Source: Collybia mongolica (Eukaryota > Basidiomycota > Agaricomycetes > Agaricales > Clitocybaceae). Taken from it: DNA of 64,000 nucleotides. The notes under the pieces were generated by a model that saw nothing but the letters and a program-made list of their open reading frames with translations, was not told the origin of the DNA and did not search any database. Both the position numbers and the translations under genes were made by a program. The DNA is taken from assembly GCA_013420905.1 (NCBI GenBank), contig JAAXNY010000013.1, positions 1,860,001 to 1,924,000 of the forward strand. Reading direction: 5' to 3'. Below, piece after piece: positions 1-64,000 of the stretch (positions within the stretch are counted from its first letter, which is position 1; each line of letters opens with the position of its first letter).

Positions 1-779
1 CAGTTATTGGTCATGAAATTGGCAGCCATGGCTTGTGCCTTGTCTAACAATATGGGAGGTCTTTACACTAAGCCACATAACCCGTGTGGAGTCTGCATGG
101 ACTCATTTGGCAGGACCATCAGCCAGACAACAATCCGTGTCTGCACCAAGTCCACATCAATCCGTGTAATTTCACACGGACACACAGACAAGCATGGACA
201 GACAGCTTGCAGAGTCTGCACGGCCAGTCAATTACTAATCAGATTACTAATATAAATTTTATTTACACAAATTATATATACTATTTGCTATTAATAACAT
301 AACATAATGGCACTGAAAAACTTGCATCCAACTAGGTTCGAATGCGTACAGGCACAAACATTATATAATATGTCTGGTGTTCATAACCATTGGGCAAGGT
401 GGGCATTCCTAGCTACAGGCTCACTGGCCTCAGGTCAACAGACTTAGGTCACATGATTACAGGGCACATGCAATGGTCACATTACCATTGCCACGTCTTC
501 ATTGGTTCTCTTCAACCACATCAACAACGCCTGCCAAACCACCAATGCCAACACCAACAACAACACACCCACACTGCCAATGCCAATGCACCAAATGCCA
601 ACTGATGTCAACATGATGACACACAAGACAGTGTGGGGTGAAGGATAGAAATGGACACAGAATGAGGGGACAACAAGGAAAGGGTGCCCTGAGGGGCAGA
701 ACCAGGTGAGTCTTACACCACCACTCACCCACATGCTCACCACACAGCGTGTCCCCCCCCCCCACTTCAGGAACTTGAG
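1..779. other. intergenic, no gene recognised
   Basis: Open frames here are short and overlap on both strands. The stretch has several short related words around CCGTGTG and GTCTGCA between positions 80 and 230, which suggests old repeat DNA, but no family could be assigned. Confidence 0.5.
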
Positions 780-1085
780 ACAAAGGATATGGCTGCCAAC
801 AGCAACAGTGAGGAAGGCGGCAACAACAACAACAACAACAACAACAATGATGAAGACAGCAACAGCAACAGCAGCAACAGTGCCAACGAGGCCTGCGGCA
901 ACAGCAGCAACAGCAGCAGCACCAACAATGGTGTGACAACAATAACAACTACAACAAAGACGACGACCACCACCATGAGGACAATGAGGACAACAACAAC
1001 AAAGGACAACAATGACAACAACAACAATGGGGACAACAATGACAATGGGGACAACAACAAGAAAAGCAGCCAGTGCCGCCACTGC
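780..1085. repeat. AAC/CAA-rich microsatellite and low-complexity block
   Basis: About 300 bp consist largely of CAA/AAC triplets with interspersed AGC, GAC and ACC triplets. The plus frame gives Asn/Thr/Ser runs and the minus frame gives Leu/Val/Cys runs; neither looks like a real protein. It is best read as an imperfect trinucleotide microsatellite. Confidence 0.85.
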
Positions 1086-1253
1086 TGAAACCCAGGCTGC
1101 TGATGATGCCACAGGGGCCGACAATGGGGGGGGGGGCAGGGGCAGGGGCCCCCACCCATATTAAATTATATTTTATTATCCATATATTATATTCAATAGC
1201 AATATATATTATTATCCTATCAATATATATAGAATGTCAGTAAGTAAACTCTT

Positions 1254-1267
1254 ATATATAAGTAAGT
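1254..1267. repeat. target-site duplication, left copy (retroposon)
   Basis: The 14-bp sequence atatataagtaagt is identical to 2210-2223 and directly abuts the poly(T) run of the retroposon. Confidence 0.8.
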
Positions 1268-2209
1268 TTTTTTTTTTTTTTTTTTTTTTGGTCAAATAAT
1301 AATATTAAGTGCATGTGGGTTTGACCCAGCTACATGCGGGCATAAACACCTATTACCACTAAGTAATCTGTAATGGGCCATCAGGGTGGAGCTGTACTCT
1401 AAGTTGCTCTCCAGGTCATATTATGGGTCTAGACTGAGGATACCTGCAGTCCAACGGTATTGTACTGTACCATGTCTGAACCTCCCAATGCCTTAAAGGT
1501 TTGCCTTCACTTTTCGGGGCATGGTCCCCTCCCTTCACATTGGTACCCTGTTCCACTCCCCTCCTGGTATTTTCAGGTTGCCCTGGAAACCCATTACTCC
1601 CCCCCAGTGTCAAAGATAAATGTCCAATCTAAATGAATGACCCATACCTCAAACCTGCTCCCCCTCTCCTGAATCCCCTCTGTTCCACACTGCTCTCCCA
1701 AAGCAATGACTCCCCTCCAAAATGAGGCCACCAAATCCCACCATTGGTCAATAAATGGCATTCTCCCCAAGAGGTGTGCTCTGTGCAGGGACAGTAGCTG
1801 ATCGGGGGCCAGACCCCTTCCTCCTTTTGTATTTGGGTGTAGTGGTTAAGTGAGTACAAATAAATCGTCAAAAATGTTGGCGGTGACGCTCCCTAAGGAT
1901 CTGTGCAAAGCAGAGTACAAGAGTTGTGGTGTCCTCGTGTGGCCTAGTAGTTGATGAGGTGGATGTGAACGGATTAGTGAAGCCCCCAGTACAGGCAAAA
2001 TGAGATGACCCTGCAGATAGTCAGGATCAGCTCTAATAAGTTAGAAATTTGGATATGGTGTAAAAGGATAGTGGCCCAGGCTGAAAGAGTGGTCTGATGA
2101 AAGGCAATGTTGATTAGGGATGAGGTGTTAGGTAGTTTAGGGACAACCTAGTGCAGGAGGGATGAATTCCCACAATCGGATGGTGGTGGTAAAAGATCAA
2201 GAAGCATTG
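1268..2209 (-). mobile_element. 942-bp non-autonomous retroposon with poly(A) tail
   Basis: A run of about 22 T at 1268-1289 is the poly(A) tail of an element on the minus strand. The element is bracketed by identical 14-bp direct repeats (atatataagtaagt) at 1254-1267 and 2210-2223, the signature of target-primed reverse transcription. It has no long open frame, so it must be non-autonomous or a truncated copy. Its first bases (reading down from 2209) match the 5' end of the neighbouring LINE over about 21 bp with one mismatch (cttcttgatct, then ttaccaccacc). The rest, including the 3' end, does not visibly match that LINE. No tRNA-like A/B boxes were recognised. Confidence 0.7.
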
Positions 2210-2223
2210 ATATATAAGTAAGT
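2210..2223. repeat. target-site duplication, right copy (retroposon)
   Basis: This 14-bp copy matches 1254-1267 exactly and abuts the 5' end of the minus-strand retroposon. Confidence 0.8.
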
Positions 2224-2460
2224 AATTTATAATAGAAGAAAGTAACTGAGTCTGTGCAGAGTCCACAAGGACATTTGGGGGACTGTAAAGTACAGCAATA
2301 TGGGGGGGATTCCATCCATGGCCACCTTGATGGAGGTGGCCACACGATGAGCTGCGAGATGGTCTTCCAGTGCCGAGGCCTTGGGGACATAATGAGTATT
2401 CTGCATCATGGCTACCCTTCACAGCCACGTGACCATGTTCTTCTTTGATGATGGTCAGAA

Positions 2461-2473
2461 TATTATTATGAAC
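2461..2473. repeat. target-site duplication, 5' copy (LINE)
   Basis: The 13-bp word tattattatgaac occurs here and again at 9027-9039 immediately after the poly(A) tail. Confidence 0.9.
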
Positions 2474-2588
2474 ACATCTCTTCTTGATCTCTTACCACCA
2501 CCTGGTAGGAGGTTAGACACGTAGTAAAGTTGCAAATTGCCATTACTCCCTGGTTGAGCCCACCCGCTCCCACCATTTCTTGCGCTGT

Positions 2589-4703
2589 ATGCCTGCCTCT
2601 CGCTCTAAAGATAAACCTCTTAACCCTCCCGACCCCCCCGGGGGCTCAGGGACGGTCGACCCTGCCACCGTCTTCCGACCTCCTCCGTCGAAATCTCCAT
2701 CCCCCGCTATTAGCTTCTCTAGACAATCTCTGGAGCGGGCTCTACGCATTCAGAGGACGAAGCCCAGTAGGGCTACCTTCTCATCTGTCCACCCCTCTCC
2801 CGCCGGGAGCGACGAGGAGGGGGACCCTGAACTCGAGGCTGCCGACAATGCAGACTCTACTGTTAAGCGGACTGCCAAGGGCAAAGGCCGCGCTGCCGCA
2901 CCCACGGATGACGCCGAGATGATTGATGTCTCAGGCATCCCCACGGATGCATTTGCTGAAGGGGATGACGTTAACTTACAATACTCCTTCCAATTCCGTC
3001 GAGATCCAAAGACTTGGACCTCTGACACTGAATCCGCTGCTTCCTCAGCGCGCGCGATCGCCTCCTTCCTTGAATTTGGTGCGCAAAATGGAAAGATGTG
3101 GAATACATCAGAATCTGACGGTCTCGTCGAGGCCTCAGGTCATCTGATCCGTGGCCTGGTCAAACATGGGTTTGTCAGGAACTCCCTCCGTGGCTTGGAC
3201 CCCCAGTCCTCGACATGGACGTTCATGGAAAGTGTCGCGACCTCTATCCGCACTGCCCTTGCGGAGGAATGCCAGGCCCACCACGCCAAGTTCCCTCCTC
3301 CTAAAGTCCCTCCCGGCCAGCTGCCTAACCCATCCAGGCACCGGTCTTTCGCTCATCGCGGCTCGGACCCCGCCGGCGCTCGACGCCCCGGCACGTTCCA
3401 GCAAACCAAACGACGTAACCCCGACAATAATCCTTTCAGGAACGGGATGTACGCGCCGCCGGCCCCGCTATATTCGCAAGTAGCAGGTGCCCCTCCGCTG
3501 GCCCCCGGCCCTTCCAATCAGAAGAAAGCCAGGACCACTCAACATGAGGAGAGTTTAGTCAGGTTGGCCCAGGCCTTCCCGTACTCAAACCCGAATCAGG
3601 TCATGGGTGCAAGCGAGCTGCTCGCACCAAAAACAGCCGGTCCTAGCGCTCCTAACAAGCGCAAGTCCACCACCCACGGCCTGTCACGCAAAGCGATGAC
3701 AGTGTTCGCTTCCCCCGCAGTCCCATGGGACCTCAAACCATGCTGCGCTCCCCTGACTGACGCCCTCACAAAGGCACAGTCCAAACTCCGGATCCTGCAC
3801 GAGGAGCGGTCACTTGGTAGCATCACTATCACAGCTGACAACATCCCGTCCGAGTCCGACATCAAGGTCATCCACCGCTGGTTCCAGTGGAACGCGGGAC
3901 AGACCGAAGTCAAGGATGCCACGATCTACGTGGAGGCTGGCTCGTCCAGATCCTCTATGATGGTCGCTGACTTCCCCTTCTACGGCCTCGAACCCAAGCT
4001 GGGGGAGAACGGCAAACCAATCCCTATCTCTGGGCAAGACGCACTCAACGTCCTGCTTCAACGGTGTAATGCCGAACAGAGAAAGGCTCTCCGATTCTAC
4101 CACTCTGTCCCGCCCAGAGTAGTGAAAGCGTCTGGTCACGCGTCTAACGCGTACCTCTTCTTCGAGATATACGACTCGCGGGGCGGGTTGAATCTTAAAG
4201 CGCTCAAGGGAACCTCATTCCAGTGGGGGACCCATAGGCTCCGCTTCGCAGAGGCAACCCCCAGAGTGGGGGCGCCCCTGTGCAACTGCTGTTGGAGGTA
4301 CGGGCACCGCTCTACGGCGGCGGCCTGTCCTTCCAAAAGCATCCACTGTCAGAAGTGTGGTGGCAACCACGCCAAGAACTTCCACCGTGTATTGGCCTCG
4401 TGCTGCAAAGCACAGCCGAACGCGAAACCACCTATCATGGCTACACCAGGTAACGAGCCGTGCCCCCACCCAGACAGGTGCATCAACTGTCGAACCGCCG
4501 GTCACCCGTCGGATTCGAGGGACTGCCCCTTCTGGAAGAAGAGATACAATGCCGGGTGGATCCTGGCTAAGTATAAATCCGTCAAAGTAGGCGACGCCAT
4601 CATCGTCCCCCTTAGTAAGCTCACTGGCGCTTCCCCACCTCTAGGACCCCGTCCCCGAGCTGGAGAGCGTCATCTCCACGCTCAGCAAACTAGTCATCAA
4701 TGA
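2589..4703 (+). CDS. LINE ORF1, gag-like nucleic-acid-binding protein
   Basis: This 704-residue frame (first ATG at 2589; the open frame extends slightly upstream) is the RNA-binding protein of the LINE. The N-terminal half is Pro/Ser-rich and probably disordered. The C-terminal part holds three clustered zinc knuckles between about residues 555 and 650: CNCCWRYGH..C, CQKCGGNH and CINCRTAGH..C, i.e. CX2CX4HX6C types with a shorter middle one. Such knuckles bind the element's RNA in ribonucleoprotein particles. The stop codon overlaps the start of ORF2 in the tetranucleotide ATGA at 4700-4703, which suggests that ORF2 is made by termination-reinitiation. No frameshift or internal stop is present. 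Confidence 0.88.
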   Translation: MPASRSKDKPLNPPDPPGGSGTVDPATVFRPPPSKSPSPAISFSRQSLERALRIQRTKPSRATFSSVHPSPAGSDEEGDPELEAADNADSTVKRTAKGKGRAAAPTDDAEMIDVSGIPTDAFAEGDDVNLQYSFQFRRDPKTWTSDTESAASSARAIASFLEFGAQNGKMWNTSESDGLVEASGHLIRGLVKHGFVRNSLRGLDPQSSTWTFMESVATSIRTALAEECQAHHAKFPPPKVPPGQLPNPSRHRSFAHRGSDPAGARRPGTFQQTKRRNPDNNPFRNGMYAPPAPLYSQVAGAPPLAPGPSNQKKARTTQHEESLVRLAQAFPYSNPNQVMGASELLAPKTAGPSAPNKRKSTTHGLSRKAMTVFASPAVPWDLKPCCAPLTDALTKAQSKLRILHEERSLGSITITADNIPSESDIKVIHRWFQWNAGQTEVKDATIYVEAGSSRSSMMVADFPFYGLEPKLGENGKPIPISGQDALNVLLQRCNAEQRKALRFYHSVPPRVVKASGHASNAYLFFEIYDSRGGLNLKALKGTSFQWGTHRLRFAEATPRVGAPLCNCCWRYGHRSTAAACPSKSIHCQKCGGNHAKNFHRVLASCCKAQPNAKPPIMATPGNEPCPHPDRCINCRTAGHPSDSRDCPFWKKRYNAGWILAKYKSVKVGDAIIVPLSKLTGASPPLGPRPRAGERHLHAQQTSHQ

Positions 4704-7700
4704 ATAAGTTGTTTAGAGCGCGCATATATTGTCAGAATGTAGCAAAGAATACACTTTGGCTTGAATCGCTCCTTGAGTCCGAAAAACTTAAGTGGGACAT
4801 TCTATTAATCCAGGAACCCCCCTGGAAAGTCGTCAGACACACTGCGTTGCTCACGGCGAAGGAAGGTGCCCCGGTAATCGGGGGGCCGACCCACCCGGAG
4901 TGGACGTGCTTCTCCCCCCCGGGCATTGATGTAAATGCCCGACCGCGTGTCCTCACGTATGTGCATAACAGGCTCCGGCCCGCTAAGCCTGCGTTGAGAC
5001 CAGACATTGTCTCTCATAGAGACATCATTGCAATTTCGCTAAAGGGCCCTGGTGGCCCGAAAACAATAGTCAACGTATACTCTGATGCCGAGGGAACTGC
5101 CATCAGACACATATCCGATCACCGGGACAGATTCCGTGACGTGGGTTATATGGGTGGTGATTTTAACTGCCCGTCCCCGTTATGGGACCCCGAAGTGATT
5201 GACAACAACCCGAAGGCCACCTCCCTACTGGAGGTGACACAAGACATCAGTCTCGAGAGAGTTGGGCCGCCCGCTAGGGTGACCACGCATATCCCACGCA
5301 ACAACGAACTCAGAGAATCAATCTTAGACCTCGTGTTTCTCGAAGACACAAGGACATATCAAGCAGAAGTCCGTGTGGGGGAGGCAGGAGCCTCGGACCA
5401 CAGGCCACTTACCACAGTCCTCCCCATTAGACACGAAGTCATGGAGGGGAAGAAGCGCATTAAGCCCAAATCAGAAGAGGAAAGCGATTTTCTCGAGATG
5501 ATTGGGTTTAACCTAGACTCCATTGAGATGCCGGCGGAACCGTCAGCTGAGGGAATAGACCATGTTGCTGAACGGATAGCCACCATCTTCAAGACCGCGT
5601 GGGACAAATTCGCCGAGGCCGGGCGCGTAAGCGCCCGATCCAAGCCTTGGTGGAATGCGACCTGCACGGAGGCGAAGGAGATGGCCATGTTCACTAATGA
5701 GCGAGATGACTGGAGGACCCTAAAGAGGGTCACCAGACAAGCCAAGAGGGTCTTCTTCGATGAGCGCATTGAGGAAGTGTCTCACACCACTAAGAGGCCA
5801 TGGGACCTCATGAACTGGGTAGGGCCTCGCAAGACACCCGCTGCCGTTACGATCAACCATAACGGCAACCCTTGCAACACTAACGAGGAACTGTGGAACG
5901 CCATCCACAGTACGTTTAACTCTGCCCACGACAGACCAACCAACATGGCTGAAATGGGTGACAAATGGAAGGCCCCTGAGACCAGGGGCTGGACTAAATT
6001 TAGCCTCAAGGAGATGAGGGATGCCCTTCAAGGCACCTCGAACAGTTCGGCCCCTGGGCCGGACAACATCACCTGGAGGCATTTGAAGCGGCTCCTTGTA
6101 GGACCCGAAGCCCAGGCTGTCATAGTCTGGCTGGCGAACGCATGCCTGTCATGCGGACACTGGCCGGAACATTTCAAAGCCTCCCGCACTGTCATCATCC
6201 CAAAGCCAGGGAAGGCGACATACGACACTCCTAAGTCTTATAGACCTATCGTGCTCCTAAACACGTTGGGCAAGCTTATTGAGAAAATGCTTTCCACCCG
6301 CTTGCAGTTTGAGGCTCAAGCGGCGGGAGTCCTGCACCCGAATCAATTCGGTGGTGTCCGCCAAAACTCCACTGAAGATGCCGGAGTACTTCTTACCCAC
6401 ATTGTCCGCGAAGGATGGACAAGGGGGGTTAAGACAAGCGTGGTTGCATTTGACCTCGCCCAATACTTCCCCTCGATCAACCACGAGGTGATGATCAACA
6501 TCTTAGAAGGCCAGGGGTTCGCGCCCGAAATAGTCGCGTTCTTCCGGTCGTACCTGGTGGGTCGCAAGACCAGATATGTCTGGGGGGACGATGAATCCCC
6601 CCCATTCGATTCGAGCGTAGGACTGGGACAGGGCTCCGCCCTATCCCCAATCCTATCGGCCCTCGTACTAGCCATTCTCATGAAAGAGTTCTATAGACGG
6701 AATGAGAATGAATCCGACCTCATCTCCTACGTCGATGACGGGACCATCATATCCCAATCAAAGACGTGGGAAAGCAACAATGCTATGCTCAAGAGAGCGT
6801 ACAACATCATCTTCCTCATGACGAGAGCCATGGGCCTGATCCTAGAACATGCGAAGTCCGAGGGCTTCCATTTCAGCCTTCTGAAGTCGGATGATAATCC
6901 GACCATAGATCTCGGCCACGCCCCCTATACAGGGGCCACCCCTCTGAAACCGGGCATCCTTTGGAGATACCTAGGCTTCTACTTTGACCGCGCGCTCTCA
7001 TTCAAGAAGCACGTGGAGATGTACGCGAACAAGGCCCTGACCTCAAGCAGGGCCCTGTTAGCGCTTGGAAACTCGGCACGGGGCTTAAGACCCGTGCACA
7101 AAAGAACTCTGTATCGGGCTTGTGTACTTCCAATTGCGACGTACGGATGCCGGCTATGGAACGTTGATGGGGCCCGCATCAAGGGGCACCTCGAAGCACT
7201 CCGCAAGATGCAACGAAAGGCTGCACTTTGGATCACAGGCAACTTCAGGACCACCCCGAAAGGGGCCCCGGAGACTCTCGCAGGCCTCCCGCCCATCCAC
7301 TTGCACATCCGTAAGTTGGTAGAGAGGAGCCACTACTGTGTCCGGACCCTGGCCAAGAGCCACGCAGTCAGGAACTTAATTGATGGACAGGCACACCTGT
7401 CAGTCAGTCGCATGTCCGACGCCAAAAGGCGCAGGATCAAGTCCGGGATAATGGATTCATTTTCCCGATTAATGGACTGCAATGATGATGCGTCCCCAGT
7501 GTTCCCCCTCGCGCAACCGGGCAGTCGATTACTTGACTGGGCGGCCGAGAGGGTGGAAATCAGACCCTCCCCTCCACCCGAAAAAGAGAAGGAGAAGAGG
7601 AAGACGGCTTTCGCTGATTTCGGGAAAGTTCTCACCCACCGAATCAACGAAGCTAAGCTCGACCCAAAACGAGTCGCGATCATATGCGACGGGTCCGTCC

Positions 7701-8545
7701 CGCGGTCCGAGGACCTCCAAGCTACCTCAGCCTGGAGAGTCTGGTCGGACGGTACACTGTATAGCGGCCTTGCCCCCTGCGGGAATGCCACCTCGGATGA
7801 TGCTGAGGCCTGCGCCATCTCGAAAGGGGTGGACGAGGCCTTTGGCATCCCTAACTTAGACATCCGGAAAATTGATGTCTTCTCGGACTCCGTGAATGCA
7901 ATCAACCTGGTCATTGACCCGACGCACCACACGGCACACAAATGGGCCGCCAACGTGTCGGCCAAACTCGCTTACTGGCTAACGGTGAAACCGGACGCCA
8001 GTATTACTCTGCACCACACACCAAAGGCGTGCGAGGTGCGCGAACATATACTTGCCCATGAAGCGGCCTCCACTACAGAGGTCCCACATGGAGAAGTAAA
8101 ACACACATCCCTCGCTAAGGCGAGGGCGGACGCAGTCCTACGTATGACGGACGCTTGGAGCGAATTGGCCAAGCAGAAGTCTTACATTGGGGCCCACTTC
8201 CTGCCGCTCCATGAAGGGAGTAAGCAACTATTGCCAAGCCACCTGAAAGGGGGGACTTGGATCGGAAAGGTGTCCACCAACACCAGTGATACCGTCAGGC
8301 TGGCGCGGGCCCTAACGGGCCACGCACCGATTGGCGCGTACAGACAGAGGTTCCTTAAGGAGAAGGAGACCTATGACTGCGACTGCGGCCTCGGAAAGGA
8401 GACCGTAGAACATGTATTCCGGTACTGTCCGCTTTACCAGCGGAAAACCCGGCCCGGGAGAGAGCTGACCCTTGTATGGGTCAGCAATTTCCTCCACGAC
8501 AACCCGGCGGCCTTTGGGGTTTCCCGGGAACCCCGTTTAGAGTAG
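4700..8545 (+). CDS. LINE ORF2, endonuclease-reverse transcriptase-RNase H
   Basis: This 1281-residue polyprotein drives target-primed reverse transcription. The N-terminal ~260 residues form an APE-type endonuclease (YCQNVAKN, LIQEPPW, GGDFNCPSPLWD, final SDHRPL). The reverse transcriptase follows (residues ~450-760) with SYRPIVLLNTLGK, the palm aspartate in AFDLAQYFPS, GLGQGSALSP and catalytic SYVDDGT. An RNase H domain lies near residues 990-1140: ICDGS, the Glu in DDAEACA, FSDSVNA, and a late His in HEAAS, so the D-E-D-H set is present. A terminal Cys/His motif (CDCGLGKETVEHVFRYC) is common in RNase H-bearing LINEs. The frame is intact, and ATG at 4700 overlaps the ORF1 stop. Confidence 0.94.
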   Translation: MNKLFRARIYCQNVAKNTLWLESLLESEKLKWDILLIQEPPWKVVRHTALLTAKEGAPVIGGPTHPEWTCFSPPGIDVNARPRVLTYVHNRLRPAKPALRPDIVSHRDIIAISLKGPGGPKTIVNVYSDAEGTAIRHISDHRDRFRDVGYMGGDFNCPSPLWDPEVIDNNPKATSLLEVTQDISLERVGPPARVTTHIPRNNELRESILDLVFLEDTRTYQAEVRVGEAGASDHRPLTTVLPIRHEVMEGKKRIKPKSEEESDFLEMIGFNLDSIEMPAEPSAEGIDHVAERIATIFKTAWDKFAEAGRVSARSKPWWNATCTEAKEMAMFTNERDDWRTLKRVTRQAKRVFFDERIEEVSHTTKRPWDLMNWVGPRKTPAAVTINHNGNPCNTNEELWNAIHSTFNSAHDRPTNMAEMGDKWKAPETRGWTKFSLKEMRDALQGTSNSSAPGPDNITWRHLKRLLVGPEAQAVIVWLANACLSCGHWPEHFKASRTVIIPKPGKATYDTPKSYRPIVLLNTLGKLIEKMLSTRLQFEAQAAGVLHPNQFGGVRQNSTEDAGVLLTHIVREGWTRGVKTSVVAFDLAQYFPSINHEVMINILEGQGFAPEIVAFFRSYLVGRKTRYVWGDDESPPFDSSVGLGQGSALSPILSALVLAILMKEFYRRNENESDLISYVDDGTIISQSKTWESNNAMLKRAYNIIFLMTRAMGLILEHAKSEGFHFSLLKSDDNPTIDLGHAPYTGATPLKPGILWRYLGFYFDRALSFKKHVEMYANKALTSSRALLALGNSARGLRPVHKRTLYRACVLPIATYGCRLWNVDGARIKGHLEALRKMQRKAALWITGNFRTTPKGAPETLAGLPPIHLHIRKLVERSHYCVRTLAKSHAVRNLIDGQAHLSVSRMSDAKRRRIKSGIMDSFSRLMDCNDDASPVFPLAQPGSRLLDWAAERVEIRPSPPPEKEKEKRKTAFADFGKVLTHRINEAKLDPKRVAIICDGSVPRSEDLQATSAWRVWSDGTLYSGLAPCGNATSDDAEACAISKGVDEAFGIPNLDIRKIDVFSDSVNAINLVIDPTHHTAHKWAANVSAKLAYWLTVKPDASITLHHTPKACEVREHILAHEAASTTEVPHGEVKHTSLAKARADAVLRMTDAWSELAKQKSYIGAHFLPLHEGSKQLLPSHLKGGTWIGKVSTNTSDTVRLARALTGHAPIGAYRQRFLKEKETYDCDCGLGKETVEHVFRYCPLYQRKTRPGRELTLVWVSNFLHDNPAAFGVSREPRLE

Positions 8546-9026
8546 GGTGGGTGTACCGGGAGGTAAGTAGGTACTTGCTGAGGGGTAGCCGCGACACCGA
8601 GGCATCAGTCTCGGGCTTCGGCCCGGGATGAGCGGCCATGCATGGCCTCGGCCTCTCCGGACTAAGTCGACCTCCTCTTGAGGAGGTCTCCAGGGGATGA
8701 GCCCCCCCGGGGAACCTGTCGGCAAGGGTGGCCGCACTTAAGCTTATTTATCAAGCGGATTGAGAGGCGCGGGGGGCGTGCCCTCCTGCTACGACGCCTG
8801 CTCTCGTTTCCCGAAAGGGACTATTTTACGGCCCCTCACAAGGGGGCTCACTCAGGGAGCGCTTCCAACCGGGAACGGGCGGGGCAATCCAGACCTGCCT
8901 CATATGACGGCCTATAATGGACATATCTCGACTCGGCTTGATACGATTACGGTTACACGTGACCGCTTCTGTACTTTTGTATTGCGGTATATAAAAACGT
9001 TGAAGGAAAAAAAAAAAAAAAAAAAA
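8546..9026 (+). other. LINE 3' UTR and poly(A) tail
   Basis: After the ORF2 stop there are about 460 bp of GC-rich untranslated sequence ending in tataaaaacgttgaagg and then a run of about 20 A. No gene is seen. The short open frames here are not coding. Confidence 0.8.
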
Positions 9027-9039
9027 TATTATTATGAAC
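9027..9039. repeat. target-site duplication, 3' copy (LINE)
   Basis: This copy matches 2461-2473 exactly and follows the poly(A) run that ends at about 9026. Confidence 0.9.
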
Positions 9040-9890
9040 TGTAACTAAACCCCATCTTACTACCACATATTTAACATTTTCCCAGATGTACCATGGGCGT
9101 GCCTGAAATTGTTGTCTCAGGGAATTTTAGAGATGCTACAATAACTGATTTGTCCAGAGCATGAATAGTGCTAACTGAAAACTTGACAGACTCCAATAAT
9201 CAGCAAGTCACTCGCCATAGGCTTTCCGCTTTGATGCACCGTTTCGCCGAAGGAGAAGTCAGAACTGAACGCATGGGGAATTATATCGAGGCAGATCGAG
9301 GCGGTCCACTATTTGCAGTCTTCAGTTCGACAGTTTGACAGTTCCGACTGGACTTGGATGGTAGAGCTCGCGATCTTCCGCCTTCATTGTCCTAAGGGCT
9401 CCCCATCATCCAATCTCTTTTCACGAGTATCGCTATCTGTAGTGTTTCTGCCACGAGAAGGATGAACACGACGTCAGGTCTCACGCCCGCTTCCGACCCA
9501 TCATGGAATTACGACATACATCCATTTACAGAAACGTATTTTTTGCCAACTACCTCTCAGATCAGCAGTGACGCTACTGCTCGTCGAAGCGAGTCAAAAG
9601 CTGGGCATATCCGTCGGTTCTAAAACCTCATGGAATCCTTGAAACATCACAAGTCGGGCAAAAGGAGTTCAGTATTAGCTCCACGATTCGCCGAAACGCT
9701 GGTCCCAGGCACCAACACTGCCCCCAAAGGGGAGTTGACACCACAGGGATAGGAGATGTAGCACTTTGGCAATTGAATTTATGAAAAAGGGACATCGTTC
9801 TCACCTGATACATGAAGCTCAGGGATGTATGCAGTTAACATGCGCTATAAGAAGTTGTCCCCAGCCTCTAACAGCCCGAATCTGTTTATC
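9040..9890. other. intergenic, upstream of P450 gene 1
   Basis: This sequence continues the locus that existed before the LINE insertion. No convincing gene, repeat or RNA was recognised. The last few hundred bases presumably hold the promoter of the P450 gene starting at 9891. Confidence 0.5.
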
Positions 9891-11992
9891 ATGGATGCGA
9901 ACTTTTCCCACCCATACGTGGCCTTGGGAGGCTTGATTATCGTGCTGGTACTTTGGAACAATGTCTACAAGCGATCAAGATTGAGCCACCTCCCCCCACC
10001 TCCTGGGCCAAAGGGTTACCCTGTCATTGGGAACCTCTTTGGTATTCCCCAGGGGAAAGCGTGGCTTGTATATGACAGCTGGTTCAAGACCTACGGTATT
10101 TTGTTCGTAAACCGCTCATTGATTATCAATGACAAGCTGCACAGGTGATATTGTTTACTTCAAGGTCTTCAATCAAGGCTACCTTGTCCTCGGTTCTGTG
10201 AAGAGGACGAATGATCTCCTCGAGAAGCGATCTGCGAACTACTCCGATCGCCTAGGATCGCCGATGCTCATCGACCTGTGAGTTGATTAACTCATACAAT
10301 CAATCATTACCTCATAATATACATGCGCCCCAGCATGGGGTGGGATATTATTATATCATTTCTACCTTATGGTCAATGGTGGCGACGTCACCGACGTGCC
10401 TTTCATGAGCACTTTCGCGCAGGTGCAGTGTCCAAGTACCAACCTACCCAACTGAGGGAGGTCCATGCCTTCCTTCAACGTCTGCTTGAGAGTCCTAAAA
10501 ACTTTAGGCATCATATTCGACAGTGAGCTCATATTCCCTCCAGCTTCGTTGCCTATGTATGCTCATGACTGCTACAAAGCTCCTTTGCAGCGACAATCAT
10601 GGATGTGGCATACGGGATCAATGTTTCTGAATCAAATGATCCTTACATCACGATTGCTGAAGAGGCGCTAAACGGTATCGCCCAAGCTGGTATACCAGGT
10701 CAATTTCTTGTTGATTTTCTGCCAATTTTAAAGTACATGCCGAGTTGGATGCCAGGCGCTAGTTTCAAACGAAAAGCGGATTATTGGAGAGGCCTGAATA
10801 TCGAGATGCTAGAAAAACCTTTCGACCATGTCAAAAAATCTCTTGCAAGTTTCAATTTACTCGAGCAGCCCTCCCCCGCATTGATATATTCATGATAAAC
10901 AGCGCCTTGGAAGCGCGGCACCATCAGTAGCTGCAGCACTCATTGAGGCTTTACCCAATGAATTTGACGAACGCCGAGCTGAGGAGGAACGGGTGGCGAA
11001 GGATACAGCTGTTGTGGCGTATTTCGGTAAGAGCCCCTACATTTCCCAGCAAGCCTAAATTATTCAATGATCTATCAAGGTGGTGCGGACACTGTGAGCC
11101 GAAATATCTTGTTGACTGTCAGGGGCCCAATTTCTTTGTATAGACCGTCTCCTCCGTTATGTTTTTATTTTTGGCGATGGCGATGTATCCTGACGTCCAG
11201 CGGAAAGCTCACGCCGAACTCGACACAGTTATCGGGCCAAATAGACTTCCTGACTTCAATGACAGACAATCGCTTCCATATATAAATGCCATGGTCAAGG
11301 AGACGTTGCGGTGGCAATTGGTACTCCCACTCGGTTAGCATGTCTCCCAGAGTGACGCCATGAGAGGCTGATAACAACGATACCAAACAGGCGTTGGTCA
11401 CATGTGTACTGACGATGATGAATACGATGGCTATTTCATTCCTAAGGGCACACTTGTCTTGGGCAATTCTTGGTGAGTTATCTCTCCTCTGTTCACCATT
11501 TTGCGATTTATGCAGTCGCCTGTTATAGGTCGATTTTACACGATCCCGAAATTTACCCCTCACCTGAAGAATATAAACCGGAGCGTTGGTTGAAGGACGG
11601 CAAACTCAATCCTGATATTCCGAACCCAACCATCGCAGCTTTCGGGTTTGGTCGTCGGTAAGCTGCAACCCTGTTTTCCTTGCAATGTTACTTGATATTT
11701 GTCACAGCATCTGCCCAGGGAGACACTTCGGCGACAATTCACTCTATGCTATGATAGCGAATATCCTTTCTGTCTATAACATCAGTCCTCCGGTGGACGA
11801 ACAAGGAAACCGTACTCAACTCAAAGTTGAGCCTACTCCTGGCCTACTCTCGTAAGTTAAGCATTGATGGTATTGCCTTTTCGTATCTCAAAACCCTTCT
11901 TCCCTGTTAGCTACCCAGCGCCTTTTGAGTGTATAATCAAGCCGCGGTCCAGTGCCGCTGAAACCCTTATTCGCGAACAAACCATTCAATGA
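9891..11992 (+). CDS. cytochrome P450 monooxygenase 1
   Basis: A class II, ER-anchored heme monooxygenase. My model has 11 exons: 9891-10095, 10145-10277, 10334-10522, 10580-10844, 10903-11026, 11080-11093, 11144-11333, 11391-11472, 11529-11657, 11708-11851, 11911-11992. The spliced length is 1557 nt, 518 aa, the usual P450 size. An N-terminal membrane anchor (ALGGLIIVLVLW) precedes the hinge PPPPGPKGYP. WWRRHRRAFHEHF is the C-helix, the I-helix AYFGGADT uses a 14-nt microexon, KETLRW is the K-helix ExxR, PERW follows, and FGFGRRICPGR carries the heme cysteine. Intron 4 starts with GC (gcaagt at 10845) rather than GT. The family resembles basidiomycete P450s often annotated as O-methylsterigmatocystin oxidoreductase-like; the substrate is unknown. 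Confidence 0.93.
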
Positions 11993-12872
11993 TGCAGATT
12001 GGACGTGATTTAAATGACTCCCACCAGGTTGGATGTCAAATGTATACTAAAGTTGTCTTTCCAAATCTACAACATGTAATTCTACAGCGGTAAATCTCTT
12101 CAAATGTGATAACTTGTCCACATCAATGGGATAGTCATTGGCCATGTTCCAACAGTATAGCGCATGTATTTCTCATTGAGCACACATACGGCAAAGAGAG
12201 ACGGCACTTACCAATGCTTCCCGCTTTAGTGTTATAGATGCAAATCCCTGTGTGCTGGCCCAGGGTTCACTCCGAAAGGGCAGGAGGACATGGTTTGGTG
12301 TCCGTTGAGGGAAAGAACCGTGGTTGAATGTTATGTGGAGAGACGTGCGGCCAATGAGTCTTCTTCGAACCATGATTCTGGGATTAATGAAGGAATGACT
12401 GGAGGATGTGCCCTGTAGGGAACGTTACACCAAGCGCCAACGTGCGCAAAACTAGTTTCGAGACGACCGATTGCGAAAGGGCGACATTCTGAGATCTTAA
12501 GCTGATTGTTGGATTCGCGATGAAACGCGGACACTCTCATTGTCCTAGGCCCGTCCAAGCAAAAGGGAACGCCAAACTCGAGTTCTAGGCACTAGATATC
12601 CAGGAGAACACACCAAAGTAACTGGCTATGGATAAATCTTCAATATCGGGTGTCTGATATAATTATAATTGGTCACAACACTGAGAGTGTGACAGCGTGA
12701 CAAACCTCCTTAACCTCGACCTCTGGAGGCTGCCCAACTACCATATACCCTTCATATCAAAGTAACCTCCTTAATCATAAATTACCGAAAAGCGCTATTC
12801 TGGGTTGACCAAGGGCTCACGTATCAACCTGGACAACTATTTACCATTGCACACAGGAAACGTGTCGAAACC
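11993..12872. other. intergenic between P450 1 and GLE1
   Basis: No gene, repeat or RNA was recognised. Short minus-strand frames at 12173-12558 lack any recognisable motif. The region should contain the P450 3' UTR and the GLE1 promoter. Confidence 0.5.
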
Positions 12873-15024
12873 ATGCGGTTTAGTGCACCTAGATCTCTCT
12901 CGCCATCGCCAGTCAGAGGGTACGAGACGTGCCTAAAACTTCATTGCTGTGGTCTAATCTTTGTTTCTATACAGCAAGGTCCGAAGCAGGTCAACATTCG
13001 GTCTCCAATCCGACTCGGAGGACTCGGACTACGATTCTGACTCCAATTCGAACTCATCCTCAGACTCGGATTCGGATTCCGCAGGCTCTTCGACGTCAGG
13101 AGCGAGCTCCTCAGCGTCATCTTCAACCGACTCGTTTTGCTACGCCTCCGATTCTGATGTGCCAATATTACCACCGTTCGTCAATGTATTTGAGGTCTGG
13201 TGCCACAATTGATTTTTTTTTTCTTTCATATCATAGGAAACCAAGACATAGCTCGCAAAATCCGGCTGAACAACGACATATAGAAGAGACGGTGGCTGCT
13301 ATACGATTGCGAACGCGACATAACGACCCTTATGAAGAATGGGAGAAGCAGACGCGAAAGGATGCATTTGTGCGTGTTTTTTTCTCCTTTTTGTGTACCT
13401 ATGGCTGACTCTCGTAAAATTACAGCGTATCGCACGGAAAGAACTCAGCGCCACGCAAATTCGGCTTCGTGATGAGAAAGCTTCAACGCGAACCAGGGAG
13501 CAACAACATCTTGCCGCAATTCACGCGCAGCAAATGGCCGAAGTTCAGGCACAGCTTAAAGCTATGAGATTAAGACAACAGAATGATGAGAACAAGCTGA
13601 GAGAAGCGTGGAAGATACGAGATAAGAAGGTTTGGGAGAGGATAGAGTCCGTCATTAAGATTGAAGAGGACAAAGTAAAGGCGCGGCTAGAGCAGGAGCG
13701 AAAAGTGAGAGAAGAGGAAGAGCGTGTCAAGAACGAAGCGGAACTCAGGAGGAGACTCGTGGAGGAGAAGAAGCGGCAGGAGGAAGAGGAACGGCAGAGG
13801 AAGGAGCAGGAAGAAAAGAGGCTGAAGGAGGAAGAGAAGAAGCGAGAGGAGGAAGAGAAGGCACAACGGTTGGAAGACGAGAGGATCAGAACGGAACGCC
13901 TACAAGCGGAAAAGGCTCAAAGGCAACAGCTTGGTATATATACATCTGATGAGGACTGGAAGCAGGCTCGTGCCAACCTACATGTGAGACAAACTTAAAT
14001 CCCAATGCAAATATTCTGACCATCGTCACAGCGGCTGAAGACAGATACCATGCGGCCCGTCAAATCCGACAAAGCAGCCAAATCAGAGTGGGGTACATTC
14101 CGTCGTAAGATTACGCCCAAGATTGGGCAGATAACAAACGATAGCCGCGCCATAAATGACATAGTATGTTTTATGTGTCGTTACCCCTCTTCGTTAGCTA
14201 ACAGTTGTCATGACTAAATTCAGTTCGATCAACTGATCCTAATCCTTCATCCAACCGACCGCCCGCCCCACCATGAGAAAATCTACACCGCCCTTATGTA
14301 CTCCCTCGCCAAAGCGATCCTCCTGCAGGCCGAAACAGAGGTTACCGCCGAAAAGCGGAGCGCCATCCCCCTAGCGCAAGTAACCTTCAAACTCCTCGAG
14401 AAGCTCGACGGCTTCGCCGAAATCCTCTTCGCGAAGCTCGTGCAGCGGGTAGGCGGCTGGCCCATCCCCGCCGTCATACCATCCACAGACCACGACGGGA
14501 CGCAGTGGGGGGCCGAGGCGGACCGCACGAAGGCCATGGGATACCGCAAAAGCCAGGTCGGAGAGGGCCTCGAGACGACGGGTGAATACACCGCGCGCAT
14601 TGCGGGGATCATGAGGCTCTACTTCCACATCCTCAAGATCAAGCCCACATACAAGCCGCTGCACCCGGTGTTCCAGCTTCCCAGGTACTGGATGTGGGTG
14701 GCGCGGCTCATGGGCGAGCGGGGGCTGCTGGAGACCACGGTTGCGCCGCATCTGTTGTACAGTACGTTGATGGGGACTCCTTGTGCGTGTGTGATGACTG
14801 ACGATGTATATGTATTTTTTTTTCCAGCGGCGTTGGACGTGCTTGGATCTCATGCGAGAGAACTCTGGGGCCATCAGTGGAACAAGATGCTGGAACTGAT
14901 TTATGAAGGTGTGACGGTTGGTTTTGGCAACGGTCGTCAAATTGGAGGTAAGAGCCCTGAGGGCAAGGGGGCCCGTTTACGTGTTCAGTTTGAAGTAGAG
15001 AGGATTGTCACAGGTTCTTCATGA
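12873..15024 (+). CDS. GLE1: nucleoporin/mRNA export factor GLE1
   Basis: Gle1 sits on the cytoplasmic face of the nuclear pore and, with inositol hexakisphosphate, activates the DEAD-box helicase Dbp5 to release exported mRNPs. My model has seven exons: 12873-12919, 12975-13199, 13237-13369, 13426-13983, 14032-14163, 14224-14761, 14828-15024. It gives 609 aa with no frame breaks. An acidic Ser/Asp-rich N-terminus is followed by a long charged coiled coil (EEKKRQEEEERQRKEQEEKR region, about residues 220-320) and the C-terminal Gle1 domain starting near KITPKIGQIT. That domain contains the conserved patches GWPIPAVIPS, MGYRK, RLYFHIL and ELWGHQW. Intron 2 is only 37 nt. The family call is firm; the first small exon is the least certain part. 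Confidence 0.88.
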
Positions 15025-15451
15025 TCCTGTTATACTTCGTTCATTCGGTTTCTAGCGGAGACTTTTTTGTTTGTTTATCTGTCACATTGTGTATTATATT
15101 CAACATGCTGTTACTGGACCCATGATCTACCTTTACGGTCTTTTGAAATACCCCCTGTAACATTGACTCCAACCCTCTGGTCTGAGTATTCCTAGTTCTC
15201 TTCGGATATTCTGTACTGGGTAGGCTGTAGTTGTCTATTTAACAGGGATTTGATCAAATTCAGGTGGCCAGAATTCCACCCTCGCCGCACGTTTTCGCCC
15301 TCTCTCATACTTTACGAGTGCTCAACGCTCCAAGGTTTGTGACTTAAGTCTCGTCGTGTACTCCGTAGAAACTTGCTCACAAGACTTAATTACCCTATAT
15401 TTGTAGTATACATACACGATAAAACCAGGTCACATATCAATACATATTGTA
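15025..15451. other. convergent 3' region of GLE1 and the F-box gene
   Basis: This 427-bp gap separates two convergent genes and should contain both 3' UTRs and poly(A) signals. No other feature is seen. Confidence 0.5.
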
Positions 15452-17113
15452 CTAAGGATGGCGGTCCACAACTACATGCTCTACGATTTCACACAACCCC
15501 TCCTCTTGAGCCGCAGATACATCGCACAGAACCAACGTTAACTTGGCTATCGGCATATGACTCTCCTTTCTCTTCATCAACGCACGTCTCAACCATCTAT
15601 CCCTCTCCTCGTTATAACCCCATCCTTGCACTTTCAGCTCGCGCAAGGATGGAAAATATAGTGATGTTGGTTGACCCTTTCGCGTTCCCATGGGCAATCG
15701 TGGGGTTAACGGAATCTCCGTCACGAGTGCCTGAATCAACCCAGCATCCGATATGAAGTCACCAGCAGAAAGACTACGCAGTGACCTGAGCTGTCCGAAC
15801 AAGGACCAGTCAACAGTGCCAAAGTCATGTACACCCAAATATTGGAGACCTTCCAACGGCAGTATTCCTATGAGAGAGTTGCATATATCCGTGCGTTTAC
15901 GACCAGGAAGCGTCACCCAGAGACAGAACGGCGGTGACTCCTCGGAAGCGTCGACAGTTTTCGCGTCCCAAGCTTCGAGCTCGACCCGCCACGAAAAGTT
16001 GCACCACGCATCCAAGTGGCGAAATGGGCGACGAGTGCCCAACCCCTCGTCATTGATCAGACGGGATACCACTGAGGCCAAGTCTTCCAGCTCGGAAGAA
16101 TTGTGTGCCCCTTCCAGAATGAGTTTGACAGTCGACAGTGCGGGGAAGGTGAATTGGTTGAGTATGTGGAGGCAATCGACGACGCGGGCATTAATTATGC
16201 TTAACTGTGCGAGCCGCCGTAGGGGTGTGCGTTCATGGACAGGCGGGCATTCAAGGGTGGTTACGCGTGGGGTTTCGTTGACGGAAAGGATACTTTCCCC
16301 CAAAAAGAGGGTTTCGAGTTTAGACATGTTTTCCAAGGCAGCGATAATCATTTGCCCCGATAAGCCGTCCAGTCTGGAAGTTAATGTGAATGAAGTGATG
16401 CCGGTTAGGAAGGGGGAATTCCTGTCAAAGTCGCAGTTGTGGAGCTCCAGTTGGCGCAGGCGGGGAGTCCTTGCTGCAAATATGTTCTCTAGGAGGTAGA
16501 TGGGAAGGGCAGAGCCGCGGGCCACCCGCAAGGTGACTGATTCCAAGATATCTGCGACAACGGGAACGCTGGGGAGGATGGACCCGGCACAAAGAGGGTG
16601 TTGCCGAGCGTAGGGATTGTGGGCCACTGATATGGATAGACGGCGGATCCGGGGAATCTGTGCCCATACAGGGGAAATGTTCTTGATATAAGGGTTCTGT
16701 AGGTCGACTTCGACCACGAGTGGAGCCTTCTGGCTTCGGTCGAGCAGGGTTTCAACCCACCACTGCGATGCGTTCAGCGTGATGTACGTCCATAGGTTTG
16801 CGGAACCCAGTGCCAGTTCCCGCCAGCGAGAGCAGGTGTGAGATATATTTAACCACCGGTATTGGTATGTTTGACTCGAATCTCGGTCTGCGTTGGCGAC
16901 TAATTCGAACACGAGGCCGAGTACCTCTGGTGGAAGCTTGGAAACGGGCACGGTCGCGTTGTGCTGCCATGGCCAGTGTCGTTTCAATCCATAAATGGGC
17001 GTTTCTGCTCCTTTAATATCTTCGTTGAGTGTCTTATTAGGGTTCTTGACGGCACCCCAAACAACGGTCGGTGCCACATGGGGTTCTGATTCAATATGTT
17101 TAACGACGTACAA
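15452..17113 (-). CDS. F-box-like protein
   Basis: A single long frame of about 553 codons encodes a probable substrate receptor of an SCF ubiquitin ligase. The F-box is visible around residues 58-110 (SKLPPEVLGLVFELVA, then WLNISHTCSRWRELAL and LWTYI), the usual Agaricomycete pattern. The rest is Leu-rich with irregular repeats (LRQLELHNCDF, LETLFLGES, LRSLRSLSAGDF) suggestive of a degenerate LRR fold. No ATG lies near the 5' end of the frame, so translation probably begins in a short upstream exon that I could not place; a splice acceptor cacag lies at about 17115-17120. Agaricomycetes carry many such paralogs, and the target is unknown. Confidence 0.8.
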   Translation of the reverse strand: MYVVKHIESEPHVAPTVVWGAVKNPNKTLNEDIKGAETPIYGLKRHWPWQHNATVPVSKLPPEVLGLVFELVANADRDSSQTYQYRWLNISHTCSRWRELALGSANLWTYITLNASQWWVETLLDRSQKAPLVVEVDLQNPYIKNISPVWAQIPRIRRLSISVAHNPYARQHPLCAGSILPSVPVVADILESVTLRVARGSALPIYLLENIFAARTPRLRQLELHNCDFDRNSPFLTGITSFTLTSRLDGLSGQMIIAALENMSKLETLFLGESILSVNETPRVTTLECPPVHERTPLRRLAQLSIINARVVDCLHILNQFTFPALSTVKLILEGAHNSSELEDLASVVSRLINDEGLGTRRPFRHLDAWCNFSWRVELEAWDAKTVDASEESPPFCLWVTLPGRKRTDICNSLIGILPLEGLQYLGVHDFGTVDWSLFGQLRSLRSLSAGDFISDAGLIQALVTEIPLTPRLPMGTRKGQPTSLYFPSLRELKVQGWGYNEERDRWLRRALMKRKESHMPIAKLTLVLCDVSAAQEEGLCEIVEHVVVDRHP

Positions 17114-17428
17114 AATCCCTGTGCACTGACATACCAGTAGATCTAATCATGATATTCCAGGCAGGTCTTGATGATCGTGATTTCCGTAGTGGGTTGATGA
17201 TGGATGGGCGTCGACGGCTCGACAGCCGTGCGCGTGGTAACAATGTGTTTGTGCGGTGTAGCGACCGTTTGCATCACACACACACAACAATGGGAGCCAT
17301 TGTTTATAAAGCTGAGCTAGTGGTCTCTTCGCTCCCCCATCTGGCCTAGCGCCCTTCTTCACGCCATTCTTTTCTCTTTTACACCATTCTGAGCGCCAGG
17401 ACGCACCACACCTACACCAAGCACGAGC
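17114..17428. promoter_or_regulatory. divergent promoter region, F-box gene and lactonase-like gene
   Basis: This 315-bp interval lies between two genes read away from each other. It contains a TATA-like tttataaag near 17303, about 125 bp upstream of the lactonase start. The 5' exon of the F-box gene may also lie here. Confidence 0.4.
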
Positions 17429-18739
17429 ATGGTCAAATTCACCATCCTCGCAGGCGGATTTTCTACATTCATTGCGAGCTACCTCTTTGACTCGGACGCG
17501 AGCACTCTCACACTCGTTAAACAGTCTCAGACCGGAGAAAACCCTTCCTGGATTGCCTCTCACCCTCAAAACAAGACCATTCTCTAGTCTGTCCATCGTT
17601 TGCAGGTTATAAGTTGGATTGCTGATGCTTTAACAGTGCGGTGAATGAAATCTCGCCCGTTGGGAACATCCAATCTTTCCTAGTGGCACCGGATGGCGGT
17701 CTTACACTGGTGGACACCGTGTCGTCTGGTGGAAATGGACCAACGTTCTCCAATCCGCTCTCAACGGGGGAGGTGTCGGCCATGAACGTGAGATTCCTTT
17801 CTTGCCACTCTTTGGGCCATCTCACCGAACTTCATGAAGTTTGGGTCCCCGAACTGTTCTCTCGTTGCAACTGTCCCAGGCGATTCGCTTCACTTCCAGA
17901 AGGACTCCCCGGTCATTGAATTCCCTGTCGGCAACGGTCCTTCGCACCCACACATGTCGCTCGAATATAACGGCGAGGTTTTCGTAGCCGACTTGGGTGC
18001 TGACAAGATCTGGAGACTTGCGAACGACGGTGCACCTGGAAAATTCAAAGTGCAAGGACAGATCGACGTCGAGGCGGGCACAGGGCCCCGCCATCTTGCT
18101 GTCCACGGTGCGTCGAAGCTCCTTCTCGGCGCGGTCACATTAAATCAACTTCATATAGACGATATCCTCTTCATTGTAAACGAATTGAGCTCAACCCTCA
18201 CCGCCCAACAGATCCCTGCCGCACCAAACAACACCGCCCTCCCTCTCCTCGCCAACGTCTCTGTCGTGCCCCAAACAACACTGAACAGCACCTTCGCCGC
18301 TGCCGAACTTCTCATTTCAACCTCCTCCGAGAAATTCCCCAACTCACTCATCTACGTGAGCAACAGGAACCTCGGCCCCGAATTTGACGAGCGCGGCGAC
18401 ACCATCGCGATATTCGAGTTCAAGCGCGGTCCCACCTCACCGGAATGCGCCGCGTCCCGGAACGGGAAACGCATGCTGCGGCAGAGGCACAGGCGGCAGA
18501 GCGCAAGCACCGGGGGCGGAGCGAGCCTCACCCTCGTGGCGCAGGTGCACACGGGCCTTAAACAGATCAGGAGCATGAACTTGGGTCCGGTGGCCGGTGG
18601 CGGTGATGAGTTTTTGGTGGCGGGGGCGAATGTAGACGGGGGCATCGTGATGTTCCAGAGGGTGGATGGGGGGCGGAACTTGAAGGAGGTGGCGAGGAAT
18701 TCGGAGATTCAGAACCGGACGAGCTTCGTCTTTGTCTGA
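17429..18739 (+). CDS. lactonase-family seven-bladed beta-propeller protein
   Basis: This resembles the 6-phosphogluconolactonase-like / carboxymuconate cyclase-like family (lactonase, seven-bladed propeller), which hydrolyses sugar or aromatic lactones; the actual substrate cannot be told. My model has four exons: 17429-17586, 17637-17787, 17840-18107 and 18159-18739, giving 385 aa, normal for the family. The third intron (51 nt, gtgcgt...atag) is in frame and would be missed by an ORF finder; removing it restores VHDDILFIVNELSSTL. Typical blade motifs are VADLGADKIWRL, GPRHLAVH, NELSSTL, YVSNRN and FLVAGANVDGGI. The start MVKFTILAGG fits the family, and no signal peptide is obvious. Partial copies of its tail occur downstream at about 22.5 kb. 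Confidence 0.82.
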
Positions 18740-19074
18740 GGCTGGGATGGGAAAGGTATAACTTATGGTTCGTTGTATTGAATATTATAGATAGATAGAC
18801 AATGGATGGTATTAATCGTATGGACTCATGTCCATCCGCGCATATATAGTGTTTTCGCTCGCATTTGCCACCGTGAATGCAAAAAAAAGAAACATTAAAA
18901 GCGTGAAAAGCCTTGCTCCCTCCTCGGTCACTCGTAATAACCAACCTGACAGATAAGTATTTGATAACAGGCTTACACGGTAAAAGTTCGAAAAGGCTCT
19001 GAGTCTCTTACTACACAATGAGGTATCTGGGAAGATCTCTGTGTCCCCGGCTTATAACCTTGCTTGAGGCATAT
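18740..19074. other. intergenic, 3' flank of the lactonase-like gene
   Basis: No gene is seen. A segment near 18840-18895 (gtgttttcgctcgcatttg) recurs in diverged form near 22710, part of the segmental duplication described in the findings. Confidence 0.55.
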
Positions 19075-19420
19075 CTATTTAATGACATCAACAACGATCT
19101 TCCTGGTCATCAGAACCTCGACAGCAGGAGACCGTGACTTGGTTGTACACTTGAATGGTGCAGGGTACCTAGCAGGAATATAACGACGTCGCTCCAAGAG
19201 CCATTTTTATGACAAAGCTTACGACAGTATTCCAGACGTAGATTCAGGCTTGGGGCAGATAGGATTTCCTCGGCCATCCACGGGGCGACTGATGTTGTAG
19301 ACAAAGAGGCTAAGTGCGATCGTGGCGTAAAGCGAGATGCCTTCCCGGGCAGATGCTGTAGTGGACGTAAGCCAAAATCGGGTAGAAAAACTGGCTCCCA
19401 CTTGGGTGTTCTGGAGTTGA
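19075..19420 (-). pseudogene. cytochrome P450 C-terminal fragment (pseudogene)
   Basis: The minus strand carries the last two exons of a P450 closely related to gene 2: ICPGRH, then SLYATIALSLFVYNIS and GNPICPKPESTSG, then YPAPFKC near the stop at 19075-19077. About ten bases are missing after ICPGRH relative to the intact paralogs, which shifts the frame. Upstream exons are absent. This is a decayed remnant of an extra P450 copy. Confidence 0.8.
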
Positions 19421-19792
19421 TGTATAGCCGTGGCGCACGACCTTCAGATATGCTGATGATCGAGCCATCTGGGTTCCAAGAGATAAGGACTCTGGTTGAC
19501 ATGTTATAACGTATTAATTTGTGCGCAAGTAGAATCCCAAGATATTGCGGGTTCACTTCTTTAGGCTTGCAGGCCATGTCGCTGATGCCTAATTTTTGCA
19601 GAGTGTCGTTGAACAGTGCTGTATATTGGTATCTGCAAAGAAGCTTCGTTTGCATATAAAAAATCCGTATGGCCTGTGAGGGTCCGGATCTCTTACTACA
19701 TAATCGGCCATCCTGGAACGTCAATGTGCTCTTGCCCCCGCAATAGCTCCAACCAGAACATGTGGACCTAACAAGGTCTGTCGGTAACGTCA
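19421..19792. repeat. duplicated P450 3' flank, copy 1
   Basis: About 370 bp downstream (in gene direction) of P450 2 are repeated in diverged form at 22935-23240 downstream of P450 3. Shared words include ttaggcttgcagg, gtgtcgttgaa, gtatattggtatctgcaaa and caatagctccaacca. There is no open frame of interest. It marks one side of a tandem segmental duplication. Confidence 0.85.
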
Positions 19793-21888
19793 TCAATCAC
19801 TAACAGTGGCTTCCTCATGAATCAGTACTTCGGTAGCATAAGAGCGTGGCTTGATTATACACTCGAACGGAGCAGGGTACCTGACAAAGAACGAGTTCGA
19901 TGACGAGATGAAGTGACATTGACGAGACTCACGACACTAATCCAGATGTAGGCTCAGGCTTGAGGCGGATAGGGCTTCCTTGGTCATTTACAGGGGGGCT
20001 AATATTGTAGACGGAGAGAGTGAGCGCTATCATGGAGTAAAGTGAGCTATCACTCAAATGCCTTCCTGGGCAGATGCTGTAGTGAACGTGAGTTAAGATT
20101 AGGTAAAAGGATGGCTTCAACTTGCCGGCGACCAAAACCAAACGCTGCCATAGGACCTTGGGAATTGGAATCATTCTTGCCGTCCTTCAGCCAACGCTCT
20201 GGCATATACTCCTCGGGTGAAGAGTACACTTTAGGATCATGCAGGATAGACCTATGTCATATTTCCTTGTAAATCACTGCGCCAGAGCTCTCTGCCACAA
20301 CTCACCAGACGTTCCCTAAGACTAGAGTACCTTTGGGAATAAAGTATCCATTATATTTGTCATCACTGCTACACATATGGCCGATACCTGTATCACAGTC
20401 TTTAGCCTGGTTGGCTAATGAACTTGAAAGGTATACGCACCCAAAGGGGTTACAATTTGCCACCTCATCGTCTCTTTGACCATGGCGTTGATATATGGCA
20501 AGGATTGTCTGTCTCTGAAATTTGGCAGCCTATTAGGCCCTATAACAGAGTCTATCTCTGCCTGGCCTCTTCGCTGAACTTCTGGGTACATAGCCATTGC
20601 CAAGAAAAAAAATTGAACAGCTGAGGCAGTCTGTAGAGTAAAAATTTTCAACGGTCGACTCGAATAGATATGGGACAATACACCAACTTACAGTATCCAC
20701 ACCGGCTTATATATTTGTAATTGAGCTTTGTTTAATTAGAGGTAGAGAACTCCTCACCAACATATGCCATAGAGGCTGTGTCTTTGGCGAGCGCCTCCTC
20801 TTCAGCTTGATGCTCGCCTTGTTCCACAGGTAACGCTTCAATAAATGTCGCGGCTATCGATGGAGGTGCAGTACCCAAACGCTGGACATGGCAAATGTAT
20901 CATCATGGGATTCACAGAGATAGACCAAATAAGATGAAACTAACGATACATTCTTTCACATGTTCGAAAGGCTTGTCCCGCATATCAGCATTTAGTCTCC
21001 TCCAATAAGCCGCTTTCCGTTTAAAACTGGCGCCTGGCATCCAATCCGGTACAATTTTCAAGATTGGAAGTAGGTCCACGAGAAACTGGCCCAGTATCGC
21101 GGCTTGAGAGAAACTTTGTAAAGCCTCTTCAGCATTCGAGATATAAGGGTCGTTTGCTTCGGACACCTTGATTCCGTAAGATAGATCCATAAATGTAGCC
21201 GTAAAAGCACTTGAAGTCCCATTCATCTTGCATAATTGATCAAGGGAGGGGCAGCCACTCACTGTCGTATATAATGCATGAAGTTGTCTGGATTCACAAG
21301 CAGACGCCGAAGAAATGCATGCGTCTCTCTTAGCTGAATATGTTGGTACTTGAACACCGCACCGGCATGGAATTTCTCGTGGAAGGCGCGGCGGTGACGT
21401 CGCCACCACGGGTTATAAGGCATAAATGCCATGTTAAAATGAAATCCCATTCTGTACTCAGATAAGTGAACGGGTGACAATCTGGCACGAGATATTCGAC
21501 TCACAGGTCGATCAACATCGGCATATTAGGACGATCCGAGTATTTTGCGGAACGTTTTTCGAACAGGTCGTTTGTCCTTGCAGAAGAGCCGAGAAGGAGA
21601 TATCCCTGGCCAAGCACCTTAAAATATATAATATCGCCTGTGAAAGGCGAGCGATAAGCTCAGGTTGGTCTCAAACCAAAAAGACATACCATAAACTTTA
21701 AACCAACTGTCATACGTAAGCCAAGCTTTTTCATGGGGCATATTGAAGAGGTTGCCGATGATGGGAAAACCCTTTGGTCCCGGAGGCAAGGGAGGTCGGC
21801 CGGACAATGCTGTAACCTTCTGGGACGTATATCTCCACAGCATTAGAGCTATGAGAATGCTGCCTAATATTATGTGGGAATGAGACAT
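19793..21888 (-). CDS. cytochrome P450 monooxygenase 2
   Basis: A paralog of P450 1 on the opposite strand with the same exon plan (about 11 exons, ~515 aa). The start MSHSHIILGS at 21888 aligns with that of P450 1 and begins the membrane anchor (ILIALMLW); the stop is at 19793-19795. Visible motifs are PPLPPGPKGFPIIGN, WWRRHRRAFHEKF, a microexon giving AGVDT in the I-helix, KETMRW, YMPERW and FGFGRRICPGR with the heme cysteine. The I-helix has Val where AGADT is usual, a mild change. The intron splitting the heme-binding loop starts with GC (gcaagt, reading down from 20125). No frame break was found. The neighbouring copies at 19.1 and 23.2-36.5 kb are broken, so this is the functional member of the duplicated pair. 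Confidence 0.88.
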
Positions 21889-22479
21889 GATTAGCACCAA
21901 GTTGGTATTAAAGGAGCTGACGGGAGGCATTCTGGGGGGTATGAGAATGCGACGCCGAGGTACAGTACATTCAAACACTATAAGTACTGGACGGAGCGCT
22001 TTTGTGGCTTCTAATTTTTGGGATCAGAACTTCTGCCCTAAATACATCACGCAGCGAAGCCCTTAGGCCAAGCTTCGACCCCTAGCTATGTCGGGTGTAA
22101 CGCGTAAACTTGTGAGAAGGGTGTTTGGAAATCTTCGCACTGAATTTGAGCTGATAAGACTTGGTCTTGGGGGAAGCCTATGATTTCGAACGTCAGACGT
22201 GCTTTGGGGTGTCCTTCTTCAGCGCTCAGCTCTGAAAAGCGATGGGGCTCTGCCCTTCCGACCTAGAGTCTGAAGGCTAGGCGCGGGACGACTTGACACT
22301 AATGGGCCCATGTGTAGTAAGACGTCGGTTCAGGCAGAGCCAAGTTGGTGGTGTTCAGGTGCGATCATTCTCTGGTGGGATATCCGACCGTGAATATTTC
22401 TGTATGGGTCACGGGTGACGGATAACTGTCATTGGTAATTGGCTTCACCAACAGCTGGACAACTGGTATGGCCTCAGCG
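21889..22479. other. intergenic, upstream of P450 2
   Basis: No gene was recognised. The region holds the P450 2 promoter on the minus strand and, toward its right end, diverged sequence related to the lactonase-like gene. Confidence 0.45.
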
Positions 22480-22620
22480 ATCTATGACATCTGGAGAAAG
22501 TTATATCAGGAGTACGAATTTGGGGTCTGTGGCTGTTGATAGTGACAAATTCCCGGTCATATGTCACGTGTCACGGGGACCAGGATCGAATGAGCTTTGT
22601 CTTCGTCTAAGACAGGAAAG
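22480..22620 (+). pseudogene. lactonase-like gene, 3' terminal remnant
   Basis: A short plus-strand stretch reads YIRSTNLGSVAVDSDKFPV, matching the IRSMNLGPVAGGGDEFLV segment of the gene at 17429-18739. The following bases ggatcgaatgagctttgtc match the last codons of that gene (ccggacgagcttcgtcttt). Only the last ~45 residues are recognisable and the frame is not maintained. Confidence 0.7.
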
Positions 22621-22843
22621 GACCAATGTATCACTTGTGTGATATGGGTGATGGATAATATTAAGCATACGGCCTAATCTCCGCATAAATCTGCTGCAGC
22701 TGCAGCTGCAGTGTTTTTGCTCGCATTTGTGCCTCATGAATCAAAAATAAATTGAAAACATTGAACAAACAAGAAAGAGGGATATTTCCTATCTCTCATG
22801 GTTCTTAACCTGGAGAACTCTCCTCTCTCACTGGCACTGAATG

Positions 22844-22934
22844 ACTACAACAAGAAGTTTCGATGCGATGGAGGTTCTGGCAATATACTTGCGTATTACT
22901 GCGTCGGGACTCCTGTACGGTGTTCTTTTGGAGT
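22844..22934 (-). pseudogene. P450 tail remnant, very short
   Basis: Words such as gaatgactacaacaa and ggaggttctgg correspond to the sequence around the stop of the P450 fragment at 19075 (aatgacatcaacaa, cagaacctcg). It is the counterpart of that fragment in the second duplicated segment, almost erased. Confidence 0.45.
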
Positions 22935-23240
22935 GGCGAGTCGAATCTGAGTGCTAACAAATATGGACTCTGGTTGGTGCGTTGTAAGCTATCGGTCTAC
23001 GTGCAAGTAAGATAATGGGGTTTCGCCTCTTTAGGCTTGCAGGCAATGTTGCCGGTGCCAAATTTTTGGAGTGTCGTTGAATGGTGTTGTATATTGGTAT
23101 CTGCAAATAAGCTTCGTATGGCCTGTGAGGCTCCGAATCTCTTATTACATAACCGCTATCCGGAAACGTCAACGTGCTCTTGCCCCCTCAATAGCTCCAA
23201 CCAGGACGTATGGGCCTAATAAGGTTGGTTGGTAACGTCA
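22935..23240. repeat. duplicated P450 3' flank, copy 2
   Basis: This is the diverged counterpart of 19421-19792, lying in the same position relative to P450 3. It differs by many substitutions and small deletions. Confidence 0.85.
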
Positions 23241-24752
23241 TCAACCACTGGCTTCCTCGTTGATCAGTACTTCTGCAGCGTAAGAGCGTGGCTTGATTAT
23301 ACACTCGAATGGGGCAGGGTATCTGACAAAGAACGAGTTCGGTGACGAGAGGAAGCAGTGTTGAGGAGACTCACGACACTAATCCAGATGTAGGCTCAGG
23401 CTTGAGGCGGATAGGGCTTCCTTGGTCATCTACAGGAGGGCTGATATTATAGACGGAAAGAGTGAGCGCTATCATGGCGTAAAGTGAGCTATCACTTAGA
23501 TGCCTTCCTGGGCAAATGCTGTAGTGAAAGTGAGTTGATATCAAGCAATCAGGAAAAAGGTGGACTTCGACTTGCCGGCGACCAAACCCAAACGCGGCAA
23601 TAGGGCCATCAAGGCTGGAATCAATCTGGCCGTCCTTCAGCCAACGCTCCGGCATGTATACTTCAGGTGAAGGGTACAATTTGGGATCGTGCAAGATAGA
23701 CCTATGTCATATTTCCGTGTCAGTTATGGCACCAGAGCTCTCTTCCATAAGCCAGGACCATAACTCACCAGACATTCCCCATGACGATAGTGCCTTTAGG
23801 AATAAAGTACCCATTGTATTCGTCGTCACTACTACACATATGGGGGAGACCTATATCACGGCCGTAAACCTGGTTGGCTAACGAAATCGGAAGTATACAC
23901 ACCCAGCGGAGCTACAGGTTGCCACCTCATCGTCTCTTTGACCATGGCGTTGATATATGGCAAGAATTGTCTGTCCTTGAAATTTGGCAGCCTGTTTGAT
24001 CCTATGATAGAATCTATCTCTGCTTGGCCCCTTCGCTGAACTTCTGGGTATATAGCCATCGCCAAGAAGAAAGATCGAACAGCCGAGATGGTCTGTAAAG
24101 GTAAAATAAAATAAAAGTGGTTCAATAAAGCGACTCTACAGCTAGCGAATGTTGGTAAAATGCGCCAACTCACAGTATCCGCACCAGCTTATTAATTCTT
24201 ATCCATGATTATGCTGTTTTACCAAAGGCAGAAATCCCTTACCAATATAGGCTATACCAGCTATGTTTTTAGCTAGCGTCTCCTCGGCTCGACATTTGTC
24301 TTGTTCCGCAGGTAAGGCCTCAATGAATGTCGCAGCTACCGATGGAGATGCAGTCCCCAGACGCTTTAAATCATGATTTATCAATTGAACACATCTCAAA
24401 GTGAAGCGAAACCAACGATGGTTTCCCTCACATGCTCAAAAGGCATGTCTAACATTTCAGCATTTACTTTTCTCCAATGGGCCGCTTTCCGCTTGAAACT
24501 GGCGCCTGGCATCCAACTTGGTACCTTCTTCAAGATTGGCAACAGATCCACGAGAAACTGGCCTCGTATACCAGCTTCAGAGAGGCCTTGGAATGCCTCT
24601 TCAATAAGTGAGATGTATGGATCGTTTGTTTCAGAAATCTTGATTCCGTAAGATATATCCATGGCTGTCGCCGCAAAAGCACTTCAAGAGCTATTCACCG
24701 CATGGCTATGGCTAAAAAAAGGAGAAACTACTCACTGCCGTATGTGGTGTGT
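23241..24752 (-). pseudogene. cytochrome P450 3, 3' part (gene split by KDZ transposon)
   Basis: Downstream half of a P450 very close to gene 2. From the break at 24752 it reads through the end of exon 3, then exon 4 (MDISYGIKI, LPILKKVPSWMPG), the I-helix microexon (AGADT), KETMRW, YMPERW, FGFGRRICPGR and the stop at 23241-23243. Splice sites and frame look intact throughout, so the gene was probably functional until the transposon inserted. The intron before ICPGR begins with GC (gcaagt, down from 23575), as in P450 2. The 5' half is at 35876-36493; the two halves join cleanly once one copy of the 7-bp TSD is removed. Confidence 0.9.
24746..24752. repeat. target-site duplication of KDZ element, left copy
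   Basis: The 7-bp word ggtgtgt is present here and at 35876-35882. Comparison with P450 2 shows the uninterrupted gene has a single copy at this position. Confidence 0.8.
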
Positions 24753-24824
24753 CAACAGTCCGTGTAGATGTATTGTAACATAATCCACGAAATGTAGAAC
24801 GGGACGTCATAACGTCCCACTGTC
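24753..24824 (+). repeat. KDZ left terminal inverted repeat
   Basis: These 72 bp pair with the reverse complement of 35804-35875. The inner 20 bases are identical and the outer part is diverged. Confidence 0.85.
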
Positions 24825-24849
24825 CTGGCAATGAGCTTCTACAGCACAA

Positions 24850-25765
24850 TTGATTATAACTCACCACTCTCCAGCTCTTCGCCCATGTTATAACCCCCGC
24901 TATCCTTCGCCCATGTTATAACCCCCGCTATCCCTGTGTTCAATCGTGTTATAACGCCTCACCACCACTCTCTCACTCTTTGCCCACGTTATAACCCTCG
25001 CTCTTTGCCCACACGTTATAACCCCAGTTCGCGACTATGCCCGTGTTTAATCATGTTATAATGCCTCATCGCCGCGCTCTTGCTCTTCGCCCACATTATA
25101 ACCCCCGCTATCCCCGTGTTGAACCATGTTATAACGCCCCATCGTCACTCTCTCACTCTTTGCCCATGTTATAACCCTCTCTCTTTGCCCACACGTTATA
25201 ACCCCCGCTTCGCGACTATCCACTTGTTTAATCGTGTTATAACGCCTCGTCTCCACTCTCTCACTCTTTGCCCACGTTATAACCCTCGCTCTCCGCCCAC
25301 ACGTTATAACCCCGGTTCGCAACTATGCCTGTGTTATAATGCCTCATCGCTGCGCTCTCGCCCTTTGCCCACATTATAACCCCTGCTATCCCCGTGTTCA
25401 ACCATGTTATAACGCCTCATCGTCACTCTCTCACTCTTCGCCCATGTTATAACCCTCACTCTTTGCCCACACGTTATAACCCCCGCTTCACGACTATCCA
25501 CTTGTTTAATTGTGTTATAACGCCTCGTCTCCACTCTCTCGCTCTTCACCCATGCTATAACCCCGCTTTGTGACTGTCCCCTTGTTCAATCGTATTATAA
25601 CAGCTTCCGTGGGTATACTCTCCTTGTGGACTCATGTTATAATGCCCCTCCCATTGAAGAGATTCCCTTATAACTCGATCAGCATGATGGCAGCGTTGCC
25701 GCTCCTGCCCACTGGTCGGTGAATTTTGGCTTCCATAACAACCCGGACATGTTATAATACCACTA
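24850..25765. repeat. KDZ left subterminal repeat array
   Basis: About 25 copies of TTATAAC or a close variant occur at intervals of roughly 25-45 bp, mostly embedded in cccacgttataaccc or gtgttataacgcc. Larger units of about 250 bp also repeat (compare 25090-25330 with 25370-25570). The reverse complement gives gttataacgtgggc, the unit seen in the right array. Such arrays are probably transposase-binding sites. Confidence 0.85.
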
Positions 25766-25834
25766 CCTGTCGACGAGATCTATTGTATTTCATAACCCGG
25801 TGCTACGATTCGGGTGCAAATTACATAACGAAAA

Positions 25835-28800
25835 CTATGTATCATCTATATCAAATATTGGAGTTTCATCATCTTCATCCTCGATCTCAATTTCCAATGC
25901 GCCCATCTCGGCCCCTTCTTCGCGACCGCTTAAATGGTTTTGTAAAACTAACTTTGCTCGTTGCCGTACAGCCTCCCAATGTCTTGACCAGGATATCAAC
26001 CGGCGACGCTCCGCAGTTGCATTCTCCGCAGCGTAAGCGGCGATCCCTTCCGCAAGATGCGCAGATACCAGCGTCCGGCGGCCAGCTTGCTCCTCCCACC
26101 AATTTGCCTTCCATGCACAGAACTGAATGGAGCGGCGCATCTCTTCCTCGAGTAGCTGGATCTCTTCTTTCCACCGAGCAGCTCTTGCACGAGATTTCAG
26201 CCACTCAACACGGAGGTCTTCATAGTGTCGATTAGCTCCTGGTTAGGTTCAGAATATAGCGACGCACGGGATTCTGTAGAAAAGCCCTTGTCGAACTCCT
26301 TCCCTGTCGTCGAGTACCAAATCCACGATAATGTCCTATGACCCTCGCCAATAGCCAACTGGGGGTTGAATGTCGTTGCTGGTAAATTGATGAGACCTTC
26401 TTCTGCAATGTGCTCGCTGTTCAACCCAGCCATCGCATGCGCTTTCCTGGTCTCTTCCTGTTCTTCGTCAGCAAGCACTTTTTCACTTAACCCTCGTACA
26501 TCGTTTGGGTGTAATTCTCGCAAAGTATCCTCCCACTCCCCAGGTCCCCGCAAGCTAAGTACGGCAGACCGTGCCATGCGATACCGTCGACAGGCTACCT
26601 TAATTTTGGACTCGACATGCTCTTGAAGCGTCAGGAATCGGGTATAGTGGCGTTGCGAGGAGACATTCTGACTTTTATACCGGCTTGCGTATGTTCGTTT
26701 CATGAGCTGGCACCGAAGCATCGTCAGGGCCTCACATGCTTGGGCAAAACGAAGTTGGTCCTCGATTAGTGGAATATCGGCCATACATACCAACGCACGC
26801 TGGTCAGGGGCAAGGGAGGATGGAAGGTGGAGTGAAATACACTCTGGCGTCAACGTCGATACCTCATCTGTCGTTTCAGGTAGTCCAGGGAAATGTGCTC
26901 CAAGTCCAGGCATGTATTTATGCCGAACAGGATCGAGTTTTTGAATCCTCGTAAGTAAAGTTGTTCGACGTCGTTGAGTCGAAGTTTGTTGGCTTGCTGT
27001 TGTTGCGGTCCTCAGATCAGCCAGAAGCGCATGTCTAGGTTGTAAATCAGTGACCGTGCCAAATACTTGGTCATAACTGACATACTGAGCTTCTTCGAGT
27101 TCTAGCGCTTCGGCCACAAATGCACTAGGACTCACTCCATCTACAGAAGGCGGTGCTTCACCCTTCGCAACCCTTTCATGCTCTTCTTGAGACAGCCGTC
27201 GCATCACCTCCGGAAAGGTAACCTCTACATGTTTCATCAGCGAAAAAAACCTCCCTGACAACATGGAGACGCACTTTGTTCTGGCAGTTCATAGGGGCAT
27301 GGTAACGTATGATCTAGCTCCCACTTCTGCACCTGGATCTCCCATTGCACAAGTTGGTCAGCATGTTCAGCTTGAAGGCTCTCGGTAAACGCGGAAAGTG
27401 CTTGGTGATGAACAATGGCTTGAGGAATAGCAGTCGTCATCTTCCGGAGAAGCTCCGATGCTAGCTCGGAACATATTAGAATAGGGTTGGACAATTTAGC
27501 TCCTAGGGCGCTCACGCAATGAAATGGTCTTTCTCCAGTTGGCGAAGTTACAAAAGTCATCCAGTGTATCCCAGCGCCCACCTGGACCCATCATTGAGAC
27601 GGACGATGCGATGCCATTAAGTATGGACCAATTCCTTTCCACCCCCTCACCATCTGTCCGTCCTACCCCCGGGGCAAAGTTGAATGAGAACGGAGCATGA
27701 CATTTCACTTTATGTGCGGGAAGATGAAATTTCGGGACGAACGTCCGCAGGGATGTTGATGTGGGCAGCCGGAGTGACTCAGGCATGCCAGGTGCATTCA
27801 TTCGGGCGAAGATGTTTAATGCCCATTGGCACGCGATGTCGTATGAAAGGATGAGGAGTTGGATAAATGTTCCAGCTACGCTAGCGAAAAATAAATAATC
27901 CATGTTTGAATATCTGAAAGACGACGATGAACAGAGGGGAGATGCACAGGACAATCATAATGTACCGTTCGCCCTTTTGGAGATCCCCCATGCCATTCGG
28001 TCGATACATCCCCTGGCGAGCGCAACTAACAGAGCCAACACCCGTCGCCCGCAACCCCTTTGACTTCTTGCTGTTGGCATACCATAACGCTGCAAAGCCG
28101 ACACAATGCGATATCTATAGGGGTCGTTTGTAAAGGTTTTGAAAGAATACATGCATGGATAACGTCACCTCCTCTTGATCAGTATACTGTGCGATATATT
28201 GTAGATAAGCGTTGTTTTCGACAAATGTTCCCCACCCTGGGCCCAATGGAGGGTCCTTCGCATTGTCAGAACGTAGCCGGGCTTTCTGCTTGAAGTTGGC
28301 ATCTTCTGATAGGATGAGTGCATAAAGCCATCTTAAAATTGTGTTCAGTAAGGTTACGCATCGATAGGAACCATTTCATACTCACCGCTTCTCAGGAGGG
28401 ATGTCTTCCCATCGTTCAGGGATGTTGACATGGGGGATCGGACAGGCACGGCATGGTATTGAAAGTCCGCCTTGAGATGTTCCTTCTATCCCCATTGGGT
28501 CCTGACCACGTCCCGCACGTTTGGCCATCTTGATGTGCCGCCACTCCCGCACCATTATCATCCACTGAGATAGGCGATCCTTGGGGAAATATATATGGGT
28601 CGTCGTAATGGTAGATTTGGTAGATAGACTTACAGGTACATCTGATAGACCATTGCCAACCATCATCTGTTCCAACGCTCGGTAGAAATCAGTTGGAGCG
28701 ATCTGGCCTTGGAGATTTAAGATATGGAAGGACCGAAGAACGGCCATAGATGCGGCAGATTGTGGTTCGAGTGGTGTTGATGGCCACCAACCAACCTCCA

Positions 28801-29604
28801 AAAGCTGTTCACGAGGTGCCGGCGCACCATCGCAACCACAGAAGTCAACATTGATGGAATGGATCCCATTGATGTGAAGGACGACGAAATCTTTGTGGCC
28901 CTGGTGACGAAATGGGCAAGAGGACCGCAGCTGGTGTCCTAGTTGCATGCGTAGACCCAAATTCTGCAATGTGGTCCGTTGAAAGAAACCGTTCTTCCAC
29001 TCCTGTAAGAAGATCAAAATGTACTTATGTTCGGAACGGCGCAGTAATCTACATACCTCTATAATATGCAGTGGCTCAGTGCGATGGCCCTCAATGATAC
29101 ATGCTTTGCAATAGAGGCCATATCCAAAACAGTCCCCACAGCGGAAGATTGGACCTGGTCGTCGGCACGAGGCACCTGCGCAATAACCGTTATGTCGACT
29201 GCGGCCATCCAACATAAGGCAAGCGTCCAGGTACTCCTGCCGATATTGTTTCCAAGTCACAAGCGGAGCATCCTTGAGTTAAGATCAGATGTAATTCCTG
29301 TGATTGCGGAACCAATACACACCGAATTCTGATATCGTTTGGCCTTCACACGTATGTGTATTCCTGCGGGATTATCAACGTTGGCTGGGCTGATGGGCTC
29401 GGAGGCGAATGTGTCTCCGAATGGCATGTCGTCGATCCCGGATTCCTGAGGCTCATTGTCATTGGCAGGCAAATGTGATGTAGAAGCAACAGTGGTGAAG
29501 ACCTTGCGGATACGTGTAGACCTATTGCTCACGGTTTGTACTCGGCGTCGGGGCGGCCCAGGCTGGGCATTATGGGTTTGTAATCGTGTCTTTCCCTTCA
29601 CCAT
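25835..29604 (-). CDS. KDZ transposase with CxC2 cysteine cluster
   Basis: The transposase of the element, about 1,100 aa over roughly nine exons. It starts at 29604 (MVKGKTRLQTH). After a basic, disordered N-terminus comes the CxC2-type cysteine cluster (CAGASCRRPGPIFRCGDC, then YCKAC and GH). KDZ core motifs follow: GVGSVSCARQG, LSYDIACQW, FVPKFHLPAHK, CHAPFSFNFAPGVGRTDGE, VERNW, WDTLDDFCNFANWRK; the Asp of SYDIACQW and the Glu pair before RNW are candidate catalytic acids. C-terminally there is LSWIWY, EDLRVEWLK and a coiled, acidic tail (IEIEDEDDE). Near 26217-26250 the frame shifts; a 29-nt GT-AG stretch with a CTAAC box could be an extremely short intron, otherwise it is a one-base indel. 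Most other introns are ordinary. Confidence 0.88.
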
Positions 29605-29892
29605 ATGTTCGTCCTTGGTTCAGGTCAGGCCCACGAGCATGTAAGTTGTTCAGCAGGGTGTCCCCAGAAGTGCTCGGATGCAGATGCGCACTTATGTCGA
29701 ATGATTTAAGGTCTGCACAGCCCGGGCCATTCCGATGGCTTGGTTTCCGAGGCATCTCGGATGTGCTAATTTTGGGCAGGACTGATCCGATCGGACCCTG
29801 ACGACGACGGGGCCTGATCTTCGACGACCCATTTTCTGTGGCCCAGTAGTGCCCCGTAACTAATGTAAATGTGGCCATTCCAAGTCCATCCA

Positions 29893-30632
29893 TTATGCAC
29901 ACTGGTAACTAAGTTGTTTTTTACTATGGGCTGTAGTGAGATCATCGGGGTTAAGCATTGCCTCGCAAAGCATTTCCTCAACATGTTGTCGAAGACGACA
30001 CACCCTAATGAGCTCTGAATGAATAGTACTGAATTCTGGTCCGATTCCAGCTTCCTGCAGGACAACCGCGTCGCTACGCTGAAGTGCATCCTCAATCTGC
30101 TCCAATTTAGCTAGGGCTTGTTCTAGGACTTCGTGAGGCTGTTGTTTTGCTGCAAGTTGCGATGTGAATTGTCCATAGAGGCCATTGAGATATGTCACGT
30201 CGCTGACGCCAACAATCCTGTCCAAATGCTCCATAATGTGAACGGCATACTCCTTCCATTTTTCCAGGTGGGATTGGCTAGAAAAATTAGGTCAATAAGA
30301 CCGTCCAAGCAGCAACATTCCGTACGTCATAGTTTCGGTGGTGTCAGCAACATGGAGAGCTGCCATGGAACCGTGGCTTGACATGGGATGGCATTAATAA
30401 ATGTAGTTAAACTAAAATCCATGGGGCTTACGCAGTATTGGCTTCCTCGATGTCAACCCTTTTTTCACGCCGAGAGGACAGGATTGCGGTCTTGTTCCTA
30501 CAAGAGTCGATTGAGCAGACACGTTTGGGGGTTATGGGCTCTCTTCATTTACCTTTCATAGTACCTCTTGCTCTTGAGTCGATTTGCAGCCTTTTTATCT
30601 TGTTTTGTCTTGTAGCGGCGAGGGAAGGGCAT
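29893..30632 (-). CDS. KDZ accessory protein, basic N-terminus plus helical domain
   Basis: Four exons (30553-30632, 30432-30497, 30326-30376, 29893-30277 on the minus strand) join without a frame break into a 193-aa protein. The N-terminus is strongly basic (FPRRYKTKQDKKAANRLKSK, then RYYERNK and SSRREKR), like a DNA-binding basic region. The remainder is rich in predicted helix (LEQALAKLEQIEDAL, RLRQHVEEMLCEAML). It lies 289 bp upstream of the transposase start on the same strand. I do not recognise a named family. Similar small basic proteins with RYY-N motifs are, to my knowledge, seen in Agaricomycete transposon neighbourhoods, so a role as an accessory DNA-binding factor is inference. 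Confidence 0.62.
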
Positions 30633-30985
30633 GAGCGAACAGTATGAGGTTGTGTGTCGAAGCAAACTCAAATAGAAATCATGTTCGATCAGTGCACTAT
30701 CGAGTCTGACCGCTTCGTTAAGCACATTCCCCAGTTTTTTAACCCAAATTTTTGGGCAAGCTTATCACCATTGTACTATAGACTTATAGTCCCTATTCAT
30801 ATCCTCAATTAAGTCTCAAAAGAATGAGCGTTCAGCAGATGTCTCAACTCACGTATCAGATTTGTCATCTGGATGTGTCAGCCTAACCCTAAATTCACTC
30901 GTGCGACGCATTCTGGTGTGGTAGTGGATAGCTCAATTACAACACGATTTAACATAAAAGTCGGATTTACATTGACAAAAAGCAA
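30633..30985. other. intergenic inside KDZ element
   Basis: This 353-bp gap lies between the basic accessory gene and the viroplasmin-like gene, both on the minus strand. It presumably holds a promoter for the former. Nothing else was recognised. Confidence 0.45.
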
Positions 30986-31426
30986 CTATATAATGTTTCC
31001 GTCGCCACATTTAATGCAAGACTCCAACTCGCTACTCGCAGGATACAGAGGACTTGTACCAAATGCAAGCCCCACATAGCCTTTGGCCGCTAATGTCTCC
31101 CATGCCGCCAGCGCAGCGGAATGTGTCGCAAATTTCTGGTATGCGTCGAGGGGTTTTCTCAATCCATGGATTTCTGCGTGGGCTTGTTGCCTCCGGGTAT
31201 CATCTCAGTATTCGATACACAACGCCCTGGAAACAATCTCATACCAGGTATCGAGAATTCCTGGCAGCCGGCCCTTCCATACAACCCACTTTGGACCATG
31301 CTCATACGCAGCTCTACGCCATTCGTCATTGTCGCCCACCGGGACATCAACATCACCCGTTGGGTCATCCATATCTGGGGTGTGCTTGGCGATGACGGCT
31401 TGAATAGGAGATAGCGGCACGCCCAT
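30986..31426 (-). CDS. viroplasmin / RNase H1 N-terminal-like domain protein
   Basis: Two exons (31245-31426 and 30986-31190, minus strand; 54-nt intron 31191-31244) give at least 128 aa. Splicing yields a textbook caulimovirus-VI/viroplasmin fold signature: KWVVWKGRLPGILDTW, then AEIHGL, AYQKFATHSAALAAWE and KGYVGLAFG. In RNase H1 this module binds RNA-DNA or double-stranded RNA. The ATG at 31426 (MGVPLSPIQAV) is a possible start, but the frame stays open upstream and an extra 5' exon is likely. It sits inside the KDZ transposon between the accessory gene and the divergent plus-strand gene, so it appears to be cargo of the element. No catalytic RNase H domain follows. Confidence 0.65.
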
Positions 31427-31838
31427 AAATTTTCCTAGGAGCCCGCAGCAGCTGCTGCCGAAGTCGGAAATCTTCGGATATGGGCTTCCCGGACAATATT
31501 GGACATGTTCGAGAGGATCCGTTTCATTGAACTAGCTGCCCAGAATGGTGCCTTGCACCGAGTAGTCCTTGTAGTCAGTGCACAACATCAAGAGAATACT
31601 CGATGGACTCACGATACAAAAGTCCAGATGTGCATTGGACGACTGGAGAAAGAAAATGTCGGAGTAGGGGCTTATCAACCAGACCGAATTTGAATTTATG
31701 ATCATCTAAAAATGGGTATGATCCATGCTAGGCGGTCCATACGTGATTACTATAGTGGCGTTCAACAAAAAGTCGGAACGCTCACCCATACTCATAGGCC
31801 AGTCGGCAATCCACCACCTCGTCTACCTTCTTCAATAC
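31427..31838. promoter_or_regulatory. divergent control region inside KDZ element
   Basis: This 412-bp gap separates the leftward gene set from the rightward KDZ gene and should carry promoters for both directions, plus perhaps an upstream exon of the viroplasmin-like gene. No TATA box was obvious. Confidence 0.4.
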
Positions 31839-34550
31839 ATGCCTCAGGCTTCGAAACACAAACGGCGCGAGGGCAAGAAAGCCGGTGTCAAACCCAGGCC
31901 ACAGGGTCGTCAAAACGCGTTCAGTGGTGCGAAAATGGAATTCCTGGAGTCATACAAAGATCAGTTCCTTGATTCGACTGACCGTGGAGCATTCTACACA
32001 TTTGTATCCAAGGCATTCATTGAGCGGTTCGGGTATAACCTTGCAATCGAGGCGAACCCTGACCCAGATGATGATGACGTGCTCACCCCCGAAGAAATCG
32101 ATACTTCGTTGTCTGAGGAAGAGCAGAACGAGGAATGCGATAGACGTAGCGCATTCTATTGTGAGCTTCGTGATGTAAGTGATGCATAGTATGGCAGGGA
32201 CGAAAACTCATACCCTTCGGCACTAGAAACTTGGCTGCTGGTATCGTTACCGCTACACCAATAGGAACCCCACATCTGTCAATAATATCATCGACCGCAT
32301 AACGTCGTCATCCGTATCCCGCCCTAGAAAAAAAACGGCCGTCAATCTGTACTCAGATCTCAACAAGGACAAGTTGAAGCGGCAGTTCGACGCACTCTGG
32401 GAATCCGTCAAGGGCTCTCTGAAACCTCGAGACCGAATCCGAATGTGGAATGAACACACGAGAGATTGTTGGGAGAAGGAGACGCCAGAAGTGAGAGATG
32501 CGATCGTGAAACAAACGGATGACGAAAACAAGAGAGCGTTGATAGACTGGAAGAAGAAGGCAACGTTCACTGGTTCCGCTGAGGACTTTGACCAGTAAGC
32601 CCAGCTTTGCGCACTATAGTGGAATGGAATGCTCACCTTCGAACATGTAGAGCTTGGAAAACTGCGGAACAAGTTCTTCCTTCCTTCGCCGATGCAATGT
32701 CGGAGTGGCTGGGGGCGAACATCGTTATTCTAGCCATAACGCCACTCGGCTCCTCAAATGGTGAAATCGTAATGCAATCGTGAGTTATAACCCTTTCATT
32801 GATAGCTGTTTGACTCACCCTTACCAAGGGCTCAATCCGATACTTCAAAGGGGATGACCAAAAGACTCTTGCCTGAGTTCGATCCTGACGGTTGGAGTAA
32901 GTTCCAGGACATGGCGATAAAGTACGGAAAGGCTTTCTTTTGTGAGTAAATTTGAGTATCATGTGGCAAAAAACTCACTCACTCAATAATGTAGCACCAG
33001 AGGAGTGTCGTCGTCGTGTATTGATGATGGAAGATCAGGAGGAAGCAGATGGCGACTTTCCGCGGGACGACACCATGAACGGGGACACATCCAAGTCCTC
33101 GGGCCGGGAGTTGACTTCCGGTTATCTCCAAACCTCCAACAATCAGTTGATCACTGGCTCGATCGACAATCCGATTCCGACGACTGATCAGCTGACTCAT
33201 CAACTGACTACACCTGTCCACCATGACAACGCCATCGACGATACCCTCCCTCGTGAATCGGGGCATGAACCTACCGGACAGTCAGCCACCGTCTCACCAC
33301 CCATGGCCGTCGACGATACCCTCCCTCATGAATCGGGGCATGAACCTACCGGACAGTCAGCCACCGTCTCACCACCCACGCCTCTTTACGATGACACCAA
33401 TTTCGGGGGCTCCACCGCCTTGCTGTCCATGTTCAATTTGCCTCCCTGTGATGACGCCAAGCTAGCTCAGTTGAACTTCCTTCAGATGCCTAGCGGGGTG
33501 CCGGCGCAATATCAAGTACCCAGCGACTCCTGGTTCAACAACCTCCTCGACTGCCTCCCTTCCGGTAATCTACAAAACGGGAATTTGGACTCCACCCTCG
33601 CCCAAGCTTATCCACAACAGCTTGGAGTCCCATCGGCATCTGAAGCACCTGTGCCCTCGTTGGTCGAGACAGGTTTCTTTTTCCCGTCTGCATCGCCACT
33701 TCCAACCCCGACGATGCAACCTCCATCAGTCATGAATTCGTCCCCACCGGGTGCAGTTCCAACCACTGACATTACCCTTTCCCCCCACGCTCCTTCCCAA
33801 GAGACCGTCGTTCCACATGCCATGCCAACACCACCGTTTCCACCTCCCACACCCCTGCTGGCGGGTGGTGCTGCTCCTGCGGTGCTGAGCGGGACCAACC
33901 AGCCGGCTTTCATGACCCCTGCCCCGCACGCTCCCCTGCTGCAGACCGTGGTTCCACATTCCACGCCCGCACCACTGTTTCCACCTCCCGCACCCCTACT
34001 GGCGGGTGGTGCTGCTCCTGCGGTGCTGAGCAGGACCAACCGGCCGGCTTTCATGAACCTCACCCCCCACGCTCCTTCTCCACAGACCACTGTTCCACAC
34101 GTCACACCCACACCGTCGTCTCTACCTCCTGTGTCCCTACTTGCAGGTGGTGCTGCTCCGGCGGCAGTGCTGAGCGGATCCAAGCGGTCAGCCCCCAGTC
34201 TGGGCCGTGCGTGCCAACCACTAAGTTCGTCACCAAACGAGGTCCCACAACTGCCCCCTGCTCCCTTAAGCACTCCATGTGCTGACCCCCCAGCGCCGTC
34301 CACGACACCGGTGGTCCCTGCAGAGAAGGAAAATGATCAGCCCGCAGTGTTGAGGGGAACGGCGAATAGAGGGAGGAACGGAAGGAAGCGAAAGGCAGGT
34401 GAGATGGTGCAGGGTGATGAGGTGTCAGTGGGTGAGGGAGCTCCTGTGCAGGCACCGAAGTCGCGCCGTGTCTCCAATTTACCTGACCGTCTCAAGAAGG
34501 GAGGATATGCTCCGCCGAAGAAGGGTACACGGGCGAAAAAAGTAACCTAG
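31839..34550 (+). CDS. KDZ element second protein, Pro-rich C-terminus
   Basis: Five exons (31839-32174, 32227-32594, 32651-32779, 32829-32941, 32995-34550) join in frame into 833 aa. The N-terminal third (KKAGVKPRPQGRQNAFSG, KMEFLESYKDQF, AFYTFVSKAFIERFGYNL) and the central part (RDRIRMWNEHTRDCWEKE, LPEFDPDGWSKFQDMA, SPEECRRR) follow a layout I have seen in Agaricomycete hypothetical proteins tied to KDZ elements. The C-terminal ~500 residues are Pro/Ala/Thr-rich with internal tandem repeats (LLAGGAAPAVLS three times; a 90-bp direct repeat at 33236-33383) and end in a basic tail. It is transcribed divergently from the transposase. The function is unknown; a DNA-bridging or regulatory partner of the transposase is conceivable but unproven. 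Confidence 0.75.
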
Positions 34551-34739
34551 ATTGTGTTGTTGCGCCACCATCGATAGCTTGTTGCCAGTGCCAGAATGGT
34601 CTCGAGTTGTGTGTAGATTAGATATACTAATCGAGTGTAGCATACAGATCTTGCTAACTGGGAAGGGAAGTGACATGGTAACGCAACAACCTATAGGGCT
34701 CAAAATGGTAATGCGCACGGACCCCGAGGGGCAAAAGAC

Positions 34740-35770
34740 TGCATTATAATATCGCTACTGAGTTATAACATGACACTAAGCAACGTAGGGGGAGAATAAC
34801 AGACTGAATTATAACTTGAACATGGTACCAATTGATTAATGATGTCGGGAGTGCTGACCACCAAGTTATAACGTTCAGATCTTGTCGATGAGAAGTGACG
34901 TCATAATGCATCCGAGCCGCTCTGGGGACTCAGAATAATAACCTCTCAGGGTAAGATGGCTGAATTATAAAGGTGTAGACTGAATTATGTTGTAGGGGGA
35001 GGGTGGGGTGCAATGGACTCGAGACTAGATTATAACGTGGCAGCGGTTTGCAATGTGGGCGAGCAGCGGGTGTCAATGGTCGGAATTATAAGCAGGAGGC
35101 AGGTAGCCAGAGTTTTATAACGTGGGCAAGCAGCGGGTTGCAATGGACGGAATTATAGCCTGACGGCGGGTAGCGGGGGGTTGTAATGTGAGTGTGGTCG
35201 AGCAACGGGTTGCAATGGACCGAATTATAACATGGTGGTGGGCAACGAGGGGTCATCACGTGGCCGAGCAGCCGGTTGAAATCTCGGAATTATAATGCGG
35301 CGGTGGGAAGCGAGAGTAGTGAAGCGAGAGTATTATAACGTGGGCAAGCAGCGGATGGCAACGGACGGAATTATAACATGGGCGAGCAGCAGGTGGCAAC
35401 GGACGGAATTGTATTATAACGTGGTCGAGCAGCGGATGGCAACGGACGGAATTGTATTATAACGTGGTCGAGCAGCGGATGGCAACGGACGAATTATAAC
35501 GTGGGCGAGCAGCGGGTGGCAACGGACGGAATTATAACGTGGCAGCAGGCAGAGGGTGTGTTATAGTGTGGGCGAGCAGCCCGTGGCAATGGAGGGAATT
35601 ATAACGTGGCGGTAGGCAGCGAGAGTGTCACGTTATAACTTGTTGGGTGGGGAGGCGGCTGGTAGCGAGGGTTTATAACTCATTGAGGCCTCGGCAGATG
35701 CCATGTGTGAGCATTATAACGGAAGTGGAACGCGTAATAACGTGGGTGAACAGGAGGGGAGTCGTGGGTT
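34740..35770. repeat. KDZ right subterminal repeat array
   Basis: About 20 or more copies of a unit near gaattataacgtgggcgag, often followed by cagcgggtggcaacgga, repeat at 30-60 bp spacing. It is the inverted counterpart of the left array. Copies near 35400-35540 are almost identical, pointing to recent local expansion. Confidence 0.85.
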
Positions 35771-35803
35771 ATAACAAAATGTGGTGTAGGAGCTCCTTGT
35801 GAC

Positions 35804-35875
35804 GACAGTGGGACGTTATGACGCGCCATTCTGGGTTTCGTGGGGTACATTACAAAAGAGCTACATGGATGCCTC
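35804..35875 (-). repeat. KDZ right terminal inverted repeat
   Basis: These 72 bp pair with 24753-24824 in inverse orientation and abut the TSD ggtgtgt at 35876. Confidence 0.85.
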
Positions 35876-36493
35876 GGTGTGTGAAATCCTCGGGATTCGC
35901 AAGCAGGCGACGAAGAAACGCGTGCGTCTCTCTTAGTTGGATAGGTTGATACTTGTGTACGGCGCTGGCATGGAAATTCTCGTGGAAGGCACGCCGGTGA
36001 CGTCGCCACCACGCGCCATAGGGCATAAATCCCAGGCTAAAGTACCATCCCATACTGTACTCAGGCATATGAATGAGCGACGTCATTGAGCACAAGATGT
36101 TCAACTCACAGGTCGATCAACATTGGCATCCCCATACGATCCGAGTAATTTGCAGAACGCTTTTCGAACAGATCATTCGTCCTTGCAGACGAGCCAAGAA
36201 GGAGATAACCTTGGCTAAGCACCTTGAAATAGACAACCTCGCCTGCGAAGGGTAAGCAATGAGCTCAGATTGGTGTAAAGTCAGACCGACATACCATAAA
36301 CTTCTGACCACTTATGGTACACAAGCCACGCTTTTTCATGTGGCATATTGAAGAAGTTGCCAATGATAGGAAGCCCCTTCGGCCCCGGAGGCAAGGGAAG
36401 TTGGCCCGTCTGTCTTGAAATCTTCCGGGAGGCACATCTCCAGAGTATGAGGACTATCAGGGTGCTACCCACAACGATAATTGGATGAGTCAT
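35876..36493 (-). pseudogene. cytochrome P450 3, 5' part (gene split by KDZ transposon)
   Basis: Upstream half of the interrupted P450. It starts at 36493 (MTHPIIVVGS, membrane anchor LIVLILW), runs through LPLPPGPKGLPIIGN, exon 2 and exon 3 with WWRRHRRAFHENF, and is cut after NPEDFTH by the transposon. All frame and splice signals look normal. A truncated N-terminal fragment of about 160 residues would be made if still transcribed. The rest of the gene is at 23241-24752. Confidence 0.9.
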
Positions 36494-37203
36494 GGTAATG
36501 TTGGTGGTAAAGGGGTTGGAAGAACGGAGAAGGCGACTCAAGAACAGACCTTTTGGAGGGCCATAAGTAGTGGACCAAGGCGCTTCTTGAGTTCTAGGCC
36601 TTTCACCCTTGACTGGGGGATCAGGATTTCCATCAGAGGTTTATCACCCAGCGGAGCCACCCAACCAAACTTGGGCACACTGTCTCGGGCGTGGTGTGTA
36701 AACACGCCAGCTGTTGGGGAGATTCGACTCCAGCTTTACCTTTTGCAGTGAGAACCACCTCAGAGCGGCTCTCAAGAATTAGCACTGGACCTTTAAATCC
36801 GAAGATGTCAAATTAGCTTGCTGGTCCACGCCTTCTTTAAGATGTCCTTCTGGCAGACAGTAGAACACCAGCAATGCAACTCAGTAGTGCCGTACCGACC
36901 CATCTTTATCGTGCCCCATGAAAAGACCGGGAAGACAATCATCTACTGAACTTTTGTAGTTTCGAGCTGCAAGGGCCAAGGTGTCTTGATGGAAATGAAT
37001 TTACGATATTGATAGAAGAATACTCTTAATTCTTTCATTTGGTAGAGAATTTGAAGGCCAGGCGAAGCGTGAACTGCGAAACGTTCGAAAAGTCTTCGTT
37101 ATATCTTTGCTGGCGAAGTTCTCTTGTCTGAAGCGCCCACCACAATACCACAGATTATAGTTGCATAGAGTAGCATAGGCGAGCGGGGCTTGACACTGGC
37201 AGG
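36494..37203. other. intergenic, upstream of P450 3
   Basis: No gene or repeat was recognised. It should contain the promoter of the broken P450. Confidence 0.5.
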
Positions 37204-37211
37204 CTTGTATC

Positions 37212-37565
37212 CAGTGTTGGCCAAGTCATTGACATGTCATGAAGGTCGCCTTACAGTCGGCCGACTGTCAGTGATTGACAGTACCTGACTTGACCGTGAC
37301 CCTATATCTACTAGTTACATAATAGACTTTAAATTGCGATTATCATGCGCGATTCGCTAAGACCTTTGCGATAACAGTGTCAATCAAACAAAAAGCCAAC
37401 ATAGATTAACCAGAGACAAACATCAGGCATCCCAATATGGATGGACCCTTCTGACTTCGGAATCACGTGCGAGTCATTCCATTTCAGACGGTCATGACTT
37501 GTCATCAAAAAGTCGTCAAGCCACTTTGATGACTGTCACCTTAAAGTCATGACTGGCCAACACTG
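37212..37565 (+). mobile_element. hAT-type MITE, copy 1
   Basis: A 354-bp element starting cagtgttggcca and ending tggccaacactg, so the terminal inverted repeat is at least 12 bp and continues imperfectly (gtcat). It is flanked by the 8-bp TSD cttgtatc at 37204-37211 and 37566-37573. The 8-bp TSD and CAGTG ends are typical of hAT elements. No open frame is present, so it needs a transposase from elsewhere. Confidence 0.93.
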
Positions 37566-37592
37566 CTTGTATCGGAGATGTGTAATGATTAG

Positions 37593-37946
37593 CAGTGTTG
37601 GCCAGTCATGACTTTAAGGTGACAGTCATCAAAGTGGCTTGACGACTTTTTGATGACAAGTCATGACCGTCTGAAATGGAATGACTCGCACGTGATTCCG
37701 AAGTCAGAAGGGTCCATCCATATTGGGATGCCTGATGTTTGTCTCTGGTTAATCTATGTTGGCTTTTTGTTTGATTGACACTGTTATCGCAAAGGTCTTA
37801 GCGAATCGCGCATGATAATCGCAATTTAAAGTCTATTATGTAACTAGTAGATATAGGGTCACGGTCAAGTCAGGTACTGTCAATCACTGACAGTCGGCCG
37901 ACTGTAAGGCGACCTTCATGACATGTCAATGACTTGGCCAACACTG
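37593..37946 (-). mobile_element. hAT-type MITE, copy 2 (inverted)
   Basis: The reverse complement of copy 1 over all 354 bp, with no difference noticed by eye. It has its own 8-bp TSD, atgattag, at 37585-37592 and 37947-37954. It lies 27 bp from copy 1. Confidence 0.93.
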
Positions 37947-37954
37947 ATGATTAG

Positions 37955-38235
37955 GCAGTAAATGGAGCCAAATTTCCAGTCCTTCGGGCGGAAATCAGTG
38001 ATGAGTGGTCGTATAGCGTGGTTTATATGGGTCATAAAGGGTTTAGCCCCAGAACTGATCTTGTGATCAACTGGCTTCACCAACAGCGGACAGGCGACAT
38101 GGCCTTACAAGGGGCCTATCGTTATGAAAACGGCTGTAGTGACTAGTGATCCGTGACGTCTAGATCGATATCGTGTTACTAAGTAAGATACATCAGTCAG
38201 CCAGGGGGTAACTGCCACATACTATTTGACATGAT
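37955..38235. other. intergenic
   Basis: No gene is seen. The words aactggcttcaccaacagc (near 38069) also occur near 22440 next to the lactonase remnant, suggesting this is another distant copy of that segment. Confidence 0.45.
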
Positions 38236-38329
38236 TTGTCCTATCGCCATACCACCAGTGAAGCTTTACGTTCAAGATATTCGTTTGATATGGTTGGAGT
38301 AAGACTAGAAGGTACATACATTGTGTTTT

Positions 38330-38500
38330 GTGGTATACCTGATGCTGTGGAATACATTGGTGCCGCTGCCGTGACAATGGTGCATGTGGACCTCGTCGCA
38401 GACAAGATCAGGGTTTTCGGGCCGTTTTGCCCAAGTTGCAAGAAATTTCAGTCCTTCATCCCGACAAGGGCATTTCCAGGGTATACCTAATGGTCACGTG
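38330..38500 (+). pseudogene. possible lactonase-like remnant
   Basis: The plus frame contains VHVDLVADKIRVFGP, which resembles the VADLGADKIWRL blade of the lactonase-like protein at 17.4-18.7 kb and the general family motif. Only a few residues align, and a shared upstream word with 22440 is the only other support. It may be the remains of a third lactonase copy or chance. Confidence 0.3.
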
Positions 38501-39349
38501 GTCGCGGGCGGCCAACTTCGAGTTCAATCTTCGGCGTTTATTATTTCAAACTCAGTGAAAATGCTGCCAGAGGCAGGCGGTCACAACATTGACTTGTATT
38601 ATCACGTCAGTCCCAATATTCTCATGTCAGATGAACCTTTCAATATGGAAACGCCACAATTTAGACTTACCTGGGATAAGAAACCGCGATTCGCTCATTG
38701 AAGATCAAAGTCCTAGCCACTCCACTTTGTTGCATCAGCGATGGGGCCGAATTGCTGTGGTAGCTGTGCTGTCCCTCCTACCCTGATTTGTTTGACTTGC
38801 GTGCAATTCTTGAAGGATCGGTGAGGTCTTTCGTTTAAAATGCTTTTGGTTTATGGTTCTATTGCGCTTGATTATGGGCTGAGGTTGAACGTACAATTCT
38901 AAAACCTCACAGTTCACTTTCGTGGCCATGGTGGTCCCTTCATTCAATGTGCTGATTATGACTATACATAGAGTTGACAGACTTGATGCCTGACTCGAGG
39001 AGAGGTTCAATGTCAAGGAAACGATTTCCACGCTAAATAAAGGACGATTTTCCTTTACCGGCGACCAGTCTATTTAACACCCATCACAATCAACAAGTGA
39101 CGTTGGCAACAATCTGTCATAATTAACCTCTTTCTTGATTTTTGGATCCCGCCCAAATTCGTGTCATGCCGCGCTAAAGAACTCAAGACGCTGGGGTAGT
39201 TGGCTTGATCACTGCTTATCGTAAGTGGACCACTTATTTGGACAGACATCGTGGTTAGAAACGACGCAATGATCTGACAGTAGGATTTTACGTCGCGACT
39301 ATTGTCACTGGGAAAGTATGGAGGTCAATATTTTTATGTTGCCATTTTC
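38501..39349. other. intergenic, upstream of cysteine-rich gene A
   Basis: No gene was recognised. Near 39030-39150 are words (gattttcctt, ttggatcc) that recur at comparable distance upstream of genes B and C, part of the tandem duplication of that array. Confidence 0.45.
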
Positions 39350-39350
39350 T

Positions 39351-39360
39351 TATAAAAGGC
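39351..39360 (+). promoter_or_regulatory. TATA box of cysteine-rich gene A
   Basis: The sequence tataaaaggc lies 47 bp upstream of the start codon. An identical box at almost the same distance precedes gene B, and both share an upstream atattttta block. Confidence 0.65.
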
Positions 39361-39397
39361 AGAGGGAGCTCATATCTGTGTCTCTTCACTCGACGGG

Positions 39398-41012
39398 ATG
39401 CAACTTTCCGGAGTTAAACTCATTATCACCTCCTCTCTATTTGTCAGTGCATGGAGTGTCGCTGTAGTTGATAATGACAGCACTCCTGGAGGACGCATTG
39501 TTACCACCTCAAAAACACTATTAAAACCACTCCTCAATAGTCAGGATGGTATGCAAGGCAAAGAGCGGAGAGAGAGCGTTCTCCGGGGTCTTTTACAGGT
39601 TAGGCAACGTGTGTGCCCATCTGGGTATGGTCAATGTCCGTTGGGAGTGTGTTGCCAACTTAATGGAGGGTGCTGTCCAAATAGTCAGTTGCGTTCTTTT
39701 CCACTTCAGACATGTATTAAATATTTTATACTTCTTTTCTAGACACATGTTGCGGACCAAATCAACGCTGTTGCTCAGGCAAGTAATTTCGATTTTGTAT
39801 ACTTGGGGGGGATTGTGCTGACTTTTTCAACTTTTAGTGGGCTGCTGTTACCTCAGGTACCCGGTTGTCCCACATCACTTGGAGGATGCAACATTTATTG
39901 TTTATTAGTGACTATTGTGTGGAAGACCCATCAACTGGTCGACGGGGTTGCTGCCCCCTTGGAGAGACGTGTTCGGGTGTGAGCGACACATGCGAAGATG
40001 AGGGTTATTTACCCTGTTCCAACGATGATTTTTGCTGTCGTATGTCTGCCCCCCCAGCTTGATGTGGTGATATAGTCTGACGCCGACCCGTTCAGCTTCT
40101 GGCGAAAGCTGTTTCAGGGACAGCAGTAATAGGCCAAGATGCAGCTCTTCAAGGTCAAACCCTGATCCAACCACGCGACGAGGTAAGGGCTAGAACCATC
40201 ATCCCATTATATACTTTTCTCATATTTGGATGCCCAATAGCAACAACGCGCCAAACCACTTCAACGAAGTCGACATTCACTACCCGAGCGGCTTCCGCCA
40301 CAGGGGTGTCATCGGCCACGAAAACCTCTGTTCTTGATCCAACTATTTATTCAACTCCTTCAATCAGTACACAGAGCGTTGTTGTTGGCGCCGACGACAC
40401 CCGAATATATTGGGTTGGAACCTCATGGATCCTAGGGAACTCGAGTTGCAATTCTACTGCACAATCAAGGAAGACGTCTGAAAATGGAGGCTTCTTGCTC
40501 AACGTGCCCCCACGTATGTTTGTATTCCTTTTACGGTTGTATTTATTTGCTTTACATATGTTGCAGGTACAACGGTCTATCTTGCTGTGTCGGGCCACAA
40601 TGTGGAGTACGAGATCACGGTCGATGAACGCTCGACAACATACAGAGAACCTTCGATCCTTAATGACTGCAAATTAACGTGGTCCTCTGGCATTCTCGTC
40701 AATGACACCAATATCATCGTCACAGTGCTAGGATCTGCTTCTTCTAGTTCCGATGAACGACGACAATTGTCTAATACTTGGTCATTCGAGTTTCACCACT
40801 TCTTGTGAGCATCCAATCTTGCTTCGTCCTGTAAAAGCCCTGACAAGACTTGTAGAATGGCCGCGCCTGATTTTTACACCAGTCCAACCAACACTGGCTT
40901 GATCAACCCATCGGGTTTTACCAGTAATTCAGCGATATATCTCAAGACTCATTCGATGTTGTATACAGGCCTCATGATAGCTTTTGTTAGTTTCTTTAGT
41001 TTCTTCTGTTAG
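39398..41012 (+). CDS. secreted cysteine-rich GPI-type protein A
   Basis: First of four tandem paralogs. Exons: 39398-39683, 39743-39778, 39838-39856, 39909-40039, 40096-40182, 40241-40513, 40567-40804, 40856-41012; 408 aa. Residues 1-22 form a signal peptide (MQLSGVKLIITSSLFVSAWS). A propeptide-like stretch (LLKPLLNS, then RRESVLRGLLQVRQ) precedes the cysteine-rich region, where CC pairs recur (GVCCQ, GCCPNS, CCGPNQRCC, GCCPLGETC, DDFCC). A Thr/Ser linker follows, then a module with VVVGADDTRIYWVGTSW, SCNSTAQS and DCKLTWSSG, and a hydrophobic tail (LYTGLMIAFVSFFSFF) fitting a GPI signal. No known family was recognised; a cell-wall or surface role is inference. Intron 2 is GC-AG (donor at 39779). 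Confidence 0.88.
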
Positions 41013-42160
41013 TCCCGGACAGCGTTGGGTTGGAGTTGTTCTGAGGTTGTCTTATGATGTAGTGTTAAGTATGATAGTATTCTCGATTCTGTCAAGTACG
41101 ATTTTACGAATAGAACTACTATAAATATTCTGAGTTCCTCGGACTACTTTCCAAGCGAACTTACACGCGTCTGCGATTCTATATCGTTTTACGCATCCTG
41201 TGAGCCGATAGGAACTACAAGTATTGGTGTTCGGATTTCCAACTCTGTTTGCCGGTCACTGCCGGTCAGTTCTTAGGGCTGGTCACGCGCACGGCGAGCG
41301 TCCATTAAGTTTTCTTCTATTATATTCCACGAACTCAGTTCTTCAGCTTCAACCAGCACAAACCATATAGGTTCTCTATCGTAACCAGTACCCACTTGTT
41401 CCCGTTTCCATTCGGCATTATCTCGGACTGGCATTACGAAACTCGAGCCGTTTCATACGGAATACTGGGGATCTATCACTTATAATAAACGACTTCAAAC
41501 TGCAATTTATAACTAGGACTCATCTCAACACGCGATCTTATTGCTGGGGTCGGACTGGATACTTGTGGCACTCTCACCTACTCTGCCTTGAGTTGGAGCA
41601 CACGGACCTACTTGGTGTCTACAGTTTTACTGGGACTTATCGTGCAACGAGGGCGAAAGGCTGCAACCCTGAACATTGGATTACAGTCACCGCCATGGAA
41701 ACTCTTTAGATTTACGCTGTAAGACAGACTTCTAGTTGGCGCCGAGATGTGATGGAAAGTGCCCTATTTCGAGGACATGATCGTTCAGCCAAAATGAGGA
41801 CAATTTTCCTACGCTGGCAACGGAATATATCTTGGACGAACACACTGGCATATGCGACATCACTGGCGGTGTCCAGCTTGTGATGTTGACAACAATCTCT
41901 CTACCTTGCGAAATTCGGATCCTTCACGAAGACATGTCAAACATGCCACTTATGTGATTAAATGAGGTACGTGGACGCTCGGCTACCCGACTCATCAATG
42001 AGATTGCTGCCCGCTTTTGAACCTGTGCATTATTTATACCACGAAACATCCTGGTTGGGAGCTCTCAACACTTGTAATCTTCTGATAGGAATTTTCCGCG
42101 GCGAAACCGAATGGGAAGCCATGAAGGTCGATATTTTTACCCCCCCTCCCCCGTCAACGG
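41013..42160. other. intergenic between genes A and B
   Basis: No gene was recognised. A block near 41793-41930 (ttgcgaaattcggatcc) recurs upstream of gene C near 44563, marking the duplicated 5' flank. Confidence 0.5.
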
Positions 42161-42170
42161 TATAAAAGGC
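42161..42170 (+). promoter_or_regulatory. TATA box of cysteine-rich gene B
   Basis: tataaaaggc lies 48 bp upstream of the ATG at 42209. With that spacing the in-frame ATG at 42191 would lie at or before the expected transcription start, which supports 42209 as the start codon. Confidence 0.65.
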
Positions 42171-42208
42171 GATGAGAACACACTCTGGCTATGTATCCAA
42201 ACAGCGAC

Positions 42209-43892
42209 ATGTGGCTCTCTAGAATCATCGTTCTTGCCTCCTTTCTCTTCGTCAGTGCGCGCGCTGCTATGAGCGATGACGATAGTATTCCTGGCAGACG
42301 CTTGATCGTTGGTACCCCAGCCACACCTTTGAAACATCTCCTTGGCAGTCACAATAGTATAAGGAGTGTAGAGCGGAGGGTGAGCGTACTGCGTGGTCTG
42401 CTACAGATTAGACAATTTTTTTGCGATCCTGGGTATAGTGAATGCCCATCATCATCAGGGTGTTGCCCATTTGGCGGAGATTGTTGTGCAAATAGTCAGT
42501 CATGTTCATCACAACACCGGGCACCCGTACTGATCCCTTTGACTTCCCCTTCCAGATAAATGTTGCGACAGTGGCCAGCACTGCTGTAATGGCTAGTGAC
42601 CTTTTTGACAGACTAAAGGAACGTTGTGCTGACTCTCCCGTTCATAGGTGGTGGCTGTTGTAAAAATACGCAAGTCCCCTCCCCCCATGTTTCTCCAGGT
42701 TCAGAGTACTTATCGTTGATTAGTGAGAACTGTGTTATAGACAATACAACAGGAGACCACGGTTGCTGTCCCATCGGAGAGTCGTGTGTGAAAGGGCCAG
42801 ACTTGTGTGACATCCGAAGTGACTTGCCCTGTTCCAACGAAGACTTCTGCTGCCGTATGTTCATGTCTCTTTGCTACAAGGCGCTGTCATGCGCTGATGT
42901 CCACATATATAGCTCCTGGTAATATTTGTTATCGCGACAGTGATGGTGACCCAAGATGCAGGACAGGGTCAAATCCCCCTTCAACGACACGTTCAGGCAA
43001 GTGCTGTACTTATCTCTCGATCATACCAGCTCCTTCCTCACATTTTTTTGTTTAACAGTGGTGACACACTCAACTACTTCAACGAAGTCGCCGTCTCCTA
43101 CTAAAACGTCTACTGCGGGGCCCGTAACGTCTACTACAGGGCCCGTAACGTCTACTGCGGGACTATCTTCCACGAGGACAGGCACTCTGCTGGGTCATGA
43201 ACCAACGGTTTATCCATCCCCTCCTCCCTTCTCCGGATCGCAGAGTATCGTTGTGGATGCCACAGACGTGCAAATATTCTGGGATGGACCGTCATGGACC
43301 CTCGGTCCATCGAGCTGCAATTCCACTGCGAAGTCAAAAAAGACATCTTTCGCTAGACACTCCTTGGCCTTCAAAGTGGAATCAGGTAAGTTGGTAATTC
43401 TTCCATAACCGATACCGACTCATGTTTAAAATATGTAGCTACGTCGGTATACCTTGCCCTGTCAGCCCGCAATGTCGTGTACAATATCTGGATGAATGAT
43501 GACTCAACAACATACACCGAAACCACGACAATCGATGATTGCAAGTTAACCTGGTCATCCGGCATCATCACCACCACCACACTCATCAACGTCACTGTGG
43601 AAGGCTCCGCTACTTCCCCACTTGATGAGCGACGACAGCTACCTGATGATTGGTCCTTCGAGTTCCACTATTTCCTGTAGGTGTTTCCCTCGAACTTCGT
43701 CCCATTGGGTGCTTACAGGTATACAGAATGACTACGCCCGATTCTGCGACGACTACTGGTTTGATCAACCCATCTGGCCTCACGGCTCCAAGCAATGCGG
43801 CCATGAGCCCCAAGGCTCAGCCAGTGTTGTATCCAGGCCTTGTGACGGCTTTCATTGTCTTCTTCAGCTTCTTCTTAAATGTAATTCTGTAA
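42209..43892 (+). CDS. secreted cysteine-rich GPI-type protein B
   Basis: Second paralog; 429 aa in eight exons: 42209-42494, 42556-42591, 42648-42669, 42724-42854, 42913-42996, 43059-43385, 43439-43676, 43727-43892. Starting at 42209 makes exon 1 exactly 286 nt, the same as in the three other copies. Signal peptide MWLSRIIVLASFLFVSARA, then RRVSVLRGLLQIRQ, CC-rich modules (GCCPFGGDCC, CCDSGQHCC, GCCPIGESC, EDFCC), a longer Thr-rich linker with TSTAGPVTSTTGPV repeats, the VVVDATDVQIFWDG / SCNSTAKS / DCKLTWSSG module and a hydrophobic C-terminus (GLVTAFIVFFSFFL). Introns 2, 3 and 5 have GC donors (42592, 42670, 42997). Function unknown. Confidence 0.88.
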
Positions 43893-44882
43893 GATGGCAA
43901 GTTTGCCCTTTGGTCCTGGAATATGAAAAATTTTAACTCCCCCGATTGATTGATTCTTTTACTCCAATGATTATTTTCTGAGCCTTTCTAATATTCGCAG
44001 GAAGAACTAAGGCCTGTCGTTTCACGCAGTCGGGCATGGTCTTTGACATAATCTAGCCCCTCCAATCTCGAGAACAAAGCAGCGTGCCAAATTTTTTAAA
44101 ACTCGACACAAAAGGCGAAAGTGGGCCATGGCAACAGCCAGTATGGAACAACGAAACTGACAGCATACTAGGTTCAGACATTTAAATAAAATAGACGCGA
44201 GCCCACCAACGCTTGACCCTGCCTACTTGGACAAATTTATTAGCATGCCGTTATAATTGTAGTAAATGTCAGTCGAACCCTAAGTACTTAGGCAGATCCG
44301 AGGAAAAGAGGCGGATTGACGCAGGAGACAGAGGACTAAAATTGACGTCCTGACCGGTGCCTTAAAGCGCCTTCCATATTTGGAACATCGAAAAAACTCT
44401 CCTCTCTTTGTTTGTCGACCACATTGTTTTTACCATTTGGTTCCATTCACGGTACATCGACGGCCGTCTCCAACGACCATGACATTGATTACAACCAGGG
44501 ACATCCAGGATCCCATCACTCTCAGTCTAATCGTTGATAAAGTGATAACGATCTTCCATCTTTCGAAATTCGGATCCTGTGCAACGTGCCCAACCCGGCG
44601 CGAGCACAGCTCGCGCTCGTATGCAAACTACCTTGTATTCTTCACGTCCAACATAAATTCCAATCGTTGGTGTCCATGGATCACCCTGGATCACCCATAA
44701 CACTAGGCCCATGGCTTGGCGACCGCATATATCTGGAACGGGAAGCTTTGGAATTAAAGTCACCATTCCGGTGTGCATGGAAGCTGAACGACATTGACCC
44801 TGAAAAGTGGAGACGACGCTCAGGAGCATGGCCGCCCAATAAAATAGTCATCGGTTCCTGACCCTTATTTTCCACTTTCACC
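43893..44882. other. intergenic between genes B and C
   Basis: No gene was recognised. The segment 44766-44890 (ggtgtgcatggaagctgaa, then ttccactttcacc) is repeated at 48052-48165 upstream of gene D, so C and D share a duplicated promoter region. Confidence 0.55.
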
Positions 44883-44890
44883 ATAAAAGA
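44883..44890 (+). promoter_or_regulatory. TATA-like box of cysteine-rich gene C
   Basis: cataaaag lies 69 bp upstream of the ATG, directly after ttttccactttcac, which also precedes the TATA box of gene D. Confidence 0.5.
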
Positions 44891-44951
44891 AAGTGGGAAT
44901 GAACTACGTACACGACCATCCCATCGCTTTAGCGTGTGTTTGACTCACAAG

Positions 44952-46580
44952 ATGCAACTCTCCAGAGTTCGCCTTATTATTGCCTCTCTTCTCTTTGCCA
45001 GCGCGTGCACCGCCGCCCCAGGCGTTGAAAGCATCCCTGGAGAACTACTGGCAGTCAGCGCCCCAGATACACCTCTCAAGCCACTTCTCAACAGTAGCGA
45101 TGGGATGAAGAGCGAAGAAAGAAGGGGTAGTGTTCTTCGCGGTTTGCTGCAAGTCAGACAATATTCTTGTCGACCTGGGTGGACAGGGTGCGCGTCAGGA
45201 GGATGTTGCCCAATTGGCGGGCAATGTTGTTCTAACGGTTAGTCGCGTCTCAATACCGCAGATTCTCCTATTTACTTAGTTTCTTACAGATAAATGTTGC
45301 GCCACTGGCCTGCATTGCTGCCAAGGTAAGTAGTTTGTTTCGTCACGTCAGGGTACACCATACTGACCTTCATGACTCTTAGGTGGTGGATGTTGTGAAC
45401 TTGGGTATGTGCTCGTCTTGCGTTGCGAGATCAGAAAGTTCATTATAAGCTAGTGACAATTGTGTCCGGGTCGCGTCCACAGGCCAACGGGGTTGCTGTC
45501 CTATTGGAAAGGTATGTGTTGGTGGTGGTGGTGGTGGCGACGGCGGAAGCTCGTGTGTGACCCCAAGTTATTCACCATGCCCCAATGACAATTTCTGTTG
45601 TCGTACGTTTACTTCCGCTTATTTCAAAATCCTAATACCATCTGACTCCTGTCTGTGTAGCCCCCGGAGATATTTGCTATCGTGATAGCAATAATGCACG
45701 GAGATGTCGCACTCCAGGGTCACCTTCTGTCTCTATCACAGGCAAGGATTGGGTTTATCATATCTCTACAACACCTTCTCATCGTATGTCCTCGCTCAAC
45801 AGAAACAACTTTCCGCACCACTTCGACATTTACTTCAATAACCGCTTCGACGCCATCGTTCACCTCAGCGGCAGGAGGTGGGGCTGGCCTTGTTCCCACA
45901 GTCTATCCAACACCCACCCCAATCTCGGGCACCCAAAACGTCGTTGTCTATGCTACAGACACACGCATCATCTGGGCTGGAGCTTCTTGGATTCTCGGGC
46001 CCTCGAGCTGCAATTCCACCGCCCAGTCGAAGAAGACGACGTCCATGGGCCACTCCTTATCGTTCATGGTGTCTTCGGGTAGGTTTCCTTTGTCTTCATT
46101 GATGTAGATCTCTTGCTAATTTCTCATAGCCCGTTCCGTATATCTTACTCTATCAGCCCGCAACGTGGAATATGACATTTCGATCAATGGCCGCTCAACA
46201 TCTTACCAGAAAACGACAACACTTGACGACTGCAAGTTGACATGGTCGTCTGGTATCATTACCTCGACCTCTACTATAATCACCATCACGGTACGCGGCT
46301 CTGCCGCTCCATTGTATAATGGCCGACGACAGTTGCCTTCGGACTGGTCGTTCGAGTTCCATAATTTCTTGTGAGCACCTCAATTGTGTTGACCTTGTCA
46401 TGTATTAATGTAATGCGCAGAGTGACTACGTCTGATTCTGCAGCTACCAGTGGCTCGAGCGGTGGGAACCAGCCACCTAGTTTTCCAGGAGCTGGTAACG
46501 CAGCGATAGGCCTCGGAGCTCATTCGGTATTGTATATGGGTCTTATGGTTGCTTTTGTTGTTTTCTTTGGTTTCATCTAA
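44952..46580 (+). CDS. secreted cysteine-rich GPI-type protein C
   Basis: Third paralog; 416 aa in eight exons: 44952-45237, 45290-45325, 45383-45404, 45454-45602, 45661-45741, 45803-46078, 46130-46370, 46421-46580. Signal peptide MQLSRVRLIIASLLFASACT, then RRGSVLRGLLQVRQ. The cysteine region is the clearest of the set: GCCPIGGQCC (exon 1), CCATGLHCC (exon 2, 36 nt), GGCCELG (exon 3, 22 nt), GCCPIGKVC and NDNFCC (exon 4), CYRDSNNARRC (exon 5). A Thr/Ser linker, the VVVYATDTRIIWAGASW / SCNSTAQS / DCKLTWSSG module, and a terminal LYMGLMVAFVVFFGF follow. A Gly run (six GGT codons) expands exon 4. Intron 5 is GC-AG (donor 45742). Confidence 0.9.
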
Positions 46581-48159
46581 GAATAGCTATAAAGTATACA
46601 TGTGAATTACGAAATGTGGGGGTGGTTTCCCATAGTTGTGGGCCTGACTATCAAAAGACAATACACTTGATCAAAGTCACCTTCTCGAGCCTCCCCATAA
46701 AACTCGGGACATTTATTTGCTGTTCTGAGTTGAGGATCTTATTTAGATAGCAAACATCAAGCTATGGTTTTTTTTTTGAGGCAAACGGAGCTGTGGAAGT
46801 GGCCAGAATGAAAATAAGCATTACACTGCCCATAGGCAATGATGGGCCACTGATAGTAAAACTGCAACTGCAGATGGCTACCGTTAAAGTGTGGCCGGGG
46901 ATGTGTAAGAAGATGACATGGGCAAAGTGTACGTCTGCTACATCACAATCACCCTCCAATCCGTAGTTGTTGGTCAATGTGCGCTCTGCAAGAACTACAC
47001 ACATCGTAACCAGATCTCTCGAACCGTGTACCATTGGCAGGAGCGAGTTGGGGAATGTCCCAAAATCGCCAAGCAACATCCAGTCAGATATCATAAAATT
47101 CCGCGTAAAGGACACATATTGAGAGTACGTGACTGCCCTCCATATCGCCGATCACGATGACCCCCCTTCAATAACAGCAAATTACCATCGTATATGGGTT
47201 CGAATAAACATCCACTGAGACGGCGAGTTGATATAAAGGAGCTTGAGTCGTGAAGGCAGTGAGATTCAAAACACACATGTAAGGGTAGGTGGGGTGCATT
47301 GGTGGCCTTGTATTTGGAAATCCTTTCGAGACCTCGATGATGCCACCTGCGGCGGATCCTCCATCTTCATCACCCACCAGGTCACGTAGAAAAGAAATTC
47401 AAGCCTTTAACGAATTTTGAGATTATTACGTTATTCGGTGTGAGATGTAACCATCGCGCGAGGAAAGCCGGTGATCCGGTTGTTTGGCAGAGGCCCTCAA
47501 GAAAACTACTGAACTTGAACGCCAAGATCCTCGGGCCGCTGGTTCCGAGTCAAACTTCAGCACTCATAATAAAGTTCAAGGTCTTCAGCCACGTACTACT
47601 TGTATGATCAACTCGCAAGTCCGACCGGTGAGGCCTCGTCTGCCATTGTTTTGTAACCTCAACCTGTAGCTAACAGAAGAACGTAGTTTTCCTGGATTTG
47701 GACTGAGGGCCTGACTCTCGATTGTTTGAAAGAAGCTCGAGGTTGAAGAGATATCGTTTCCGATCCAACCGGGGCCCGGATCAAGTATCACTGCAGTTTT
47801 CTGTTACTGCAAGGCATTCCCCATGTGCACCACTTGTCAGTATTCTATCGATGGAGTGATAAAAATCTCCCCATCCCCTGAAAACCGGACTCAACATCTC
47901 CAGACGCCGTTCAACCCTTCACATTAGATATAATCACTTCCTACCTTTGGAAGCTATGGATCACCTGCACCACTTGACATGATCCTTGGCCTTTCACAAA
48001 CACCTTAAATGCGCCTCTGATGTCCTCGAAGAGGAATCTATTAGATCACGACTCCGGTGTGCATGGAAGCTGAAGGATAAGCCCTGAAAGTGGCTATTTT
48101 TATACTTCCCCACCTAGCATGGTCGTCTGTTCCTGGCCTTCGCCTTTCCACTTTCACCT
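46581..48159. other. intergenic between genes C and D
   Basis: No gene was recognised in 1.6 kb. The last ~110 bp repeat the 5' flank of gene C. Confidence 0.5.
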
Positions 48160-48167
48160 TATAAAAG
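48160..48167 (+). promoter_or_regulatory. TATA box of cysteine-rich gene D
   Basis: tataaaag lies 62 bp upstream of the ATG and follows tttccactttcacct, the same arrangement as in gene C. Confidence 0.65.
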
Positions 48168-48221
48168 TAGCTAAATTGCGGTACGACCCCAGCATTCCTG
48201 TCTGCTTGTTCAACTAACACA

Positions 48222-49859
48222 ATGCAGCTTTCCAGGGTTCGATTCGTCATCGCCTCCTTTCTTCTCGTCTCTGTGAGCGCCGCCGCTCGAGATGGTGGCA
48301 GCATTCCCGGAGACCTCTTAACTATAGTCACCCCGGACACATTGTTGAAACCACTCCTCAATAGCTCCCCCAGTAGTAATAAGGTAGAGCGAAGAGAGAG
48401 AGTTCTGCGTGGTTTGTTGGAGGTTAGACAATCGTCTTGCCCAATTGGGTGGTCTGGATGTTCATCGGGAGGATGTTGTCCTATCGGCGGACAATGCTGC
48501 TCAAATGGTTAGTCGTGTATCTCTCAACTCAGAATGCCTGTATGAAATCTTATATATTAATTTCAGATAAATGTTGCGACACTGGTAACCATTGCTGTCA
48601 AGGCGAGTCATGTTGTCTGGCGGACGGAGTAACGCGGTACTGACTTTCCCGACCCGATTCATAGGTGGTGGCTGTTGTGAGCTCGGGTAGGTAGTCGTCT
48701 TGTCTTTTCTCAGAGGTCAGGGGATTAATGTTTTCATTAGTGACAACTGCGTTAAAGTTGTATCAACCGGTGAACGGGGTTGCTGTCCCATCGGGAAGAC
48801 ATGCGTTGGTAACGGAGGAAACCCATGTGTGACCCCCAGTTATTCGCCATGCCCCAATGATAATTTTTGCTGCCGTATGTTCACATTGTCTTATTCTAAC
48901 GCATTGGATCGAGGTTAATTTGACTTATGCCCATGTAGCCCCTGGTGATATCTGTTATCGCGATAGTGATGGTGATCGACAATGCAGAACTCCAGGGTCG
49001 AATCCTCCTCCAAACACACGACCAGGCATGTACCAGACATATCGCGACCAATGACTTCCTAATCGTGATTGTTGTTCTGTAGCAACAACTTTCACATCTA
49101 CGTCAACGAGGTCGCTGACCTCTACGAGCACCAGAACTGCGACCGGCCGTGTTCCAACTGTTTATGCAACCCCAGCCCCTTTGTCTGGCACCCAAACCGT
49201 TGTTATCCATTCCGGAGACACCCGAATCACCTGGGGTGGAGCGTTTTGGCTCCTCGCGACTTCCAGCTGCAATTCTACTGAGGAATCAAAGAAGACAACG
49301 ACCAGCGGACACTCTTTGACATTCACAGTGATCTCAGGTATGTTGAGACCCCTTTATTGGTTGGTGGAGGTTATCTTATTGTTACTTCTTAGCCACATCT
49401 GTCTATCTCAGTCTGTCGGCTCGCAATGTCGAGTATGATATTACGATCAACGGTCAAACAACAACATACACAGAAACGACATCCCTTCACGACTGCAAGC
49501 TATCGTGGTCCTCGGGTATCATAACTACAACCACAACCCTGATCACCATCGATGTACGAGGTCCTGCTGCTACTCTGTCTACTGGACCCAACGATTTCAC
49601 TTTCGAATTCCATAACTTCCTGTGAGTGTTTTGGTTACGCTGCATCTTTCGGGGTTCTAACGGGGTACCCAGAGTGACTATGTCTGATGAATTTGCAGCC
49701 AGTAGTGGCCTGGTTAGCAACCCATCTGGCCCCAACCCAACTGGCCCACCAAGAGCTACTAGCGCGGCTACGCATTTCGGCGCCCAATCGGTGGTCCATG
49801 CATTCCTTGTCACAGCGCTCGCTTTGTTTTTTACTTTTTTACTGTCGGCCACGGAATAG
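48222..49859 (+). CDS. secreted cysteine-rich GPI-type protein D
   Basis: Fourth paralog; 411 aa in eight exons: 48222-48507, 48567-48602, 48665-48686, 48741-48874, 48939-49025, 49083-49337, 49393-49621, 49673-49859. Signal peptide MQLSRVRFVIASFLLVSVSA, then RRERVLRGLLEVRQ, cysteine modules GCCPIGGQCC, CCDTGNHCC, GGCCELG, GCCPIGKTC, NDNFCC and CYRDSDGDRQC. A shorter Thr-rich linker, the VVIHSGDTRITWGGAFW / SCNSTEES / DCKLSWSSG module and a hydrophobic tail (SVVHAFLVTALALFFTFLL) follow. Introns 2 and 5 have GC donors (48603, 49026). It is closest to C in promoter and exon sequence. Confidence 0.88.
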
Positions 49860-50702
49860 GTATTAGTGATGTTCCAAGGAAACAAGACTGATGATTTCCG
49901 CTCAATGCCCTTACTTACGAATAGGTTCAATCCTGATTACAATAATTACATGGCACATAATATTATGACATCAGTCACTGACAGATTTTCGACAGCCGTG
50001 AAAGCAGGAGATTTGATATCGATCCACTATCTGAGTGTATTGCAGTCTATCAGACCAAGGTCGGTTTTCTAGTCAGTTGTCCCAGAATCTTATTGAACCC
50101 GGCTCAACGTGTCTCCAACCAAGATCCCCAGGTACAATGATATCAAGCGCTTTCACTCATGCTTTCTATGTTTTACATTTCCGGTGGCCGTCCTCAGCTC
50201 CACCCAGTGGCAACATATATGGTCGGACAGTCACCCGACCTGGCTGCGTGTGAAGTTCTTCCACTGCGTGAATTTACTAACGAACGGAGGTGTTATTCCT
50301 CCGCTCCAAGGCACGTTGGTTAGAGTTTGATGTTTCAGGTTTCGGCTCCCGTTACCATTCATATGGTTGGCTAGCATGAGCCTATTGGCAATCTTCATGC
50401 GATCTATGTGACTATGGGATGACAGTTCCCCCTACAGATGCGCGACACGCCATTTACGAACGTTCGAACTTGAGGAACGTTTATCCGGCGAAAACGAGGA
50501 CGATATCCTATACTTGCCGCTTGTCGGAACTCCTACAACGCGACTACCATGTGTGTGAATGATTTGGACTCCATTCATACAACTGCATCAGACCAAACGA
50601 TGACCACTTGGGGTCTTGCCGAAAATGACGTGTAGATCTGTTCGTCTTTAATGGCGATAGATGATAATAGATTGGCAAAAATAAATATAGACGGTTTAGT
50701 AT
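49860..50702. other. intergenic between gene D and the prenyltransferase
   Basis: No gene was recognised. Gene D and the UbiA gene are convergent here, so 3' UTRs are expected. Confidence 0.5.
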
Positions 50703-52091
50703 TTAAAGTGAAAATGCGTAATCTGCAAGGGCACCGAAAAACACGATCGTGCCGAACTCATAGCTATTTCGAAAAAACTGGAGAAGTTCAGCCTATCGGT
50801 GGGTCGACCACAGAGAGATATCTTACCAATGCCTGACAACTTTCTGGCGAGTTGAGATCAACAGCGGAGAGTTGTTTCCCAAGATGAAGGGTACCACCAC
50901 CAACGCTGAAAATGAAATATAATAGTCCACTGTTATTCATTATTCCGGAGAGAAGAAGACATCCCCCCATAAGGATTCCCAATACACTTAAGAAATACTT
51001 GGTGTTTTCTCCGAAAAGAATGGCTGTCGAGTAAACGCCAGCCTTAAGATCGCCGGAAATATCTTGATGGGCATATACGGTATCTACTTTCCAATTAGCA
51101 ACAGAATTATAAAAAAGACTGGCTAACATACCACACCATATGATCCAAAAACAACCTGCTGCAAAAAGGAAGACCATGGAGGATGGAAAGGTTTTGTTCA
51201 TCACACAGGTCGCCACAGGTATTCCCATACACACAGAAACACCTATAGGTGGTCAGCTTTGGCGCATTGAGCTCGGGTAAGGGGAAGCCTCACTGAGGAA
51301 TGCTTGAGGCCAGTATGTGATTCTCTTCAAGAACGGGTAAATGCCGGGAAGAAGGAACATATATACCATCGCAACCTGGAGGCTGGCAGATTCTTGTATG
51401 AGTGGAACAGTCTTCTGATTTGAAACTTTACTAACGCGCGCGTTTCCAAATACCGAATCGTTTCTGCTAACACTGATAAATGTACCAATAAGAACGCAAG
51501 GGCGCCTGATACCGAAATCGTCCCATCAGCCACAGGGCGGCGCTTGGTACGCTCTTGCGCCAGAATTAGTAGCTTGCTCCGGAACTAGCATTTACCCGTT
51601 CATCTAGACGTACCGACTTGACGGTCAATGTTGCGATCAACAATGTCGTTCCAGATACATGCGGCACCTATGAACATTATATCCAAGAGAACATATACAT
51701 GGTTATATGCGCACTGACTATATAGCAGTATTCAGTTCCATTCGTATAAATGAATAGTAAACAGATCTCACCTGTGTAACAATTGTGTGCCCATAAACGC
51801 AGCTAAGAGGAGACTAGCTAGTTCGACCTTGTCGAGACGAAGGGTCTTGGCTGTCATTGTAATAGACCAGGCTTGCCTATGGATTAGTTGATATAACTCG
51901 AATGAACTCATTTACTCACCTATGGGCCAATATATCATCAGAGCGCCGGCAAACACACCGAAGCGTGTGAGTTCGACCTGCAAAGACAACATAATCTCAG
52001 TAATGAGTAGGATTATTCGCATGTGAAGGCATACCCATGGAGCCACTGTCGCTGCTATGGCTTGCCAAGTGAGGGAGGAGAGACTAGACAT
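50703..52091 (-). CDS. UbiA-family integral membrane prenyltransferase
   Basis: UbiA enzymes transfer a prenyl chain to an aromatic or related acceptor; the family includes Coq2 and fungal meroterpenoid synthases. The gene runs from ATG at 52091 (MSSLSSLTWQAI) to TAA at 50703-50705 in about eight exons, roughly 290-300 aa. The first Asp-rich motif is NDIVDRNIDRQ, followed by RPVADGTISVSGALAF; the second is VDTVYAHQDISGDLKAGV after removal of a 49-nt intron. ITYWPQAFL and the C-terminal GTIVFFGALADY match the family. Hydrophobic segments fit a multi-pass membrane protein. One intron between about 51380 and 51480 could be placed in two ways. Whether it is Coq2 or a secondary-metabolism enzyme cannot be decided; no mitochondrial presequence is obvious, which favours the latter. 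Confidence 0.85.
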
Positions 52092-53235
52092 GAGAGTAAG
52101 TTCGACTAGCTTGAAGGTACATCACTGTCATTAAATGTGGGTTAGACTGATCATCGGATCGAATAGTCTCTGTCTGTTTGATGCCGATCGCACCTCTGGG
52201 GTGAAGCATGTTTTGGCATGCTCCAGTAGAGGCGATAGAGGGTCATAACGGGCCAAAGAGAAATCAGCTATGTTACTCTGTTGCACCCCTGGCTGTGCCT
52301 GAATATCTCCATCAGGTTTTGTTCTAGAGTATCGCAGCTATTTCGAGGGGTCGTGGACAGTTGATGATCTGTGTAGTGATACAGGTTGTCTTTGATGTAC
52401 AACAAGCCCATCACCAGGTGCTTCTAAGCCTTATACAATATGGGTTCTAAGATACCACCCAAAAATAAACGGTATGCTCCTTATAGAAGGCACATTTGAA
52501 TCATCGTTTTGTGGTAACATCAGTTTGAGCACTGGTGGGTGATATGTCCATCACAGCGATCATGATGGGGACAGGCGTGTAGGACAGTGCAAGGTGGGAC
52601 AATGGAAATGTGGGCGTCAAATACCTCTCCTACTCGTTTCCCAGCGAGTGATATGAGGGTAATAATTAATGAGCTGCATCGAATTTTGAAAGATGTCGAA
52701 GCGTTCATCATTACTTTCGCATACATGTTATCGTCGTAAACGTTTGCAATCCTAAAATCATTTCTGTGAGTCAACCTGTGCTTACGCGTCCCACGTGAAT
52801 CTGACATTTGGCGACGCGGAGTTTGAACTGTGACGCTCTCCACACCGAGGCTCCGCCCGCTATGGACCAGGACACTACCTTGGAATACTCATTTTACCTC
52901 TAGAGTCTTCCAAATTTAACCCGTAAAGCTAACGATAACTTTGGAAGTGGTTGGTGAAATTAGGTCGAAAAATTCTCGATTCACTGTTCACATGCAGCAT
53001 TTTCTAATTCCCCCACTTCCCCAATCAGCCCCGTTTACGACACTCCGCGCGGAAGCTGGGCCCTGATGAAAAAAATCGCCTCACTGATATCAAAACATTA
53101 CGAACCATCAGTTATGATGTTTGTTTCTCAAAGTTTGCGGTGGTTGTTCAAACTGAACATTTTCCTTTTTTCTTCCTTTTTCTTCAAAAAGGCCTTCTAA
53201 AGGGTGCGCTCTATTTCAAAACCTCAATATTATGA
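52092..53235. other. intergenic, divergent UbiA / XPF-like genes
   Basis: No convincing gene in 1.1 kb. A 107-codon minus frame at 52520-52843 has no recognisable motif. A first coding exon of the XPF-like gene probably lies in the right part. Confidence 0.45.
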
Positions 53236-56200
53236 TTGAAACAGTCTTGGACCTGGAGGATCCCTCGAAGTCCAGCTGAGATCTCCGTGGAGGAGTCAGA
53301 GCTCAGCTCGCACATTCGACACCTACTGTTCTCTTATGTGCAATCCCATATCACAACACCATACATTCAATTCACTGAAGTGGCAGTCTCAGACCTTCTC
53401 TCCGGCCTAAAACCAATTCCGGTTCACGATCCAACATCCCTCATCCTACCGACCGAACCTCTCACGGTCTATCTCTCCACTTTCGCCAATTCTGTCGAAC
53501 CGTATGTCGAGAAGTTGCAAACAACGAACGAGGCTCGTCTATTAATCAAGCGATTGCTTGCTTCAAAACCTCCCAGAGTGGCGAACTTTGCGGATAACGA
53601 AGATGAGGAAAACCACGGGTATCATAGGCCCTCAACTCCACCCATTTTGACGCGACGTGCCGTTCGGGAAACACCTGTGATCGGGAAGAATCGTGAAATG
53701 TCGAAAACCTATGCCGCATATATCAAGACTGCGCTGCACCATTCACTGAACCCTGTTTCAGTGCAAGAGATATCAGAACCACAAGTCAATCTTGACCAAA
53801 TCCTGTTCGTTGTGGTTTTTCGTATCCGACGTCTAACAAACCATGATCATGTCCTTAGAGATGTCAAACACTATATACGAGCAGAAGATCACGCTGCTGT
53901 GCGCGCACTCCTCAAATTCGCCGCCAAACCCCCAGCCCCAGCGCATATGCATACTTACCTGCCCTCTAGTCTCGTCGAAAACTTGGATGCCTCGCAGCAG
54001 CTAAGCCTTCCACCCGATTCACCCCCATTCATGCCCATCTTCCCCCGGCGAGTACCGGTTTGTCCGCCATTGAGGGGAAAGAGGAGACGCGACTCACATG
54101 GGTGTAGTGCTGAGCCAACAAAAAGACACAAGTCACGACCAGCACCTCCAATTATCCCTGAATCTATGAAGGATATGCCCATATTGGTCAAGCCGGCGAT
54201 GGTCAACGAAGACTCAAGCAAAGCTGACGTGGCCGTGGATGACTTGGACCTATCCGAAGAGAACATGGTAGTAGTCGATGGATGGCGTATGTTTTGAAAT
54301 TTCCTCGTCGTCTCTTGTTGCTAATAAATCAAAATCAATAGAAACTTTTGTTACCTCGTCCCCGTCTGTCCTTAGCAGTAATAGTAACGAAGAAGACCAG
54401 CTCTTTTTACCTTCATCACCAGATACCGACGTCGGCGCGGTCGCTTTGGTGAAGGCAGTGGAAAACTCAAAGTTGGGTGAGCGACCTTTTGCCGACCTTC
54501 TTCCCCTATTCATGCTCATCAGACCTCGCGAAACACAGAAGACGTCTTGATTCCAAGATCTCGGAAAGTGGGTAGCAACCCATTTGACAGTGGCGAAAAA
54601 GCAAAGGACCCCGAAATTGGACGAGCGATGAGTGCTGGGTATGCTTGATCTTCCTTGATCTTTTTTTCCTTGCATTTCCCCGCTTTCCATCTCATTATTT
54701 TGTAGATTTGGTCAATTCCTTGCACCTCTATTACAACCTGAGAGCGCTCAAAAGGGTTCTGCGACCATTTCGACAAGTCGCAAATCAACCTTAATGCGGC
54801 TCGAGCTGGAGGACGTGGGCTTAGACAGTTCTGTGCTTGGACAGGCCTCTGGCCTGTCTGACTATGACCTCCTCACAAATGCGGATGAACACGGCGATGG
54901 TGATGCCGAGTTTCACCGACTTTATGCGCAAATGACAGCTGCATTCAGAACTCAAGGTCTGAAGAGTACTGCAAGCAGTCATGAAGAGTCCAAGGAAAGA
55001 AACAAGCTTCCGGTACACCCCTACGACTATATCAGAGATGAGCCACTTTTCGAGGACGGCGACGCTGGGAAGGACGGAAAAGATAGGGCGAGCACAAGCA
55101 AGGAAACTAAACAGGGTAAAAAAGGGGGCATGGAGGCGTTGATCCCAGGTACGCCTTTTGTTCTTACCCGAGTTGAATTCATCTTATACCCGAAATCGCA
55201 GTTCCCAACCTACCTGAACCAAATACATATCCCACCATCCACAACAGAGCGACTACATTAGCGGAATACGTCGCACCTGCCAGCGGGAGCCTTAACAACA
55301 CTGAGAATCGTTCACGAGGATTTTTAAAGAAAGCTAAAGGCATAGCAGGGTTGCGAGTCGCATTGTCCTGGGTGTATGTTATTCGTTCTGCATTCTCTTC
55401 CGTTTCTCGCCTAATGCCCTCTGCCAGTCCATTCACATTATCGAATTCGGGGGATCCGCCGACTCATGCAATAGTTACGGATGTCGCCAGGTTGTTCGGG
55501 AATACCATGGAAGAGACGCGATGCGACGATAAACCAGTGCAGGACCTACTAAGGTGCGCCGCGGTCATTGAAGACCCTGCTCCTGGCGGCGATGGTGAAA
55601 GATATCAAGGTGTCGATGAACGCCTATGGAGTACCTTGGGGGATGGGGATGGAGAACGATCGTTTACGGGCGAAAGCGAAGGACTCCTACGATATGAGAT
55701 CATCCTGACGCGAGAAGAGAGGTTGGAAATTGAAATGAGAAAGGGGGGAGAAACTCGGAGAGACAGACTGGCGCAGGCGATGCTTGAAGAAGAGCGAGGG
55801 TCAGAAGGTATCGATGTCCAAAGCGGCATTGATAACGGCCATTTCAAGAGAAAGAGCGTTTATGGCATAGAAGGCCTTGACAACGATGCATTGCGATATA
55901 AGAAACACCGTTCACTAGGCCCGGACGAATTCAACGACTCCGGAATCGGGATGATGGAACATGCTCCTGATTTTGCTGATATCACTGAAACACAGAGAGA
56001 GATGCTTGATATCGATACTGAATTCGAAGAACGTGAGACTCAAGGGTATACTTATGATGTCGGAGGCGAAGATACATTTGATCCTGGTGTTGAAGGCGAG
56101 GATGCTTTTGGCATTGACGATGAGAAAGAGAATCGCCCACCTTTGTGTAGGCTCCAGGCAGACTATGGGCACATCTCTGATGGTGGAACGAGAGGTCAAG

Positions 56201-58087
56201 ACGGTAACGGTTGGGCGGATGAGGGACAGGACGCGATGGGATATATCAGGTGGCACGGTGATTACCGCCACCAACCACCAGTCGGGGATCTGGGCGACGA
56301 TTACTCGAAAGGGTTTTCCCCCCACCAAGTCTGCGATGCACCCCAAGGCGCCGGGGCGTGCCCTCGATTAAACCAAGACTCACTACTTGGAACAAATGGG
56401 TTACTCGACACCGTATTTGATCAATCTGGGTATATTGGTTTAAACTATGGCCACGACATGGATCTGAACGAAGAATACGATTATGAAATGTTGAACGATG
56501 ATCAAGACCATATTGGAGGATCGTTCGAGTCTCTCCCGCTTTCATTTGACTCTCAAAATTACCAAGCTGCATCTGCTCGTTCTTCTCAGGGCCAAGCTCC
56601 TCTAGGCCGCCTTTTGATGTTAGGTCAACCTTACCCTCAAGCCCGGGATCTGTGCGTCAAAGATTCAACGAACAATCTGACAATAGATGGCTCTCAAGAT
56701 ATTCAAGCAAGCAATAACCTGGTTACTGAATCTTATACTAAAACGACTGACGTGTCTGCACCCATTGTAATGTCAACTCAACTAAAATCGCCTCAAGCCC
56801 CCGGGAAGCCTGATTTGCCCTCTTTGGGACCTCTCTTGGATCCCAGTTTTGCTACCCACGCCCTTGGGACCGCCGCGTTCGCCAGGCTCCGCGGTAAGAC
56901 CCTCAAGCCAAGCACTTCAACCAACCCGACCGCAAATCTGGATTCTCAGGAAAAGAGCTCATCGGTAGCGGTGCCCCAAGTATCGCGTGACCCACCCGTA
57001 GGACTTTATGATCGCCGCACCCTCTGCCTGCCGTCTGGGCCCCGCGCGCCGCCTACAACCACCCACAAGTATCTTGCCTCGCTCGACCTCCTGCAAAAAT
57101 CGGCGGTCATACGGGCCTTGCGCTCACCAGAACACTGTATCGACCTCGTGGAACGTGTGACGCTCGATGGTGCTGACCTCATTCTTGACGTGCATGCTGC
57201 GCTGATATTTGTGCCATTATTGTCGCTTCCGGCCCAGACACAGGCGGAGGCTCTCCTTGCGCGTATATCAAGTCTAAGCTCAAAGTTTGAAAGGTTATTG
57301 GTTGTATTCGAGGCGTATCCTGCTTCAAGGTCTGTTCGTGCCGCCCGCCCGAGTTCCTTTATCGCAGTTTCCTCTCATTCTGTTGTTCCACCCATATCTG
57401 ATACGGCTTCTGCTTCACCTGCTTCCTTTGTTCCTGGACACTTGGACGTGTATCCACCTCCGGAACCTGGACTCTATGCTTATACTCCGCCAGTCATGAA
57501 GGCGATCCGAAAGTTTAGACGGGACTTGGACATTGCAGAGGCATGCGGGACGAAGAGTGCGGCATGCCTCGTGGAATATGCGTTTGCGGACTCGGTAAAC
57601 GAGGCAGCTAGTTTTTCGCGAATGTTTGGGGATAAATTGGAAGCGGAGGGTAGTCGCGAATGCGATGGATCCCAGAGCACTGGTGGTCAACATGGGGTAT
57701 TGTGGGGTGATAGGGCGTGGCTAGATTGTGATCCGGATGAGGTTCGCGACTCCTCTTTTCATACTGAATATGGCAGCGCCCAGCTCACTTAATTTTTGCT
57801 ATTGAAGGATGAGGACGGACTCGCCGTTTTTCCTGGAATGAACCGCTTCAAAGCGGCAGCTGTGCTCTCTCAGATCGCTCTCGGAGATTTATTAGACCTC
57901 GACCCAAAGGAGAGGGTTGAATTTTTTGGTGGAATTATTGGAGTGCATAGCGTCGTGAGTTCCTTTATACATACATGCCGTTTTTGGAGGCAGGCTTGTT
58001 GTGTAATAGTTATATTGACATTTCATGAACTCGTAGATGGCGTTTAACGGGGAAATTGAACGAAGGTTGGGTGCATTGGAGGGGTAA
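53236..58087 (+). CDS. XPF-like meiotic protein resembling Zip2/SHOC1
   Basis: A large gene of roughly 1,400 aa in at least eight exons. The C-terminal region looks like an ERCC4/XPF nuclease-like fold without catalytic residues: DGADLILDVHAALIFVPLLS, ALLARISSLSSKFERLLVVF, EAYP, then YTPPVMKAIRKFRRDL and VEYAFADSVNEAASFSRMF. After a 62-nt intron a helix-hairpin-helix-like end follows (FPGMNRFKAAAVLSQIALG, then DLLDLDPKERVEFFGG). Catalytically dead XPF with an HhH tail is the layout of Zip2/SHOC1, which stabilises crossover intermediates in meiosis. The N-terminal two thirds are acidic and poorly conserved, also like that family (LSWVPFTL after removing an intron at about 55373). The true start was not found; the first exon is probably upstream of 53236. 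The stop is at 58085-58087. Confidence 0.6.
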
Positions 58088-58315
58088 GAAGGGAAGCGAG
58101 ATAGTATGGCAGTTGCGCATGAGGTCTGAGTACTCGCTCAGTTCTCCAGAGAACTAATGTTTATGATGAACTAACGCTGAAGACCTGAGAATTAACCATT
58201 GTTAATGCATAACAGCGAAAGAGCCCCAGTATGCATTGTAATTAGGGGCGTTACCGAGATAACGCACAGAGAATTGGAGATTCCGAGTTTACATAATTAG
58301 CCGGTTCCCGACTTA

Positions 58316-58377
58316 CAGCGCTTCCGGAATGTAATGAGATTCCGATTTTTTTTTCCGCCGTTCCGAAAAAGGAAATT
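58316..58377 (+). repeat. mariner left terminal inverted repeat
   Basis: Matches the reverse complement of 61307-61368, beginning cagcgcttccgg and ending near ccgaaaaaggaaatt, with a G/A difference and a two-base indel in the middle. Confidence 0.92.
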
Positions 58378-58439
58378 GGAAACCTTGAGTGTGTGTGGGT
58401 TATGTTTTCCTTATTCCTCTCACCCACATCGATTTCAAC

Positions 58440-60082
58440 ATGTCCGATGATGATACCGACAGGCCACTGGTTGATGATTTGAGGGTTATTATTGCTGAAA
58501 AACCCCATCGTGAGCTTCTTGTAAACATTTGAGTCTCCAATAACCTTGCAACATGCAGTTGGAAAGTGGTTTCGCTCAACACCAGAACTCGAAGCGAAAA
58601 AGTTGAAACAGCAGCAGAAGAAATTGAAAGAAAAGAATAGAAAGGCAACGAAGGGCAAAACCAAGTCCAACACAAAGCGCAAGAGACCACTGAGTGACTC
58701 TGATCCTCAGTCTGACACGAATGAACACGATGGTGAATCGGACAGTACCAGTGAAGATGATAGCTCCAAGCCTTCCAAGAAAGCCAGAACCCTGCCTGAG
58801 ATAACTGCATATATCAACATCGAAACCCCACCTCGTACAGCAAAGCTCAAAGCTACGATAGAAACACGTGGTCCTTTCTTTTTCAACGTTGAAACAACTC
58901 ATGACAGCTTCATTGAAACTCTTGCTAAGACTGTCCAACCCAATGCTATGCAAGCCTCAATAAATCAACCCAAACTCAAGTGGAAACAGGATGTGCCTGC
59001 TAATGACAAACCAAAACCTCTTGCAAATGCCCCAGGATATCGCGCGATGATCACGAAGCTCACAGAACTATTGGCGAAGAACAAGGATATGACAATCACA
59101 CTTATGCTCCCGCCTCTACTCCGAGTTTCACAGGAGGTATTGTCCATGCTCCCATCTTTTGTATCATTGCTTTGACCTGCTTTCAATAGCCTGGGGAAGT
59201 TTCTGGTACAGGGTTTGATGGAGAGGTTGAAGAATTTGCTCAAGGACCAAGTGGATCGTCGATTTGTGAACAAAAGGTAAGGACTTTCATTCAAACTAGC
59301 CACTCTTACCAGAACATTAGCAGGAAAGCTTGAATCGCATGAATGCACCACTTATCGAGCAACTACGTCTGAAGTACCCCATTGGGGCTGATCCTCGGTT
59401 CCCAACAAAGCGCATATACTCAGCAGATGATGGAAGGTCCTGGGAGTTGAACGACATAAGACTACAAGTGTGGGCAGTTCATCTGGTGCGCATACATTCG
59501 AGTTTTGATATGCAATAATAACCATTGATCATCTGTAGGCCCAAGGCACAGCATCAGTCACCGAACCTCCCACAAGTGTTCATTTTGCTGAATCACAGAA
59601 GATCAAATCACCAACAACTTCAACTGGCCCTATTCCAACTGTGGCTAATGGGCTTGCTGTTCTACCACCCTCATCGCACCCTTATGCACCTTATCCCCCC
59701 TACTTTGGAAATCCCTATATATTCAACCCATATATGCACCGCCCCCATCACACGAGCATCATCATCAAGCTCCCCATGTGTTGCCTTCTGTTTGAAAGAG
59801 AATATTGTGTCGTCGGCTCCCTCATCTCCCCTCAAGATCGTTTTGCCTCATCCTGTCTCTCTGGACCAGTTCTGTGAAGCCTACGAGATCAACGATGAAG
59901 ACAAAGCTGGTCTGCTGAAGCTCAAGTTCTATCCTGGAGACCAGTGTGTTGACAGGCTTGAACGAGAAGATTGGCATGGCCATGGTGGTTTCTCGAAGCT
60001 TTCGTGGGACGATTTTTTACAGAAACACAAGCAGTTTGTTCGCGATATCAAAGGTGGTAAGTGGGCATTCCCCTCGTTCTAG
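58440..60082 (+). CDS. mariner second gene, unknown protein with C-terminal helical domain
   Basis: Exons 58440-58509, 58559-59136, 59190-59276, 59324-59485 and from 59539 join in frame. The protein has a Lys-rich coiled segment with a likely nuclear signal (KLKQQQKKLKEKNRK, KRKRPLSD), an acidic Ser patch, and a possibly folded region (PEITAYINIETPPR, FFFNVETTHDSFIETLAKTV). It then has ESLNRMNAPLIEQLRLKYP, a Pro/His-rich linker, and a C-terminal module (LDQFCEAYEINDEDKAGLLK, then DWHGHGGFSKLSWDDF). The last part resembles a SAM-like helical domain that I have seen in basidiomycete hypothetical proteins. Between about 59770 and 59840 the frame changes by one; I could not place a clean intron there, so a small indel or a missed intron remains open. 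The gene lies wholly within the element and converges on the transposase. Function unknown. Confidence 0.68.
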
Positions 60083-60130
60083 TGTACATATAGTTTGTAG
60101 CAATTTGAAACCTGTTGCTCTCAATGGACT

Positions 60131-61260
60131 TTATTCTTCGTTCCATATGTACCCAGCATGTTTGAACCATGCTTTCGCCATATCTCCTGTTACACAGCCG
60201 CATGCTTCCAATAAAGCGCCCTCAGGATTTTCGTCTGCTCTGATTTCAAAGCCATGTCGTCGTAAGAAAGCTTTCACTAAGCCTGTTTTATAAATGACTG
60301 AGAAGTGGAATGATGTATACATACAAGCACTGAATGACTCTTCGATTGGATTTAGATCTGGAGAGTAGGGTGGTAAGTAGAGAAGAAGACAACCTAAGGC
60401 AAGCTTGGTCAGGTAAATTGTTTGCCATAACAATCTGCCCTGACCTGTAGCATTGACGAGATCAACCAATGCAATATTGTGGTGTATTCGGCAGTTGTCA
60501 AGCACAAGAATACTACGGTGTCCAGGATATTCATTCATCTCGGGTATCTTGTGTATGTCAGTTGCTATAGAAAATTCCGATCAAGAGATAAACTTACGAT
60601 TTGCTCTGCAACAAAGTCATAGAACTCAACAGAATCAAATGATCCTAGAACAACACGGCTCGCAATATATCCATCTGTTGTGATAGCTGCAAGGAGCAAG
60701 TACCGATCACCACGAACAAAATTGTCAACAAAATCAGCACGCTCTCCAACCATCGATCGTCCGTAGTGTCGCGAAGTATCATGGTCATTCTTGCTCATTT
60801 CGTCGAGGAAAATGAATTCGTTGCCCTGCCCTGTAGAATGGTCCCTTACAGTTTCAAGGAACTCTGCTCGTATTACTTCATCATGTTCACTAGCAATCTT
60901 GTGGAGGAGCTTCCGTGTAAGACCCACATTCATGAGGTTTTCTTGTAAAGCCAACCGTGATATGACTATGTCATGATAAATCGCAAGCCACCAAACAAGC
61001 TCGTCAAGGTAGATATCAGCTTCGTTATTGTAAACTTCTTTGATGGCAGTCATGACAGCATGGATAATGAGGCGGGGGCATCCAACAAGAGGTGAGTGCG
61101 GCTTGAGGACAGAGCTGTGCTCAGCAAAGACATTGCGCCATCGATAGACACTAGCATGTGATACACCGAGACTCTCAAAGATAAGATCCTGCTCCCAGCC
61201 AAGCTCCCATAGACGGAGGGCGCATTCTTTGAGATCAGGACTGATTTTACAGTTGACCAT
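60131..61260 (-). CDS. Tc1/mariner DD34E transposase
   Basis: Catalyses cut-and-paste transposition at TA sites. The frame starts at 61260 (MVNCKISPDLKECALRLW) and has three exons: 60598-61260, 60445-60547 and 60131-60393, giving 342 aa. The second intron (60394-60444, 51 nt, GT-AG) is in frame; removing it sets the spacing between the second Asp and the Glu at exactly 34 residues. N-terminal helix-turn-helix: LGVSHASVYRWRNVFAEH. Catalytic triad: FIFLDEMSKND, VLDNCRIHH and SPDLNPIEESF. The flanking motifs RRYGRS-like (RHYGRSMVGERA) and VRGDRYLLLAA are canonical for the DDE_3 branch. No stop or frameshift was seen, so the enzyme may be functional. The stop codon is 48 bp from the end of the convergent partner gene. 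Confidence 0.93.
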
Positions 61261-61306
61261 GATGGTTGAGGAATGAAAAAACACAAACGCGATTACAAGG
61301 ATTCTA

Positions 61307-61368
61307 TAATTTCCTTTTTCGGAACGGCAAAAAAAAAATTGGAATCTCATTACATTCCGGAAGCGCTG
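61307..61368 (-). repeat. mariner right terminal inverted repeat
   Basis: Inverted counterpart of 58316-58377, followed directly by the TA target dinucleotide. Confidence 0.92.
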
Positions 61369-61532
61369 TAATATATTTGTCAACTTTCTGAGTGCAACTT
61401 ACTGATGGAGTCGGCAGCATATCCTTTGGTTCTTCTTCAGCTGAGCAACAGTCCGTCAACAACTCCAGGAATTGGGCACAGACCTCACTCACCTCACAAA
61501 CTTGGCGAGCCACTATTTGTCACACTTCATAA

Positions 61533-62438
61533 TTGCGTGTAAGTGGTTCTTTGCAAAGAAGGAGTTTACCGAGCGTCTGCTCTCTAGTTCGGAATCCTGG
61601 TGGGAAAAAAAACCCCCAAGATAGTGTTCGTCCTACCCTAGACATCAAGCCTATCGAGGAGATTGATATGTTGTTGGAGAGAGTGAGTAATCAGATGAGT
61701 CAGGCGGCATTGAAAAATTAGGCATATTTCATCCATTATTTGGAAAACATTAGGCCAATGCTTATTGTAGGTAACCCTCCGTGATAGCCTCCGTTGCCCC
61801 CTTACCAGTCTATCATTTGTTCCCCCCAAGCCGGTCACTCCCTGTTGTGCACATATCATCCCGTTTTCCATCCACTCCGGGGTAATCCCTGCGCTCTTTG
61901 ACGATACACTCTGATTGATCATGCTCCTTTAGACCAAAACTCATTTAGCAATTGAGATGTTTACCGGTCATGTGGTAAATGCCAGTTTTGTTCAGAAAAA
62001 CATCAGCTATCCTTGTAATGCACTAAACCTTCAAAATGACATCCATGATGCAATGGATAAGAGCCTGGCCTGGGGAATCGAAGCACGGTTATCTCCTGAT
62101 GATAAGGTGAATTCTCCAAGCTTCGTTTCAGTCCCAGAAGTCACACACACACACATCTACTAGTGGAGATATTACTACTGAGAAATTCGAGGAGACGCTA
62201 CCCCGCCCTTTTTAAAACTGGCAGGTAGTGATGAAATGGATTTTGGAGGGGGTATTGGTGGTAGTAGGGTCCCACCTCCAGACCCAAATATTTGCAATCT
62301 CCACCTCGCCATTCCTTGAGTCTTGTATGCTTCTGGAGCCTCGGAAATTTTTGACAAATTTTTAGATGAAGATGAAGATGGATACCAAGTTCCAGTCTAC
62401 TTTGGAGGACCCTTTGTATCTGAAAATGTCTTAATGTA
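61533..62438 (+). pseudogene. HNH endonuclease-like gene, degraded
   Basis: Reading across an intron (GTGAGT at about 61682 to a TTGTAG acceptor), the frame gives IEEIDMLLERVTLRDSLRCP, then CCAHIIPFSIHSGVIPALFD, MFTGHVVNASFV, and YPCNALNLQNDIHDAMDKSL. These are the C..C-AHIIP and N-x2-L-x3-DIHD signatures of the HNH-type domain proteins common in Agaricomycetes. The C-terminal part SRVPPPDPNICNLHLAI, then VLYASGASEIFDKFL is also recognisable. In-frame stops follow FDDTL (two) and HLAIP (TGA where CGA is expected), with no intron to remove them. The start was not found. It is probably a recently inactivated copy. Confidence 0.7.
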
Positions 62439-63315
62439 GAAGCTTGAAGGATCACTTTTATAATTTTCCTTTAGTAGGAAGGCAGATGGCCAATGGAACA
62501 AGGCTTATGGTCACAGGGAATCTAACCAAGATACAGCTCCATTTCCATCACAGTTCATTGGTTGATGGCTATCAGTATTTATTCCCTCATACCTTTATAG
62601 TGTGCTCTACTGTTCCAGTCATTGAAATCTGTCGAAACATTAGAGCTCTTTTGGGACTAATAAATCCAGTGGAGTGATAGAATCAAGCATTCCTATAGGC
62701 GTCCACTCGTTCCAGTCAATCAGAATGCGAGAATTGAAATGATGCTGAATTTTCTGCGGTTGCAAAACAGCTCTATTGTGCAATGTGATCACAAGTTTGA
62801 ATTAGATGATCTGGAGGATCGCTGACGAGGTGAGGGGAGCGAAGTGGCATTAAAAAAGGTTATATAAACACATGTATACAAAACCACATGGCCTATACAT
62901 CAAAAATCGGATATGGATATGGAGGCGTAGCCATCATATTTCCCTCAGTTGAAAAGAGTACATACCTCGTTCTCAATTCTTCAACTCAGATTCTGTTATC
63001 TGATCAGCTACGGTAAGTGATTCTACGCCAACAATACTGTCGGACAGTAACTGTCCAGCCAGACGGACAGATGGACAATAATAGGTGTACCAAATTGGTG
63101 GCTATACGAAGCACCAAGTCAGAGAAAAGTCATGGGACTGGTATGTGGGTTCATCGCATATATGCGTTGCATATCTGAGATTTGTACTTTAACAGTTTTA
63201 CTGGTACCATTATCCAGTTGCCGCGAAAATAGATTGAGGCCAAATTTGAGTGGGACCGCCTGACATAACCGAATTCTCATTCTTCGAACTCGGAATCACA
63301 TATGCGCCCTACGAG
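62439..63315. other. intergenic
   Basis: No gene, RNA or transposon was recognised. Confidence 0.5.
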
Positions 63316-63593
63316 TACCCTAAGCTTGAGGCTCCCCGCATCGCCTTGACGTAGTCTGGTGACCTTGATTCTTGTCATAGCTCGAACAGGGTCTATTGTG
63401 TGGTGGAGTAACATTCGAAGCTCGTTGCACCTTCCAAGCACCCTTCACAAGGTAAAAGGGACAATTACCCCCCCCACATTCATTAATCCTTCACATCGTC
63501 ACAGTAGTTCATTCAAGTGTGCAAAGGGATAAATTGAAGATCTATTCATCTGGTTAGATGGCAGTCAAATCTGACACCCTCTATTCGACAAAC
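63316..63593 (+). repeat. diverged tandem duplication, copy 1
   Basis: Begins taccctaagcttgagg and ends ctattcgacaaac. It aligns along its length with copy 2 at a period of about 310 bp. No open frame. Confidence 0.88.
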
Positions 63594-63625
63594 CGAAAAT
63601 GAATTTCACACCGACATGAGGCCAA

Positions 63626-63901
63626 TACCCTAAGCCTTGAGGTTCCCTGCTAATCGCCTCGACGTAATCTGGTGACCTTGATTCATGTCATAGCTCAAAC
63701 ACGGTCTATTATGCGGCGGAGTAACATTTGGATCTTGTTACACCCTCCAAGCATTCTTCACAAGGTAAAAGGGGCGATCACCCCCATATCCATTGATCCT
63801 TCACATTGTCACAGTGATTCATTCAAGTGTGCGCAGAGATAAACCGAAGATCCATTCATCTAATTGAATGGCAGTCAAATCCGACACGCTATTCAACAAA
63901 C
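63626..63901 (+). repeat. diverged tandem duplication, copy 2
   Basis: Begins taccctaagccttgagg and ends ctattcaacaaac. Most differences from copy 1 are C/T or G/A transitions. No open frame. Confidence 0.88.
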
Positions 63902-64000
63902 TGGCAGCTTGGATGTCACACCTGTTATCTATGGGGACGATCAATAAAAGACACTAATTCATTTGTTAACTCTCAAGTGGCTGCACACACCCATCTTCTC

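Follow-up and report, generated by a model that had tools for sequence, protein, structure and literature searches.

An old tandem array of four intact genes for putative GPI-anchored, cysteine-rich surface proteins in Collybia mongolica

What kind of protein is encoded by four similar genes that lie side by side in the Collybia mongolica genome, and how are their exons of only 19 to 36 nt to be understood? The four paralogs (g1–g4) occupy positions 39398–49859 on the forward strand of the 64,000-nt stretch of DNA analyzed here (the window), with start-to-start distances of 2811, 2743 and 3270 nt. All four spliced models are open from ATG to stop and contain eight exons separated by seven introns of 49–64 nt (Table 1), which bears out an earlier description of an intact, same-strand array with spacing of about 3 kb. 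The models are based on conservation among the paralogs, in which the tiny exons 2 and 3 look real.

The earlier note had also described a locked exon architecture with an exon 1 of exactly 286 nt. Exon 1 is 286 nt and exon 2 is 36 nt in all four genes, exon 3 is 19 nt in g1 and 22 nt in g2, g3 and g4, and the intron phases after exons 1–7 are identical throughout (1, 1, 2, 1, 1, 1, 2). What is locked is exon number, phase and position rather than exon length. The shared length of exon 1 is partly a coincidence, since g1 and g2 carry compensating one-codon indels in the alignment, a fifth copy has a 274-nt exon 1, and the lengths of exons 4–8 differ among the array genes. The protein motifs reported earlier are present, but are looser than written: CCxxGxxCC occurs in three of the four proteins (the exception, g1, reads CCGPNQRCC), GGCCELG in two, DTRIxW in three (DVQIFW in g2) and DCKLTWSSG in three (DCKLSWSSG in g4). 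Upstream of g1, g2 and g4 lies a TATA-like box, TATAAAAG, accounting for three of its five matches in the window (1.37 expected). The same box precedes the fifth copy, g3 has only CCATAAAAG at this place, and ATATTTTTA is found upstream of g1, g2 and the fifth copy. A promoter element common to all copies was rejected: TATAAAAG is missing before g3, and a combined pattern search matched g2 alone.

Table 1. Positions in the window of the array genes, their exons and upstream TATA-like boxes
Feature	Position	Strand	Basis
g1 gene span, 408 aa, 8 exons	39398..41012	+	spliced model
g1 exon 1: putative signal peptide, pro-region (LKPLL..RRESVLRGLLQVRQ), first 6 Cys	39398..39683	+	spliced model
g1 exon 2: 36 nt, CCGPNQRCC; GC donor GCAAGT next	39743..39778	+	spliced model
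g1 exon 3: 19 nt	39838..39856	+	spliced model
g1 exon 4: distal cysteine block	39909..40039	+	spliced model
g1 exon 5: cysteine block end	40096..40182	+	spliced model
g1 exon 6: Ser/Thr linker, C-terminal module start	40241..40513	+	spliced model
g1 exon 7: C-terminal module	40567..40804	+	spliced model
g1 exon 8: hydrophobic (GPI-type) tail	40856..41012	+	spliced model, hydropathy
g2 gene span, 429 aa, 8 exons	42209..43892	+	spliced model
g2 exon 1	42209..42494	+	spliced model
g2 exon 2: 36 nt; then GC donor GCTAGT	42556..42591	+	spliced model
g2 exon 3: 22 nt; then GC donor GCAAGT	42648..42669	+	spliced model
g2 exon 4	42724..42854	+	spliced model
g2 exon 5; then GC donor GCAAGT	42913..42996	+	spliced model
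g2 exon 6: linker with 21-nt tandem repeat at 43105-43161	43059..43385	+	spliced model
g2 exon 7	43439..43676	+	spliced model
g2 exon 8	43727..43892	+	spliced model
g3 gene span, 416 aa, 8 exons	44952..46580	+	spliced model
g3 exon 1	44952..45237	+	spliced model
g3 exon 2: 36 nt; GT donor	45290..45325	+	spliced model
g3 exon 3: 22 nt	45383..45404	+	spliced model
g3 exon 4	45454..45602	+	spliced model
g3 exon 5; then GC donor GCAAGG	45661..45741	+	spliced model
g3 exon 6	45803..46078	+	spliced model
g3 exon 7	46130..46370	+	spliced model
g3 exon 8	46421..46580	+	spliced model
g4 gene span, 411 aa, 8 exons	48222..49859	+	spliced model
g4 exon 1	48222..48507	+	spliced model
g4 exon 2: 36 nt; then GC donor GCGAGT	48567..48602	+	spliced model
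g4 exon 3: 22 nt	48665..48686	+	spliced model
g4 exon 4	48741..48874	+	spliced model
g4 exon 5; then GC donor GCATGT	48939..49025	+	spliced model
g4 exon 6	49083..49337	+	spliced model
g4 exon 7	49393..49621	+	spliced model
g4 exon 8	49673..49859	+	spliced model
TATA-like box TATAAAAG, g1: begins 47 nt upstream of ATG	39351..39358	+	motif match
TATA-like box TATAAAAG, g2	42161-42168	+	motif match
TATA-like box TATAAAAG, g4	48160-48167	+	motif match

The array proteins are under purifying selection, with dN/dS of about 0.15–0.40 at saturated dS (1.07–2.04) and pairwise identities of 47–66%, and their introns are strongly diverged. In comparisons with 20 shuffles each, 18 of 42 intron pairs align no better than the shuffled mean; another 10 lie at least 0.10 above it and are clearly more alike than shuffled sequences. 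The duplications are old, given that Collybia nuda has supported orthologs of g2 (P0003, 95/94) and g4 (P0002, 100/99).

Each array protein, like the fifth copy, has a hydrophobic N-terminal segment (maximum 12-residue hydropathy of 1.97–2.72) and a hydrophobic C-terminal tail following small residues, and the four array proteins contain a Ser/Thr-rich stalk (S+T+P of 0.52–0.62 over 37–60 residues). The linker and both hydrophobic segments are compatible with the earlier proposal of a signal peptide and GPI anchor, putative features that are assigned here by hydropathy only. The array proteins are probably secreted, GPI-anchored cysteine-rich surface proteins with a Ser/Thr linker. Three relatives (P0010, P0015 and P0023) carry the UniRef name 'GPI anchored protein'; the charged last residue of the g4 tail, which ends in SATE, counts against the GPI reading. 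The C-terminal module is conserved in the 11 sequences aligned, and a search of the PDB with this module gave nothing below E 8. DUF868 produced a sub-threshold match in g2 alone (E 0.015). We rejected the CE2_N jelly roll (PF17996) as an identity for the module: it was matched by P0007 alone (E 0.0027, 32 residues, 18.2 bits versus a cut-off of 27.9), with no match at E ≤ 10 in the C. mongolica genome.

Homologs occur in at least six genera of Agaricales (Collybia, Mycena, Laccaria, Agaricus, Macrolepiota and Amanita). The HMM comparison suggested earlier was carried out with curated Pfam, and no family scored above cut-off for the array proteins, the fifth copy or the relatives; NCBIfam, searched with the relatives only, likewise gave none. 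The earlier statement that the proteins match no named family therefore holds for curated libraries, although homologs are public under automatic names and annotation. We recognized no description of the family in the open-licence papers searched, judged by title and start of abstract. On sequence grounds, the array proteins belong to an uncharacterized Agaricales family. The micro-exons may partly explain the lack of a curated family, as each of the three most closely related public models, from Collybia nuda, is incomplete: P0001 lacks a signal peptide, the P0002 head is out of frame and P0003 covers the C-terminal part only.

The fifth copy, on another contig (C11), repeats the 36- and 22-nt exons. 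Its exon 4 continues in frame into an exon-8-like tail, and the linker and C-terminal module are absent. This tail scores 42, and the maxima reached over 200 shuffles were 32 in the comparison with g1 and 31 in that with g2; the comparisons with g3 and g4 are not significant (26 versus 32 and 20 versus 33). A small gene on C1 carries the distal motif of the disulfide-dense head. The cysteine block contains 22 cysteines in each array protein and 16 in the fifth copy, and among 16 relatives, counted after excluding eight partial or mis-modelled homologs, 12 have 28 and four have 22. The numbers 28, 22 and 16 are steps of six. The Ceratobasidium protein P0019, with 17 cysteines in the counted stretch, goes against both even numbers and sixes.

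The splicing proposed here for the relatives is a deduction from protein records. The P0024 ORF appears to read through introns, outlining an exon A of 39 nt and an exon B of 72 nt, both of phase 1-1, and a 14-residue frame-shifted run in P0024 matches P0011 and P0021, compared with at most 7 residues when 40 shuffles were scored against P0021. In Laccaria, the deduced exons encode three (A) and seven (B) cysteines. The array and relatives match as profiles with 100% probability, and hhalign places a 25-column gap immediately before the CC of array exon 2. Arithmetically, 36 nt equals the 5 nt of exon A that precede its CC plus the 31 nt of exon B from the second-unit CC. The 36-nt exon in the window would thus be the product expected from a single crossover between repeat units. 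The modular cysteine block proposed earlier survives insofar as small units lie on tiny phase-1 exons and unit number and domain content vary among relatives and within the genome. Exon shuffling in the strict sense is not supported, because dropping exon A or B alone would leave one cysteine without a partner. Six cysteines are lost in the observed cases, for which unit recombination is the better explanation.

The favored interpretation, which we hold to be reasonably probable, is that this old, intact array encodes Agaricales surface glycoproteins with a granulin-like disulfide ladder that is edited by unit recombination. A signal peptide and a pro-region with a conserved GLL, then RQ right before the first cysteine, would lead into a head of cysteine-paired CC-x5-CC-x4 repeats, granulin-like in cysteine order. 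After the head would come a Ser/Thr/Pro stalk, then a C-terminal module (~130 residues, among them two conserved cysteines) and lastly a hydrophobic tail predicted to be swapped for a GPI anchor. Such a ladder would tolerate the loss of units when cysteines depart in sixes (three bridges), so that lineages could alter head length by repeat-unit recombination; some may occasionally fuse the head straight to the tail. The tiny phase-1 exons would be the framework that holds the repeats, spliced constitutively. The putative function is likely that of a binding or protective surface head in hyphal contact or wall organization, with the old paralogs retained for divided duties. To our knowledge, the joint tracking of repeat units, exon phase and cysteine parity during unit gain and loss is rarely documented in fungi, and this family is a compact case in which all three can be followed as units come and go.

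Alternatively, the proteins could be wall-tethered, secreted antimicrobial or protease-inhibiting proteins in which the C-terminal part is merely an anchor. The fifth copy, which keeps the disulfide-dense head without linker and C-terminal module, the distal motif in the small C1 gene and the retention of old paralogs in tandem would all suit this idea, which we nevertheless regard as unlikely: Pfam yields no inhibitor or defensin family, PDB matches are at chance level (defensin, E 3.3; toxin, E 2.2), the divergence, measured at saturated dS, is purifying rather than diversifying, and the C-terminal module is itself conserved. Somewhat less probable still is a role as surface sensors, where the head would report wall stress or ligands and GPI-anchored forms would act as co-receptors of transmembrane forms. 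This idea draws on P0019, which shares part of the cysteine block (44% identical residues across 31% of the query) and has a probable transmembrane stretch, a long tail and weak receptor-transmembrane profile matches at 285–312. P0019 is a single distant example, and no transmembrane form was confirmed in C. mongolica, where a genome search with P0019 returned the C1 gene, the array and raw matches to its linker and membrane part.

The earlier note had further suggested alternative splicing as a source of variants. In such a reading, the 36-nt exon 2, of phase 1-1 and with four cysteines, would be a cassette made leaky by GC donors, giving isoforms. Seven of the 28 array introns, a feature absent from that note, have GC instead of GT donors; intron 2 has a GC donor in four of the five copies. 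The symmetric phase of exons 2, 5 and 6 favors this reading, as do the GC donors present after exons 2 and 5 in several copies. Against the fungal mean of 1.009% in Table 1 of PMC7072748, seven of 28 has P of about 1e-8 per intron, or 3.5e-5 counting three of seven positions. GC-AG introns have been associated with alternative splicing in human genes, with a C. elegans case cited in the same paper (PMC7242645), and a 20-nt microexon acts as a functional switch in Trichoderma (PMC11121469). We nonetheless discarded GC donors as an indicator of regulated splicing because three neighboring P450 genes in the window have a comparable share (3 of 19 verified introns, from 26 examined of which seven were not resolved; Fisher p=0.72 against 7 of 28). 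GC donors are therefore characteristic of the genome or region rather than of the array. Motifs counted across 93 kb, comprising 53 kb of the window outside the array and 40 kb elsewhere, weakly favor a wider GC excess (GC 22/297, GA 22/397, GG 19/377, GT 42/333); a stricter version was uninformative. At 10 of 47 introns in the window, the GC-AG share is well above the fungal average and, if genome-wide, would degrade automatic annotation of this genome.

The continuous ORFs of the relatives P0021 and P0022, from Laccaria-like contigs, include the CC units, as does P0004, a relative of unstated source type. P0021 and P0022 are taken to be cDNA, since introns are present in the corresponding stretch of P0024. 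With only the included form seen there, exon 3 not frame-neutral, intron retention keeping an open frame in just 1 of 28 introns, and an evolutionary loss of six cysteines against four in exon 2, the splicing idea is improbable. We give similarly little credence to a combination in which the disulfide ladder recombines at CC codons, within a lattice of phase-1 micro-exons and in six-cysteine quanta, and the 36-nt exon is also a regulated cassette, so that a single gene would display heads of differing length.

Among known systems, granulin (PF00396) has a signature of twelve cysteines in the order C,C,CC,CC,CC,CC,C,C. The array head resembles it at the start of the block (C, C, CC, CC, CC, CC, C(C), C), fitting over the first 12–13 cysteines with one C replaced by CC, but it has different, shorter loops and six extra distal cysteines. 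Pfam gave no granulin match at E ≤ 1 in the four array proteins, the fifth copy, the 16 relatives of alignment A7 or 20 proteins overlapping that set, and membership was rejected, the resemblance being in cysteine order only. A genome-wide granulin search had no match at the array, where the block is split over exons. In PDB profile searches granulin-5 was once the best match (E 0.06); with the block alone, granulins (E 0.28–3.9) were on a par with disintegrin (0.05), LDLR-type repeats (0.15) and other cysteine-rich chains unrelated to them. CFEM proteins have eight spaced cysteines, in contrast to the 22 of the array proteins, many of which are CC pairs, and CFEM gave no Pfam match in the array proteins, the fifth copy or the relatives. 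The two groups are alike as cysteine-rich fungal surface proteins, CFEM denoting cysteine-rich fungal extracellular membrane proteins (PMC4530338).

The closest counterparts are the Agaricales family entries (Collybia nuda BDZ94DRAFT_231968, Laccaria amethystina K443DRAFT_676973, Agaricus AGABI1DRAFT_106297, and those of Mycena, Macrolepiota and Amanita), which have the same part order and C-terminal module and a GLL before the first cysteine that is invariant in all 16 rows of alignment A7, and differ from the array in that most have the 28-cysteine block. P450s are not repeat proteins, so the microexons of Phanerochaete P450 genes carry no repeat units. In Phanerochaete chrysosporium, intron number and position are conserved in 10 of 16 P450 tandem clusters, and alternative splicing is reported for CYP63 (PMC1184071). 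Like the array, these clusters consist of tandem basidiomycete paralogs with small introns and microexons (PMC1184071), which shows that genes of this style are nothing exceptional among basidiomycetes.

Each of the four tandem paralogs (g1–g4) could be spliced from start to stop through eight exons, as the earlier note had proposed, and the intron phases after exons 1–7 (1,1,2,1,1,1,2) are identical in all four. The introns are 49–64 nt long; exon 1 is 286 nt and exon 2 is 36 nt in every copy, and exon 3 is 19, 22, 22 and 22 nt in g1, g2, g3 and g4. The proteins share 47–66% identity, with saturated dS and dN/dS of ∼0.15–0.40. When introns were aligned and compared with 20 shuffles each, 18 of the 42 pairs fell at or under the shuffled mean and 10, chiefly introns 1 and 2, lay at least 0.10 above it. 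Exact exon lengths amid diverged proteins, saturated dS and diverged introns are therefore not due to chance, and the four predicted gene models are sound. The 36-nt exon 2 extends to a fifth, dispersed copy on contig C11. The claim that exon 1 is exactly 286 nt is correct for g1–g4 but fails as a rule: the equality is partly luck, because g1 and g2 both carry compensating one-codon indels in this exon and the C11 exon 1 is 274 nt.

Protein searches of the 46-Mb genome (26 contigs; the window is contig C13, 1860001–1924000) turned up the array as the only full-length family locus. The C11 copy has a 22-nt exon 3 and an exon 4 that continues in frame into an exon-8-like tail, giving a protein of 163 aa without the linker and C-terminal module. 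Its exon-4 part scores 46, 34, 46 and 48 against g1–g4 (shuffle maxima 37, 32, 32 and 30). The tail scores 42 against both g1 and g2 (maxima 32 and 31) and is not above shuffles against g3 (26 versus 32) or g4 (20 versus 33). Downstream, remnants of exons 5–7 exceeded 30 shuffles in one of 12 tests (g2 exon 5, 29 versus 24). The element TATAAAAG lies 47–62 nt ahead of the ATG in g1, g2, g4 and the C11 copy, and ATATTTTTA is found upstream of g1, g2 and the C11 copy; the g3 upstream region is unlike the others. A small gene on contig C1 has the distal cysteine motif in common with the family; it also encodes a Ser-rich segment and a hydrophobic tail.

Features located in the window and elsewhere in the genome
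Feature	Location	Strand	Basis or use
Fifth family copy	C11 703962-703298	-	spliced model (locus L021)
Small cysteine-rich gene	C1 ~2316222-2316796	-	protein searches (loci L020, L050)
P450 gene	window 9400-12700	+	control for GC-AG introns
P450 gene	window 18900-22300	-	control for GC-AG introns
P450 gene	window 22300-26000	-	control for GC-AG introns
Tandem repeat, up to 278 nt	window 24877-25567		
Tandem repeat, up to 141 nt	window 33781-34164		
Tandem repeat, up to 43/67 nt	window 35330-35619		
Tandem repeat, up to 313 nt	window 63316-63901		

In three protein searches, two of which scored only the candidates with most words in common, family members turned up in Collybia nuda, Mycena, Laccaria, Agaricus, Macrolepiota and Amanita; the Ceratobasidium homolog is partial. 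Collybia and Macrolepiota belong to the Agaricales by taxonomy look-up; Mycena, Laccaria, Agaricus and Amanita are Agaricales genera too. Their source names are hypothetical, 'GPI anchored protein' or begin 'Carbohydrate-bind'. That no named family could be matched was borne out: above the Pfam cut-offs there was no match for the g1–g4 proteins, the C11 copy, 16 relatives or 20 proteins overlapping the examined sets, and none among the 16 relatives in NCBIfam at E < 0.1. Three C. nuda models, P0001, P0002 and P0003, are assigned to one 79,082-base contig, and all are incomplete or wrong (start missing, head out of frame and C-terminal part only, respectively). A tree built on the C-terminal module joins g2 with P0003 (support 95/94) and g4 with P0002 (100/99), so the g2 and g4 duplications predate the split from C. 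nuda; g1, g3, P0001 and the relatives P0005 and P0006 have no supported positions. This kinship would put the fungus within or close to Clitocybaceae.

In each of the cysteine-rich heads of g1–g4, 22 cysteines are arranged as C-6-C-4-CC-5-CC-4-CC-5-CC-4-CC-5-C-10-CC-5-C-6-C-7-C-5-CC-5-C-9-C with slightly varying loops, and the C11 copy retains the first 16. Excluding eight partial, mis-modelled or otherwise built homologs (P0002, P0003, P0005, P0006, P0016, P0017, P0019 and P0024), 12 of 16 relatives have 28 cysteines and four have 22. The surplus in the 28-cysteine forms consists of two further units of ∼13 residues each. Unlike the window heads, the 22-cysteine forms of Agaricus and Amanita lack the distal six cysteines, and P0018 from Mycena venus reached 22 through a different loss. 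Apart from P0019 (Ceratobasidium), whose 17 cysteines in the stretch examined do not fit, the counts are even and change in steps of six, suggesting three bridges per module.

How the short exon arose can be approached through P0024, which was read from a Laccaria-like contig as an ORF running on through introns. When frame-shifted, it contains GGCCRAGYWCYSTG, the residues that P0011 and P0021 have at that place, and matches P0021 over 14 residues (maximum of 40 shuffles, 7). P0021 and P0022 are continuous across the stretch where P0024 has introns and are therefore best read as cDNA; P0022 differs in sequence from P0024, with a frame-shifted match of 9 residues. From P0024 we deduced by hand two phase 1-1 exons, A (39 nt) and B (72 nt), which follow exon 1 and precede the exon-3 equivalent. 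The hhalign alignment places a 25-column gap immediately before the window exon-2 CC. On the deduced lengths, the 5 nt that precede the CC in exon A and the 31 nt of exon B that start at its second-unit CC add up to 36 nt. Exon 2 would then be the remainder of one crossover between units. The introns bounding units are all phase 1, and their positions in the unit agree to within one codon. The earlier note had named exon shuffling as one possible source of variants; the deduced exons A and B carry three and seven cysteines, so losing either whole exon would strand an odd cysteine, which argues for unit recombination instead.

Hydropathy of the array proteins supports a putative signal peptide and a hydrophobic tail, and the linker is 52–62% Ser, Thr and Pro; surface anchoring is the probable arrangement. 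Within the g2 linker, exon 6 contains a 21-nt in-frame tandem repeat (43105–43161). One relative has a sub-threshold match to CE2_N, and for the C-terminal module a PDB profile search gave no solved relative by sequence (best E 8). Our best guess, held with modest confidence, is that these proteins may act at the surface in hyphal contact or wall organization. Elsewhere in the window, an ORF pair at 2517–8545 (+) resembles a non-LTR retrotransposon, its second ORF having endonuclease and reverse-transcriptase domains, and 26197–29278 (−) holds KDZ-type transposon sequence, with a CxC2 cysteine cluster in ORF 28382–29278 and no Pfam match for ORF 26197–27288.

By phase, exon 2 of g1–g4 can be skipped in frame and exon 3 cannot. 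GC donors occur in 7 of the 28 array introns, and intron 2 has one in four of five copies, counting C11. Three P450 genes from the same window provided a control: of 26 introns, 19 were verified by splicing through conserved protein (seven were unresolved), and three of the 19 are GC-AG, two of them at FGRR|ICPGRH in the heme motif. This proportion does not differ from that of the array (p=0.72), and the excess over the fungal mean is therefore a property of the genome or region; such introns seem to be common in C. mongolica.

Among known systems, the head invites comparison with granulin. Pfam profile tests did not support membership, and PDB profile searches returned granulins at E 1.4, at E 0.06 and 4.2, and at E 0.28–3.9, the last alongside other cysteine-rich chains. 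For GC-AG introns, Table 1 of PMC7072748 puts the fungal mean at 1.009%. Microexons in tandem basidiomycete genes have a precedent (PMC1184071).
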